A stretch of DNA of 52,588 nucleotides from a virus, in IMG/VR virus record IMGVR_UViG_3300043466_000721, positions 1-52,588 of that record; one strand, 5' to 3'. The position numbers and the translations under genes were made by a program. Under the pieces are notes generated by a model. The model did no database searches, was not told the origin of the DNA, and saw nothing but the letters and a program-made list of their open reading frames with translations. Of this stretch, positions 1 through 52,588 are shown one piece after another (position 1 is the first letter of the stretch; each line of letters begins with the position of its first letter).

Positions 1-497
1 GCAACATCACCTTTTGCTTTGTAAATTGGAATGATTTTATCAAAAATTCCTTCTTGCTTGTAATTGTGTTTAAATCTCCAGAATTTAGGACCATCTTGTT
101 CGTTGTCACGATCAATTACTTTAACAATATAAAACTTACGAGGTTTATATTGTTTTGCAAGTTCTTTGTCTGATTCTTTACCAGTTGACATAAGAACATC
201 ATAAACTTCACTCAATGGTGAACGCTCATTGTCATTTTTTGCAGGATCATAAAACTTCTGCCATTTACCATCAACCAAGATTTCGTGAAACCATACTTCT
301 TTGAATGGTGAAGATCCGTCTGGTGTTGGTAAAATACGGATTCTTTTTTGTGCTTGCTTTTCGTTGTCTTTAAGTATCGCAGCAAAATACTTTTTCATTC
401 TTTCTTCTTGAGACATCTTTGCAGTGGAAGAAGAACCACTTTGTTTTGAGCTTTCATACTGAGCCAAAACCGCATCTAAAACATTGTTTGTCGCCAT
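1..497 (-). CDS. 32: gp32-like single-stranded DNA-binding protein (partial)
   Basis: This is the N-terminal 165 residues of a T4 gp32-type ssDNA-binding protein; the C-terminus lies beyond the left edge. Proteins of this family coat ssDNA during phage replication, recombination and repair. After a Ser/Gln-rich start (ATG at 495-497) the chain contains RIRILPTPDG, FHEILVDGKW, KFYIVKVIDRD, FWRFKH and IFDKI, which follow the order and spacing of the gp32 OB-fold core. The visible part contains no cysteine, so the zinc site of T4 gp32 (one His and three Cys in the core) is absent. The gene has no clear TATTTAT box in front of it, unlike most units here, and may belong to another expression class. 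A terminator at 571-598 separates it from the gene to its right. The family call is confident; zinc independence is an inference from a partial protein. Confidence 0.82.
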   Translation of the reverse strand, partial: MATNNVLDAVLAQYESSKQSGSSSTAKMSQEERMKKYFAAILKDNEKQAQKRIRILPTPDGSSPFKEVWFHEILVDGKWQKFYDPAKNDNERSPLSEVYDVLMSTGKESDKELAKQYKPRKFYIVKVIDRDNEQDGPKFWRFKHNYKQEGIFDKIIPIYKAKGDV

Positions 498-570
498 ATA
501 TATTATTTATTAAAAGTTTACAATAGAAAGTATAAGTTAAATTAGTGTCGCAGTCAATAAGTTAAAATTA

Positions 571-598
571 AAAAAATGAAAGGGACTTAAATGTCCCT
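571..598 (-). terminator. Intrinsic terminator after the 608-1530 gene pair
   Basis: Read on the minus strand, a 6-bp stem AGGGAC/GTCCCT (598-593 with 586-581) and a 6-nt loop are followed by a T-rich tract. It lies just after the stop of the 230-residue protein and before the gp32-like gene. Confidence 0.75.
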
Positions 599-607
599 CT
601 CAAAATA

Positions 608-1300
608 TTACATCATATCTTTTTCGTCTTGATCGTATTCTTCAAAAGAATCTTCAATCTCATTTGAAGAATATTGTTTAACATCGTCAACTGTTAATTC
701 GTATTCTTTTCCGGTTTTTTCAAATTCTTGTTCTTTATCTGTAAAAAAATCAGACAACTTTTGATTAAATGGACCTGAATCTAAAGTTCTCAATTCTAAC
801 TTTTCTTTATTTGTTTTAGGTCTCATTTTTTCAATTTTAGTTTCTAAACCATCAATCTTTGTGACCAATTGATCCATTTCTGATAATTTATCTTCTAATG
901 ATTTTAGTTGGCCAAATAATTGGTCAAAATATTCATCTTGTTTATCTTTAATTGAGTTCTGTGTATCAACAAGATCTGTTATTTCTAATTCTTCTTTTTC
1001 TGATTTTCCTTCATCATCCACAACTTCAACCTCATCATCAGCTTCAACATCGACTGGAGCCGCTGGTACTGGTGGTGTCGTAGCCGCTGGGTCTGCTGGT
1101 GCTGGAGCTGCTGCCGGATCTACTGGAGCTGCAGTTGGGTCCACTGGGGCTGCCATAGGATCTACTGGGGCTGCCATAGGGTCTACTGGTGGTGCTCCCG
1201 CTGCCGCCGGATCTGCCATAGGATCTTCTTGTTCAACAATATATTGATTGATTTTTTTAAATCTTTTAATTTCTTCTAATATTTTAGTATCAATACCCAT
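608..1300 (-). CDS. Ala/Pro-rich coiled-coil protein with possible capsid-targeting leader
   Basis: Unknown 230-residue acidic protein. Residues 1-25 form a basic amphipathic leader ending IVEQE, resembling the (I/L)xE cleavage sites of T4-type prohead proteases. Residues ~28-85 are a low-complexity Pro/Ala linker with repeated PVDPMAA-type heptads. Residues ~100-165 look like a coiled coil (LEDKLSEMDQL, then KIDGLETKIEKM), and the tail is very acidic. It starts two bases after the stop of the upstream 75-residue gene, so the two are probably co-transcribed and coupled. A scaffold, core or internal-head role is possible, but nothing in the sequence proves it. Confidence 0.6.
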   Translation of the reverse strand: MGIDTKILEEIKRFKKINQYIVEQEDPMADPAAAGAPPVDPMAAPVDPMAAPVDPTAAPVDPAAAPAPADPAATTPPVPAAPVDVEADDEVEVVDDEGKSEKEELEITDLVDTQNSIKDKQDEYFDQLFGQLKSLEDKLSEMDQLVTKIDGLETKIEKMRPKTNKEKLELRTLDSGPFNQKLSDFFTDKEQEFEKTGKEYELTVDDVKQYSSNEIEDSFEEYDQDEKDMM

Positions 1301-1302
1301 TT

Positions 1303-1530
1303 CTATCCGTTTAATAATGTTTTTATTCCTGTAGTTGTTTCAACTTGGATTTTTTTATTTGTTCTCATTGTATTATCAACTCTTTCAATAAGACCATCTT
1401 TTTCTTTAACGACATAACAATCTCCAGTATCTAAATCACATACTTGTTTCATTCCGTTACCCAATTCTTTTTCTGACATTCTGGTATTTTTACCCAAATA
1501 ATTGTCTAATATTAATTTAGTATTATTCAT
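1303..1530 (-). CDS. Small hypothetical protein, 75 aa
   Basis: Unrecognised 75-residue protein with alternating charged residues and two cysteines close together (VCDLDTGDC). It is the first gene of a two-gene unit with the Ala/Pro-rich protein and has an A-rich leader behind a TATTTAT box. No domain or signal sequence can be named. Confidence 0.55.
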   Translation of the reverse strand: MNNTKLILDNYLGKNTRMSEKELGNGMKQVCDLDTGDCYVVKEKDGLIERVDNTMRTNKKIQVETTTGIKTLLNG

Positions 1531-1542
1531 ATTTTTTTTATT

Positions 1543-1549
1543 ATAAATA
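1543..1549 (-). promoter_or_regulatory. TATTTAT box (candidate phage promoter)
   Basis: Minus-strand GATATTTATAA lies 12 nt before the start at 1530. It is one of about twenty sense-orientation copies of (A/G)TATTTAT found in front of transcription units in this window, typically followed by an A-rich leader. Confidence 0.5.
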
Positions 1550-1571
1550 TCTTATATTTTAAAAAAAACTA

Positions 1572-4500
1572 TTAACTATTCACTGAATTAAATAAATCAT
1601 TAGCTTTTTCTAACGCATTTTCCAATTTTTTCTTATCTTGTTCGGTTAATTTGTCATAGACATTACCATTTCTAATTACAGGCCAAGAAGAAACATAAAT
1701 TTTAATTATGTTTTGTGGTGATTTATCGCTCAAAAAACTCTTTAATATAGCTGGTGATTTTGATATTACAAAATCAAGATATTTTGCCGTAGAAGTAAAT
1801 TTTACCATTGGTATATCTTTAATTGTTCCTCTATTCACACAATAATAATTTTTATCAACAAATGAAATAAATTCAGGACCATAGGTTTGATCTAATGAAA
1901 CTGAAGAAAAATTATTATCATAAGCTTTAAAATTATTTCCGCTACCAGAATCCATATGAATTAAAATAAATAACAATTGTCTTAAACGAACTTCTTCTTC
2001 TGATTGTGCTTTATAACCATTAGCCCTTACTTTATCTCGTAATAAGACATTAAATTCTTTTGCTGCTATTGTTATTAAACTTGGATTTGCAACATTTGTA
2101 AATCCTTGGTAATTAGGGTTTAGTTTTGAAGAGCAATTTTGATTTGTTGTTAGTGTGTCTTTTTCAGAAACGGTGGAAATAACATTGTTTAATTGTGTAA
2201 TTACATTTCCACTTGATGATGTTTGAGCAATTTCTTTTTTCTGTAACTGATCTTTCAATTTATCAATTATTTTAAAACTTAACGCCTGAATAAAATTATC
2301 TACTTTTGGTAAATCATAGAACGGTTGTCTTGTCCCTGTGATACTTGTTTTAAAATCACCCTCACTTATACTATGTGATATTTTTGTAATCATATATGGT
2401 CCACTAAACATCGGAACATTTCTTAAATTAAAATACATCATTGGTTGCATTAAAGCATTACCCATCATATCAAGTGTGCATTCATAACTTCTATTTTTAT
2501 ATATATTGTATAGTGATACACTTTGGGAACCAGTTCCTCTATTTCTACTAGAGTTAGCCATTTGATTTATCATTTCAAGTGATTCTGCTGTTGGTTTTCC
2601 AACACTTTGTTGTAAATTAATTTGGTAAAATATCTGTTGATTTTGATTACTAAAATCTACATTAAAACCACAAACTTTATTTGATTTATCCCAATTTGTC
2701 TTATTTAATTGATTTTCAAGTAATGGATTGTCACTAGCTCTCCTTAAATCAAATGCGTCGTCTCTAAATTTGTAATCCGCATTATCATTCATCGCAAGGT
2801 GATTACTTGGGACACTTTTATAATAACACAAATATTTTGGTGATGTATTTCTATAATCAACATTTAAAAATGTTCCCCACATTGAGCTTGCAAATTCTGT
2901 GGTTCCTTCTGGTTGTGGAACTGGATTTTTAACAACTTCTTGTGCATTATAAAAATTACTATAAGCGGGAAGTGGAAAGAAACTAAAATTATTATCAACT
3001 AAAATTGTTTTAATCAAATTTTCCATTTTATTGTTTGGTAATGATGTTTCTATCAAATCTTTAATTTTAAAAATATCACAAAGAACTTTCTGTCCAACAT
3101 CTCTACAAGCCCTATCAAATAATAGAATGTCCTCAAACAATGTTTTTGTTTTAAGGTCAAGACCAGAAATCCAAGTATCGTTTAGTGATTTAAAGGAATC
3201 CCATAATTCATCTCTACTTTGATCCCCAACTAATGGTGCTTTTTGATCTGGATTTTGTTTTACAATTGAAACATCTGGTAATTCATTTCGTATTCCAGTC
3301 ATTAAATCATTTATCACATTTGTGAGATACAACTCACAAGTATCTATATATGTGTTCATAAGTGTAAAAAACTTTGACACATTCATTGTTGGATCTAATA
3401 ATTTTTGTGTCGCATATAATTTAATTATTGGTGCAAAATCTTTTACATTTTTTTGTGAAAACTGAACATTCATATCAACAAAGAAATCTGTTATATATGA
3501 ACCATTATCACTATATTTTAATTCTGGTATTTCAGAAAAACCAACATAATACTCTAAATCTTTCCAAGTTTCTGGATATGCCGCTTTTGATTGTGCTAAA
3601 GTAACTGTTCCTCCGGATGTTGGTAAAAACCCTGCCATACTTTGGTTATATCCTTGATATGATATTGGTTCTTCAATAAATTTTGTTGAAAATGTATAAA
3701 ATAATCTTTTATCAAACATCGTTGGGTTTCCAAATCTAAACACCGTGTCATAAGTCATTAAACTATTAAATAATGATTGAAAATTTAAATTTTGTTTTGT
3801 TATAACCTCATCAATTAACCCTTCGGTCCCAATTGAAGTTGGTTTTTCAATCTTCATTAATAACCTCATAAAATACTGAAAGTTTTTTATTGCTATTTCA
3901 GTTTCAGTTTCTTCACCTTCTTCAGCGGCAATTACTGTTTTGTAATCATATATTGATCTACTATAATTTAAAAACTCCTCTTCAAACGCATCTAAAACTT
4001 TTGTTTCAAATGTTGTAAAAATTTCAGATATTTTAGTGTATTTTGATTTATCTCCACTTATTGAGAAATTTTCTTGTATTTTTTTATCATTAAAAATTTG
4101 TTTCAAATATGAGTCTGGGTCTGGTATTTGTAATTTGCCATTATCAAAATATCCGTAATTTGGTGCGCCCCAGAACATTCTAGCTGAACCATTAAATACA
4201 GCAGTGTTTCCGGTGATTTCTAGTTTTAAACTTCCATTTTTGAAACACTCATCCCCAACTTGATTTTTTACATTACCAAAAGATGGTAATACATAATATT
4301 TATCTTCGTTTGTGAATTTTGATAATACAGACCAAGGTGTTAGGTTTAAATTTCTATTTGGGTTATTTGGGTCAAAACCAGCTGTCTTTATAATTTTAGA
4401 ATTTATGTTTGTTGTTAATACCAATTTTTTATTATCAATTAAAGTTTGGACTTCAGCTTGACCATACCCAGATGTTTGTGAGTTGGTTACAAAAAAATCG

Positions 4501-7500
4501 GCAGGTGTTGACACAAAAAATGTTGCACCAGAATAATTTTGTGGTGTATCTATTGTATAAACCAAATTAGGGTTTGAGCTTCCAGTTATTTTAGAAACTA
4601 TTTTGGTTCCTGGTATAATATTAGGTCCAGCAATTGTTGCATTAATATTTAATGTTCCACCAGTTATAAAAGTAAGTTCAAGTGTTGTTCCAGATATATT
4701 ACAAGTTCCGTTTATTTTATCTAAATTTTGAGATGGTGTGATTTGATAAATCCCAGGTCCCCCGGTTGCACCACTTAATTGTGATACAATTGTAGTATCT
4801 AAATCTATACCAGGACCAGATAGTTTATATCCAGGTGTTAATGTATTATCATTTACCGTATATACAACCATTGTGTTGTTAAATACATCACAGGTTCCAT
4901 TTAGTTGTGTGGACCCACTAAACAGTTTTAAACCTTGTAAAAAGACATTCATATCATCAATAAGTTTTGGATAAAACCCTGTATTAACATATGTTGTGTA
5001 TGCTCCAGTTCCAAAATTTTGACTTAAAACAATATTTCGTTGTGTCCCATCAATATTTAAATTGTATGTTTTTGTTGTTGCAGAATTTACCGGATCATAA
5101 TTTGATAAATAATTAAAATCTTTCCAAGAATTATCCAATATGTCTTTTCCTTCTCTATTCCAAGTTTTATATCTGTGCCAAATTGACCCATATTTTAATA
5201 TCCAAACATAAGGTAATTTATGAACCCCACCAAACTTTTTAAGTGTTGATACAATATAATCCAAATCTTCAGAAGCGTCCTTTGTTTTAAATCTTTCTCT
5301 CAATGTTGCAATTGGTAAGCTATTAATAAAAAGATATGCTGCCGCCTTATATGGACTTAAATCATTTGACTTATATCTAAAGTTAAACACACCATTTTGT
5401 ATTGCATTTATAAAATATGGTGTATTCATTATTGATGTTGTTTGATTTTCACTCAAATAACCATTATATCCTGAATAATTTATATTCCCTTCGGTTATGA
5501 ACTGATTTTCAAATTTTCTATTATTATAAAATTCTTTAAGGTTTGAATTTATCGTTTGATTAAAAATGTCTGGGGTATAATTAAAATTTGTAATAGGTCT
5601 TTTTGTATCTGTCGTATCATCACTTTTAAAGTTTGTAATTGTTTTTTGTATTGTATTATAGTGTAGTATTTTATTTGTATTAAAAATCTCATTAACACCA
5701 TTTATTCCATTACCATTTGCCAAATAATTTTTACACCAATCAAGATTTGTAATTGGATACATATCCGTAAAATCAAACTGATTACTATATGTTTTAACCT
5801 GAATATAGTCTTCAATTTTACTTTGTTGTGTTGCTGAAACATTTGGTTGTGATGATGGACTTAACAATATGTTTTTGTTAAATAACTGAAATGGTGTGTT
5901 TGTTTTATTTTTTATGTATGGTGTAACAAATTCACCTCGTATAAATTTTTGCCAACTTTCTCCTTCACCTTGATTTGAGATGTGTCTTAAAAATGTCTGA
6001 TAATTATTTCCATCAATTAGATATTGTTTTAATTTTTTAATTAAAAATGGATTATCACTACCCAATGCTTTCAAAGCATTTATTTTTTCATTTTCTGATT
6101 CTACCAAATAAACACTTGATTGATAACCATCAACTCTACTTAATTTAGAAAAGAATGTATTAACCATAACCCTTTCATAAATTTCATAATAAAATTTTAC
6201 TTCTTCTTTGTTTTGGAAAACTTCATTAGATACAGGAAAATCAATTGCATTTAAACTTAATCTCAAAGGTTGTTGTTCTGAATTATTTGAATCACCCAAA
6301 TCTGGTTCTGGTGCTTCCCTTTCAATAAAACCTTTAATATATTCTTCAACAAATTCAACCTCCGGCCATAATTCTGGAATATACGCTTTTGTAATTGATG
6401 ATAGTTTTGGATCACCTGGATATTTTAATGCAAACTTTTCTTGTGAATCATCACCTTGATTTTCCAAAATAATTTGTGGCCAAGGATAAATTGGTTCTGT
6501 TGCTTGTTGTGCGTTTTTAACATCAACACTTTGTGCTGTTGTTGTTCCAAATACGGAAGCTCTCCTATATGGATCATCTCTTACTTCCCATGCGGCATTA
6601 TGAACATCATCCATTAATCTTAAAAATGCTTCACCTTGAGCAAAGAAAACGGCAAGTATGTTTCTAACGGTTGGTTTAAAACCAATACCACTATCTTTTC
6701 TAGCTAATTGTTCAGCTAAATTATCTGTAATTTGTTTTTCAATTTCAGTTCTTAAAGTTGTAACTTCTTTAGCCGCTTGGTTACAAATATCGTTAAATGT
6801 TCCTTTTCCATCAAAAACAAAATATTGACTTGTTGGTATTTCAAGTGATTTGGCAAGCGCAAATTCTTGAACTAAAGTTCCGCCAGTTGTCGTTTTACCA
6901 TAAGCCTCATTAAACGATTTAGTAAAATCAACATCATTAACGGTTATTGTTTTGTAAAATTTATCTATTGTAACATTCACCGGAACCTGACTTTTTGTTT
7001 GTTTTCCCCCAACAGTATAACTTCCGTTTTTACCGGCAACACTATTTGATTCTAGTCTTTTTGTAAAATCTTTTATTATACCATCCAATTCTGTTATTGC
7101 ATCAGTTTTTTTCTGAGCCGTATCATAATCTTTTTTGAATGTGAAAACTTTTGTATTATCGGTTAATACTAATGGAAATTTGAAATCCATATATGTTCTA
7201 TACCAAGAACTACCATCAAAGAATACTTTCTTTTGGAATTCTGTAAGTAATGTTTGAAAATTTTCAAGTTCGGTTAATGACCCTAAATTTTCTTTTGTAA
7301 ATTTTTCTAAAATATCTTTTATAAAAGTATCTAACTTACTTTTAAGTTGAAACAAACTGTATTCTGGAAAATCATCGTCAATTAAACCTTTTGATTTATA
7401 TTCCGAATATAATTCTTTCATTTTTTGATACCCTCTTGATACTGCAACCGGTTTTACATTATCTGAAGCTTGTTTTGATACACCATTTGTTGGTGTTGGG

Positions 7501-8297
7501 CTACCTTGTGATACTTGTCCGGTGTTTACAAATGAATTATACATATGAGGAACTGCCAACATATGTCCCCAATTTATATAGGACATTACACCATATTTAT
7601 ATCCATATAATTTCAAAGTTATTTTAAAATTTCCAGATGTACCGTCAAATGTTGAGTTGAATGTTTGCAACATTAAGGGCATTCTTACCGCTTTCCCATA
7701 ATAACCTTTTAATGTTAAATAAAATATTGGGTATGGTAATTGGAAAAAAGCCGCATATGGTGAATTATTACCACCCTCAAATAAACCTCTACCTTTAACA
7801 TCTTCTAATTGAATTGTTACTTGTGGATAGAAATTAGTATCAATTGCAACTTCAATACCCTTAATACCCAATAGTCCATTATCAACAGCACCAGGTGTTC
7901 CGTTTGAATATAGTGATTGTGTTATATAATAATCATCGGATTTTTTTGGGTTTTTAACCGCATTTAGTTTAGGTTGATTTACACCCTCACCCTTAATCGC
8001 ACCCTTACCTGTAATCTCATCAGTCCAGTTATTATTTAAAAATGTTTTAAAACCCGGATTTAAAAAGTTTATTTTTCCAACAGAAATTGTTCTTACATTA
8101 TCATTTAGTGGGGCACCAATAGCAAGTTTTGTTCTAGGTACAACACTACACTCAAGGTTAGCATACATAACCAAGTTTTCTTGTTTAACTAACCTATCTC
8201 TTACTTTACCATCTTGATCTATTACTTTATTTGGGTCTATAAGGGATATGTTGTCGTAATCAAATTCTACTAAAATATTTTCTCCATTATCTACCAT
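1572..8297 (-). CDS. Giant baseplate hub-like tail protein, 2241 aa
   Basis: Very large structural tail protein. Residues ~140-250 contain a hub/tail-tube-like module (conserved LPYPIFYLTLKGYYGK followed by a beta hairpin). Near residue 1970 the phrase MITKISHSISEGDF matches the end of gpD/gp27-type baseplate hubs, so the protein looks like a hub with a very large insertion. Residues ~1129-1259 hold two tandem beta modules (each starting NGTC and continuing through a GP-x-I/G-T-x-I core), a type common in phage decoration domains. The last ~150 residues contain an MDSGSGNNF...YDNNF segment that faintly resembles glucosaminidase-like cell-wall hydrolases; activity is unproven. It overlaps the gp53-like gene by 11 nt and ends the baseplate operon. 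The hub assignment is an inference from motifs and position. Confidence 0.6.
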   Translation of the reverse strand: MVDNGENILVEFDYDNISLIDPNKVIDQDGKVRDRLVKQENLVMYANLECSVVPRTKLAIGAPLNDNVRTISVGKINFLNPGFKTFLNNNWTDEITGKGAIKGEGVNQPKLNAVKNPKKSDDYYITQSLYSNGTPGAVDNGLLGIKGIEVAIDTNFYPQVTIQLEDVKGRGLFEGGNNSPYAAFFQLPYPIFYLTLKGYYGKAVRMPLMLQTFNSTFDGTSGNFKITLKLYGYKYGVMSYINWGHMLAVPHMYNSFVNTGQVSQGSPTPTNGVSKQASDNVKPVAVSRGYQKMKELYSEYKSKGLIDDDFPEYSLFQLKSKLDTFIKDILEKFTKENLGSLTELENFQTLLTEFQKKVFFDGSSWYRTYMDFKFPLVLTDNTKVFTFKKDYDTAQKKTDAITELDGIIKDFTKRLESNSVAGKNGSYTVGGKQTKSQVPVNVTIDKFYKTITVNDVDFTKSFNEAYGKTTTGGTLVQEFALAKSLEIPTSQYFVFDGKGTFNDICNQAAKEVTTLRTEIEKQITDNLAEQLARKDSGIGFKPTVRNILAVFFAQGEAFLRLMDDVHNAAWEVRDDPYRRASVFGTTTAQSVDVKNAQQATEPIYPWPQIILENQGDDSQEKFALKYPGDPKLSSITKAYIPELWPEVEFVEEYIKGFIEREAPEPDLGDSNNSEQQPLRLSLNAIDFPVSNEVFQNKEEVKFYYEIYERVMVNTFFSKLSRVDGYQSSVYLVESENEKINALKALGSDNPFLIKKLKQYLIDGNNYQTFLRHISNQGEGESWQKFIRGEFVTPYIKNKTNTPFQLFNKNILLSPSSQPNVSATQQSKIEDYIQVKTYSNQFDFTDMYPITNLDWCKNYLANGNGINGVNEIFNTNKILHYNTIQKTITNFKSDDTTDTKRPITNFNYTPDIFNQTINSNLKEFYNNRKFENQFITEGNINYSGYNGYLSENQTTSIMNTPYFINAIQNGVFNFRYKSNDLSPYKAAAYLFINSLPIATLRERFKTKDASEDLDYIVSTLKKFGGVHKLPYVWILKYGSIWHRYKTWNREGKDILDNSWKDFNYLSNYDPVNSATTKTYNLNIDGTQRNIVLSQNFGTGAYTTYVNTGFYPKLIDDMNVFLQGLKLFSGSTQLNGTCDVFNNTMVVYTVNDNTLTPGYKLSGPGIDLDTTIVSQLSGATGGPGIYQITPSQNLDKINGTCNISGTTLELTFITGGTLNINATIAGPNIIPGTKIVSKITGSSNPNLVYTIDTPQNYSGATFFVSTPADFFVTNSQTSGYGQAEVQTLIDNKKLVLTTNINSKIIKTAGFDPNNPNRNLNLTPWSVLSKFTNEDKYYVLPSFGNVKNQVGDECFKNGSLKLEITGNTAVFNGSARMFWGAPNYGYFDNGKLQIPDPDSYLKQIFNDKKIQENFSISGDKSKYTKISEIFTTFETKVLDAFEEEFLNYSRSIYDYKTVIAAEEGEETETEIAIKNFQYFMRLLMKIEKPTSIGTEGLIDEVITKQNLNFQSLFNSLMTYDTVFRFGNPTMFDKRLFYTFSTKFIEEPISYQGYNQSMAGFLPTSGGTVTLAQSKAAYPETWKDLEYYVGFSEIPELKYSDNGSYITDFFVDMNVQFSQKNVKDFAPIIKLYATQKLLDPTMNVSKFFTLMNTYIDTCELYLTNVINDLMTGIRNELPDVSIVKQNPDQKAPLVGDQSRDELWDSFKSLNDTWISGLDLKTKTLFEDILLFDRACRDVGQKVLCDIFKIKDLIETSLPNNKMENLIKTILVDNNFSFFPLPAYSNFYNAQEVVKNPVPQPEGTTEFASSMWGTFLNVDYRNTSPKYLCYYKSVPSNHLAMNDNADYKFRDDAFDLRRASDNPLLENQLNKTNWDKSNKVCGFNVDFSNQNQQIFYQINLQQSVGKPTAESLEMINQMANSSRNRGTGSQSVSLYNIYKNRSYECTLDMMGNALMQPMMYFNLRNVPMFSGPYMITKISHSISEGDFKTSITGTRQPFYDLPKVDNFIQALSFKIIDKLKDQLQKKEIAQTSSSGNVITQLNNVISTVSEKDTLTTNQNCSSKLNPNYQGFTNVANPSLITIAAKEFNVLLRDKVRANGYKAQSEEEVRLRQLLFILIHMDSGSGNNFKAYDNNFSSVSLDQTYGPEFISFVDKNYYCVNRGTIKDIPMVKFTSTAKYLDFVISKSPAILKSFLSDKSPQNIIKIYVSSWPVIRNGNVYDKLTEQDKKKLENALEKANDLFNSVNS

Positions 8298-8610
8298 AAT
8301 AAAAGAAATGGTTGTTTAATTCGTTATTGTAATCTTGTAATGATGTTAGTAAAGGAAATGGAATTGTCAATATTGCACCATCTGGGATACTCCATTCGGA
8401 TCCTGAATATTGGGGGTTTGCTTGTTGTATTAACCAACCAAAAAAAGGTGTTCCATAAAATTGGAAAGATATTTTATCAAGTCTTGATTGCCCAACAATA
8501 TAAATGTAATTTTTATCTGTTGCTTTTGCTGGTAGGCTAATATATGGGACAACTTGTTGTTCTCCATTTACCAAAAATTGACTATATCTGTTGTAATATT
8601 GTAGATTCAT
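8287..8610 (-). CDS. 53: gp53-like LysM baseplate wedge protein
   Basis: A 107-residue protein with an N-terminal YYNRYSQFLVNG segment and a LysM-like core: YIVGQSRLDKISFQFYG, then WLIQQANPQ and the closing IPDGAILTIP. This layout matches T4 gp53 and the tail protein X/LysM family, which joins baseplate wedges around the hub. It sits between two giant baseplate genes, overlapping the downstream one by 11 nt and starting one base after the end of the upstream one, as expected for a tightly coupled structural operon. It is about half the length of T4 gp53, so only the LysM part is clearly shared. Confidence 0.65.
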   Translation of the reverse strand: MNLQYYNRYSQFLVNGEQQVVPYISLPAKATDKNYIYIVGQSRLDKISFQFYGTPFFGWLIQQANPQYSGSEWSIPDGAILTIPFPLLTSLQDYNNELNNHFFYYGR

Positions 8611-8611
8611 C

Positions 8612-11600
8612 TTAATTAAATTTTACTTTTCCATCAAATGTTTTAAAATCATTGTTTAGATTTTGAGTTGAATACAAATTGGTAATTCTATTATTTTGTT
8701 CGTTTGTTCCGCTTGTTGTTGAGGTATAACTAAAAATATATTTGTCGGTTTCGTTTAATGGTGATTGAACTAATGATTTATATTTTTCATCGTCTTTTAT
8801 TTTAGTATAGGAATCAATAATTTTTTGTGTATAACCATTAAATAATGTAACACAAATAGTTATTGCTTTATCTAATTCTTTACCAATTAAATCTTTATTT
8901 GTGAAAATTTGACTATCCAATATAAATTCTTTAAGTGAATTTCTTTTAGATTCACTAAAGAAAGTTTGTGCCATAATTTGATAAAATCTATTTGTTGCGT
9001 AATCTTCATTTGTTGTTCCGACACCATTTGTCCAAGTAGCGCCAGGAGTCCTAAAGGTATTATCTTTAAATAGAGCATCAGATGGATTATAATGATCTTT
9101 AGCCAAAAATAAAAATTTATCTTGTTGTATGATATTTGTTGGCTCTTCAAAAAATATTTTATGCTTATCTTCAATTTTTTTATAATTATTTTTCAATAAT
9201 GTGAATGTATCAATAGGTGTTGTTTCAGCCGATAAATTATACACAACCGGTTTATTTTCTGAATTTAATGAACCATCGGTTTTTGTTAAAATTAGATTAA
9301 GTTTTCTAATATTTTGAATATATTCTTGTTGGACATTTATAAGATTTGATATATCATTATTAAGATTTATTGAAAAATCTGACTGCATTGCTTCAATACT
9401 TTGAATTAATCTTCTTTCAATTTCCTTTTTTTCTGAGTTTTTCAAATTAATACTTTTGTCAATCTCTTCCATAAATGGATCTCTTCTTTTTTTAACATCT
9501 GAAATTGTTTCACTAAATAATTTATCAACCTTATTTTCTATTTTATTTGGTTTTCCATATATAGGTAAAGTTGATGAGGTTCCATATTCATCAAATTTAC
9601 CTTCACTAAAATTTCTTTCATAGAATAATAAATAAACAATCCCAACATTAAAATTTTTAGATAGGGTTATATGTGTATCAATTACGGTATCAAAATATTC
9701 TTTTGTTTTATTCCAAGTTTCATTTAATTGTTTTGTATAATCAATTTGTGTTTCGGATAAAATTGTTCCAATTGTATTTCCACCTTTTTTCGGTTGTATG
9801 TTTTCAACCTCGGCTGTTGTCACCGGTGGTTGTTGTGATAATATTTTCTCAACAACATATTTGTCTCTAGCACTAACATCTTCAGTTGCTGTTGCTCTTT
9901 CATCATAAATTTCAGTATTTGCGTAAAAATTAAATGAAAGTGCATTTTGTAATTCCTCAACAGGTTGTTTTAATCCGTGACCACCAATAAAGTCAAAACC
10001 TAATGTAACTTTAACTATCATAGGTTGAACACCAATTCCTTCTGGATTTAAATCATATTTAGCTTCTTCATATGCAAATGATAAGTTGCTAGGAACTATT
10101 TTACTATGGTAAAAATCCCCAACTCTTAATACTAAAATTGGTGGAGCACCAAATGCTGTATTTAAAGCATCATTATATTTTGGTCTTCCATCGGCACCAA
10201 TAATTGGTATTGTTTGTCCAGGTCTAACACATTGATTTAAAAATGTTAATCTACCATTTAAGCCTTCAGGTGTCATTGAATGGAAGGCCGGATTAAAATA
10301 TTTAATCTTGTCTTTTAATGATTGAAAAATCATTGGGTCGGATTGTTTTAACACCTCAAAATAATCACATTCTGAAAATAAAGTTCTTAAAACTTTTTTA
10401 GATATACCATCTTTTATTTTTTGTTCTACCGTTATGTTTGGTGATGGTTTGACTGTTTGTGCCGGATTAGTTTGAACATTTTCAACAACTTTCTTTTTTT
10501 CATCATTTTGTGGATCTGGTTCTTTATTTCCACCACCACCTTCTTTTTTTACAGGTTCTTTTGCTTTAATGTTTTTAATCGTAACTCTTCTACAAGCCAT
10601 AGCGGGTATTGAATATATCTCAGCAGCAGATGTAACCTTATATGTGTTTCCAACTTTTATATTCAAATTTGCATTACAATTTACACTATCTGATAATACA
10701 CCTTGTTCACCAGACCCAACAACTGTAGGTCCACTTACCGCTTCGGCACTTGATTTTGGTATCACAATTTCCTCACCTCTTGGGTCTCCCTTTATAATAA
10801 GTTTTTTATTTGTGACATAGTCTTCAAAAGACTTACCATTTTTATCTTGTTGTTTTTTAAACCATTGAATTACTGAATCAATTCTTCTTTCTGATAATGT
10901 TTTATTATATGCTGGTGTTTGTACGGCTGATGCTGAACCAACCAAATCTATTGATACTTCACCACCATTTAATAAAATTTCACCAATTTTAGTTAAAAGA
11001 TCACCTTTAATTTTATTGAAATTACCTTCAACAACTTGTGTAAAAAAGTTTGGGATACCAGCTTTACTCCATTCTTTATATGTTGTCCCTTCTTTGGTGT
11101 ATGTAATTGCTGGTGCCGATGTATCATATTTACCTTTATTTCCGATATACCCATCATACCAACTATCATATGGTTGGCTGGCGGTTTTACTCCAACTACC
11201 TTTACATTCAGGACAATCATTATCAAAATAAAATCCGTAGTTAATAAATTCATCTAATGGAATATCTTTTATTGTGTCTGTTGTATTTTCTTTAGTTTTT
11301 GAACCACCACCGGTAGTAACATTATCAGCGCCAGTTGCATTGTTTTTTGTTTTATCTTCTTCTTCTGGTTTTTTTGGGATTTCAAAAGCAACTTGTCCTA
11401 ATTCTTCTGATGTTAATCTTGGATTATTTAGGATTTGTTGATAGGTAAATAAATCTCTTGTTGGAATTGTATTAAATTTAATACCTAATTCGTATAAATC
11501 ATATTTTACACATCCAGCAAAAAAAGAATTAAGTATTGAGTCGACCAATTCTGGGTCAGCCTTTTTTAATTGTTTTTGGACAATTGTATTCATTACGGCT

Positions 11601-13663
11601 GGGTGATCCACAATTATTTTCCAACTTAAACTTCCTTTTCTTGTTGTGTTTTTATATGTGTATATTGGTTCTGGTCTCCCTAAAAAAGATGTCTTATTAA
11701 ATTCTGGCGAACTATCATCAGAAAATGTTAAATCGTAAGGTGGAAACCACATAATTCTACCACCATTCGGTCCTCTTTCACAAACTGGTAAATCATCATA
11801 TGTGAATCCAGGTCTATCTGATGTTCTCCAAGCAAGATTCTCAATTGAGAACATATATTTTTTTACTTTATTATCAACAATATTCGTTGATCCAGGATTT
11901 TTAAGTGGTGCAATATTCAAGTTATATGTATTATCAAATATTGAGTAAGAAAACCCTCTACCTGTTTTTGTTATACCATCTGATTTTTGTAAATCGGCAT
12001 AAGTGTAATATGGTGTATCTTTTGTAAAAACTCTACAATATTCAATCCCAACTGAAGTATTGTCAGCATTGTCTTTGTAGGATAATACTTGTGAGCCTTT
12101 TGTTAGTTCTTTATATCCATCATTAAATACTTTTGATACTTGGTTGATTGCGTTTCCAACATGTTTTAGTCTTGATAAACCGGTAACTTTGTCGGCAGAT
12201 TCAACTAACCTTTGTGTGTCGTCCAATATTGATCCTTCTTTGAAGGGAATCGTTGTTGATTGGTAACCTTGGTAATCTGCTCGTATTGTCTCAAATTGTT
12301 GATCTAAAGATGTTACTTTACCATTACGACCTTGTTTAAAACCTGCGTTGTCTTTATATTTCGGTGATGTCCAAACAAATTGTCCGGATATACCACCCCC
12401 ATCACTAAGTGATTTACCCTTTAAACCATTTAATAATTTACTTTCATTTCCTTCATATAAAATACCCAATTCTTGTGGTCCATAAACAATTGTGTTAATT
12501 TGTTTTCCACCTGGTCCTACTGGTATTTGATTTGCTGGTGAGTCAATCTGTGATGGTTCCGCCTCTGGACTTCCAACATAATAACCACCAGTATTTGGTT
12601 TGTTTGGGTCTAAAATTCTATCAAGACCAGTTGTAATACTTTGTAATGGTCCTCTTACATATTTTGGTCTATATTTATTATAATCAAGAGATGAAAATAA
12701 AATTGATCTTTGTCCATTTCCGGTATTGGCAACAAATGTTTCTGAAGGATTTCTAAAAACATCAAGTATTGGCCCTAATAAACCACCAGTAACACCATTT
12801 ACAACATTTAATGCTTTTTCAAGTTTTGGTGCTTGGAAATTAATGTCGTTAAAATAATCACCTGGTATTGTTGATGTTGGAAAATAAGTTCCTGATAATC
12901 TTAAACCAAATTCAACGGCAGCTTCAACCGGACTTTCAGATTGAGTTATTGTCCAATTTTTTTCAATAAAGGGTTCTTTACCTGCAGCAACCAAACTAGC
13001 ACTAAAAGGATCTTCTAAAGAATCTAAATTTAATCTACCAATTGTTTTCTTTTTAAGTTGATCAGCAATTCTCTCCTCAAACGCACTCTTTAATTGTTGT
13101 GCTCCCAATCTAGCAAGGTATGTATCTTGAGATAATGAACCATTAGATCCAGATGGATTTTGATTAAAAATTAAATCATATGTCTTATAAGTTGAAGCAA
13201 CAAAGGATGATGGATCCCAATATGGTTGATAAAGTTTTGGATTTCCAACAACATCAGTAATTACCACTAAATCGGAATAACCACCTTGAGGTCCATAAAT
13301 ATTTTGGACATATGCCGCATCAATAAAAAATTCATTAATTAAGTCAAGAGTGGTGTCGTTTGGATCATAAGGTCCTGAATTTGAATCAATAGGATATGGT
13401 GACCCTGGTATTGAGTATTTTCCATTAAAACCACCTTCTGGTCCATATTCGTTTAATGGATATAATGTATTTGCAAATTGATTTGTGGATATTAAAGTAT
13501 CTGATGAATCAATTACACTTGTTACTGTTAAATTTGTTTCATAATTTACATTAGTTGATGGGCTTGAGAATACACCTGGAACCGTATATGGTTTTAAGTT
13601 TCTAGCAATCAATTGATTTCTAAAACTTGATGAATTTGCAAACGACAATAAACTTTCAGCCAT
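8612..13663 (-). CDS. Large baseplate protein with internal OmpA-like domain, 1683 aa
   Basis: Large tail protein, probably part of the baseplate because it lies directly between the tape measure and the gp53-like gene. Residues ~885-970 contain an OmpA-like peptidoglycan-binding signature (DLVGSAS, then YNKTLSERRIDSVIQWF). Around residue 1180 there is a conserved structural block (VGDFYHSKIVPSNLSFAYEE, then VTLGFDFIGGHG). The N-terminal 100 residues are rich in Asn, Ser and Pro. Residues ~1390-1470 are charged and helical. No enzyme motif was found. The start at 13663 follows a TATTTAT box 13 nt upstream and opens the three-gene baseplate operon. The exact T4 equivalent cannot be assigned. 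Confidence 0.6.
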   Translation of the reverse strand: MAESLLSFANSSSFRNQLIARNLKPYTVPGVFSSPSTNVNYETNLTVTSVIDSSDTLISTNQFANTLYPLNEYGPEGGFNGKYSIPGSPYPIDSNSGPYDPNDTTLDLINEFFIDAAYVQNIYGPQGGYSDLVVITDVVGNPKLYQPYWDPSSFVASTYKTYDLIFNQNPSGSNGSLSQDTYLARLGAQQLKSAFEERIADQLKKKTIGRLNLDSLEDPFSASLVAAGKEPFIEKNWTITQSESPVEAAVEFGLRLSGTYFPTSTIPGDYFNDINFQAPKLEKALNVVNGVTGGLLGPILDVFRNPSETFVANTGNGQRSILFSSLDYNKYRPKYVRGPLQSITTGLDRILDPNKPNTGGYYVGSPEAEPSQIDSPANQIPVGPGGKQINTIVYGPQELGILYEGNESKLLNGLKGKSLSDGGGISGQFVWTSPKYKDNAGFKQGRNGKVTSLDQQFETIRADYQGYQSTTIPFKEGSILDDTQRLVESADKVTGLSRLKHVGNAINQVSKVFNDGYKELTKGSQVLSYKDNADNTSVGIEYCRVFTKDTPYYTYADLQKSDGITKTGRGFSYSIFDNTYNLNIAPLKNPGSTNIVDNKVKKYMFSIENLAWRTSDRPGFTYDDLPVCERGPNGGRIMWFPPYDLTFSDDSSPEFNKTSFLGRPEPIYTYKNTTRKGSLSWKIIVDHPAVMNTIVQKQLKKADPELVDSILNSFFAGCVKYDLYELGIKFNTIPTRDLFTYQQILNNPRLTSEELGQVAFEIPKKPEEEDKTKNNATGADNVTTGGGSKTKENTTDTIKDIPLDEFINYGFYFDNDCPECKGSWSKTASQPYDSWYDGYIGNKGKYDTSAPAITYTKEGTTYKEWSKAGIPNFFTQVVEGNFNKIKGDLLTKIGEILLNGGEVSIDLVGSASAVQTPAYNKTLSERRIDSVIQWFKKQQDKNGKSFEDYVTNKKLIIKGDPRGEEIVIPKSSAEAVSGPTVVGSGEQGVLSDSVNCNANLNIKVGNTYKVTSAAEIYSIPAMACRRVTIKNIKAKEPVKKEGGGGNKEPDPQNDEKKKVVENVQTNPAQTVKPSPNITVEQKIKDGISKKVLRTLFSECDYFEVLKQSDPMIFQSLKDKIKYFNPAFHSMTPEGLNGRLTFLNQCVRPGQTIPIIGADGRPKYNDALNTAFGAPPILVLRVGDFYHSKIVPSNLSFAYEEAKYDLNPEGIGVQPMIVKVTLGFDFIGGHGLKQPVEELQNALSFNFYANTEIYDERATATEDVSARDKYVVEKILSQQPPVTTAEVENIQPKKGGNTIGTILSETQIDYTKQLNETWNKTKEYFDTVIDTHITLSKNFNVGIVYLLFYERNFSEGKFDEYGTSSTLPIYGKPNKIENKVDKLFSETISDVKKRRDPFMEEIDKSINLKNSEKKEIERRLIQSIEAMQSDFSINLNNDISNLINVQQEYIQNIRKLNLILTKTDGSLNSENKPVVYNLSAETTPIDTFTLLKNNYKKIEDKHKIFFEEPTNIIQQDKFLFLAKDHYNPSDALFKDNTFRTPGATWTNGVGTTNEDYATNRFYQIMAQTFFSESKRNSLKEFILDSQIFTNKDLIGKELDKAITICVTLFNGYTQKIIDSYTKIKDDEKYKSLVQSPLNETDKYIFSYTSTTSGTNEQNNRITNLYSTQNLNNDFKTFDGKVKFN

Positions 13664-13676
13664 ATCCTATTTTAAA

Positions 13677-13683
13677 ATAAATA
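13677..13683 (-). promoter_or_regulatory. TATTTAT box before the baseplate operon
   Basis: Minus-strand GTATTTATT, 13 nt upstream of the ATG at 13663, in the 50-nt gap behind the tape measure gene. Confidence 0.5.
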
Positions 13684-13713
13684 CAAAAAAAATTGATTTT
13701 ATAACTCAAAATA

Positions 13714-15708
13714 TTAAATGCCACTAGTTACTTTTTTAATACCAGCATCAAGTTCTAATAAATTTTTTGGGTCGTTTTTTAATTTATCAATTATCACATT
13801 ATATAATTCTGGTGGAGCATTTTTTAAAGAACCATCTGAATTTGTAATATCAATTTTTTGTTGGACATTAAAATTTTGATCTGTTTTGGTTTCCAGAAGT
13901 GTTGTTGCTTTACTAACAAATTCTTTAATTTGGGTTATATAACTTGTGCTAACTTCAGACTCGGTAATTGGTTGAAGCCCACCAATACCACCGTATATTC
14001 CAGACACTCTTGCGGCGCCTTGTTTAATACCACTTTCGGCACCTTCTAAAGCACCCATTGTCAAACCAAAAACTCTATTCATTAAATTTTTTGGTATATC
14101 ATTTAGTGTGTCAGATATTCTTGTAATATTTTCAGAAGAAAGACCGCCTTCTGTGAATAAAGAAACTATAGAACTTTCAACTGGTGATGTAATATCAGTG
14201 ACAGCGCCTCTCACATCTTTAGTTTTTACTTTACCGTATAAGTTTTCCATCGCAGATTCTCTAATAGCCAAGTTAGCTTCAGCTGCTCTTTGTAATGTTC
14301 CAGAACTTGCAACACCCATTCTTGCGGATAATTCAGTACCTTTCAAAATACCTTCAATTCTTTCTTGAACGGAAAGCTGATCTCTTGCAATTTCTTCAGC
14401 TGATTTATTTTGATTTGCTTGTTCTTTTTTTAGTTCTTCTAACTGGTTAGCTGTTAAATCCTCAACTGCAACTTCTTTTTTCTCACCTGTCTCATCTGTA
14501 ATCTGAACAACAGCTCTACCGTCTTTCATTTGAGACATATTAGCAATTAACATTCTATCTTCTTCACTAGCCGCAAAACTTGGAAATCTAATTTGTTTTA
14601 ATTTCATATCCAAATCAGAACTTTTAATTGCCATACCTGCCAACTCGTCAGCACTCATACCAAGTTCTTTTGCAACTTCTCTTAATTGTAATTTAGCGCC
14701 TGGTAAAATTTCAAATCCGGTTCCATCCGCTTTCAACCTTGTAAATTGTTGTGCAACCTTGGTCATTTCATCTTGGAGTTTTGCTGGGTCGTTAAGAGCC
14801 ATATCCATAGCTGATAGTGGATCTAATAATTCTGTTGATGTTACACCTAATCTTTGTAATGCTGAAGTAAATTCAATTGCTGATTCTGGATTTAATAATG
14901 AATCCGCTTTTGCGAAAACTTTTTCCATATTAACACCAAGCATTGCTGATTGTGCTTGCATTTTTGCTAACCCTTGGACACCATTTTCAAAATTAAATAA
15001 ATTAAGTTGTTTTAAATTCCCAACAACTCCGGCTGTGACTTCTTTAACATTAACACCAACACTTTTAGCGTAATTTGCAACATCGGCCATTTCGTCACCA
15101 ACACTTGATAATTGTGTTCCTACACTTGAAAACTCTTTAACTAAACTTCCAACATCAACGCCGGCAAATTTGGATGTTGCACCAAGCTCTACTATGGTTT
15201 CATTGGCGATTGATGCGTTTGTCTTTAATGCGTTTGGGATGTCGGTTATTACTTTTATACTTTCATCCGTTGTCATTCCCAATTTTACCATTTCTGGTAA
15301 AGTATCGGCTATTGTGGATTTCAACTCACCGGCTCTTGCTCGACCAAGACCCATTGTGTCGGCAAGTTTTTGTGACTCAATAATTAACGCATTAACATCA
15401 TTTTTTACTGTTTCTAAACTAGTAAATGGTGCTGTCGCTCTACCAAGACCTTCACCTAAATCACTCGCAATACCTGAAAAATCTAAAGCACCTGCCGATT
15501 TTTCTGCTGGTGTATCACTAACGGTAATTGTTGATTGAGAACTTTTTAACTCTGTTTTTTCTTTCTTGTTTTCGGCATCTGCCATACCTTGTTTATATGC
15601 GGCCTCAACGGCTTTTTTCTGGTCGGAAGATAAATCATTAACAGATTTAATTGTTGATCCAAAAATACCTTGTGCAAGTTTTAATAATAAACTATCAGTA
15701 AGACCCAT
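13714..15708 (-). CDS. Tape measure protein
   Basis: A 664-residue, mostly helical, Ala/Lys-rich protein. Residues ~95-300 resemble tape-measure central domains (LADTMGLGRARAGEL, then EFSSVGTQLSSVGDEMADVANYAKSVGV). The length is close to that of T4 gp29 (about 590 residues). It follows the gp26-like chaperone gene directly, the usual gene order for tail chaperones and tape measures. Its start at 15708 lies behind a TATTTAT box that sits next to the end of the frameshift frame. Such proteins set tail length and occupy the tube lumen until ejection. Confidence 0.75.
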   Translation of the reverse strand: MGLTDSLLLKLAQGIFGSTIKSVNDLSSDQKKAVEAAYKQGMADAENKKEKTELKSSQSTITVSDTPAEKSAGALDFSGIASDLGEGLGRATAPFTSLETVKNDVNALIIESQKLADTMGLGRARAGELKSTIADTLPEMVKLGMTTDESIKVITDIPNALKTNASIANETIVELGATSKFAGVDVGSLVKEFSSVGTQLSSVGDEMADVANYAKSVGVNVKEVTAGVVGNLKQLNLFNFENGVQGLAKMQAQSAMLGVNMEKVFAKADSLLNPESAIEFTSALQRLGVTSTELLDPLSAMDMALNDPAKLQDEMTKVAQQFTRLKADGTGFEILPGAKLQLREVAKELGMSADELAGMAIKSSDLDMKLKQIRFPSFAASEEDRMLIANMSQMKDGRAVVQITDETGEKKEVAVEDLTANQLEELKKEQANQNKSAEEIARDQLSVQERIEGILKGTELSARMGVASSGTLQRAAEANLAIRESAMENLYGKVKTKDVRGAVTDITSPVESSIVSLFTEGGLSSENITRISDTLNDIPKNLMNRVFGLTMGALEGAESGIKQGAARVSGIYGGIGGLQPITESEVSTSYITQIKEFVSKATTLLETKTDQNFNVQQKIDITNSDGSLKNAPPELYNVIIDKLKNDPKNLLELDAGIKKVTSGI

Positions 15709-15722
15709 ATTAACTTTTTACA

Positions 15723-15729
15723 ATAAATA
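15723..15729 (-). promoter_or_regulatory. TATTTAT box before the tape measure gene
   Basis: Minus-strand GTATTTATTG, 14 nt upstream of the ATG at 15708. It starts 5 nt after the stop codon of the frameshift frame. Confidence 0.5.
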
Positions 15730-15734
15730 CTTTT

Positions 15735-15899
15735 TTATTGATTTTTTGGTGGTTGCAAATCTTCCAACAGCTTTTCTACAAGATATTTTCTAACATATGT
15801 TGGGATTGACAAAAATTCATTATATTGCATATGTATGTATTTTGCAAGATAAAAATATTCGTCTAATAAGAATTTTGAGTATTTAGAAGAAAGGCCGAA
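15735..15899 (-). CDS. gp51-like tail assembly chaperone frame, reached by +1 frameshift
   Basis: This frame has no ATG of its own until an internal one at 15830. Its in-frame upstream stop lies only ~50 nt before the slip site. From the slip site it encodes 53 residues (GLSSKYSKFLLDEYF, then IPTYVRKYLVEKLLEDL) with the look of the short helical proteins that follow gp26-type chaperones in myoviruses. It overlaps the last four sense codons and the stop of the 254-residue gene in the +1 frame. A shift at TTT-TTT-C would give a ~303-residue fusion. Alternatives are a weak start at a TTG just upstream or a 31-residue protein from ATG 15830. The frame is clearly protein-like; the mechanism is inferred. 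Confidence 0.6.
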   Translation of the reverse strand, partial: FGLSSKYSKFLLDEYFYLAKYIHMQYNEFLSIPTYVRKYLVEKLLEDLQPPKNQ

Positions 15900-16647
15900 A
15901 AAATTCCACCCCAAAGGCGATATTTACATCTACCTTTTCTCCTGACGGGGCTATAACAGTTCTTTTAAGATCCAATCTTGGTTCATTTTCTTTCATAAAG
16001 GATCTAATAAATTTAGAATCTCTAATCGGCATATTTTGGATGAAGGTAGAAATCTTATTTTGGTCTTTATCCCCATTTAATTCAACAATCATTTTTGACA
16101 ACCTTGTGGTGACAATTGGTGCATTATAACCAACTGGATATAGATCAACAATTTTATCAATTTCCATTGTGTCAATTAAACTTAGTAATTTTAATTTGAC
16201 ATGAGCACCAGAAGTTGGTAATACAACTTCAAATAAACCTTCGCTATTTGGTTGAACTTTTGGTTGAATGATGTTCAACTCATCAAGCATAATTGAGGCT
16301 TCAAACGATTTTCCTGTTTTTGGGTCATTTACAACAATGTTATATTCCGGACCAAATGATGTGTTTCTCAAAAATAAAAGAACGGCCTCAACATCACCTT
16401 CTAGTAATTCTTCTGGTCTTATATCTCTTTCGTATAATTTATTTCTTAACAAAGGAATAATAATTGTTTCCTTTATTGTTTTTGTTCCATCAATATTTAC
16501 CAAGATATTTTCATCACTAGCGGTTAAATAACCAACTTTAACTGATTTCTTTTTTGATGTATAGAAAATACCATTTGATGGTAGTTGGACAATATCGTGT
16601 GGTAAATTAAAATCCATTTGTCCGTATGTTACTAAATCTTGATCCAT
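15883..16647 (-). CDS. 26: gp26-like baseplate hub assembly / tail chaperone protein
   Basis: A 254-residue protein with the gp26-family opening, LPSNGIFYTS followed by the DEN region, and the conserved LLEGDVEAVLLFLRNTSFG-PEYNI block at ~95-118. It ends in VEFFRPFF, a typical C-terminal form of this family. In T4-like phages gp26 takes part in hub assembly and is encoded just before the tape measure, as here. The final codons contain a TTTTTTC run that may shift ribosomes into the gp51-like frame. Upstream the leader is A-rich and holds only a degenerate promoter box (GTTTATTT). Confidence 0.7.
   Translation of the reverse strand: MDQDLVTYGQMDFNLPHDIVQLPSNGIFYTSKKKSVKVGYLTASDENILVNIDGTKTIKETIIIPLLRNKLYERDIRPEELLEGDVEAVLLFLRNTSFGPEYNIVVNDPKTGKSFEASIMLDELNIIQPKVQPNSEGLFEVVLPTSGAHVKLKLLSLIDTMEIDKIVDLYPVGYNAPIVTTRLSKMIVELNGDKDQNKISTFIQNMPIRDSKFIRSFMKENEPRLDLKRTVIAPSGEKVDVNIAFGVEFFRPFF
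15895..15903 (-). promoter_or_regulatory. Candidate +1 ribosomal frameshift site
   Basis: The minus strand reads TTT TTT CGG. A Phe-tRNA on the second TTT can re-pair with TTC one base downstream while the Arg codon CGG waits in the A site. Continuing in the new frame joins the gp26-like protein to the gp51-like frame. A -1 shift would not reach that frame. Confidence 0.5.
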
Positions 16648-16682
16648 AGTTTTTTTTATTAAAAAATAAACGAATACTTGAT

Positions 16683-18266
16683 TTAATCAATAGTTAATTC
16701 CCAACGAATATTTCCACAATCATATATCCTATAAATTTTTCTATCAAACATAATTTGTTTTTCGGTTTTATCTTTATCATAACCCTCTTTCACCAGATTT
16801 GATTTATTAAAATTAAATCTATAATGTCTTTTATCACCAATTACATACCAATAATTTGGTTTTGATTGTGAAATCATTTTAAAATTTAATTTTTCATACA
16901 TTTTACCGTCAAAAATTCTAACATCAGAATATGATATTAACTTTTCTGGTTTATATGTTAAAACAAAAGACTTTAATAATTTTGATGCCGATCCAATAAC
17001 ATTTGTTTTTATCTTATTACAAAATCTATTTAATTCCCATTCATCTTTTTTTCCTCCCATAATAATTCTACCTCTTGAAAATGTCATAAGTGATATTAAT
17101 TCATCATTATGATATAGTCCTAGTTTTACACTTGAATTAACATTTCCCTGGATGTGGTTTTCATCTAAAAACTTTTTAGATTCTGGTGTTGATACTTCTT
17201 TTATAATACACTTTCTAGCATATATCTTATTTTCACTAATGTTAAGTTTATTTTTTATAATTGATTTTACAATCTCTTTTTTATAAATCCATTCGTCTTC
17301 AAAAATATGAACTAAACTAATTCCAAGATTATTACATTTAATTGTTTTTTCCAAATGATAGTTTGGTGACTTGAATAATTCATTGTGCCAATATAAACCA
17401 TTGAATTCAAACCCAATATTGTGTTCCGGAATAAACAAATCAATCTCAACTTTTGAATTGGGTAGTTTATAATTTGTTATGTGTTTGATATTAATCTCGT
17501 TTAAAAAATTAGAAATTTCATCTTCATAACCACTTCTCTGACTAATCCCAACTGGATTGCAAGTTAGGCAACATTCATAATTTCTTTTATGTCGTTCATA
17601 TAATAATTGTTTAGAAAGTTCTGATTCATTTTTACAAATAGGACATTTTACAATAACAGAACTTTTTTTTACTTCTTTAAAGTTAATATCTGGGTATAAG
17701 TTTTTAAACTCTTTGATTAATTTATTCCGGTAGTTATTTGATTTTGCATAATTATCAACACCATATTTGATTTCACATGTTCTCTTTTGTTTTTCAATGT
17801 TGTTGTAATTACTATTACCGTAATGTTGTTCTTTGGTTTTTTTACTTTTTTCTACATTATTATAATTTTCATTCCCATACTTTTTTAATTTGGTTTCTTT
17901 TTGTTTTTTTATAAATTCATTATGTTGAGTGTAGAAATCAACACCATACTTTTTATTGAAAGTTTTCTTTTGTCTATTAATTAATTCGTCCTTTGAATTA
18001 TTTGCACAAGTTAAGGAACAGAAATCACCGTATGGTTTATCAAATCTATTTCTAAATTTTATTTCATTACCACAAGAAACACATTTTGGTCTTTGTTTTA
18101 AATTATGAAAATAAAAATATATTTTTTCTTTAAAGGTTATATTGTCTTGAATATTTTTTGAATATTCAACTATTTTTGAATATAATTCTGGTTCATTATT
18201 ATTTAACCATTTTTCATTGGTTTTATAACCAGATTTGTTATTAGTTGTAAAAAAAGAAAAATCCAT
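16683..18266 (-). CDS. Vsr-fold homing endonuclease, 527 aa (copy 1)
   Basis: Free-standing homing-endonuclease-like protein. It has an N-terminal Cys4 zinc module (CVSCG, then FCSLTC; ~60-88), repeated KYG/NYNN modules at ~103-175 resembling NUMOD-type DNA-binding repeats, a second Cys4 module (CPICK, then CLTC; ~208-237), and a Vsr/PD-(D/E)XK-like nuclease core at ~245-335 with EIDLFIPEHNIGFEFNGLYW and VHIFEDEW. The last ~165 residues (ENHIQGNV onward) resemble a GNAT-like fold; that part is uncertain. It is a paralogue of the gene at 19869-21485 on the opposite strand. Its start codon lies in the 3' arm of an inverted repeat that encloses a TATTTAT box. Confidence 0.75.
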   Translation of the reverse strand: MDFSFFTTNNKSGYKTNEKWLNNNEPELYSKIVEYSKNIQDNITFKEKIYFYFHNLKQRPKCVSCGNEIKFRNRFDKPYGDFCSLTCANNSKDELINRQKKTFNKKYGVDFYTQHNEFIKKQKETKLKKYGNENYNNVEKSKKTKEQHYGNSNYNNIEKQKRTCEIKYGVDNYAKSNNYRNKLIKEFKNLYPDINFKEVKKSSVIVKCPICKNESELSKQLLYERHKRNYECCLTCNPVGISQRSGYEDEISNFLNEINIKHITNYKLPNSKVEIDLFIPEHNIGFEFNGLYWHNELFKSPNYHLEKTIKCNNLGISLVHIFEDEWIYKKEIVKSIIKNKLNISENKIYARKCIIKEVSTPESKKFLDENHIQGNVNSSVKLGLYHNDELISLMTFSRGRIIMGGKKDEWELNRFCNKIKTNVIGSASKLLKSFVLTYKPEKLISYSDVRIFDGKMYEKLNFKMISQSKPNYWYVIGDKRHYRFNFNKSNLVKEGYDKDKTEKQIMFDRKIYRIYDCGNIRWELTID

Positions 18267-18298
18267 ACATTTACTATTTCTAATAAATATATGGATTT
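18259..18298 (-). promoter_or_regulatory. Inverted repeat with internal TATTTAT box over the endonuclease start
   Basis: Arms of 9 bp (18259-18267 and 18290-18298, AAATCCATA/TATGGATTT) enclose a 22-nt loop. The loop contains the box at 18283-18289. The ATG (18264-18266) is in the 3' arm on the mRNA. RNA started upstream would pair the start codon; RNA started from the box would lack the 5' arm. Confidence 0.6.
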
Positions 18299-18326
18299 AT
18301 ATTTTGGTTGTAAAGGGTGTGTATTT

Positions 18327-19235
18327 TTATAAATTAAGTTTTTCTTTTAAATCTAAAATAACCCACTCTGGTCTTTCTTTAATATCTTTTTCCCAGTATC
18401 TTAAAAGAGTTATATTATGGTTTTTACACCAAGTATTTTTGCGTTTATCATTTATTTTATTCTTTCTTTGTATTTCATATTTTGGTATTTCATATTCCGT
18501 CATAGGGTTACAGTGGTAAAAATCACCATCAACTTCAATTAACACATTTTTATTGGGTAAATAAAAATCAAAAAATGTTTTTATTTCAAAAATTAAATAG
18601 TTATATATAAAATCAACATCTTTTTTTAAACCAATATTTTCTAACATATTAATAAAGGTTATTTCAAGTTTTGATGTTTTTACTTTTGAGTTTTTTCTCA
18701 TCCATTCTAATCTAGATTTAGATTGATTAACTCTTAATTCTGGATTATCAATATATCTTTTTTTCTGTGTTTCAGATAATTTTCTTTTACTTTCTTCAGT
18801 TTTTGGGACACCCTTTAATTTTTCAGATATTTTTTTACCTCTCTCTTTATCATTTCTTAACTTTGTTTTAATACCCTCAATTTTTGCAATTGTCTCTGGT
18901 GTTTTATCTTCCCACCATCCTTTATATTTTCCTTCTTTCCAATTTTTCTTTTGTGTTTCAATAGCTTTTTTGTGGGTTTCCGGATTTTTATGGAAATTAT
19001 TTTTACCTTTAACTCTATTATGGTGTGATTGTATAAATCTTGAAAACCCTTTAGTTACTGTGATAAATGGAGGTTTTTCACCACAACCACATTCACATTT
19101 AGGGGTATTATCATTCAATATATGTTTAATATAGACATCTTCTGCCGATATATTGTGTTTTTGAATTGAATGGGATCTGATACTATTTATCGTATTAAAC
19201 TCCTTATTACATAATTCACAAATAAAAATTCCCAT
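18327..19235 (-). CDS. Zinc-finger Vsr-like homing endonuclease, 302 aa
   Basis: Homing-endonuclease-like protein. A C2H2 finger (CELCNKEF, then HSIQKH) is at ~5-26 and a CECGCG zinc motif near 49-54. NUMOD3-like Lys-rich modules (e.g. SEKLKGVPKTEESKRKLSET) lie around 140-175. A Vsr/DUF559-type nuclease core ends the protein: FFDFYLPNKNVLIEVDGDFYH and ITLLRYWEKDI. I chose the ATG at 19235 over one 27 nt further upstream because the finger starts right after it and the 3' arm of an inverted repeat covers it. It lies between the tail tube gene and a second endonuclease, all on the minus strand. Confidence 0.72.
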   Translation of the reverse strand: MGIFICELCNKEFNTINSIRSHSIQKHNISAEDVYIKHILNDNTPKCECGCGEKPPFITVTKGFSRFIQSHHNRVKGKNNFHKNPETHKKAIETQKKNWKEGKYKGWWEDKTPETIAKIEGIKTKLRNDKERGKKISEKLKGVPKTEESKRKLSETQKKRYIDNPELRVNQSKSRLEWMRKNSKVKTSKLEITFINMLENIGLKKDVDFIYNYLIFEIKTFFDFYLPNKNVLIEVDGDFYHCNPMTEYEIPKYEIQRKNKINDKRKNTWCKNHNITLLRYWEKDIKERPEWVILDLKEKLNL

Positions 19236-19257
19236 ACATATAAATATATGGGAATTT
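19226..19257 (-). promoter_or_regulatory. Inverted repeat with internal TATTTAT box over the endonuclease start
   Basis: Perfect 11-bp arms (19226-19236 and 19247-19257, AAATTCCCATA/TATGGGAATTT) flank a 10-nt loop. The loop contains the box at 19240-19246. The ATG (19233-19235) is in the 3' arm on the mRNA. The architecture is the same as at 18259-18298, although the arm sequences differ. Confidence 0.65.
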
Positions 19258-19295
19258 AACAAAGTTAAGTTTGGGTAGATGTTTTTTAGTAAAAA

Positions 19296-19784
19296 CTAAT
19301 AAACTAAGATACAACGATCCATAACAATCGTGGAAGATATTGTTGAAACCTCATCTCCACCATATTTTAAAGATCCCCCATCGTATCCGGTAAGCCACGC
19401 ACCTTCAAGAATCCATTTTTCAACAACAACTCCTGTTGGATCTAACATTTCAAGATCAACATTTTTCTTATAACCAGCGGCATAACCCATACGACCAGTT
19501 ACAGATTCAGCACAAGTTCTAATCCATTCCATAATAGCTTGTGTTGCAGACGGTCCGATTGGATCTCTAAATACAACAGGAAGTGATTCCCAATTAAATT
19601 TACCAGCGACATAAACCTCAGTATTTAAGAATGGGATTGGAACTGAATTTATTTTCAATTTTGGTCGTGATGTGCTTTCAACATACCATTCATTTATCCC
19701 CAAAGAAGAAGGGAATCTCAAGATCCACCTATTATTACGCTTAGGTTCGTAAGGGATAGGCATTTTCATTAATAAATCAGCCAT
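19296..19784 (-). CDS. 19: Tail tube protein (gp19-like)
   Basis: A 162-residue protein with the gp19-type layout: RWILRFPSSLGINEWYVEST near the N-terminus, an extended hairpin region (KINSVPIPFLNTEVYVAGKF), then the WE-x-LPVVFRDPIGPS core and the closing LEGAWLTGYDGGSLKYGGDEV. The length matches T4 gp19 (163 residues). It forms the inner tube through which DNA passes. It lies between the gp26-like/tape-measure block and the sheath gene but is separated from both by endonuclease insertions and the HAD gene. Its probable promoter box is 59 nt upstream, overlapping the leader of the divergent endonuclease gene. Confidence 0.85.
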   Translation of the reverse strand: MADLLMKMPIPYEPKRNNRWILRFPSSLGINEWYVESTSRPKLKINSVPIPFLNTEVYVAGKFNWESLPVVFRDPIGPSATQAIMEWIRTCAESVTGRMGYAAGYKKNVDLEMLDPTGVVVEKWILEGAWLTGYDGGSLKYGGDEVSTISSTIVMDRCILVY

Positions 19785-19801
19785 TTTTTTGTTTTTTTTA
19801 A

Positions 19802-19850
19802 TATTTATGTTTATATTTGTAAATTATATTATTTACATTACTCATAAATA
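19802..19850. promoter_or_regulatory. Facing TATTTAT boxes in the tube/endonuclease gap
   Basis: A plus-strand TATTTAT at 19802-19808 precedes the start at 19869 by 60 nt. A minus-strand TATTTAT at 19844-19850 precedes the tail tube start at 19784 by 59 nt. Each box lies inside the other gene's leader, so if both are used the two mRNAs are antisense to each other over about 35 nt. Confidence 0.4.
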
Positions 19851-19868
19851 TCTTATAAAGTAAAAAAA

Positions 19869-21485
19869 ATGGATTTACTTAAATTTTTTATAGAAAATAA
19901 TAATAGTGGTGCAAAAACTAAAGAATCTTTTTTAAAAAAAAATTATCCAGAGTTATATTTTGAAATAATTAACTACAATAACAACGATTTAATTGATTTA
20001 CCTTTTAAACAAAAAATATGGCACTACATCAATAAAATCCAAAATATACCAAAATGTCAGAATTGTGGTAATAATTTGAAATTTAAAAAATCATTAACTG
20101 AAGGTTATGGTTTATATTGTTCCGTTTTATGTGCCAACAAATGTGGAATAAGAAAAACAAAAATCAAAGAAACAAATATTGTTAAATACGGTGGAAACGC
20201 ACCAATTTGTTCTGATGATGTTAAAAATAAAATAAAAGAAAGTTTTATTAGATCATTTGGTGTTGATAATGTTTTTAAAGATAAAGAATATATAAAATCA
20301 AAAACAATAGAAAAACACAATGTTGATCATATATCAAAACTTGATTCAACCAAAGAAAAAATAAAAAACACAAACCAAACTAAATACGGTGTTTCAACTC
20401 CTTTAGTTTTACCAGAAATTAGACAAGTTGGGTTTGATAAAAAAACTGAATGGTTTTATTCTAAATATGAAAATTTAAATGTTATTGGTTATACCGGAAA
20501 AACAATTGAAATAAAATGTGATAAATGTAATCAACCTTATTTGATTGAGAGGTCTTTGCTGTCTTATAGATTTGAAAATGACATAAACCCTTGTATTTTG
20601 TGTAATCCAATAAATGATTTAAAATCATTTAAAGAAAAACAAATCTGTGAATTTTTAGATGAACATAATATTAAATATATTGAAAATGACCGCAATATTC
20701 TTAAAGGTCAAGAATTAGATATTTTTATACCAGAACATAATATTGCCATTGAATTTGACGGTTTGTTTTGGCATTCAGATAAATTTAAAGACAAACAATA
20801 TCATAGTTTAAAAACAAATGAATGTAAAAAATTAGGTATTAGAGTGGTTCATATTTTTGAAGATGAATGGGATAATAAAAAAGAAATTGTAAAAAGTAGA
20901 ATTAAAACATTATTAGGTCTTACTAGTGTTCGTGTTTTTGCTAGAAATTGTGAAGTAAAATATGTCGACACACAAACAAAAACAAAATTCTTGGAAGAAA
21001 ACCATATCCAGGGCTCAGTTGGTAGTAAATTTAATTTAGGTGTATATTACAATTCAAATTTAATATCTATAATGACATTTGGTAAAAAAAGATTAAATCT
21101 TGGATATAAAAAAACAGAAAACAATGAATATGAATTACTTCGTTTTTGTAATAAACTAAACCACATTGTTGTTGGGGGTGCGTCTAAGCTACTTAAAAGG
21201 TTTATCGTTGATCAATCACCAAAAGAAATTATAAGTTATGCTGATAAGAGGTGGAGTAATGGTAATTTATATGAGAAGTTGAACTTTTCTTTTGTAAAAG
21301 AAACAACACCGAATTATTATTATGTCGTTAATAAAAAAAGAGAATCAAGATTCAAATACAGAAAAGATGTTTTGGTTGATTTGGGATACGATTCAAATAA
21401 AAGTGAATTTGAGATAATGGAAGAAAGAGGTATTCCAAAAATTTATGATTGTGGAAATCTATTATACAAAAAATCCCTAAAGTAA
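19869..21485 (+). CDS. Vsr-fold homing endonuclease, 538 aa (copy 2, inverted)
   Basis: Paralogue of the 527-residue protein, sharing the same order of parts: Cys4 module (CQNCG, then YCSVLC), KYG/FGVDN repeats at ~100-180, a second Cys4 module (CDKCN, then CILC), the nuclease core ELDIFIPEHNIAIEFDGLFW with VHIFEDEW, and a C-terminal ENHIQGSVGSKF region. It is the only plus-strand gene in the 608-25827 block and interrupts the minus-strand tail operon, which is typical of a mobile insertion. A hairpin terminator overlaps its stop codon. The target site cannot be deduced, although the neighbouring tail genes are the natural candidates. Confidence 0.75.
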   Translation: MDLLKFFIENNNSGAKTKESFLKKNYPELYFEIINYNNNDLIDLPFKQKIWHYINKIQNIPKCQNCGNNLKFKKSLTEGYGLYCSVLCANKCGIRKTKIKETNIVKYGGNAPICSDDVKNKIKESFIRSFGVDNVFKDKEYIKSKTIEKHNVDHISKLDSTKEKIKNTNQTKYGVSTPLVLPEIRQVGFDKKTEWFYSKYENLNVIGYTGKTIEIKCDKCNQPYLIERSLLSYRFENDINPCILCNPINDLKSFKEKQICEFLDEHNIKYIENDRNILKGQELDIFIPEHNIAIEFDGLFWHSDKFKDKQYHSLKTNECKKLGIRVVHIFEDEWDNKKEIVKSRIKTLLGLTSVRVFARNCEVKYVDTQTKTKFLEENHIQGSVGSKFNLGVYYNSNLISIMTFGKKRLNLGYKKTENNEYELLRFCNKLNHIVVGGASKLLKRFIVDQSPKEIISYADKRWSNGNLYEKLNFSFVKETTPNYYYVVNKKRESRFKYRKDVLVDLGYDSNKSEFEIMEERGIPKIYDCGNLLYKKSLK

Positions 21486-21505
21486 AATTTAGGGATTTTA
21501 AAAAT
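21472..21505 (+). terminator. Intrinsic terminator overlapping the endonuclease stop
   Basis: 11-bp stem AAATCCCTAAA/TTTAGGGATTT (21472-21482 with 21489-21499) with a 6-nt loop that contains part of the stop codon, followed by an A/T-rich tract. Confidence 0.7.
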
Positions 21506-21565
21506 TTTTCTATTTACTTTGGATTATTTTTGAGTATTCATATATTATATATAACTTAATATATT

Positions 21566-22399
21566 TTAATATTTAGTTTTCTTTCCTCCTGCTGTTAAAT
21601 AAGTTTGTAATATATTATCTTTCTTTTTATCAAAATGACTTTTCATCTTTTCTACATTTCTTACATCATCATCTGAAAAACCAATAAATGGTGTAAAATA
21701 ATTTGAAATTTTATTTTTCATAAATGCTTTTTTCTGTAATCGGTGGGAGATTAATTTTACATATCTCATAAATTCTTCCATAGCATCAATTTTTCCCTGT
21801 TCTGGGTTTGTTGCCGAACCTTCACCAAAAGAAACCGGATGGAATCTACACATATCTAAATAAACATCTATTAGCTCATCATCCGACAAATCTTCTTCAT
21901 CGGCTAAATCTCTATATTTTTTAAGATTTTTAACCAATGTTGATTTACTTAATCCGTGTTTGTTTGAATCAATTAACTTTCTAACTGCGTCTTTTAAAAC
22001 TGATGGTGTGTGTCCTCTTGCTGTAATGATTGCGAAGATTGAGCCATTATTGATTGCCTCCACAAAATCAGACCACGCTGGTCCTGTTGGGGCTTTCATC
22101 GCGTCAGATAGGAATTTATCATCACCGGTCACTCTGAAATCTCTAAATGGGTCTTCGTCAAAACCAACAATTTCATTTCCTTTATAATCAAAAGGTTCTT
22201 TACCAATTTCAGTTCTATATTCAGCAAAATCTTCTGTTGACATCGGAACAGAATTTCCATCAGAATCTTTAAGATAGATTTTGGTTGGCATAAACATCAA
22301 ATTGTCGTCCCAATCAAAAGCATAATATTTCATTAGTGGTGATGAGGTTTCATCTATAATCTCACTAATAAGTTTTTTAATATATTTTTTTTGATTCAT
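21566..22399 (-). CDS. HAD-superfamily phosphatase with capsid-targeting-like leader
   Basis: A 277-residue HAD hydrolase. Motif I is FDWDDNLM with D29 and D31; motif II is ITARG with T126; a likely motif III lysine is K203; motif IV is GFSDDD at 240-245. HAD enzymes use the first Asp for phosphoryl transfer; the substrate is unknown. Residues 1-17 form a basic leader ending IIDE|T, not needed for the HAD fold and matching T4-type capsid-targeting peptides in size and cleavage site. It lies between an endonuclease and the sheath gene, with its own box only 4 nt upstream of the ATG. A nucleic-acid end-processing phosphatase is possible but unproven. Confidence 0.7.
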   Translation of the reverse strand: MNQKKYIKKLISEIIDETSSPLMKYYAFDWDDNLMFMPTKIYLKDSDGNSVPMSTEDFAEYRTEIGKEPFDYKGNEIVGFDEDPFRDFRVTGDDKFLSDAMKAPTGPAWSDFVEAINNGSIFAIITARGHTPSVLKDAVRKLIDSNKHGLSKSTLVKNLKKYRDLADEEDLSDDELIDVYLDMCRFHPVSFGEGSATNPEQGKIDAMEEFMRYVKLISHRLQKKAFMKNKISNYFTPFIGFSDDDVRNVEKMKSHFDKKKDNILQTYLTAGGKKTKY

Positions 22400-22403
22400 A
22401 TTA

Positions 22404-22410
22404 ATAAATA
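22404..22410 (-). promoter_or_regulatory. TATTTAT box before the HAD gene
   Basis: Minus-strand AATATTTATTAATATG. The box lies only 4 nt before the ATG, implying a very short or absent 5' leader if it is used. Confidence 0.4.
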
Positions 22411-22417
22411 TTAGTTA

Positions 22418-22450
22418 TAATAAAAAAAAGGGAGATATATTCTCCCTTTT
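22418..22450 (-). terminator. Intrinsic terminator after the sheath gene
   Basis: Minus-strand 10-bp stem AAAAGGGAGA/TCTCCCTTTT (22450-22441 with 22435-22426) with a 5-nt loop, continuing into a T-run. It lies directly after the sheath stop. Confidence 0.85.
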
Positions 22451-22467
22451 CTTTTAGTTTATTTTCA

Positions 22468-25400
22468 TTAGATGTTGTCAAATGAAGCGCCTGTTGGTGT
22501 AATATAGAATGTTATATCCACAAATTCTAAAGATTTTGTCGGCTTGATATATATCTTCCCAGTCAATTGATTTCTATCTAAATCAGCAGTATCACTTGAC
22601 ACCTCAACTCGGAAATCATATAGACCTCTATCTCTTCTAATAGCATCCAAGATTGGATTAACCGCGTTCAAGAAATCTTGTCTTACTTGCTCATCATTTT
22701 GGTCAAACAACAATCTTACAGAAACCGCTGAAATTAACTTACGAGCTTGTAATAACAATCTTCTCACATTAATTCTATCAAGTGCGGATTCTCTAACTTG
22801 AAGGGTTTTGTTACCCCAGATTACAGTTCCAACATCAGCAAATGTTGCAATTGGGTTAATTCTTCCAACATAGAGAACATCTCTATCTTCTTGAGTTAAT
22901 TTCTTACGAGCTTTAACCGCATTTACAATACCACGAGTATAACCAGCTGCCGCAAACCAAGGGAATGCAATATTATCTGTAAGTGCCAAGTTTTTTGTAA
23001 CTTCAGCTGTTGCTGGAATATAAATTTGTGTATTATTTACTGTGTCTCTTGTTAATACCCAAGGATAATATGTTGCGGTATAGTTAGAATCAATTCCTGT
23101 TTGCTCAAGGTTATCAACAGCTTCTTGTGGATAAATTAAATTATCACCTTCAGTTGTTGATGCGACTAACATTTTGTAATCCGGAGTTGTTGTAATGTAT
23201 AAAGAATCTGCTCTATCATTTTCAACCATATCAATAGTAGCCTCAACTAAACTATTATTATAAACATAATCAATACCTGGAGTTACAAATACATTTATAT
23301 TAACAGCCTCTGGGTTCGCAAATGTTCTAATACCAAGTAAATAAGCGTAGTAATCAGTATTTGCATAATCAATAGTCTGGTCACCAACGGCAATTTGTTT
23401 AAATGCACCCCATCCTTTAGCTGTTTGGTATCTATCTGAAAAACAAGCTCCATTTAAGAATCCTGGACGACCTAACACATATTTGTCACCATTTGTTCTA
23501 TATTCTCTATAAATGTCCCATCCATCAAATCCACCATTAACAAATAAAGTGAATTTTCTTGAGAATAATCTGTAATATGGACTATCTGGACTTGTAGGTT
23601 CAGAAGAGAATGCGGCAGCTCCTACATAATATTTAGGTGTTCCGCTTGTTGCAAATGCACTTGAGATTGTAATCCCACTTGCAAATTGATCCATATGGAA
23701 ACCTTTTGTTTTGTATGACCATTCACCACCTTCCAAATCACAAGGTGAGATAGGTGCTCTTTTTCCTTTATATTCAAAGAAACTTGTGTCAAAACCAATA
23801 TTACTTGACATACCAAGGTAAGTTTTTCTAATATTGTCACCAGAAGTTCTAATTGCATCATCAGCACCTGAAGCCAAACCAAATGGTGGGTTATATATTA
23901 CTTCACCTGGGAAATCATATTTGGTCTTATAAATTGGGAATGGAGATTTAACACCAACATATTCTCTAAACACATAACCGTCAAATCCACAAGGAAGTGC
24001 ATCAACTGGTGCATCTTCATTCATTTCAACCATAATGTATTTAGAATTCATTTCAAATTCACCGTCTAATGTTCCGATTTTTTTAGCAATAAAACTATTT
24101 TCTGATGGATCCATAGAACAGTTTGTAAATTTCTCAATAACAACTGGATTTGAATCTACATCAAAATAATCTCTAACTAACACATCAAATGTTCTATTAG
24201 CAAATGAGATATTAACAATTGAAATTTTAATTTCAGTATTTGCGGCATTACCATCAGATATTGTGTAGAATTTAAATAGGTTAAATGTTTTTGTTCCCCT
24301 TAACTCGGATACTACCCAAGGAGATGATGGCGATTGGAATTTTTCTAAATACCAACCGATCGTATTTGGATCTACATCACTTTTTTGTGCTGAATCAAGA
24401 GCTGTAAGTTCAGTACTTAAACCTCTGATATAACCTTTTTTCCAACCATAATTTAATAACGCTTGGAATCTTTCTTCCAAGAATAATGGAGTTGATGTTC
24501 TTGGTTTCCCAAAGTTAGTTCCACCAAATACTTTTGCGATATATTGTGAATCTGATTGACTAAACGATGTTTCAAAAATAAAGTTAGTTCCAGAATCGTT
24601 TGTTACATTTACCGCAAATGGTAAATATGGGTTTTTAAGAACTCCAGAATATTGACCTGACATATTAAGAGTTACATTTGAAATATCAGAAACTTCAAAT
24701 ACTGGATTATTTTCATCTGAATATGTTGCAATACCTCTTGATCTTAATGTTGCAACAACCAAATCGTCATAATCTGTATATGCCACACCAGAATAATAAT
24801 ATAGTGTCCCTACTAACATACCTTCAAAACATCTAACATTTACTGGTATTGGAGTTGGTGCCGGTGTAGTAGTTGGAGTTGGTGTAATACAAGGATTTGT
24901 AGGCGTTGGTGTAGGTGTTGCACTCGGAGTAGGTGTAGGTGTCGGTACAATTGGGAAAACTTCAGTTAAACCAGACACAAATGTGTAGAATGAAAACCCT
25001 GAATATAATCCATTATTTGTATTATTAAATAAAGCATAATACCAAGCATCATTAAATGGTGATGTATAATCCGTTAAATCACTTGATGGTGATGGAACAT
25101 TAAATACATTTGTTTCAGCTGAATAACCAAGACTAACTAAATCATCATAGTCATCACCCAAGATTGAACCATAGTAGTTAATATTTCTAGTTTCAGCAGT
25201 AAAAGGATCTCCATTATCTGTAATAATGTTAAAGATTTGATCTCTAATGTTAGTATCAAGTGTTGAAATTGAACCATCAAAGTTTTCGTATTGTTGTAAT
25301 AAGAATTCATTGGTTAATGGACCCGGTAATGAATCATAAATAATACTATCTTCAGAATTAGTACATGCAGTAAAAGGAACCATAAATGTGATTGCACTTG

Positions 25401-25827
25401 GTATAACACAAATGGTATCACATACATTACTAGGATCAGTTACCGAACTAAAACACACGAAATCAACTGTTTTAGGATCAACATTTGCTTTGGTTACAAT
25501 AGACCAAGATGGTCCGGCATCATAACCAGATAATCCCAATATTCTCGTTACAAATAATTGGTTTGATTGTTGTAAATATGATTTAGCAATATATGCTGCC
25601 TCGTATTTAGGAATTTGTGTATTCACAAATTTTTCTGGTGAAGTCCCACCAAAGTAGGTTTGGAATTCATCATAGTTTCTAATAAAAATTGGTTCAAAAG
25701 CAGGACCTTTTAAAGTCTCCCCCGCAATACCCAAAGTTGTAACACCAACACTTTGTGCAACAAAGCTTAGATCAACTTCTGAAGTATAAACCCCTGGTGA
25801 AACAAATATTTTACTGTTAGTTGCCAT
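22468..25827 (-). CDS. 18: Contractile tail sheath protein (gp18-like)
   Basis: A 1119-residue sheath protein, much longer than T4 gp18 (659). The N-terminus (FVSPGVYTSEVDLS) and the C-terminal third (AFPWFAAAGYTRG, then TQEDRDVLYVGRINPIATF, RINVRRLLLQARKLI, FRVEVSS) are classic sheath signatures. The extra length lies in the N-terminal half and includes a Pro-Thr-rich linker at residues ~294-330. This probably forms surface-exposed domains on the sheath. A strong terminator follows and a TATTTAT box lies 34 nt upstream, so it appears to be a single-gene unit suited to high expression. Confidence 0.92.
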   Translation of the reverse strand: MATNSKIFVSPGVYTSEVDLSFVAQSVGVTTLGIAGETLKGPAFEPIFIRNYDEFQTYFGGTSPEKFVNTQIPKYEAAYIAKSYLQQSNQLFVTRILGLSGYDAGPSWSIVTKANVDPKTVDFVCFSSVTDPSNVCDTICVIPSAITFMVPFTACTNSEDSIIYDSLPGPLTNEFLLQQYENFDGSISTLDTNIRDQIFNIITDNGDPFTAETRNINYYGSILGDDYDDLVSLGYSAETNVFNVPSPSSDLTDYTSPFNDAWYYALFNNTNNGLYSGFSFYTFVSGLTEVFPIVPTPTPTPSATPTPTPTNPCITPTPTTTPAPTPIPVNVRCFEGMLVGTLYYYSGVAYTDYDDLVVATLRSRGIATYSDENNPVFEVSDISNVTLNMSGQYSGVLKNPYLPFAVNVTNDSGTNFIFETSFSQSDSQYIAKVFGGTNFGKPRTSTPLFLEERFQALLNYGWKKGYIRGLSTELTALDSAQKSDVDPNTIGWYLEKFQSPSSPWVVSELRGTKTFNLFKFYTISDGNAANTEIKISIVNISFANRTFDVLVRDYFDVDSNPVVIEKFTNCSMDPSENSFIAKKIGTLDGEFEMNSKYIMVEMNEDAPVDALPCGFDGYVFREYVGVKSPFPIYKTKYDFPGEVIYNPPFGLASGADDAIRTSGDNIRKTYLGMSSNIGFDTSFFEYKGKRAPISPCDLEGGEWSYKTKGFHMDQFASGITISSAFATSGTPKYYVGAAAFSSEPTSPDSPYYRLFSRKFTLFVNGGFDGWDIYREYRTNGDKYVLGRPGFLNGACFSDRYQTAKGWGAFKQIAVGDQTIDYANTDYYAYLLGIRTFANPEAVNINVFVTPGIDYVYNNSLVEATIDMVENDRADSLYITTTPDYKMLVASTTEGDNLIYPQEAVDNLEQTGIDSNYTATYYPWVLTRDTVNNTQIYIPATAEVTKNLALTDNIAFPWFAAAGYTRGIVNAVKARKKLTQEDRDVLYVGRINPIATFADVGTVIWGNKTLQVRESALDRINVRRLLLQARKLISAVSVRLLFDQNDEQVRQDFLNAVNPILDAIRRDRGLYDFRVEVSSDTADLDRNQLTGKIYIKPTKSLEFVDITFYITPTGASFDNI
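24838..24955 (-). repeat. Pro-Thr coding repeat inside the sheath gene
   Basis: Low-complexity alternation of Pro and Thr codons (plus-strand GGTGTAGGTGTT-type hexamers) encoding two PTPTPTP runs around a NPCI segment. The same type of repeat is found in the 346- and 188-residue fibre proteins. Confidence 0.75.
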
Positions 25828-25861
25828 AGATTTTAAATTTTATGTTTTAATTTATTTTACT

Positions 25862-25868
25862 ATAAATA
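25862..25868 (-). promoter_or_regulatory. TATTTAT box before the sheath gene
   Basis: Minus-strand CAATATTTATAG, 34 nt upstream of the ATG at 25827. It is divergent from the plus-strand box at 25905. Confidence 0.5.
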
Positions 25869-25904
25869 TTGTGTTTTTTAGCAAAAACTTTACTTACATA
25901 AAAC

Positions 25905-25911
25905 TATTTAT
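25905..25911 (+). promoter_or_regulatory. TATTTAT box before the small RHH-like gene
   Basis: Plus-strand ACTATTTATATTTTGG, 36 nt upstream of the ATG at 25948. The TATATTTTG it leads into also resembles the Bacteroidota -7 element (TAnnTTTG). Confidence 0.45.
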
Positions 25912-25947
25912 ATTTTGGTGAGAATTTTTTCTACCTTTTTTCTACCT

Positions 25948-26112
25948 ATGGAACAAAACAATAAAAAGATTAAAAACTTAAAGATTGATAAGGATGTTCA
26001 TAACATCTTAAAAAAATATTGTGATAAAAGAGGTTTAAAAATGTATAAATTTCTTGAGGGACTTATCATTGAAAAGTGTAAAGAAAAAAGAGATATATAT
26101 GGTGAGGATTAA
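25948..26112 (+). CDS. Small ribbon-helix-helix-like protein, 54 aa
   Basis: A lysine-rich 54-residue protein. One short strand (KIKNLKID) followed by two helices (KDVHNILKKYCDKRG and KMYKFLEGLIIEKC) fits a ribbon-helix-helix DNA-binding fold. I chose the ATG at 25948; in-frame TTG/GTG codons upstream would add about 11 hydrophobic residues. The stop overlaps the end of the convergent gp15-like gene by 4 nt. It could be a small transcriptional regulator, but the target is unknown. Confidence 0.55.
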   Translation: MEQNNKKIKNLKIDKDVHNILKKYCDKRGLKMYKFLEGLIIEKCKEKRDIYGED

Positions 26113-27149
26113 ATTAATTCTTGTGTAAAAACAATTTCCGCATCTTTTGAATTATCATACTTTGTTATAACAATTCTTAATGTATCTCCGGTGTTAAGTT
26201 GTATTTCAGTTAAACTATTACCATAATAGTCATCATTTATAAATGCTTGATATACATCAACATTATTGTTTGTTGATAATTTTAAATTTACGGTATATTC
26301 AAATTTATTAACCGACACCAAATTTCCTACTTTGTATGTTGGTATATAAGTTCCAGGAATTTGAGGTTGTTCTTTCTTTTGTTTTTTTCTTTTTATTCCG
26401 GTTTCGGTTTCATATATTTCAAAAGTTCTTGTAATTGCCGGTCTAATTTCAAATTCATCCTCATCCATTAAAAATCCTTGTAATGTGAATTCATATTTTT
26501 GAAGATACACTTTTCTTTTTTCCAAATCCATAACCGATTCATCTTGGATATTACCCATAATAATTGGAATATAATGCCCTTTGATTACCTGGTATGCTTG
26601 TTTTGACGCGAATTTTGTTAAGACTATTTGATTAAATTTATTTAATTCTCTCATTCTATTACACACAATAATTACAGTATATTTAATATCAACTGGTATT
26701 GGTTGTGGTATTTTATAAATGTCAAAACCATTTCTTTGTCCATCCCAGGTTGGGACCTTGGCATAATAATATTGTCTTCTTTCCGGAATATTGAGTGTCA
26801 TTAAAGAGGGATTGTTCCCATAAGTCACTTCCGGTGATCTAACAACGGCAATAAAAGGCGGTTCAACATTCTTATCCAAGTTTTGAAAATCCCAAGTTTC
26901 AGTAAATTGTGCCCAGTTTTGTGTTGTAATTAAAATATCAATCATTGGGATGGTATTACCCTCAACAACACAAGTTAGTTTGTCACGAACAAAATCCAAG
27001 AAACCTCTATCCAAATCTGGATGTAATAAAGATTTAGGAAGATATGTTCCATCTTGAGAAATCATATCAGCAATCTCGTGTCTTCTTGGAAGAAGAGTTT
27101 TCTTATCTATAAGGTCAATATTTTTTTTAATTTTTTTTGGTAGTCCCAT
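26109..27149 (-). CDS. Tail completion / sheath stabiliser-like protein (gp15-like)
   Basis: A 346-residue structural protein. The middle part (IPQPIPVDIKYTVIIVCNRM, then FNQIVLTKFASKQAYQVIKG, HYIPIIMGNIQDES, YEFTLQGFLMDEDEF) has the layout of T4 gp15, the cap at the top of the tail. The final ~80 residues form a separate beta domain after a Lys/Gln-rich linker (KRKKQKKEQ). I chose the ATG at 27149 because the preceding gene stops at 27151 and an upstream in-frame ATG would overlap it by 44 nt. Its position next to the sheath gene supports the call. Confidence 0.55.
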   Translation of the reverse strand: MGLPKKIKKNIDLIDKKTLLPRRHEIADMISQDGTYLPKSLLHPDLDRGFLDFVRDKLTCVVEGNTIPMIDILITTQNWAQFTETWDFQNLDKNVEPPFIAVVRSPEVTYGNNPSLMTLNIPERRQYYYAKVPTWDGQRNGFDIYKIPQPIPVDIKYTVIIVCNRMRELNKFNQIVLTKFASKQAYQVIKGHYIPIIMGNIQDESVMDLEKRKVYLQKYEFTLQGFLMDEDEFEIRPAITRTFEIYETETGIKRKKQKKEQPQIPGTYIPTYKVGNLVSVNKFEYTVNLKLSTNNNVDVYQAFINDDYYGNSLTEIQLNTGDTLRIVITKYDNSKDAEIVFTQELI

Positions 27150-27150
27150 A

Positions 27151-27663
27151 TTATAATCCTCTAAATTCGTTAGGTCCAACAGGTGCAGCAACAATAGTTC
27201 TATAAAATGGTCGGTATCCTTTATATGTGTGTTTTATATCTGATGTAACACGACCATCGTTTACAACCGTGTAGTATCTTACAAAACTTTCCGTATCATA
27301 GTATCCAACATAATCGCCAAAATCTATATCAATATTTAAATCTTCAAGAGTTTTTAAATACACAGACATTGTAATATTACCAGGTTCAACTTGATCCATT
27401 TTTGTTGTTCCAAGAAATTTATTTTCTGGAGCGGCAATTGCAACATAAGCATTAAACTCAACTGGGGGTAAAAACTTAATACCATCTGATACGGTTTCAC
27501 CATAAACATCATCGGTTTTGGTTTTTGTTTTATCCACACGATATAACACACAGGTGTAATTCATATCACCAACCAACCATTCTTGACCCATTTCAATTTC
27601 AAGTTTGAAGTCACTGTCACCAAAAAATTTGCCTAGACGCGTTATTGGAACTCTGTTTGTCAT
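27151..27663 (-). CDS. Putative neck / tail-completion protein, 170 aa
   Basis: A 170-residue beta-rich protein without recognised motifs, conserved in look (GQEWLVGDMNYTCVLYRVD, FGDYVGYYDTE, TYKGYRPFYRT). It is first in a two-gene unit with the gp15-like protein, and T4 places neck protein gp14 immediately before gp15, so a head-to-tail joining role is likely. A TATTTAT box lies 13 nt upstream, back to back with that of the helicase gene. Confidence 0.45.
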   Translation of the reverse strand: MTNRVPITRLGKFFGDSDFKLEIEMGQEWLVGDMNYTCVLYRVDKTKTKTDDVYGETVSDGIKFLPPVEFNAYVAIAAPENKFLGTTKMDQVEPGNITMSVYLKTLEDLNIDIDFGDYVGYYDTESFVRYYTVVNDGRVTSDIKHTYKGYRPFYRTIVAAPVGPNEFRGL

Positions 27664-27676
27664 ACCTTTTTTATTG

Positions 27677-27683
27677 ATAAATA
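27677..27683 (-). promoter_or_regulatory. TATTTAT box before the neck/gp15-like pair
   Basis: Minus-strand CAATATTTATCAATAAAAAA, 13 nt upstream of the ATG at 27663. Confidence 0.5.
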
Positions 27684-27702
27684 TTGTTTTTATTATTATT
27701 TT

Positions 27703-27709
27703 TATTTAT
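27703..27709 (+). promoter_or_regulatory. TATTTAT box before the helicase gene
   Basis: Plus-strand TTTATTTATATC, 11 nt upstream of the likely TTG start at 27721. It supports that non-ATG start. Confidence 0.45.
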
Positions 27710-27720
27710 ATCTTGGAATT

Positions 27721-30585
27721 TTGGAATTACAAAAACAACTAATAGAACATAAAGCACTTGATTTATTGGACTCATATAGTGGGGCTAATAATTATATTCT
27801 TTATATGAAATCCAAAAAGGAAACTAACAAAAAGTTTTATCCAACAAGAACCCAAGCTGATTACATTGTAGAATATTTTGACACAAAACCAAAGGTTGCT
27901 CGTAAATGGGTTGAACTGGATCCATACTTTGCTAAAAAGTTTGCACAAGAGAGATATTTGTTTGAAACACCAGAAAAAGTCTATATTGAAAAACTACTTG
28001 TTGAAAAAGATAAGTCATATCACATATGGGGTAAGTTTTTTGAAAAAGATAATCTTTCTGAATTTTGGGTTCCTAAATCTTCTTTAATTAAATCACAAAC
28101 TGTTGATGAGGTTAATATTGATTATTCTAAATATGAACATAGACCACCACTATCACACCAGAAGGAAGCTATTGAAAAACTTGTTGGTTCCAGAAGGTTT
28201 ATTTTAGCAGATGATATGGGGCTCGGGAAGGCGGAATTCGTTGAAAACAAGGTATTTACACCAAATGGTAGAAAAAAAATTGGAGATTTAAAAGTTGGTG
28301 ATGAAGTAATTGGTAGTGATGGTAAAAAATATTTAGTTAGAGGTGTTTACCCACAAGGTGTAAAAGAAACATATAAAATTACATTTAATGACGGATTTTC
28401 AATTTTAGTTGGTGATGAACATTTATGGTCAGTTTCTTCAGCAACTACCGGTAAAAATAGAAATAGTAAACGACGAAAAAAATCATTAGTATTATCAACC
28501 AAACAAATGTTTGAAGGTGGTAAAATTAAAATTAAAGGGGTCGGACACAATAAAGATAAAGAGTATGAAGTTGAAACCCATTATAAATACTCAAATGGTA
28601 ATAATAAGTGGCAAATACCGATTGTTGATCCAATTCAATTTGAACGGAATGGTAGTCTTCCGATAGACCCTTATCTTTTGGGTTTGATTTTGGGGGATGG
28701 ACATATAACTAAATCATCTTGTGTTTTTACAGTACACAGTGACGATTACGATGAATTATTTGACAATTTCAATTTAAATGAAAATAAAAAAATTGATAAT
28801 AAAAGAAAGGGAAATAAATTTATTGGTAGGAATATTTTAAATGAACTCAAACTCAACGAGACCAGATCCCATACTAAATTTATTCCAGAAATATACAAAT
28901 ATTCATCAATTGAAAATAGATTATCAATTTTACAAGGGCTAATGGATACTGACGGACATTGTATGTTTAATAATAGTGGAAAGTTTTTAGGGACTGAATT
29001 TTGCACTGTATCAAAACAACTATGTGATGATGTTGTTGAGATTGTTCAAACATTAGGTGGTATTGCTAGAGTCAAAACTCGTATTCCAACCTATACTTAT
29101 AATGGTGAAAAAAAGAAAGGTAAGTTGGCATATAGAGTTAATATTAAATTACCAAAGGGTATGAACCCATTTAGATTAAAACGAAAAGCCGAAAAGTATG
29201 CTGAACCAACAAAATACCCAACTGGTAGATATATTAAAAATATTGAAAAAGTTGGTTTTGAAAATAGCGTTTGTATTTCTGTTGATTCACCAGATAAATT
29301 ATATGTCACAGAACATTGTATTGTAACCCATAATACAACCTCCACAATTATTGCAGCTCTTGAGACTGGTGCTAAGAAGATTTTAATTGTTTGTCCGGCA
29401 TCACTTAAAATAAATTGGCAACGAGAGATTGAAAACTATTCGGACAGAACTTGTTTTATTGCAGAAGGTAAGAAGTTTTCAACCGAAGCTGATTTTGTGA
29501 TTGTAAATTATGATATTCTAAAAAACTTTCATAATAAGGAAGATAAAGAAAATTCATTATTATTACAATCAAATTTTGAACTTGTAATACTTGATGAAGC
29601 TCATATGGTTTCAAATGTTCAAGCACAAAGAACAAAACTTATAAATGATTTTGTAAAAAATATAAAAAGAGTTTGGTTACTTACTGGAACACCGATGACT
29701 TCAAGACCAATTAATTATTATAACCTTCTTAATATTATTGAGAGTCCAGTGGCACAAAACTGGATGGCTTACGCTATTCGTTATTGTCAAGGATTTCAGT
29801 TTAGAGCTGGAAAAAGAAAAGTCTGGAATGTGACCGGTGCCTCAAATTTAGAGGAATTAAAAGATAGAACATCAAAACAAATTCTTAGGAGATTAAAAGA
29901 AAATGTCCTTGATTTGCCAGATAAAATTATTACACCAGTTTATTTAAGAACCTCATCAAAAGAATATAAAGATTTGATGGGTGAATATTACGAATGGTTG
30001 AAAAATAAAACCGACGAGTCCTCTTCTCTTACCGTTCAGTTCTCAAAACTTATGAAAGTAAGAAAAGTAATTGCAAATGAAAAAGTAAAAGATACAATTG
30101 AATTTGCACAAAATATTGTAGACCAAGGAAAAAAAGTAATCATATTTACAAACTTTACCGACACATTACAACTAATACATAATCACTTTGGTAAAGAGTC
30201 TGTATATCTTGACGGTAGTTGTAATAAAGTTCAAAGACAATACGCCGTTGACCAATTCCAAGAAAACGAAAAAATTAAAGTTTTTGTTGGGAACTTAAAA
30301 GCTGCAGGTGTTGGTCTTACTTTAACGGCCGCTGAGGTTGTAATAATGAACGACTTATCGTTTGTTCCAGCAGAACACGCTCAAGCAGAAGATAGGGCAT
30401 ATCGTTATGGTCAAAAAAATAATGTACTTGTTTATTATCCAATATTTGAAAATACAATTGAGGGTGTTATATATGATATTCTAAATAAAAAGAAAAAAAT
30501 TATTGGAACAGTAATGGGTGATGAGGTTCAGGACACTGGTGATGTTGTGGAAGAAATTTTAACTTTAATAAATAAAAAAATGTAG
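27721..30585 (+). CDS. SNF2-family DNA helicase interrupted by a class 3 intein
   Basis: The 954-residue precursor splices to a ~586-residue SF2/SNF2 ATPase. Motif I (DDMGLGK...TT) is split by the intein at residues 171-538. Downstream motifs are VILDEAHMV (II), LLTGTPM (III), the GLTLTAA block (V) and AEDRAYRYGQ (VI). In T4-like phages such helicases remodel replication and recombination forks (UvsW-type role); the motifs here look closer to SMARCAL1/Rad54-like SNF2 proteins. The first in-frame ATG is at residue 30, but the TTG at 27721 keeps the N-terminal domain and fits the box spacing. It is the first gene of the plus-strand block. Confidence 0.85.
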   Translation: MELQKQLIEHKALDLLDSYSGANNYILYMKSKKETNKKFYPTRTQADYIVEYFDTKPKVARKWVELDPYFAKKFAQERYLFETPEKVYIEKLLVEKDKSYHIWGKFFEKDNLSEFWVPKSSLIKSQTVDEVNIDYSKYEHRPPLSHQKEAIEKLVGSRRFILADDMGLGKAEFVENKVFTPNGRKKIGDLKVGDEVIGSDGKKYLVRGVYPQGVKETYKITFNDGFSILVGDEHLWSVSSATTGKNRNSKRRKKSLVLSTKQMFEGGKIKIKGVGHNKDKEYEVETHYKYSNGNNKWQIPIVDPIQFERNGSLPIDPYLLGLILGDGHITKSSCVFTVHSDDYDELFDNFNLNENKKIDNKRKGNKFIGRNILNELKLNETRSHTKFIPEIYKYSSIENRLSILQGLMDTDGHCMFNNSGKFLGTEFCTVSKQLCDDVVEIVQTLGGIARVKTRIPTYTYNGEKKKGKLAYRVNIKLPKGMNPFRLKRKAEKYAEPTKYPTGRYIKNIEKVGFENSVCISVDSPDKLYVTEHCIVTHNTTSTIIAALETGAKKILIVCPASLKINWQREIENYSDRTCFIAEGKKFSTEADFVIVNYDILKNFHNKEDKENSLLLQSNFELVILDEAHMVSNVQAQRTKLINDFVKNIKRVWLLTGTPMTSRPINYYNLLNIIESPVAQNWMAYAIRYCQGFQFRAGKRKVWNVTGASNLEELKDRTSKQILRRLKENVLDLPDKIITPVYLRTSSKEYKDLMGEYYEWLKNKTDESSSLTVQFSKLMKVRKVIANEKVKDTIEFAQNIVDQGKKVIIFTNFTDTLQLIHNHFGKESVYLDGSCNKVQRQYAVDQFQENEKIKVFVGNLKAAGVGLTLTAAEVVIMNDLSFVPAEHAQAEDRAYRYGQKNNVLVYYPIFENTIEGVIYDILNKKKKIIGTVMGDEVQDTGDVVEEILTLINKKM
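28231..29334 (+). mobile_element. Class 3 intein with LAGLIDADG endonuclease
   Basis: A 368-residue intein inserted between Lys and Thr of the Walker A motif (GLGK / TT). It begins with Ala, not Cys or Ser, and ends THN before Thr+1. The class 3 WCT set is present: Trp in DEHLW (intein residue 66), Cys in VCISVD (348) and Thr in VTHN (366). The central part has the two LAGLIDADG-type motifs LLGLILGDG and LQGLMDTDG, so it probably homes. Class 3 inteins start splicing from the internal Cys. Splicing is predicted, not shown. Confidence 0.88.
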
Positions 30586-30602
30586 TTTTTATTAAAACAT
30601 AA

Positions 30603-30609
30603 TATTTAT
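30603..30609 (+). promoter_or_regulatory. TATTTAT box before the 80-aa gene
   Basis: Plus-strand AATATTTATAATAAAAAAA, 15 nt upstream of the ATG at 30625. Confidence 0.5.
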
Positions 30610-30624
30610 AATAAAAAAATTATT

Positions 30625-30867
30625 ATGAAAAGAATTGTAAAACTAACAGAAAGTGATTTGTCTCGTATTGTTAAAAAGGTTATCAAAGAAAGTGATAGAG
30701 AAAACAATATGTATTATGATGGTGGTGAAGAAATGTTTATTCACGATATGATGAAAATAAAATTGGGTTTATCTGACTTACAAAAAACAATAAGACAGGA
30801 TGATAAAGAAACTTCTCTTTTTATTCTTGATAGGATCCTTGAAAAGATTCATAAAATGGAAAAGTAA
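30625..30867 (+). CDS. Small protein with capsid-targeting-like leader, 80 aa
   Basis: Unrecognised 80-residue protein. Residues 1-23 (MKRIVKLTESDLSRIVKKVI, then KES) are a basic amphipathic helix ending VIKE|S, matching a T4-type prohead-protease site. The rest is acidic and helical (DLQKTIRQDDKE, then ILDRILEKIHKM). It has its own box and terminator. It could be a small internal head protein; no enzymatic motif is seen. Confidence 0.6.
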   Translation: MKRIVKLTESDLSRIVKKVIKESDRENNMYYDGGEEMFIHDMMKIKLGLSDLQKTIRQDDKETSLFILDRILEKIHKMEK

Positions 30868-30882
30868 AAATTACACAATAAC

Positions 30883-30912
30883 CCCCAATCAAAAGTTGGG
30901 GTTTTTTATTTT
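30883..30912 (+). terminator. Intrinsic terminator after the 80-aa gene
   Basis: Stem CCCCAA/TTGGGG (30883-30888 with 30896-30901), a 7-nt loop, then TTTTTTATTTT. Confidence 0.85.
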
Positions 30913-30918
30913 CAGTAG

Positions 30919-30925
30919 TATTTAT
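30919..30925 (+). promoter_or_regulatory. TATTTAT box before the peptidase-SOD fusion
   Basis: Plus-strand GTAGTATTTATTAATAATG, with the ATG 5 nt after the box. It lies directly behind a terminator, so the fusion gene probably has its own promoter. Confidence 0.45.
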
Positions 30926-30930
30926 TAATA

Positions 30931-33030
30931 ATGAAAGTTACTGTAAAACATATTGATTCTGGTCTTCAACCACAAGACAAGAAAATGTATAACGATTTTA
31001 TTAAATTTATAAATTCAAAATACCCAGTAAATAAAGAACTCAAAATTTTATTTCTTGGTGAGAAAAAAGGACATATGTCCACTGGGTCTCAAAATATGAA
31101 CGGAGTTATTAAAGTCTTATCCAAAAATAGATTGAACCGTGATATAATGAGAACTCTAGCACACGAATGGGTTCACGCTCATCAAAGATTAGTTCTTGGT
31201 AGGGAAAGAGGTCCAGACATTGGTGGTCAAAATGAAGATGAGGCAAATGCTTTTGCTGGGCAACTAATTAAAATGTTTGAGAAAGAATATCCAGATTATA
31301 ATGAACTTGTTTTTGAACATTCAAAACCATTAATAAAAAAACTGGATCTTTTAAAAGAAGAAATTCTTAAAACAGAAAAACAAAATTTACACGAAGAATT
31401 TATTACTGAAATGAAAAAAATTGGTATTGATAAATTACCATATTCATATTCAGCAATGAAACAATTTGTTGATCCTAAAACAATGGATATTCATTACAAC
31501 AAACACTATAAAGGTTATGTTAAAAAATTAAACGCCGCGTTATCCGATAAAAAAGGTGAAATGGAACTTGAGGATATTGTAAAATCAATTTCAAAATTTG
31601 ACACAAAAGTAAGAAATAATGCTGGTGGTGCGTTTAACCATGCTTTATTTTGGAAAATGTTGTCACCAAAAAAACAAAATCCAAGCGGATCAATTTTAGA
31701 TAAAATTAAAAAAGAGTTTGGAAACATTAAAAAACTTAAAGATGAGTTTAATCAATCGGCAAAAGATAGTTTTGGGTCTGGGTGGGTTTGGTTAATCCTC
31801 ACAAAGTCAAATAATTTAAAAATTATGACAACACCAAACCAAGATAATCCTCTAATGGATATTATTAAGGGTGGTGGCTTTCCATTACTTGGACTTGATC
31901 TTTGGGAACACGCTTACTATTTAAAATATCAAAACAAAAGAGACGAATATATTAGTAATTTTTGGAACCATATAAATTGGGAATTTGTTAATGATTTATA
32001 TGAAACCAAATCAAAAAAGAAATTAAACGAATCATTAAGAAAAATTATTGTCGAAAATGATACTATGGGTTATGATTTAAAAAAGGCAATGAGTCGTGAA
32101 TTACAAAAAATTAGACTTATACCCTTGGATGCCGAATCCGCATCAGAAGCAATTAAAAACATCATAACTGCCGAAATTTCAAGAGGTAATATTGATTTTA
32201 ATAGAACACTTGAAGGTCTTATGTCGCTTAATTTGAGTAATGTATCAGAAAGATCAAAATATAGATTTAACAATTATTTTCAAAGGTTTGTAAAAAGTAA
32301 GTCAAGGGGTCTTGATTTTGAAGGTATGGTTGCCGGATTTTTAAATGGTGATTTAGCAACAAGTAATGTTTCACCATTTGATGTCTCAACACCAGCTGGT
32401 GATAAAATTTCTTGTAAAATTGTTAGAAGTCAAAAAGAACGAATAACACTTAAAAGTATTAAAGAAACATTGGGTCAATATTTAGCCAACTATTCTGGTT
32501 CTGAAGAAAACAAACAAGAATTGTTAAAGATGAGCCAACAACCAAATTTTCTTAGATTATTGGTAAATCACGAAAATCAAGATTTGAAAAATCAAGCCGA
32601 AGATATATTGGAATTTTTACTTACAGACATCACCGGATTGTTGGTTGGTATTCCAAATGAGACAAAAGTTGGAATTGATTTATATTATTATGATAAAAAT
32701 AAAATTATTGATCTTGTTAAAACACCAGGATTATTAAATGCCGGAAGATCGCCAGAAGCACAAACAATATCATTATCAACAAAAATACTTAGCGGTGACA
32801 AAACTATGTCTGGATTTATTCAGTTTCCAGTTTTAACAATGGATGATTATAAATCGTTTTTAATTGGTGATGAAAAAACAAATGAAGTTTTAAATTTATT
32901 TAATCAACTTGGAAATAAATATGGTGTCCAAAGACTTGGAGACAATTTACCACAAGACATTATTAGAGGTTTATCTAAAAATGAAAGATTCAAGTTAGAT
33001 CTTAAAAAATTGGTAAATCCAATAAGGTAA
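30931..33030 (+). CDS. Zinc peptidase / superoxide dismutase / possible nuclease fusion
   Basis: A 699-residue fusion. Residues 1-~150 are a zincin-like domain with HEWVH (H78-H82) and a downstream EDEANAFA helix (E102/E104) supplying a third ligand. Residues ~165-360 are a full Fe/Mn superoxide dismutase with metal ligands H188 (MDIHYNKHY), H237 (FNHALFW), D323 and H327 (LDLWEHAYY); Q304 in NQDNPLM is the Mn-type active-site Gln. Residues ~362-378 (KLNESLRKIIVEND) look like an internal capsid-targeting leader or prohead-protease site. The remaining ~320 residues contain FEGMVAGF, PFDVSTP and SCKIV, spaced as in PD-(D/E)XK nucleases (tentative). The Mn-SOD call is confident; the N-terminal peptidase and C-terminal functions are inferred. 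Confidence 0.82.
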   Translation: MKVTVKHIDSGLQPQDKKMYNDFIKFINSKYPVNKELKILFLGEKKGHMSTGSQNMNGVIKVLSKNRLNRDIMRTLAHEWVHAHQRLVLGRERGPDIGGQNEDEANAFAGQLIKMFEKEYPDYNELVFEHSKPLIKKLDLLKEEILKTEKQNLHEEFITEMKKIGIDKLPYSYSAMKQFVDPKTMDIHYNKHYKGYVKKLNAALSDKKGEMELEDIVKSISKFDTKVRNNAGGAFNHALFWKMLSPKKQNPSGSILDKIKKEFGNIKKLKDEFNQSAKDSFGSGWVWLILTKSNNLKIMTTPNQDNPLMDIIKGGGFPLLGLDLWEHAYYLKYQNKRDEYISNFWNHINWEFVNDLYETKSKKKLNESLRKIIVENDTMGYDLKKAMSRELQKIRLIPLDAESASEAIKNIITAEISRGNIDFNRTLEGLMSLNLSNVSERSKYRFNNYFQRFVKSKSRGLDFEGMVAGFLNGDLATSNVSPFDVSTPAGDKISCKIVRSQKERITLKSIKETLGQYLANYSGSEENKQELLKMSQQPNFLRLLVNHENQDLKNQAEDILEFLLTDITGLLVGIPNETKVGIDLYYYDKNKIIDLVKTPGLLNAGRSPEAQTISLSTKILSGDKTMSGFIQFPVLTMDDYKSFLIGDEKTNEVLNLFNQLGNKYGVQRLGDNLPQDIIRGLSKNERFKLDLKKLVNPIR

Positions 33031-33037
33031 TATTTAT
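33031..33037 (+). promoter_or_regulatory. TATTTAT box before the 374-aa virion gene
   Basis: Plus-strand GTAATATTTATATAAAAAA, directly after the stop of the fusion gene and 13 nt before the ATG at 33051. Confidence 0.5.
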
Positions 33038-33050
33038 ATAAAAAAGAACT

Positions 33051-34175
33051 ATGGCAATTATATCTGAACCAGGAAGGAGCGACCTTTATAAAAAAGTAAG
33101 GCATTTACTTGGTGCCCCTTTAAGAAGTGTTGAATTAGAAGACGAACAAATGGATACTCTTCTTGAATTTTCAATTGACGAATATTCACAATATGTTCAA
33201 GATTGGTTAATTGAATCTCAATGGTCGGCATTAAATAATTTAAACCTTGATACACAATCTTTATCCAGAGCTTTCACAACAAGAAGTTTGGATTATGAAA
33301 CAAGATATACATACGCATATTCAAAAATAGTTGGTCTTCAAGCCGGTGGTGATTGGGTATTGAAAAAAGATTATATTCAGTTGGTTAAAGGACAACAAAT
33401 TTATGAAATTCCGGCAAATAGAGAATTAAATGAGATGTTGTGGTTCACACCACCAGAAATGAATAACTTACTTTTTGATCCTTGGGCATTTGGTGGTATT
33501 GCTGGTGGTGGTATTTCAGGACCGGCAGGTTATGCTCAAGTTGGTAATTTATCTGGTAGTTACTTTTTAATGCCAGCATTTGATATGTTATTGAGAATGC
33601 AAGAAATAAATATTCAAAAAAGAATTATCGCTGGTGAATTAACATATAGAGTAACAGCATTACCAGATGGTAAGAAAGCGGTTCATTTGATGAACACACC
33701 AGGTGGTAAATTTGACTTCGGTAATTCAACTTTAATGAAAGGAAAAGTTTGGTATTGGTATTATGATGTTGGTCCGGAAGATAGAGATAAATGTTTAAAG
33801 GATAATCCAGATATTATCAAATTACCATCCGATGTTCCATTTGACAAAATGAGTTGGCACGATTTAAACAATCCAGCACAAATCTGGGTTAGACGGTGGT
33901 TTATAGCGTATTGTAAGGAAACACTTTCAAAGGTTCGTGGTAAATTTAGTGGAAATCTTAAAACACCAGATGGTGATTTACAAATGGAATGGCAAACATT
34001 GGCAACAGAAGCCAAAGATGAAAAAGCAAAACTGATTGAAGAACTTATTGGTGCTGAAGGTAGATTAACTAGATTAAAACCAGAGAAAGTAATAGAAAGA
34101 GACGCATTAATCGCTGAAAACTTAAATAAATCCCTAAAATTTAGGGCGATGCCAAGACAAATATATGTGATATGA
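33051..34175 (+). CDS. Putative head-tail connector / neck structural protein, 374 aa
   Basis: A 374-residue protein without enzyme motifs. The N-terminal helical region (SDLYKKVRHLLGAPLRSVEL, then EDEQMDTLLEFSIDEYSQYV) resembles head-tail connector and adaptor proteins. A central Gly-rich segment (FGGIAGGGISGPAGYA) and the C-terminal helices (VRRWFIAYCKETLSKVRGKF) follow. Its stop overlaps the next start (ATGA), so the two are translationally coupled. A neck or head-completion role (gp13-like) fits a T4-type genome but is an inference. Confidence 0.45.
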   Translation: MAIISEPGRSDLYKKVRHLLGAPLRSVELEDEQMDTLLEFSIDEYSQYVQDWLIESQWSALNNLNLDTQSLSRAFTTRSLDYETRYTYAYSKIVGLQAGGDWVLKKDYIQLVKGQQIYEIPANRELNEMLWFTPPEMNNLLFDPWAFGGIAGGGISGPAGYAQVGNLSGSYFLMPAFDMLLRMQEINIQKRIIAGELTYRVTALPDGKKAVHLMNTPGGKFDFGNSTLMKGKVWYWYYDVGPEDRDKCLKDNPDIIKLPSDVPFDKMSWHDLNNPAQIWVRRWFIAYCKETLSKVRGKFSGNLKTPDGDLQMEWQTLATEAKDEKAKLIEELIGAEGRLTRLKPEKVIERDALIAENLNKSLKFRAMPRQIYVI

Positions 34176-34543
34176 TAAAGGTTGAAAATTTAACACCCAG
34201 AAAAAATGTTGTTAGGTATCAAACGCAAACAGTCGTTGAGCCAAAAGTTATTATTGAAAAACCAAAAGAAATTTATAAAATAATTTCTGATTCTCTCTAC
34301 ACAACAAATGATGAAACATTTTTAATTGTTAAAAATGTTGAACGGTCAGAAGTTACATTAAATTCAAATGTATCTACAAAAATTACAGTAAAATCACTTA
34401 CAAATGTTTTGGTTAAATCAGACATTGGTCTAATTGATGAAGAGTGGGATGAGCTTCTTTTGGAGAAAGGTGCTTGTGTTAAATTTAAATTTGTTGAGGG
34501 TAATTGGTATATCTCAAGTTCTGATGGCTTAAAGATGTCATAA
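34172..34543 (+). CDS. Small virion protein, 123 aa
   Basis: A 123-residue beta-rich protein ending in VKFKFVEGNWYISSSDGLKM, a form seen at the ends of phage decoration or fibre proteins. It overlaps the preceding gene by ATGA and the convergent HNH gene by 6 nt. It is probably a partner of the upstream structural protein; function unknown. Confidence 0.45.
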   Translation: MIKVENLTPRKNVVRYQTQTVVEPKVIIEKPKEIYKIISDSLYTTNDETFLIVKNVERSEVTLNSNVSTKITVKSLTNVLVKSDIGLIDEEWDELLLEKGACVKFKFVEGNWYISSSDGLKMS

Positions 34544-35182
34544 TATCTTTGATCCTTTACTTAAATTTTCTTTAGCCCATAGTGGTTGTAAATTTGTGTA
34601 ATGACAAAGTTTATAAATTTCTTCTTCGTTTTTAGCTGATGATAGTGGTATTATGTGGTCTATGTGCCAACCATAAAAATTATAGTTTTCCCAAGTCATA
34701 CCATCTTTAAATTGACTTTCAAGGGGTTCTTTTAGAAATTCTGGGGTACAACCAATTATATTTTTTATATTACTATTAGAATTAATTTCATTACGCCTCA
34801 AATAATCTTTAGTTCTACTACGAAGATTTGATATAAGTTTATAGATTGGGTTATTTATTCTTGCATTTTTTTTCCAAAGTCTTGCAAATTCATTAGTTTT
34901 TTCTTTATTATTTTGATTGTATTTTCTACAAGTTTCTTTTCTTTTTTCTGGATTTTCTTCTCTATATTTTTTAAATCGTAATAATTCTTTTTCTTTATTA
35001 TTTTCATAAAACTTTTTTAAAGTTTCTTTTCTTTTTTCAGGATTTTTAGTTCTATATTCTTTACTTTCTATTTTACGACATTCATTACAGTGACATCTTA
35101 CCCCGTCTTTAGATCTTTTATCCAAACCAAAAAAACACAATTCTTTTTCTTCTTTACATTTACTACAAATTTTTGTTTCCAT
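34538..35182 (-). CDS. HNH homing endonuclease, 214 aa
   Basis: Free-standing HNH nuclease. The N-terminal zinc module is CSKCKEEK...CNECRK (5-37). The middle carries Lys/Glu-rich repeats (KNPEKRKETLKKFYENNKEK and close copies). The HNH core GWHIDHIIPLS (171-181; H173, D175, H176) is followed by YTNLQPLWAKENLSKG, the usual Asn-containing end of the motif. Its start lies inside the 3' end of the RHH gene and its end overlaps the convergent 123-residue gene, a compact mobile insertion between structural genes and the DNA polymerase. Confidence 0.82.
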   Translation of the reverse strand: METKICSKCKEEKELCFFGLDKRSKDGVRCHCNECRKIESKEYRTKNPEKRKETLKKFYENNKEKELLRFKKYREENPEKRKETCRKYNQNNKEKTNEFARLWKKNARINNPIYKLISNLRSRTKDYLRRNEINSNSNIKNIIGCTPEFLKEPLESQFKDGMTWENYNFYGWHIDHIIPLSSAKNEEEIYKLCHYTNLQPLWAKENLSKGSKIL

Positions 35183-35318
35183 AATACTCTCTAACTAATC
35201 TTTCAATTAATGTTGAGACCTTGTGACCATCATCTTTTATTTTTTGATAAAGTTTAGGATCTAAACTTATACCAAATTTTATTTTTTTATCTTCTTGGTT
35301 AATTTTTGGTCTCCCCAT
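35163..35318 (-). CDS. Small ribbon-helix-helix protein, 51 aa
   Basis: A short gene starting MGRPKINQEDKKIKFGISLD, with a strand (KIKFGISLD) and two helices (KLYQKIKDDGHK and STLIERLVREYYG) typical of RHH DNA-binding proteins. It overlaps the start of the HNH gene by 20 nt in another frame, so the two may be co-expressed. A regulator of the endonuclease or of nearby promoters is possible. The TATTTAT box is only 3 nt upstream of the ATG. Confidence 0.6.
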   Translation of the reverse strand: MGRPKINQEDKKIKFGISLDPKLYQKIKDDGHKVSTLIERLVREYYGNKNL

Positions 35319-35321
35319 AAT

Positions 35322-35328
35322 ATAAATA
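35322..35328 (-). promoter_or_regulatory. TATTTAT box before the RHH/HNH pair
   Basis: Minus-strand AGATATTTATATTATGG, with the box 3 nt before the ATG at 35318. Confidence 0.4.
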
Positions 35329-35366
35329 TCTGTTAGTTTATTAAAGTTTCACTTTTATTAAAAAAT

Positions 35367-38162
35367 TTATGAAATAAATTTTTGCATATACGAATCAACA
35401 TTATCATACATATGATATGGTGAAATGCCAACTTTTTCCCAGAACAACATTTCTTCATTTGAAATTATCATAACTTCATCTATTTTGTCCTGATCTTTTT
35501 CCTCAAAAGGGACTCCATTTATCAATTCACATTGGTCTTTAGTAAAAAATGGCCTTTCTTCTGGATTCTTAACTAATAACCCATCTCTAACCTCATCTTT
35601 AAAACAAACAAGTAATGGTTCTACTCTTTTATTAAATGTTGCAATTGCTCTTTGTATGTTGTATTCACCGGTTAATCCTGGATTACTTTCTAATTCTTGG
35701 GGGTCAATTCTATAACAGTTAAGTTGAATAACTGATTCTACCGTATCTGGATTAACTTTTGAATTTGAAAAGAAAGTTTTTAGTTGTTCTTCATTCCACC
35801 CCTTCTTTGGTTTATTAACTTTCTGAACATCGCCATGTGATGCCTTTGTTCCGTTGTTTACATAATAAATTACATCACCAAGACTAACATTAAGTCCTTC
35901 TTTGATTGCAAGTTCCATATGTGCTTGTCTTGACATTTCAGCTCCAGCTTTTGTTTTGGTTTTACTTCTTTTTATGTAATCATCAATGGATTGTTTAATC
36001 TTTGCCTTGTTTGCAATATCCATCAAAGGAATCTTTTGGTCAAATATTTTTTGTAGATATTCGTAATACCACTCAACAAACCCTTGTCCATCACCATTAA
36101 GTAAAAGTTTAATTCCTTTATCCAAAAATAGTTCAATATATTTTGGCATCTTTTTAGATTTAATTGTATTTCCTGTGAATTTAGCCTTTCCATTATGTTC
36201 TAATGTCGCATAGTTTTTACGAGCTAAATTAATACAAGAAGCCCAAGTATCGTCGCAATCAAGCCCCATTGGACCACGCATAAATGTGTCGTTAAATTCC
36301 GCAACATCAGCATCATACCCCACATATTCTTTTCCTTCTTTTACTAACCAGTTAAGACCGCGACCGATATACTTTCTATCTTCCACACCACCATCTGGTA
36401 AAGAAAAATTAACACCATCTGTGTCCATTAAAATTGCATTATAACCTTTTTCTGTGAAAAAGTTTATCATCATTCTTAAATATTGTCGTCCACTACAAGT
36501 AATCATTTCACCCTTGTCCATATCACCCCAAGGAAATACTTGTGGGGCGGAGAGAGCTCCAAATAACGAGTTAATAAAAATTTTAACTGGTAATTGGAAT
36601 CTATCATATTTTTGAGAAATTTTTTTATCAATTGATTTGTATTCAGATGATAGATTCTTATACATAATACGAGTATCCCTAAAATAAGATAATAAACCTT
36701 TCATTACACCAGTAATATCTGATTCTGGAAATACATCGTGTGTTAATTGAATGGAAGGATAAAGTGATGAGTAGTCAAGTTTTAAAACCTCTTTTGAAAA
36801 CCCTACTTTTAATAATCGTGATAATCCACCAACAAAGTTTCTTTTTTCTTTTTTTGCCGGAATTGCAAGACCGTGTTTATAAGACCAAGCAAGCATTACA
36901 AGTTTCCAGATTGTTGCCGTCCCCATCGTTGAAACCCTCTCATATGTTGTTGGAAGAAGTGATGCAAGAAGAAATGACCCTTGGTTGAATTCTTCATCTA
37001 CTAACAAGGTTTCCTCCAAGTCATCGTCCAAGTATCGTTCCACAAGGTCATCACCAGTTGTTTGAATATAAATGTCGGTTCTTCTTGAACACACCTCATC
37101 TATTTTTTCATCAACACCAACTTTTTTATACTTACCATTTTCAATGTTTAACCAATAAAGATTCTTTTCTCTATACATTGAACCAATTTTGTCGTGGTCA
37201 ATATAAACCCTATCATCAGCTTCGGCATCAATAAATTTTGTAATGTATTTAAGACCCGCTTCTTTGATTGAAGAATTGATTGCTTGCGCTCTACGAACTG
37301 AATGGATAATATCAATAATGTTATAACCCCACATTTGAGTTTGGGTAAAACTCTCAACTTCGTTTCCTAATTTTAATATTGATTCTTTTTGTGTGATTGA
37401 TCTTTCACCGTGAAGAGATTTGGCAATTTTTTTAATATCAAGATTTAATATTTTACATCTTTCATAAATCCAATACCAGTCAAAGTTTGCTGAGTTATAC
37501 CCAGAAATAATTGAAGGTTTTAATTCATCTATAATTTTAAAGAACTCACAAATTCCTTTTCTTTCTTCATCATCATTTGTACATTCAATTACCTTTCTGT
37601 AACCCTTATTTGTTTTAATTCCAATCATAAAGATATGACCATCTCTAGGTTCCAAAGAGGTCGTCTCAAGGTCAAATACAAGTCTTGTAATATCATTGTA
37701 ATCTTCAAATCCTTTGAATAATCTTTTTTCTTTTGAGACTAAGAATTGTTCTGTTGGTGTGAGCATTAAGAATTTATCTTTTACTTTTTCACCCCAAGGG
37801 TCAATTCCGCCATCTCTAAAAAATTGCGTGAGTGCTCTATATCCCTTTAGTGATTTAACAAGGAATGTCAAACCATTTTCTAATTGTTCATTTCCGTCTG
37901 TTCTTAATTTTTCTATGATAATACCATACTTGGTCATTGCTTCTTTTTGTAAAGCCTTGGATCCTTGATAAAAGTTTAATCCTCTTAAATCACCAACCCA
38001 AGCAAATGCAATAAGACTATCCCTTGCGATTGATTTTCCTTTTCCTGGTATTTCTTTGATTTTATAAATGTGGTCTTTTTGATAATCAAACTCTATTGCC
38101 ACAATGTGTTCTTCTGGGTCGTTTCCTTCTAGAAACGATTTAATTTCTTCTGCTGTAATCAT
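35367..38162 (-). CDS. 43: Family B DNA polymerase (T4 gp43-like)
   Basis: A 931-residue replicative polymerase, close to T4 gp43 (898). The 3'-5' exonuclease is shown by FDLETTSLE (D164, E166) and SGYNSANFDWYWIYE. Polymerase motifs are KLDYSSLYPS (A, ~461), INSLFGALSAP (B) and MDTDGVNF (C, ~580). All catalytic acidic residues are present. No intein is seen in it, although an HNH/RHH insertion lies just downstream. The ATG overlaps the stop of a 15-codon leader ORF (ATGA), and a hairpin covers that leader's start. This suggests translational control, as known for T4 gp43, which represses its own mRNA through a leader hairpin. Confidence 0.93.
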   Translation of the reverse strand: MITAEEIKSFLEGNDPEEHIVAIEFDYQKDHIYKIKEIPGKGKSIARDSLIAFAWVGDLRGLNFYQGSKALQKEAMTKYGIIIEKLRTDGNEQLENGLTFLVKSLKGYRALTQFFRDGGIDPWGEKVKDKFLMLTPTEQFLVSKEKRLFKGFEDYNDITRLVFDLETTSLEPRDGHIFMIGIKTNKGYRKVIECTNDDEERKGICEFFKIIDELKPSIISGYNSANFDWYWIYERCKILNLDIKKIAKSLHGERSITQKESILKLGNEVESFTQTQMWGYNIIDIIHSVRRAQAINSSIKEAGLKYITKFIDAEADDRVYIDHDKIGSMYREKNLYWLNIENGKYKKVGVDEKIDEVCSRRTDIYIQTTGDDLVERYLDDDLEETLLVDEEFNQGSFLLASLLPTTYERVSTMGTATIWKLVMLAWSYKHGLAIPAKKEKRNFVGGLSRLLKVGFSKEVLKLDYSSLYPSIQLTHDVFPESDITGVMKGLLSYFRDTRIMYKNLSSEYKSIDKKISQKYDRFQLPVKIFINSLFGALSAPQVFPWGDMDKGEMITCSGRQYLRMMINFFTEKGYNAILMDTDGVNFSLPDGGVEDRKYIGRGLNWLVKEGKEYVGYDADVAEFNDTFMRGPMGLDCDDTWASCINLARKNYATLEHNGKAKFTGNTIKSKKMPKYIELFLDKGIKLLLNGDGQGFVEWYYEYLQKIFDQKIPLMDIANKAKIKQSIDDYIKRSKTKTKAGAEMSRQAHMELAIKEGLNVSLGDVIYYVNNGTKASHGDVQKVNKPKKGWNEEQLKTFFSNSKVNPDTVESVIQLNCYRIDPQELESNPGLTGEYNIQRAIATFNKRVEPLLVCFKDEVRDGLLVKNPEERPFFTKDQCELINGVPFEEKDQDKIDEVMIISNEEMLFWEKVGISPYHMYDNVDSYMQKFIS

Positions 38163-38206
38163 AATATATTTTTGAGTGGTTCATTTGCTGTCGTGTCAAA
38201 CGACAT
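38159..38206 (-). CDS. 15-codon leader ORF overlapping the polymerase start
   Basis: ATG at 38204-38206 encodes MSFDTTANEPLKNIL and stops in ATGA, sharing bases with the DNA polymerase ATG. A TATTTAT box lies 13 nt upstream of this mini-ORF, the usual spacing for real genes here. It is best read as a coupling or regulatory leader peptide; translation is not proven. Confidence 0.45.
   Translation of the reverse strand: MSFDTTANEPLKNIL
38189..38205 (-). promoter_or_regulatory. Hairpin over the leader ORF start
   Basis: Minus-strand 6-bp stem TGTCGT/ACGACA with loop TTGAC; the 5' arm includes the last two bases of the leader ATG. It is a candidate translational operator for the polymerase, by analogy with T4 gp43. 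Confidence 0.4.
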
Positions 38207-38219
38207 TTACCTTACCTCA

Positions 38220-38226
38220 ATAAATA
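38220..38226 (-). promoter_or_regulatory. TATTTAT box before the polymerase leader
   Basis: Minus-strand ATATATTTATTG, 57 nt before the polymerase ATG and 13 nt before the leader ORF. Confidence 0.45.
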
Positions 38227-38271
38227 TATTGGATTGGTTGTGTATTGTCAAATAAAAAATTTAATATATAA

Positions 38272-40260
38272 TTACGAATGTGTTATAATCCAGTTATATG
38301 GAGATCCGGTTAAAAAGTTTCTGGCCGCAATTCCATCATAAACACCAGAAGTAGAATTTGGAGCACCATTTGTACCACTAATATTTAAATTAACATTTGA
38401 CCATCCGGTTGGATTGTATGTCGCATTTCCGCTAAAATCAACAAGTATGTGATTAACATCTTCAGAAATCATATTGTTATCTCTTAAAGATATTCTTGGA
38501 TTTCCTGTTGATCCTGTTAATAATGTTGCGCCAGATAATGGTGTAAAATCAATATAATCTAGATTACAACTATGCAAACCAAAGGCGGCTAAAGCTTCAT
38601 TATCATTAGCATTTCTAAAAAAAGTATTAACAATTGGAAATGCAACACTTGTTAAACCAGAATTATTATTTATTTTAATATACCCGGTTGATGCAGAACT
38701 AGACCCACCTAATTTTGTTAATGGCGTTAAATCCAAATTTCCGGTTAGGTTACAATCATATGCCCAATATCTTGAAAAATTCTGTGATGATACTGAATGT
38801 GTTATTCCAGTTAAATTTCTATTCCCATAAACAGAAAAATCACCACCAAGTCCAGATAATGGAGTTAAATCCAGATTTCCGGTTAGGTTACAATCATATG
38901 CCCAATATCTTGAAAAATTCTGTGATGATTGTGTGTGTGTTATACTTGTTAAACCAGTATTATTAGAAACTTGAAATTGTCCCCCCAATCCAGATAATGG
39001 TGTTAAATCCAAATTTCCGGTTAGATTACAACTATATGTTAAATATGTTGAAAAATTCTGCGATGATTGTGTATGTGTTATTCCTGTTAGATTTCTATTA
39101 TTATGAACAGAAAAACTACCACCCAATCCAGATAATGGAGTTAAATCTAAATTTCCGGTTAGATTACACTCGTTTGCCCAATATATTGAAAAATTTTGTG
39201 ATGATTGTGTATGTGTTATACTAGTTAATCCACTATTATTACGAACAGAAAAACTACCACCAAGACCAGATAAGGGTAAATTTAAATTTCCGGTTAGATT
39301 ACAATAGCTAGCTTCATAACCTGTAAAATTCCGTGATGATGGTGTATGTGTTATTCCAGTTAGATTTCTATTATTTTCAACCCTAAAAATACCGCCCAAT
39401 CCAGATAATGGAGTTAAATCTAAATTTCCGGTTAGGTTACAATCATATGTGTAATAATCTGTAAAATTCTGTGATGATGGTGTATGTGTAATACTTGTTA
39501 AACCAGTATTATTATTAACCCTAAAATCACCACCAAGTCCAGATAATGGAGTTAAGTCCAAATTTCCGGTTAGATTACAATTATTTGCTAAATATGTTGA
39601 AAAATTCTGTGATGATGGTGTATGTGTAATACTTGTTAAACCAGTATTATTATTAACCCTAAAATCACCACCAAGTCCAGATAATGGAGTTAAGTCCAAA
39701 TTTCCGATTAGATTACAAGCTTGAACCCGATATCTTGAAAAATTTTGTGATGATGGTGAATGTGTTATTCCTGTTAGATTTGGGTTAAACTCGACCCTAA
39801 AATTACCACCCAATCCGGATAATGGTGTTAAGTCCAAATTTCCGGTTAGATTGCAAACATAAGCATGATATGTTGAAAAATTTTGTGATGATGGTGAATG
39901 TGTTATTCCTGTTAGATTACTATTAAAATTAACCATAAAAGCACCACCCAATTCAGATAATGGAGTTAAGTTCAAATGACCATATAAATTATCATTACTC
40001 AAATTAAAACTACTTATATTCCTAAAACTATTACCTCTCATTTGAATGGTTCTAATTTGTGTGTCAGTAGAAAAACCACCATAGGTTAATGAATTATTAG
40101 CAATTTGTGTTGTTCCGGAACCATTATCTAATCTCCAAGAGACTCTTCTTGAACCACTACTAAACGCAACTGCTGGATTAAAAGAAGTTGTTGATCCACT
40201 TTTTTGAAATGTTAAGACTTGATTTATATTATTTCTTGATGTAAACTGTTGTCTGCTCAT
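38272..40260 (-). CDS. 46-residue-repeat (LRR-like) adhesin, 662 aa
   Basis: A surface protein built of about nine tandem 46-residue units at residues ~91-505, followed by a diverged LRR-like cap. Each unit reads NLTGNLDLTPLSGLGG, then a FxVxNN-x-x-LT-x-ITH segment, then S-SQNFSxY and four variable residues before Cys. The NL-x-G-x-L-x-L pattern suggests a leucine-rich-repeat-like solenoid. Differences between units cluster at the four positions before Cys and at the F-x-V-x segment, as expected for a binding face. It is translated just after the 272-residue fibre protein (15-nt gap). It is probably a receptor-binding or adhesin subunit; no signal peptide is seen. Confidence 0.65.
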   Translation of the reverse strand: MSRQQFTSRNNINQVLTFQKSGSTTSFNPAVAFSSGSRRVSWRLDNGSGTTQIANNSLTYGGFSTDTQIRTIQMRGNSFRNISSFNLSNDNLYGHLNLTPLSELGGAFMVNFNSNLTGITHSPSSQNFSTYHAYVCNLTGNLDLTPLSGLGGNFRVEFNPNLTGITHSPSSQNFSRYRVQACNLIGNLDLTPLSGLGGDFRVNNNTGLTSITHTPSSQNFSTYLANNCNLTGNLDLTPLSGLGGDFRVNNNTGLTSITHTPSSQNFTDYYTYDCNLTGNLDLTPLSGLGGIFRVENNRNLTGITHTPSSRNFTGYEASYCNLTGNLNLPLSGLGGSFSVRNNSGLTSITHTQSSQNFSIYWANECNLTGNLDLTPLSGLGGSFSVHNNRNLTGITHTQSSQNFSTYLTYSCNLTGNLDLTPLSGLGGQFQVSNNTGLTSITHTQSSQNFSRYWAYDCNLTGNLDLTPLSGLGGDFSVYGNRNLTGITHSVSSQNFSRYWAYDCNLTGNLDLTPLTKLGGSSSASTGYIKINNNSGLTSVAFPIVNTFFRNANDNEALAAFGLHSCNLDYIDFTPLSGATLLTGSTGNPRISLRDNNMISEDVNHILVDFSGNATYNPTGWSNVNLNISGTNGAPNSTSGVYDGIAARNFLTGSPYNWIITHS
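38748..39990 (-). repeat. Tandem 138-bp coding repeats (about nine units)
   Basis: In-frame units of 46 codons encode the LRR-like solenoid. Two neighbouring units are nearly identical over most of their length, suggesting recent duplication; one unit has lost a codon (LNLPLSG instead of LDLTPLSG). Confidence 0.85.
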
Positions 40261-40275
40261 ACCTAAATTTAATTA

Positions 40276-41094
40276 CTAACTGTAGTCATTCCCAACTGTC
40301 CAATACATTGTAGAACCATTATATGTAAATGTTAATATATCTGTAATACTTGGGTTGGATGATAATACTACAGAACCAACACCTCCGTTTGCAACTCTAT
40401 GTGTTCCACTAGCACCATTAACATTACCTAAACTTAATGTTCTTCCACCAACAGCATCTTGTGTGACAATTAAGGTTCCATATTCACCATTCCTAACACC
40501 CGTTAATGTTAATGTTGTGTTTGCTGTCAATGTTACTTGATAATTTGTGCTAACACCAGAAACATTCCAGTTGAATGATGTTCCGGTTGAACCAATGTTG
40601 GTATATGAACTAATTGGTGTTCCAGTAACCGATATTGTGAAGTTTCCATTAGTTCCACTTATTGCAATATTATTACCAGGAGTTAAACCACTAACTGGTA
40701 AATTTTGATATGTTGTAGCCGATATTGTTGTTGCGGTTAAACCTTGTAAAGAAGTATTACCAGTTACTGTTAAATTTCCATTAACATTTAATGTATTTGC
40801 ACTTAGTCCACCAGTAAATGATGTAGCGCCACTTACAGTTCCACCAGTAAATGATGTTCCAGTTGATCCTGTGAAACTAACACCAAAGTTAGGATAAGTT
40901 CCAGTGATACTTAAATTGGTTCCCCCAGATATAGATACGGTATTTCCAGAATTTATATATGTTTTTAATTCTGTAAGTAATGTTTGACTTGTAGTTCCAC
41001 TCGTTTGAGTATAATTCACAATTGGTAATATATCTGTTGGTGTATAATCCACACTACTAACAGAAGGTAATTGTGATATTTTTTTATTTGCCAT
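40276..41094 (-). CDS. Tail fibre-like protein, 272 aa
   Basis: A Thr/Ser/Gly-rich, beta-structured fibre protein. It starts MANKKISQLPSVSSVDYTPT, a common fibre N-terminus that includes the KISQLP motif. Residues ~120-160 hold a TISATTYQNLPVSGL block shared with the beta-helix fibre at 48045-49595. The C-terminal ~90 residues look like a beta-sandwich tip (LTLTGVRNGEYGTLIVTQD, FTYNGSTMYWTV). It is first of a two-gene unit with the repeat adhesin and has a TATTTAT box 14 nt upstream. Confidence 0.65.
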   Translation of the reverse strand: MANKKISQLPSVSSVDYTPTDILPIVNYTQTSGTTSQTLLTELKTYINSGNTVSISGGTNLSITGTYPNFGVSFTGSTGTSFTGGTVSGATSFTGGLSANTLNVNGNLTVTGNTSLQGLTATTISATTYQNLPVSGLTPGNNIAISGTNGNFTISVTGTPISSYTNIGSTGTSFNWNVSGVSTNYQVTLTANTTLTLTGVRNGEYGTLIVTQDAVGGRTLSLGNVNGASGTHRVANGGVGSVVLSSNPSITDILTFTYNGSTMYWTVGNDYS

Positions 41095-41108
41095 AATTTT
41101 TTTATTTT

Positions 41109-41115
41109 ATAAATA
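41109..41115 (-). promoter_or_regulatory. TATTTAT box before the fibre/adhesin pair
   Basis: Minus-strand AAGTATTTATAAAATAAAA, 14 nt upstream of the ATG at 41094. Confidence 0.5.
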
Positions 41116-41127
41116 CTTATATTTTTA

Positions 41128-42252
41128 TTAAATTAATTCTGTTGCAAAACAAATTTCTCCGTTTTCTCTAATTAATCTTTCCATATCATTGAAGGAAATA
41201 TAAGCTGAGCCATTTATACCCCAACTTCTACCCCAACTATTTTTCATTCTAAATATTCTTTTTCTTGTGTCAACACCATTAATTACATAAGCATGTCCAC
41301 CAACTAAAGGACCACCAATTCTTATATTTCCATTTCTATCTGGAAAGAACATATTTCTATACCAATTTGTCCCAACTACTACCGGTCCAATATTTAAAAC
41401 AGAGTTAATTAATGTTTGAAGTGTATAACCCCAATAATAATTTCTTACTTTACCTACTTGTTGTAGATATTTTACACCACCCCTTACCGAAGTTCCATTA
41501 TAGTTTTCACCTGGCCATTCATCAAGTTTTTGAGCGTTTTCATAAATTATTTTAGGTTGAATAATTGGTGCAATACCTGGTTGTCCAATTGGTCCATCTT
41601 CCAACCAATGAGCCCAAGAAAAACCAACACAATGTGGTGTATTTCCTTGATTTCCCCACCATCCATTATCATCCCAATATCTTGATGTTATTGTCACTCT
41701 TGATCTTGATGAGGTTAAAAGGTGGTTTTCAATTAAATAATTATTATCCCGTTCGTCTGGTTTATGTGTTCTACCAAGTGGAAATTCTGTTTCAACAACT
41801 TTTGTCGTCGCTGTTACTGGAATAACAGGTGTTGAAATGCAACAAGGAAATTCTGAAACATAACAACTTTCATATGGTAAATCATCAGCTATAAAACTTT
41901 CTTGAACATTAATATATAGTTTTTCTCTAATTGGTAAAATTAAAACACCCTCGTTCTCGGTTCTAAATAAAAACTGACCTTCAAATCTCCCAACCTTATT
42001 TGTGTCTTTTGATTGGAATTGGTAATAAACATAATACTCAACTGGAGCATTTGGATCCGTAAATTCTTTTTTTGTGAAACCAGCCGGCCTTGTCACTATT
42101 TTTGGAATTCCGGTTTCAACATCCGTCATTGAAAAGAATATTGCCGATTCCTCAATGAAATTCATAAAACTATTGTAGTCGCTTCTACCGTCTTTTACCA
42201 CTTGAATTTTTAACAATGGTAATGTTGCGTTCTTTTTAATATAAAATTCCAT
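41128..42252 (-). CDS. Fibre/baseplate protein with papain-like (C1A) protease domain
   Basis: A 374-residue two-domain protein. Residues 1-~130 resemble the N-terminal beta domain of upper baseplate or fibre proteins (FYIKKNATLPLLKIQVVKDG, FFSMTDVETG). Residues ~185-374 are a papain-fold cysteine peptidase with a complete catalytic set: Q202 (NQGNTPHC), C208 (HCVGFSWAHW), H320 (GGHAYVINGV) and N338 (KNSWGRSWG). No signal or propeptide is apparent. It sits between fibre genes, so it is probably virion-attached and may cleave host surface proteins or process fibres. The fold is certain from motifs; the virion role is inferred. Confidence 0.85.
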   Translation of the reverse strand: MEFYIKKNATLPLLKIQVVKDGRSDYNSFMNFIEESAIFFSMTDVETGIPKIVTRPAGFTKKEFTDPNAPVEYYVYYQFQSKDTNKVGRFEGQFLFRTENEGVLILPIREKLYINVQESFIADDLPYESCYVSEFPCCISTPVIPVTATTKVVETEFPLGRTHKPDERDNNYLIENHLLTSSRSRVTITSRYWDDNGWWGNQGNTPHCVGFSWAHWLEDGPIGQPGIAPIIQPKIIYENAQKLDEWPGENYNGTSVRGGVKYLQQVGKVRNYYWGYTLQTLINSVLNIGPVVVGTNWYRNMFFPDRNGNIRIGGPLVGGHAYVINGVDTRKRIFRMKNSWGRSWGINGSAYISFNDMERLIRENGEICFATELI

Positions 42253-42266
42253 TTATTGTTTTTACA

Positions 42267-42273
42267 ATAAATA
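42267..42273 (-). promoter_or_regulatory. TATTTAT box before the papain-domain gene
   Basis: Minus-strand TAATATTTATTGTAAAAA, 14 nt upstream of the ATG at 42252. Confidence 0.5.
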
Positions 42274-42282
42274 TTAGTTTTC

Positions 42283-43380
42283 CTATAATATAATTTCTTC
42301 TTTACATTTTTTTAATGCACATTCTATTACTTGGTGCATATCATAGTATTTATATTCAGCCAATCTACCACCAAAAATTATATTTTCTTCTTTGTCGGCT
42401 AATGTTTTATACTGACTATATTTGAAATTATTTTCTTGATCATTGACAGGATAATAAGGTTCTGTTTTTTTTGCTGAATAGTCTGTTGGGTATTCCCAAC
42501 TAACCCAACTCACATTTGATTCGGTTTTTTCAAAATGTTTATGTTCTATAATTCTCGTAAATGAAACTTCGGAATCCGTGAAGTTCATCATAGCACACCC
42601 TTGATAATTCTCAGTTTCAAATTTCTTGTGATTAAATTCTGTTGTTTTATATTCCAATTCTCCAAATTTATAGTTATAGAAAGCATCTATTGGACCTGTG
42701 TATATTATTTTTTTTGTAACTGAATTCCAATATTCTTTATCCGATAAGTAATCCACATTTAATTTTACCTCAATTCCATCTAATAATTTTTCAAATATTT
42801 GGGTATAACCACCTATTGGTATTCCTTGATACTTGTCATTAAAATAATTATTATCGTATGTAAATCTAACTGGTAGTCTTTTTATTATTTCTTTTGGTAA
42901 TAATCTAGGATCTTTTTTCCATTGTTTAGTTGTATAACCTTTTATTAGTTTTTCATAAACATCTCTACCAACCAACTTTATGGCTTGTTCTTCCAAGTTT
43001 TTTGGTTCTATAATTTCACTACCTTGTTCTTCTATTATTTTTTTTGCTTCACTTGGTTGTGTAATATTCCATAATTTTGAGAATGTCCACATATTAAAAG
43101 GTAATGAGTAAATTTCATTTTTATAATTTGCAACAGCTCTTAGTATGAAATCATTGAAGGAAACGAATTGATTTATCCATTCCCAAACTTCATCATTAGA
43201 GGTGTGAAAAATGTGGGGACCATAATCGTGAACATTAATACCATCTCTGTTAGATGTATAGCAATTTCCACCAATATGGTTGCGTTTTTCTAATACTAAA
43301 CAATTATATCCTTTTTTTGTAAGTTCGTGAGCACAAATAGAACCGAAAAATCCAGAACCAACAATTATATAATCATACAT
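42283..43380 (-). CDS. glf: UDP-galactopyranose mutase
   Basis: A 365-residue FAD enzyme converting UDP-galactopyranose to UDP-galactofuranose. Visible features are the N-terminal Rossmann motif VGSGFFGSICAHEL, the conserved EKRNHIGGNCYT, the YGPHIFHT motif that lines the active site, LPFNMWTF, the GYTTKQW block and the C-terminal GRLAEYKYYDMHQVI. The length is typical of bacterial Glf. It is the last gene of a four-gene minus-strand glycan cassette, starting 3 nt after the FkbM gene ends. It supplies galactofuranose donors for the neighbouring transferases or alters host glycans. Confidence 0.95.
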   Translation of the reverse strand: MYDYIIVGSGFFGSICAHELTKKGYNCLVLEKRNHIGGNCYTSNRDGINVHDYGPHIFHTSNDEVWEWINQFVSFNDFILRAVANYKNEIYSLPFNMWTFSKLWNITQPSEAKKIIEEQGSEIIEPKNLEEQAIKLVGRDVYEKLIKGYTTKQWKKDPRLLPKEIIKRLPVRFTYDNNYFNDKYQGIPIGGYTQIFEKLLDGIEVKLNVDYLSDKEYWNSVTKKIIYTGPIDAFYNYKFGELEYKTTEFNHKKFETENYQGCAMMNFTDSEVSFTRIIEHKHFEKTESNVSWVSWEYPTDYSAKKTEPYYPVNDQENNFKYSQYKTLADKEENIIFGGRLAEYKYYDMHQVIECALKKCKEEIIL

Positions 43381-43383
43381 AAA

Positions 43384-44073
43384 TTATTTTCTTATAAAGT
43401 GATAATCAGCATCAGGACCATTACCACAAAAATATTTATTATTACTTTTATTTGAAACAAGCTCAAAACCTAAAGATTCTATAAAGGGAATTGATTCGTC
43501 TATTTTTTTAGCACCTAAATTATATTCAACATGTTGTAATTCCACAATCATATGTTTAACATTTTTGAGTGTTTCTTTCATTCCTTTTAAAATATCAATT
43601 TCGGCACCTTGAACATCAATTTTCACAAAGTCAGGTAATCTGAATTTTTGATTAAATACAATAGTGTCTATTTTTTTTGTCAGTCTTATTTCATAAGATT
43701 TTTCATCATATATGTTTTTAGCCGCGGGAGAAAAAATTTCATTTTCTTTATAATAAGAATTACCAGCCAAATAAAGTGGGTGATTATAAAATATTAATTC
43801 TTTATCGTCCGTATCGCTAAAAACATTCAAAGAAAATGTAGAACCATATTCCAAATAAAATTCCTCAACTTGTAAGACGGCTTCAAAATTATAATATATT
43901 GAGTTAGACCATATTTTCTTGGCTTCTTTAGTCCAATGAAGAACCGCAGAACCTATGTCGTAAATAACTTTAGGATAATAATCAATTGTTTTTAGATATT
44001 CAATATGTTGAGCTGGAATACTCCAATCATTATGTAATCTCCAATAGTAATCTGTATAATCTCTATTACCCAT
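43384..44073 (-). CDS. FkbM-family SAM methyltransferase
   Basis: A 229-residue methyltransferase with a SAM-binding start (VIYDIGSAVLHW) and the FkbM signature KIDVQGAEIDILKGM, then HMIVELQHVEYNLG. FkbM enzymes O-methylate sugars or related hydroxyls. It overlaps the upstream GT4 gene by 8 nt and is followed by the mutase gene after 3 nt, so the cassette is translationally coupled. The substrate is unknown. Confidence 0.8.
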   Translation of the reverse strand: MGNRDYTDYYWRLHNDWSIPAQHIEYLKTIDYYPKVIYDIGSAVLHWTKEAKKIWSNSIYYNFEAVLQVEEFYLEYGSTFSLNVFSDTDDKELIFYNHPLYLAGNSYYKENEIFSPAAKNIYDEKSYEIRLTKKIDTIVFNQKFRLPDFVKIDVQGAEIDILKGMKETLKNVKHMIVELQHVEYNLGAKKIDESIPFIESLGFELVSNKSNNKYFCGNGPDADYHFIRK

Positions 44074-45247
44074 TCAATAAACTATTAATAAAATTTTTCC
44101 ACATATCTCCTACTTTATTTTTGTTGAATTTTTCTAAAATATAATCTTTTCCATTTTCTATTATTTTATTTTTAAATTCTGGATTTTCTTCTAAAGAATT
44201 TACTTTGGATACGATATTATCAGAATATTTAAAAATACCATCAATGTCTTTTGATAAAGGTTCGTTTTGCATCTTATTTGGGTCTGAACCTGGAGGAAAA
44301 TCCAACCAAGCACAATACCCATCAAAATTTTCAGGTAAAGCGCCTAATGGATATGTCACCGGAATACAACCTAATGCAATAGCTTCTGCAACAACACAAG
44401 AAAAAGTGTCTTTATGAACATCTTGATATGGTGTATATAGAGGATAAATAAAATATTCACTTTCGGCCAAATGTGTAAATAATGTTTTTTTATCCACACT
44501 ATTATGTAGTTTAAAAAAAGAATCTGAATGTGCGTGTGTCGCCAATAAATAATCAAAGGCGTGGAATTCACAATCCTTGAAATTTAATTTTCTTACCGCT
44601 TCCACCGCAACATCACCACCTCTTGCCCATGCTGCATGAAAAATAAATTTATGTTTTTTCTTTTTTGGGTTATTTAATAATACTTCATTTATTACATCAT
44701 CCATTATTGGGTTTGGTATTATTGTTGAAATTGTATCTTTACAATTATTTAATAAACTATTAACCACATTTTGGTTCATTTTTTTCTCCCATTCAGATAT
44801 ATTCACAATGCCTAATTTTAAATTATTGGTATTTACAAAATCAATGATTTCACCCACCCCATATATCCATTGCATATGAGACCAATAAATTAAACCTTTT
44901 GAAATTTTGATTGGGATATTTTTATAATCAACAAACCATAAACTACTTACTAATATGTCAAATTCTTTGTTTGGTACATTAGTGAAATGTATATCAGTAT
45001 AACACACGCCTCTTACATTCTTTCCAGGTTCAAAACCCAACCCTAATGATTCTAATTTTTTATCTAAATGAGGTTCTAATCTTTCTGACGCAAACACAAC
45101 TTCATGTCCTTGACTTGCAAGATATTCTGCAATTAAAATAGAACTTGTATCAGTTCCAGATCCTCCACCACCACCATATCTTAATGTTTCACCATTCAAG
45201 TAATTACTTCTTCTACTATTTCCTATGACTATAAATGCTATTCTCAT
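44066..45247 (-). CDS. GT-B glycosyltransferase (family 4-like)
   Basis: A 393-residue GT-B-fold transferase. The N-terminal half has a Gly-rich nucleotide-fold loop (YGGGGGSGTDTSSILIAEYL); the C-terminal half has KHKFIFHAAWARGGDVAVEA and the donor-binding DTFSCVVAEAIALGCIPVTY, where the E in VAEA matches the GT4 E(x7)E region. It overlaps the upstream transferase by 4 nt (ATGA). It probably transfers a nucleotide-sugar unit in the same pathway as the mutase; donor and acceptor are unknown. Confidence 0.78.
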   Translation of the reverse strand: MRIAFIVIGNSRRSNYLNGETLRYGGGGGSGTDTSSILIAEYLASQGHEVVFASERLEPHLDKKLESLGLGFEPGKNVRGVCYTDIHFTNVPNKEFDILVSSLWFVDYKNIPIKISKGLIYWSHMQWIYGVGEIIDFVNTNNLKLGIVNISEWEKKMNQNVVNSLLNNCKDTISTIIPNPIMDDVINEVLLNNPKKKKHKFIFHAAWARGGDVAVEAVRKLNFKDCEFHAFDYLLATHAHSDSFFKLHNSVDKKTLFTHLAESEYFIYPLYTPYQDVHKDTFSCVVAEAIALGCIPVTYPLGALPENFDGYCAWLDFPPGSDPNKMQNEPLSKDIDGIFKYSDNIVSKVNSLEENPEFKNKIIENGKDYILEKFNKNKVGDMWKNFINSLLNG

Positions 45248-46494
45248 ACTATTATTTTTTCATATCTATCACTCCATTGTTTTTCTTCATCGAAGAGATA
45301 CATAATTATTTTATTTGGTCTATCAGCTGATTCAAAAAAAGCTCTAAATTTGTTTATTTCTAGATTAACATATTGAGGGTCGTTTTCTAATGTAAAATCT
45401 CTTCTATATAGTTCAGCCCCACTACTATTTGCAACCGCAAAAGTTAAAAACTTTTTATTTATAAAATTATACTTTTTGAAAAAATTTAAATCCCAATCTA
45501 CCTCAAAATTATACACATTTTTGATAAATTGGTTTTCCCAATCAATAGGATTTGGTGGTTCTTTAACTTTTAGAGTATAGTCTTGGATTATACATTTTTT
45601 AAAGTCAAATCCTCCATAAACTTCATAATCGTGTAAAGTTCTTTTATCACCCAAACAATAAATACCCATATCAATATCACCCTCATCGGTTCCAAAAAGT
45701 TGTCTTGTCTTTTCTCTAGCAAAAACATCTCTTTGTCCACTGGTTTTATCTGTTTTACTTTCCTTACCGTGGTCCTCCCAATGCTTCGGTCTGTAATTTC
45801 TTGTGTATTCATGCCACATAACCATTCTATATGGACTAAAAAAGTCATAACCATTTGTATATGCTCTAGCACTTAGTGTTGTCTCCTCAACATACCCACC
45901 AAAATAAATGTCAGGATCATATGGTACTTCTTCAATAAATTTTCCATATGTAAAATAAAAATGCCCACTAATAGTTCTTGCTCTAATTATTTTGTCTCTT
46001 TCTTTATAATCTTGAATATACCAAGGCATTGACATTAAAAGTTTGTCAGAACTAAACTCATATTGAGACATTAATGTTGGTGTTTTATTCCACTTATCTT
46101 CATCTTCATTCGGATCAAATGGTGTGCAATATGTTGTAATAACAGGTTTTTCGGATATTTCTAAAGCCTGATTAAAATCCTCCAAGACAATTTCATCCCA
46201 ATTTTCAACAAATCTATGATGTGAATCAATTTGTAATGTATATTTTTCTCCACCATATAGTAAATTTGTCACATTTCTAGCCCAACCTAAACCTTGACTT
46301 TCTGAATAGTGATATTTTTTAATCCTAAAATTTGGATTACTATCATATTTAGTAATGTCTTCGGTTTCATCATATTGCCAACAAATCCCAAAAATCAAAT
46401 TTTCTGGGTGTCTAGCTTTTTTTAACATATCCTCAATTGTTGGTATAAGTTGGGGATCTCTATAACTTGCGATTTGAACGAAAATTTTATCCAT
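45244..46494 (-). CDS. GlcNAc-transferase-like glycosyltransferase, 416 aa
   Basis: A 416-residue GT-A-type enzyme of the GlcNAc (Skp1 GnT-like) family. Characteristic elements are FVQIASYRDPQLIPTIEDML, FGICWQYDE, GLGWARNVTNLLYGGEKYTL-QIDSHHRFVENWDE (the DSH metal-binding site), and GHFYFTYGKFIEEVPYDPDIY-FGGYVEE. Members of this family add GlcNAc to proteins, including hydroxyproline in Skp1. It starts the cassette; no exact TATTTAT box precedes it. The last ~100 residues are a separate beta-rich segment. Confidence 0.8.
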   Translation of the reverse strand: MDKIFVQIASYRDPQLIPTIEDMLKKARHPENLIFGICWQYDETEDITKYDSNPNFRIKKYHYSESQGLGWARNVTNLLYGGEKYTLQIDSHHRFVENWDEIVLEDFNQALEISEKPVITTYCTPFDPNEDEDKWNKTPTLMSQYEFSSDKLLMSMPWYIQDYKERDKIIRARTISGHFYFTYGKFIEEVPYDPDIYFGGYVEETTLSARAYTNGYDFFSPYRMVMWHEYTRNYRPKHWEDHGKESKTDKTSGQRDVFAREKTRQLFGTDEGDIDMGIYCLGDKRTLHDYEVYGGFDFKKCIIQDYTLKVKEPPNPIDWENQFIKNVYNFEVDWDLNFFKKYNFINKKFLTFAVANSSGAELYRRDFTLENDPQYVNLEINKFRAFFESADRPNKIIMYLFDEEKQWSDRYEKIIV

Positions 46495-46578
46495 ATATAA
46501 TTTTTTAATAAAAAAATATGGAATAAAATAAAAAGTTGAATGGTTAAATAATTATTATTTTATTAAGTTGATTTTGAT

Positions 46579-47619
46579 TTAACAACCATCTGTCCTTATA
46601 ATACATCCGGTTGAAATATTATAAGTAAAGGTTCCTAAACATTGGTTTTCAGTACATTCATTATTAAACAATATTAATGGTGGTAATGGGAATGTGTATG
46701 TAGCAACTAAAGAACCACCGAAATTTGTAAATCCATAATTACCATCGGAAACCATTGTTCCGCCGGAATAAACATACATAGCAAGATTAATAACACCAGT
46801 TCCTACGTTTGTATTATACCAATTGGCTTTTGTTGTAAATTGAATTGTTGGTGCTGAAGGAAATGCCGTTTTAATATCATTTACTTTAAAAAACACCGAT
46901 TCACTTCCATTTCCTACATTATCACCACCCCAATACATATAAGGACCGCCCCAGACACCTGAAGGCTTATTACCAGTTGGGCAAAAACCTAGAGGCCCAT
47001 TTATTGTTGGTTGTGTTAAAGTTGTTACAGTATCTAAGTCCGTCCCCGAACCAGATGGAAATTCATAAACAAAGACTAAATAATCACCAAGAGCACAAAT
47101 AGGTGCTACTGGTGTTGGTGTTGGTGTTGGAGGACAAGTAGGTGTTGGACAAAATTGGTTTGAACTACAAGGATCACCAATTGTTATTGTAAGATTTGTT
47201 CCATTTGTTGGGTTTGAACCACAAGTATAATATGTTATACCACTTTGAATTATAACATCCAAAACATTATTGCCATTACAATCCGTATAATCAAATGAAC
47301 CATCACTTGTTGATGTATTATCGGCTGTAATACACCGACATAGACTTGTTGGAGTAGGTGTAGGTGTTGCAGTTGGTGTTGGAGTGGGTGTGGGTGTTGT
47401 AGGACAAGAATAATACTGGAAAGTTTCACAACCATCGTCATCACTTACAATAACAATAACTGAATTTGCAACATCTAAAGGAGCTGGAACATTAAAAGTG
47501 TATGGGACTGAACTAAATGTTCCTGGAACATTAAAACAATTTGTTATTGATATATCACAAACTTGAACCTGATATGGTGCATTACCCGTTACTCCTGTTA
47601 TTGTTATTTGGTGTGGCAT
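46579..47619 (-). CDS. Pro-Thr-linker fibre protein, 346 aa
   Basis: Secreted-looking, Cys-rich beta protein with no enzyme motif. An N-terminal Ig-like stretch (HQITITGVTGNAPYQVQVCD) is followed by PTPTPT linkers at ~73-95 and ~158-175 that separate small Cys-containing domains. The C-terminal ~160 residues form another beta domain. Linkers of the same sort occur in the sheath and in the 188-residue protein. It is probably a fibre or virion surface decoration. Confidence 0.5.
   Translation of the reverse strand: MPHQITITGVTGNAPYQVQVCDISITNCFNVPGTFSSVPYTFNVPAPLDVANSVIVIVSDDDGCETFQYYSCPTTPTPTPTPTATPTPTPTSLCRCITADNTSTSDGSFDYTDCNGNNVLDVIIQSGITYYTCGSNPTNGTNLTITIGDPCSSNQFCPTPTCPPTPTPTPVAPICALGDYLVFVYEFPSGSGTDLDTVTTLTQPTINGPLGFCPTGNKPSGVWGGPYMYWGGDNVGNGSESVFFKVNDIKTAFPSAPTIQFTTKANWYNTNVGTGVINLAMYVYSGGTMVSDGNYGFTNFGGSLVATYTFPLPPLILFNNECTENQCLGTFTYNISTGCIIRTDGC
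47095..47400 (-). repeat. Two Pro-Thr coding repeats in the 346-aa protein
   Basis: Simple GGTGTTGGTGTA-type repeats on the plus strand at about 47105-47150 and 47340-47400, coding Pro-Thr linkers. Confidence 0.7.
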
Positions 47620-47720
47620 TTATATATTTTTTCTAATTTACAACGATATAAACTATTATTTTTATTTTAAATAATGATGTTAACCACAACAATTAATATA
47701 TTACTTAAATTCATTTTTAA

Positions 47721-48044
47721 TTAGTTTGTAAATGTGTTATAAAAATTATCAAATATTAATTTTTCTGAATCAGATAAATTATCATAAAGTGTTTCTTGTG
47801 TATTTTCTAACTTTGTAATATGTACTTTCATCGTTACAAACCTAGTCACAGGGTTTTTAGCAACATAAATTTGGCTGAAATCTTCATTAGTTTTTTGATT
47901 AATCAATTGATTAAAATTATTATACGATGTTAATAAATCACCAGATAAGTCAGATATGGTAAAATATTTTTGTTCTTGTGTGTTTAAATTCTGAATAACA
48001 AGAAAATTTAGTTCTAAAAAAATATCTATTTTATAATTTTCCAT
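47721..48044 (-). CDS. Small hypothetical protein, 107 aa
   Basis: Unrecognised 107-residue protein. Its start directly follows the stop of the beta-helix fibre gene with no gap, so the two are probably coupled. The C-terminal LSDSEKLIFDNFYNTF is helical. A fibre chaperone is a reasonable guess from position only. Confidence 0.45.
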   Translation of the reverse strand: MENYKIDIFLELNFLVIQNLNTQEQKYFTISDLSGDLLTSYNNFNQLINQKTNEDFSQIYVAKNPVTRFVTMKVHITKLENTQETLYDNLSDSEKLIFDNFYNTFTN

Positions 48045-49595
48045 TTATATTAATATATTACCTTGATTATCGTGTGTATTAGTAATTCCTTGTGTAACAT
48101 TAATGTTAATTGGTGTCGTTGCACCTCGGAATGAATTATTTGCATATTTAACAGTAATCGATCCGGCACCTACTATACAATTTGCGGACGCGTTAGTTAC
48201 TGAGATGGAACAATTTGTAACCTCAACTCCAGCACCATTTAGTAAAATACCATGTCCTGACGCATTATTCCAAGCGTTTTCTATTGAACAATTATAAAAC
48301 CTAGCGGCATAAGTAGTATCTGAAATTGTCGCATTTCCAGCACTTCTAAAAGTACAATCGTAGAATGAAGACATTGTAAAAAATGGTCTAACAGCAACAC
48401 CAGTACTTGAAGATGTTCCAATTGAATTCCAAGCATTACTTTGGTAATATGCAATGCCTGTAACCGTTGATGCAACACAATTAAAGGCGCTAGATGTGAT
48501 AGCTCTTCCTGAATTTGAAAAAGAATAACAATTTATTGCTGTTCCACCAACAATACCATTTGAAGATGTTGTTATAACAGTACAATCTCTAGCAGTATCA
48601 CCTTGATTACTATAATTTAATGATATTGCAACACCAGACACTGTTTTTACATATGTATTTTCAATTACACTACCACCATTTATATTTGCAGTTGAGTATC
48701 CACCTCCTGTTCCAGTATTTTCAATTCTACTATTTCTTATATTATTAACCGAAAACACATCAGGAAATAAAAATCCAGAACTATTTCCTATAACTTCTAT
48801 TCCATCAAATGCCCAACCGTATATACCAAAACCAGTTGTTGTGACTATTGGTGCAGTACCTGTTGTTGTTGTGTAAGTTACGGTTAGATTATAACATTTA
48901 AAAGTTAATGTAGTTCCAAAAACTGTTCCATCGGCCGAAAATATCACACCAGTTGATGTTGCAGTATTTGAGCGTCTTATGTTCATATTATAGAAAAAAT
49001 AAGTACCGCTACCAGGACTTGTTGAAAATACATTACCTGTATTTCCCGAATATGTATATGTGTGACCATTACCATATAAAATGACATTTGGTTTTAAGGT
49101 TACTGTTGTTGTTGTAGTAACATCTGCAAACATTTCAATAGTTTGTCCAGTAGTTGCTGCTGACATAGCCGCAGATAATGTTGAGTAGTAAGTATATACT
49201 CCACTAGTGTTAGATATACCAAAAACACCGGTTGAACTTGTTGCTCCAGTAAATGATACTGTAAAGTTCCCATTAGAACCAGTTATGCTAATATTTGAAC
49301 CAGGAATTAAACCACTAACCGGTAAATTCTGATAAGTTGCGGCACTTATTGTTGTTGCACTTAAACCACCATTTATAATTAAATCACCACTAATGGTATC
49401 ACCAGTTTTGGATACTCTATTCCAACCAATTTCTCTAACTTCTGTGGCACCAGTTGTTCCAGATGTAAATAATGTATATAATTTGGCATCAGCAGTATTT
49501 AATGCCATCTCACCTAATGTTAAACCACTTAATGGTGGTATTTTTCCAATTACATTTGATCTCTTTAATAAAAGTGTTGTTTGTCTTGTTGCCAT
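48045..49595 (-). CDS. Beta-helix tail fibre / tailspike-like protein, 516 aa
   Basis: Fibre protein. The N-terminus (MATRQTTLLLKRSNVIGKIP, LGEMALNTADAKLYT) is a common phage fibre attachment module, also present in the 447-residue neighbour. Residues ~75-115 contain TISAATYQNLPVSGL, shared with the 272-residue fibre. Residues ~150-510 show repeated short strands with Asn, Ser and Cys (NVILYGNGHTYTYSG, then FYNCSIENAWNN) typical of a right-handed parallel beta-helix. No catalytic residues can be picked out by eye. It is likely a receptor-binding or glycan-binding fibre. Confidence 0.65.
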   Translation of the reverse strand: MATRQTTLLLKRSNVIGKIPPLSGLTLGEMALNTADAKLYTLFTSGTTGATEVREIGWNRVSKTGDTISGDLIINGGLSATTISAATYQNLPVSGLIPGSNISITGSNGNFTVSFTGATSSTGVFGISNTSGVYTYYSTLSAAMSAATTGQTIEMFADVTTTTTVTLKPNVILYGNGHTYTYSGNTGNVFSTSPGSGTYFFYNMNIRRSNTATSTGVIFSADGTVFGTTLTFKCYNLTVTYTTTTGTAPIVTTTGFGIYGWAFDGIEVIGNSSGFLFPDVFSVNNIRNSRIENTGTGGGYSTANINGGSVIENTYVKTVSGVAISLNYSNQGDTARDCTVITTSSNGIVGGTAINCYSFSNSGRAITSSAFNCVASTVTGIAYYQSNAWNSIGTSSSTGVAVRPFFTMSSFYDCTFRSAGNATISDTTYAARFYNCSIENAWNNASGHGILLNGAGVEVTNCSISVTNASANCIVGAGSITVKYANNSFRGATTPININVTQGITNTHDNQGNILI

Positions 49596-49617
49596 ATATA
49601 TGACTTAATTTTTTTTT

Positions 49618-49633
49618 ACCTTAATATTAAGGT
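49618..49633. repeat. Perfect 16-bp palindrome
   Basis: ACCTTAATATTAAGGT between two fibre genes. A T-rich tract follows on the plus strand and an A-run on that side of the minus strand, so it is not a normal terminator for the minus-strand genes. It could be an operator or an RNA processing hairpin. Confidence 0.5.
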
Positions 49634-49652
49634 CTATTTTTATTTTTTAAAG

Positions 49653-50996
49653 TTAATATTCACCACCCGATAAAACATCAAATTCTGCCAAAACTCTAAC
49701 ACCGGTTACGGCCCCAGGAGATTGTGGATCTGTTGGTGAGTCCGTAATATCGGTACTTCTAATTACAATATCATTTAATTGTGTAATCCAACCGCGATTT
49801 GTATAACCAGTAGATCCTGTGTATTCATTAAGATCAAGAACTTGTGTTGGTGTTATACCAGTTAAATCCCACATTTTGATAATATCAAAATTGACACTAT
49901 CACCAGTAATACCATTTCCGTCTTGAATTGTAATACCAGCATTTACTGAAAATGATGTTGATGAACCTGTTGGATTATAGTTTAATATGATATTATTATC
50001 TTCCACATATAAATTAGATGTAAAAGCGGAAATACTTGACCCAAATACCGTTAAATTCCCTTGAACCACAACATCACCACTAGCTTGAATGTCTTTAACA
50101 CCCAATGTATCCGTTCCTTCATTATATGTAAAGGCGGCCTTATCTTTTAATAAACCACCAACACCAACATAAACAACCCTTCCTTGTGTTAAATTTGAAA
50201 ACGATAAACCTGAAACTGTTGTAATTGAATCACTATAAGCATTACCACTATTATCTGTTATTGTAAAAGAATTATTTACTGAATTATATGTAAATCCGGT
50301 TGTAAATACATTTGTGTATGGTAATGAATATGTTCCGGGTGCAATATCTTGATTATATAATAGACCAATTGATGCGTTTGGAGAACTTGTGGTTGCCGCG
50401 GTATTTGTTCCGCCAGTAACATAAGTATCATTAACATCAATTGTTGATAAATCTACGGTATAACCAGTTTTTCCGTCATTTCTTAAAAATGTTATTTGTT
50501 TTTGAGAATTATCATATGTTCCACCAGTTGTAAATGTATTTTGTGTTGAAATACTATAAGGACCACCAGCTGGTGTAATATTGTATGACAATTGTGTTGT
50601 TTGTAAATTTGAACTTGTTGAAGCACTTGTTGTTAATGATCCACCGGTGACATATGTATCAATACCAGAAATATTTGAAATGTCGGCAAGAACAAAACCA
50701 TTTGTTGTTCCGGATAAGAATTTACCAACAAGTCCGGCACCCGTCTGACCTTCATATTTTGTTATTCTATTTCTTAATCTTAAATCATAAAGATTGGAAC
50801 CAACTTCAAAAAATGTTTGTTCCGTAGCTCCGGTTCCAGCTGGTGTCCAGTTTGTTGTTGATGTTGTAATACCTGAGAAAAACATAATACCATCAGCGGT
50901 ATTTACAATCGCCTCACCTTGAAGCAATGATGTTGGTAAAGGTCTATTTACTATATTACTATTTTTGGTTATTAACCTTGTTTGTCTGGTTGCCAT
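49653..50996 (-). CDS. Tail fibre protein, 447 aa
   Basis: Thr/Asn/Gly-rich beta-structured fibre protein. It starts MATRQTRLITKNSNIVNRPL with LLQGEAIVNTADGIMFF, the same attachment module as the beta-helix fibre. Residues ~305-447 form a module (VEDNNIILNYNP, then NRGWITQLNDIVI) that is duplicated in the 126-residue protein just upstream in the operon. It ends in FDVLSGGEY, a C-terminal signature shared by three adjacent proteins. A TATTTAT box lies 12 nt upstream. Confidence 0.6.
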   Translation of the reverse strand: MATRQTRLITKNSNIVNRPLPTSLLQGEAIVNTADGIMFFSGITTSTTNWTPAGTGATEQTFFEVGSNLYDLRLRNRITKYEGQTGAGLVGKFLSGTTNGFVLADISNISGIDTYVTGGSLTTSASTSSNLQTTQLSYNITPAGGPYSISTQNTFTTGGTYDNSQKQITFLRNDGKTGYTVDLSTIDVNDTYVTGGTNTAATTSSPNASIGLLYNQDIAPGTYSLPYTNVFTTGFTYNSVNNSFTITDNSGNAYSDSITTVSGLSFSNLTQGRVVYVGVGGLLKDKAAFTYNEGTDTLGVKDIQASGDVVVQGNLTVFGSSISAFTSNLYVEDNNIILNYNPTGSSTSFSVNAGITIQDGNGITGDSVNFDIIKMWDLTGITPTQVLDLNEYTGSTGYTNRGWITQLNDIVIRSTDITDSPTDPQSPGAVTGVRVLAEFDVLSGGEY

Positions 50997-51008
50997 AATT
51001 TTTTATCT

Positions 51009-51015
51009 ATAAATA
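51009..51015 (-). promoter_or_regulatory. TATTTAT box before the 447-aa fibre gene
   Basis: Minus-strand ATATATTTATAGATAAAAAA, 12 nt upstream of the ATG at 50996. Confidence 0.5.
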
Positions 51016-51024
51016 TATTTTATT

Positions 51025-51405
51025 TTAGAATTCACCACCATCTAGTGAATCTTTTTCTTTTATTACTCTATAGCCGGTTGTTAGACCACTATTTGAACCA
51101 ATAATTATATCATTTAATTGTGTAATCCACCCTCTATTTTGAAAACCATTATTACCGTTATATTCAGATGTATTTATGTTTTGAATATTCTTAACATTTA
51201 TAATATTAAAATTAACATCCGAATTAATTCCATCACCATCTTGAATGGTAAAACCAGCACCAATTGATGTTCCTGACATATTGGTATTTTCTTTAAAGTT
51301 GAAAACGATGTTATTATCTTCAACATCCATTTCGTCTGCCTTTTTAAAATAAAAAGGTAGATTATCAATATCAGCAATTTGTCTTAAACTTAATTTTGTT
51401 CCCAT
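51025..51405 (-). CDS. Short fibre-domain paralogue, 126 aa
   Basis: Consists almost only of the C-terminal module of the 447-residue fibre: VEDNNIVFNF, GFTIQDGDGI, NRGWITQLNDIIIGS, ending DSLDGGEF. A short unrelated N-terminus (MGTKLSLRQIADIDNLPFYF) replaces the long fibre shaft. It probably arose by partial duplication and may form mixed or alternative fibre tips. It is not obviously broken. Confidence 0.6.
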   Translation of the reverse strand: MGTKLSLRQIADIDNLPFYFKKADEMDVEDNNIVFNFKENTNMSGTSIGAGFTIQDGDGINSDVNFNIINVKNIQNINTSEYNGNNGFQNRGWITQLNDIIIGSNSGLTTGYRVIKEKDSLDGGEF

Positions 51406-51414
51406 AGTATTTTT

Positions 51415-51996
51415 TTAAAATGTTCCGCCATTTAGTACATCATTTTGTATTACCGAATTATTTGCGGTTATTATTCTTGAATTTCCCAAACCATCATTTC
51501 CTAAATCTAATTCTGGTGTTATGACTTTTACTGTTGTTGTCCAATAAGATGTGGTCCCACTAATAGTATTTATATTCCTAAATCTTCTTATTGGTGTTCC
51601 TAAATCAATTGTATTATCATTTTGTGGAATAACACTATTATGTAATGTAATTCCGGTATTACAAGAATGTAAATTATCAATATATAAATCTGTAATACAA
51701 CTTCCAGTTCCTCCAGTAAATGTTCCTCCACCACCAGTTTGAAATAAAGACCAGTCTGTTATTGTCCCATTCCAAGGCCCAAGGTTTAGTTTATAATATT
51801 GTGAACCACCACCAACACCGACAACCATTCCAGCTCTTCTTCTTAAATTTGGAATACTATTAAGGTCAGACAATGTATTAACATTTCTAAAACCATCAAT
51901 ACCATATAGTGGGTCAATTACCGGATATTGATCCGTAATTTCCGTAGGTGAAATAAAACCATAAACCTCAACACCACCTGATAGTGAAAAACTCAT
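51415..51996 (-). CDS. Fibre-associated protein, 193 aa
   Basis: Beta-rich protein with a Gly-rich middle (GGGGTFTGGTGSCITDLYID) and a segment LHNSVIPQNDNTIDLGTPI, then RRFRNI, common in phage fibre shafts. It ends QNDVLNGGTF, close to the C-termini of the two downstream proteins. It is in the same minus-strand unit, with a 9-nt gap to the next gene. Confidence 0.55.
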   Translation of the reverse strand: MSFSLSGGVEVYGFISPTEITDQYPVIDPLYGIDGFRNVNTLSDLNSIPNLRRRAGMVVGVGGGSQYYKLNLGPWNGTITDWSLFQTGGGGTFTGGTGSCITDLYIDNLHSCNTGITLHNSVIPQNDNTIDLGTPIRRFRNINTISGTTSYWTTTVKVITPELDLGNDGLGNSRIITANNSVIQNDVLNGGTF

Positions 51997-52016
51997 TATT
52001 TTTTTTTATTTTTTTT

Positions 52017-52583
52017 TTAACCACATAACCAACAATCCAGACTAGCAGTAATTTCCCAAAATGTTCGGTATATGTTATATGTTATTGGAAAACCATTTCC
52101 ATCTATAATAATTATTTGTCCAGTATAATTTAAAATATTAGATCCGAAACATATGTTATTATTTTTAAATCCTGTTGGTTGTGGTAATGTTATTGGAATT
52201 AAAATATATCCATATGCTGTTCCAGTTGGTAATGTAACATATGAATTTGTTGGGTTATTTGTTGTGACAAATGTAAGTGTTGATACATCACCACTTGTAA
52301 TTGTTGCACCACTAAATTTACCATAATATATACCAGACGGTTCTGGACCCAATGTTGGGGTAGGTGTTGGTGTTTTTGTTGGACAAGACGTTGGTGTAGG
52401 TGTAGGTGTTGGGGTAGGTGTTGGTGTTCTTGTCGGTCTTGGTGTAGGTGTTGGTGTAGGTGTTGGTGTTTTTGTTGGACAAGGATTGGGTGTTGGTGTA
52501 GGAGTTGGGGTAGGTGTTGGTGTTTTTGTTGGTCTTGGTGTTGATGTTGGTGTTGGTGTAGGTGTTGGTCTTGGAACATTCAT
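52017..52583 (-). CDS. Pro-Thr-rich stalk protein with C-terminal domain, 188 aa
   Basis: Residues 1-~80 are almost pure Pro-Thr repeats with a few Arg, Lys and Cys (blocks ending RPTKTPTP or PCPTKTPTP). Residues ~82-188 form a beta domain ([15 protein letters not shown], then [15 protein letters not shown]). The extended stalk would hold the C-terminal domain away from a partner. The start lies 5 nt from the window edge, so a longer N-terminus cannot be fully excluded. Confidence 0.5.
52353..52572 (-). repeat. Pro-Thr coding minisatellite
   Basis: About 220 bp of imperfect GGTGTTGGTGTA-type hexamers with three interspersed GTTGGACAAG/GTCGGTCTT units. Likely prone to slippage and length change. 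Confidence 0.8.
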
Positions 52584-52588
52584 TATTT

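What the first reader, a model, noticed from the sequence alone, without database searches (positions are those of the whole stretch)
38748..39990. Solenoid adhesin whose repeats differ mainly at one face
Nine 46-residue units are almost identical except at the four residues before Cys (e.g. HAYV, RVQA, LANN, YTYD, EASY, WANE) and in the F-x-V segment. Clustering of change in an otherwise fixed LRR-like frame suggests selection for binding diversity, recalling repeat-based receptors. Unequal crossing-over among 138-bp units could reshuffle specificity.
Basis: partly seen in the sequence, partly recalled or inferred. Interest (0 to 1): 0.65.

Follow-up and report, generated by a model that had tools for sequence, protein, structure and literature searches.

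The report
Phage tail-tip adhesin with hypervariable leucine-rich repeats
A large contractile-tailed bacterial virus carries, next to a tail-fibre gene, a protein built like the leucine-rich-repeat immune receptors of animals and plants, in which variation is confined to one face; it is probably the swappable tip with which the virus grips its host.

Summary
The minus-strand gene 38272-40260 (662 aa) carries nine tandem 46-aa units, each made of two 23-aa leucine-rich repeats (LRRs). Variation alternates along two beta-strands per unit (positions 18/20/22 and 41/43/45-46), in 68 units from 13 proteins and again in 35 units from ten others. A predicted structure (pLDDT about 96 over the array) puts these strands in one sheet of a solenoid. 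That this sheet is the concave one is inferred from the LRR register, not measured. Context is the new result: all 17 family members lie directly downstream of a fibre gene ending in one conserved domain ('TIP'). Scanning with TIP found an LRR gene next to it in 31 of 35 loci and non-LRR proteins in the rest. Between sister phages the fibre-LRR locus is an identity trough with unit gains and losses; between otherwise unrelated phages it can be the only shared DNA. No reverse transcriptase was found and LRR genes are identical across samples, so variation looks evolutionary, not programmed. Best reading: a detachable fibre-tip adhesin, arranged like T2/S16 gp37-gp38, on a lymphocyte-receptor-like LRR scaffold. 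Receptor binding is inferred, not shown.

The parts
38272..40260 (-). LRR tip adhesin gene, 662 aa
   Evidence: ORF; AlphaFold2 model pLDDT 82 overall, about 96 in the array
39994..40260 (-). N-terminal domain, residues 1-89, starting MSRQQFTSRNN; proposed docking domain, conserved in the family
   Evidence: Alignments; similar MSRxxFxS starts in other genes that follow TIP. Docking is inferred
38755..39993 (-). Nine tandem units of 46 (once 45) aa, two 23-aa LRRs each
38569..38754 (-). Degenerate tenth unit with insertion (62 aa)
38272..38568 (-). C-terminal cap (CNLDYIDFTPLSG..VNHILVDF..ITHS), conserved in the family
40276..41094 (-). Partner fibre gene, 272 aa; N-terminus MANKKISQLP is shared with fibres of sister phages
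   Evidence: weak match to a PHROG tail assembly protein
40276..40623 (-). TIP domain, conserved C-terminus of the fibre and proposed docking platform for the adhesin
   Evidence: alignment A3; adjacency scan; fold match to phage spike/baseplate structures
41128..42252 (-). Gene upstream of the fibre: KNATLP N-terminal domain plus papain-like peptidase; neighbour, function in the module unknown

Best explanation
The gene encodes the receptor-binding tip of a tail fibre of a large contractile-tailed phage. The fibre gene upstream ends in a constant TIP domain. The N-terminal domain of the LRR protein docks on TIP, and its LRR solenoid presents a sheet of variable residues to a molecule on the host surface. 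Specificity diversifies over evolutionary time by substitution at those sites, by gain and loss of 138-bp units through recombination within the array, and by exchange of the whole TIP-adhesin module between phages. Shown by computation: solenoid prediction, variable face, unit-number variation, adjacency to TIP, module exchange. Inferred: docking, concave orientation, receptor binding, and the receptor's nature (the face is rich in Tyr, Arg, Asn and Gln, which would suit a glycan or a protein loop).
For: Entropy pattern and replicate; LRR solenoid model and LRR fold matches; TIP directly upstream of all 17 LRR genes and LRR genes after TIP in 31 of 35 listed TIP loci, other proteins in 4; TIP and LRR both present only in the same 2 of 80 polymerase-related loci; sheath, tube and baseplate hub genes in the same record; identity trough at fibre-LRR between sister phages and array indel; TIP-LRR as the only shared DNA between L088 and L090; exact tracts between units; face enriched in Tyr, Arg, Gln, Asn and poor in Lys, against a rough background of all reading frames; TIP model resembles phage spike and baseplate structures.
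Against: No experiment and no known receptor or host. Docking on TIP rests on adjacency and a shared N-terminal motif. The N-terminal domain is modelled with low confidence. Face dN/dS exceeds 1 only in some genes. No PHROG match and no Pfam LRR match above cut-off. Fold matches to PDB have low full-length TM-scores; TIP fold matches have E about 0.003-0.005.
Confidence: 0.78

Rival explanations
1. The pattern is relaxed constraint: exposed strand residues of any repeat protein drift while the core is fixed, so there is no selection for binding diversity.
For: In several relatives synonymous sites of the face are also highly diverged and face dN/dS is below 1 or saturated.
Against: Other sites that should point outward are far less variable (1.28 against 2.99 bits; assignment of outward sites is mine). 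Face residues are biased to Tyr, Arg, Asn, Gln and Trp, and poor in Lys and Glu. In recent unit pairs the face amino-acid rate (0.167) exceeds the framework synonymous rate (0.107).
Confidence: 0.1
2. It is a programmed diversity system: a retroelement or silent cassettes rewrite the array within a phage population, as in diversity-generating retroelements or lamprey receptors.
For: Exact long tracts between units and mosaic faces.
Against: No reverse transcriptase in the window or in 14 related records, including contigs of 257 and 296 kb. No second LRR locus in the seven records that carry the gene. LRR genes are identical in contigs of different samples, even where flanks differ. The records may be incomplete.
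Confidence: 0.04
3. The LRR protein is not the host-binding tip but binds something else: mucus or particle surfaces, other virions, or the fibre itself as a chaperone or lock.
For: Small second genes after fibre genes can be assembly chaperones (T4 gp38, PMC12892980). LRR tail proteins have been discussed for mucus adherence (PMC10945359).
Against: A chaperone should not carry a hypervariable sheet or be replaced by unrelated folds after the same TIP. The locus diverges like a receptor-binding locus.
Confidence: 0.12

Closest known systems
T2/PP01/S16-type gp38 tip adhesin on gp37 (T-even long tail fibre)
   Same: Separate gene directly after a fibre gene; constant N-terminus that meets the fibre, hypervariable receptor-binding part; specificity changes in the variable part (PMC12892980)
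   Different: gp38 is a polyglycine-II sandwich with variable loops; here the scaffold is an LRR solenoid with a variable sheet and variable unit number. No sequence homology was found
Variable lymphocyte receptors of lampreys and hagfish
   Same: LRR solenoid with hypervariable strand positions and variable repeat number (PMC3900441 abstract, and general knowledge)
   Different: Those are assembled somatically by a gene-conversion-like process; here the variation is inherited, and no cassettes or editing enzyme were found. Resemblance of design only
BspA-type LRR proteins (Pfam LRR_5, PF13306) and phage LRR_5 proteins
   Same: 23-aa LRRs with Cys/Asn ladder; weak LRR_5 matches in relatives (E 0.0017 in L100, 0.0041 in L106); best viral fold match is named LRR 5
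   Different: All matches are below Pfam's cut-off; the window protein itself has none; alternating Phe-Val-Asn and Tyr-Ala-Cys LRRs
LRR-like tail-module protein of Vibrio phage P. lipares
   Same: LRR motif in a tail-module protein, the most diverse protein among strains that differ in host susceptibility (PMC10945359)
   Different: That LRR call rested on 10% hhpred probability; the passages read mention no repeat array, variable face or docking partner

Membership tests
Leucine-rich-repeat fold | Tandem 20-30-aa repeats with LxLxxN/CxL segments forming a solenoid | tested here: met
   Unit alignment, model, fold matches to LRR receptors and internalin J
Leucine-rich-repeat fold | Match to a curated LRR profile above cut-off | tested here: not met
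   No LRR hit for the window protein; weak LRR_5 hits in relatives below cut-off
Hypervariable-sheet LRR receptors (VLR-like design) | Variable residues in one sheet of the solenoid | tested here: met
Hypervariable-sheet LRR receptors (VLR-like design) | That sheet is the concave one | tested here: inconclusive
   Inferred from the canonical LRR register; no model coordinates were available
Variable lymphocyte receptors | Assembly from silent cassettes within an individual | tested here: not met
   No second LRR locus in the records that carry the gene; identical genes across samples
gp37-gp38-like two-gene fibre tip | Adhesin gene directly after a fibre gene with a constant tip | tested here: met
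gp37-gp38-like two-gene fibre tip | Physical complex of adhesin N-terminus with fibre tip | not testable with these tools
T-even gp38 (homology) | Polyglycine-II sandwich fold | tested here: not met
   Predicted LRR solenoid; no gp38 among listed fold matches
Diversity-generating retroelement target | Reverse transcriptase in the genome | tested here: not met
   PF00078 absent in the window and 14 related records, some of them fragments

The most novel reading that the evidence does not exclude
A family of phage fibre tips that independently reached the design of jawless-vertebrate antigen receptors: an LRR scaffold with a hypervariable sheet and variable unit number, carried on an exchangeable platform (TIP) that also holds non-LRR adhesins.
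Probability: 0.6. Interest if true: 0.8.

Novelty: new variant of a known kind. Interest (0 to 1): 0.68.

Why it matters
Known detachable phage tips vary in loops. This one appears to vary across a repeat sheet and to change length by whole units, which would give phages a combinatorial receptor-binding surface. The TIP domain gives a sequence handle for finding fibre-tip adhesins, including non-LRR ones, in uncultured phages, where they are otherwise missed: the window protein matched no PHROG, PDB sequence or Pfam LRR model. It also makes testable whether viruses and immune systems converged on the same scaffold for recognising variable surfaces.

Tried and rejected
Synechococcus phage DSL-LC03 hit: its translation shows a different repetitive fibre without CNLTG units, a low-complexity match. 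Pfam hits Bile_Hydr_Trans and CRAM_rpt: short, repeat-driven and not coherent with the fold. Diversity-generating retroelement: no reverse transcriptase. Silent cassettes: none found. A single-protein scan of viral contigs found nothing, because the patterns fell on variable segments. A first regular expression for units was wrong and was replaced. Distance decay of unit similarity within the window array is weak, 0.81 to 0.77, so it is not used as evidence. Host: polymerase relatives in Salinibacter and cyanobacterial phages, sheath relatives in Microcystis and Flavobacterium phages among others, and one TIP-LRR contig in a Lewinella MAG that looks chimeric; no firm host.

Full report
OBSERVATION. 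The repeat array is real. A 138-bp tandem repeat of 9.1 copies covers 38719-39977, inside a minus-strand ORF of 662 aa, 38272-40260. Nine units of 46 aa (one of 45) run from 39993 to 38755, followed by a degenerate unit and a cap. Codon by codon, framework positions hold mostly synonymous changes, while positions 18, 20, 22, 23, 25, 26, 41, 43, 45 and 46 hold nonsynonymous ones. Each unit reads as two 23-aa LRRs: x-F-x-V-x-x-N..L-T-x-I and x-Y-x-A-x-x-C-N-L. Phe19/Val21 and Tyr42/Ala44 are the inward residues; 18/20/22 and 41/43/45 are their outward neighbours.

RELATIVES. A single-sequence scan found nothing. The DNA polymerase downstream found 341 related stretches, of which 80 loci were kept. 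Two of them, L009 and L010, hold an LRR gene. Profiles built from these gave further family members: 16 distinct proteins besides the window, from 336 to 1135 aa, with differing unit numbers. Sixty-eight distinct units from 13 proteins give entropy of 2.1-3.5 bits at the six alternating face positions and 0.1-0.4 at Phe19, Tyr42, Asn24 and Leu27. The six-position template ranks first of all offsets, permutation p = 5e-6. A second set of 35 units from ten proteins not used before repeats the pattern. Outward sites off this sheet vary far less, 1.28 against 2.99 bits; which sites point outward was assigned by me from the LRR register.

STRUCTURE. AlphaFold2 with eight family sequences gives pLDDT of about 96 across the array. 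Strands at unit positions 17-22 and 39-45 recur in equivalent places of each 23-aa turn, and strands at 26-31 and 4-8 in another, so the variable strands should stack into one sheet. Fold search returns LRR receptors (best E 1.2e-4) and internalin J (prob 1.00); full-length TM-scores are low, which solenoids of differing curvature would give. Among viral models the best is 'Leucine rich repeat 5' of an uncultured phage.

CONTEXT. The record also encodes tail sheath, tail tube and baseplate hub. Directly upstream of the LRR gene lies a 272-aa fibre. Its C-terminal domain, called TIP here, recurs at the end of otherwise different fibres upstream of every LRR gene (for L102 and L106 through L137 and L150 on the same contigs). 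Scanning with TIP gave 41 loci. In the 35 examined, TIP always ends its protein and a gene follows at once (overlap or gap up to 12 bp, one start uncertain): LRR in 31, and non-LRR proteins in L146, L147, L151 and L158. Some of these rows are identical contigs, so they are not 35 independent events. Most of the following genes, some non-LRR ones included, begin with a similar MSR-x-x-F-x-S motif. In the 80 polymerase loci, TIP and LRR are both present only in L009 and L010. A model of TIP resembles a phage Pa223 capsid spike and a KP1 baseplate-region structure (prob 1.00, E 3e-3 and 5e-3), which suits a virion fibre domain but is only suggestive.

EVOLUTION. Comparing the window with L091, DNA identity runs 99.5% (mutase), 96.0%, 90.0% (fibre), 87.8% (TIP), 80.1% (LRR N-terminus), 75.5% (cap), 88.3% (polymerase), 96.7%. 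L088 and L097 give 98.0, 94.6, 69.3 (fibre), 79.4 (TIP), 86.6 (LRR N-terminus), 73.8 with 576 gapped columns in the array, 95.5, 98.0. Conversely L088 and L090 share, in 10 kb, only the stretch from the end of the fibre to the end of the LRR gene (TIP 88.6%, LRR 87.1%). Inside arrays, exact tracts of 106 (window units 3-4), 103 (L091) and 91 nt (L094) point to recent unit duplication or conversion. Units 3 and 4 of the window differ, apart from one codon, only in the last seven codons. In recent pairs the face changes five times faster in amino acid than the framework (0.167 against 0.032 per site; framework synonymous 0.107). Face dN/dS exceeds 1 in the window, L091 and L099 only, so positive selection is likely but not proven.

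WHAT IT IS NOT. No reverse transcriptase in 15 records, no second LRR locus in the seven records that carry the gene, and identical genes in different samples argue against programmed within-population variation. Several records are fragments, so absence is not proof.

KNOWN RELATIVES. The arrangement works like gp37-gp38 of T2, PP01 and S16, where the N-terminus of gp38 interacts with gp37 and hypervariable loops bind OmpC (PMC12892980), but the fold differs and no homology was found. The variable-sheet LRR design resembles lamprey variable lymphocyte receptors (and general knowledge). An LRR-like, most-variable tail-module protein linked to host susceptibility was reported in Vibrio phages on weak evidence (PMC10945359). 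Literature searches for LRR tail fibres found no description of this design, within an open-access library only.

Noticed in passing
30931-33030 (+): A 699-aa phage protein with a complete Fe/Mn superoxide dismutase domain (Pfam E 4e-39) in a record with tail genes.
   Followed up: no
27721-30585 (+): SNF2-type helicase whose domain (aa 146-783) is split by a LAGLIDADG/homing endonuclease stretch at aa 388-476: probable intein.
   Followed up: no
16683-18266 (-), 18327-19262 (-), 19869-21485 (+): Three homing-endonuclease-like genes crowd around the tail tube gene 19296-19784.
   Followed up: no
41128-42252 (-): Protein with the KNATLP N-terminal domain fused to a papain-like peptidase; in L011 and L019 the same N-terminal domain carries a different C-terminus. 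Possibly another variable virion protein.
   Followed up: partly
42283-46494 (-): Cluster of UDP-galactopyranose mutase, FkbM methyltransferase and glycosyltransferases beside the fibre module, 99.5% identical (mutase) to L091 while the adhesin is 75-80%; perhaps virion glycosylation.
   Followed up: partly
L140 and L155 (contig IMGVR_UViG_3300008267_000143): Two TIP-LRR modules lie a few kb apart on one contig, so a phage may carry two tip adhesins.
   Followed up: no
L007, L011, L013, L014 upstream of the polymerase: In sister phages the same slot holds long fibres of YadA-head-like GG-x-x-NTSSG repeats of varying number and no LRR gene.
   Followed up: partly
52353-52574: Short tandem repeats of 12-96 bp at the edge of the window, probably coding a Pro/Thr-rich linker.
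   Followed up: no
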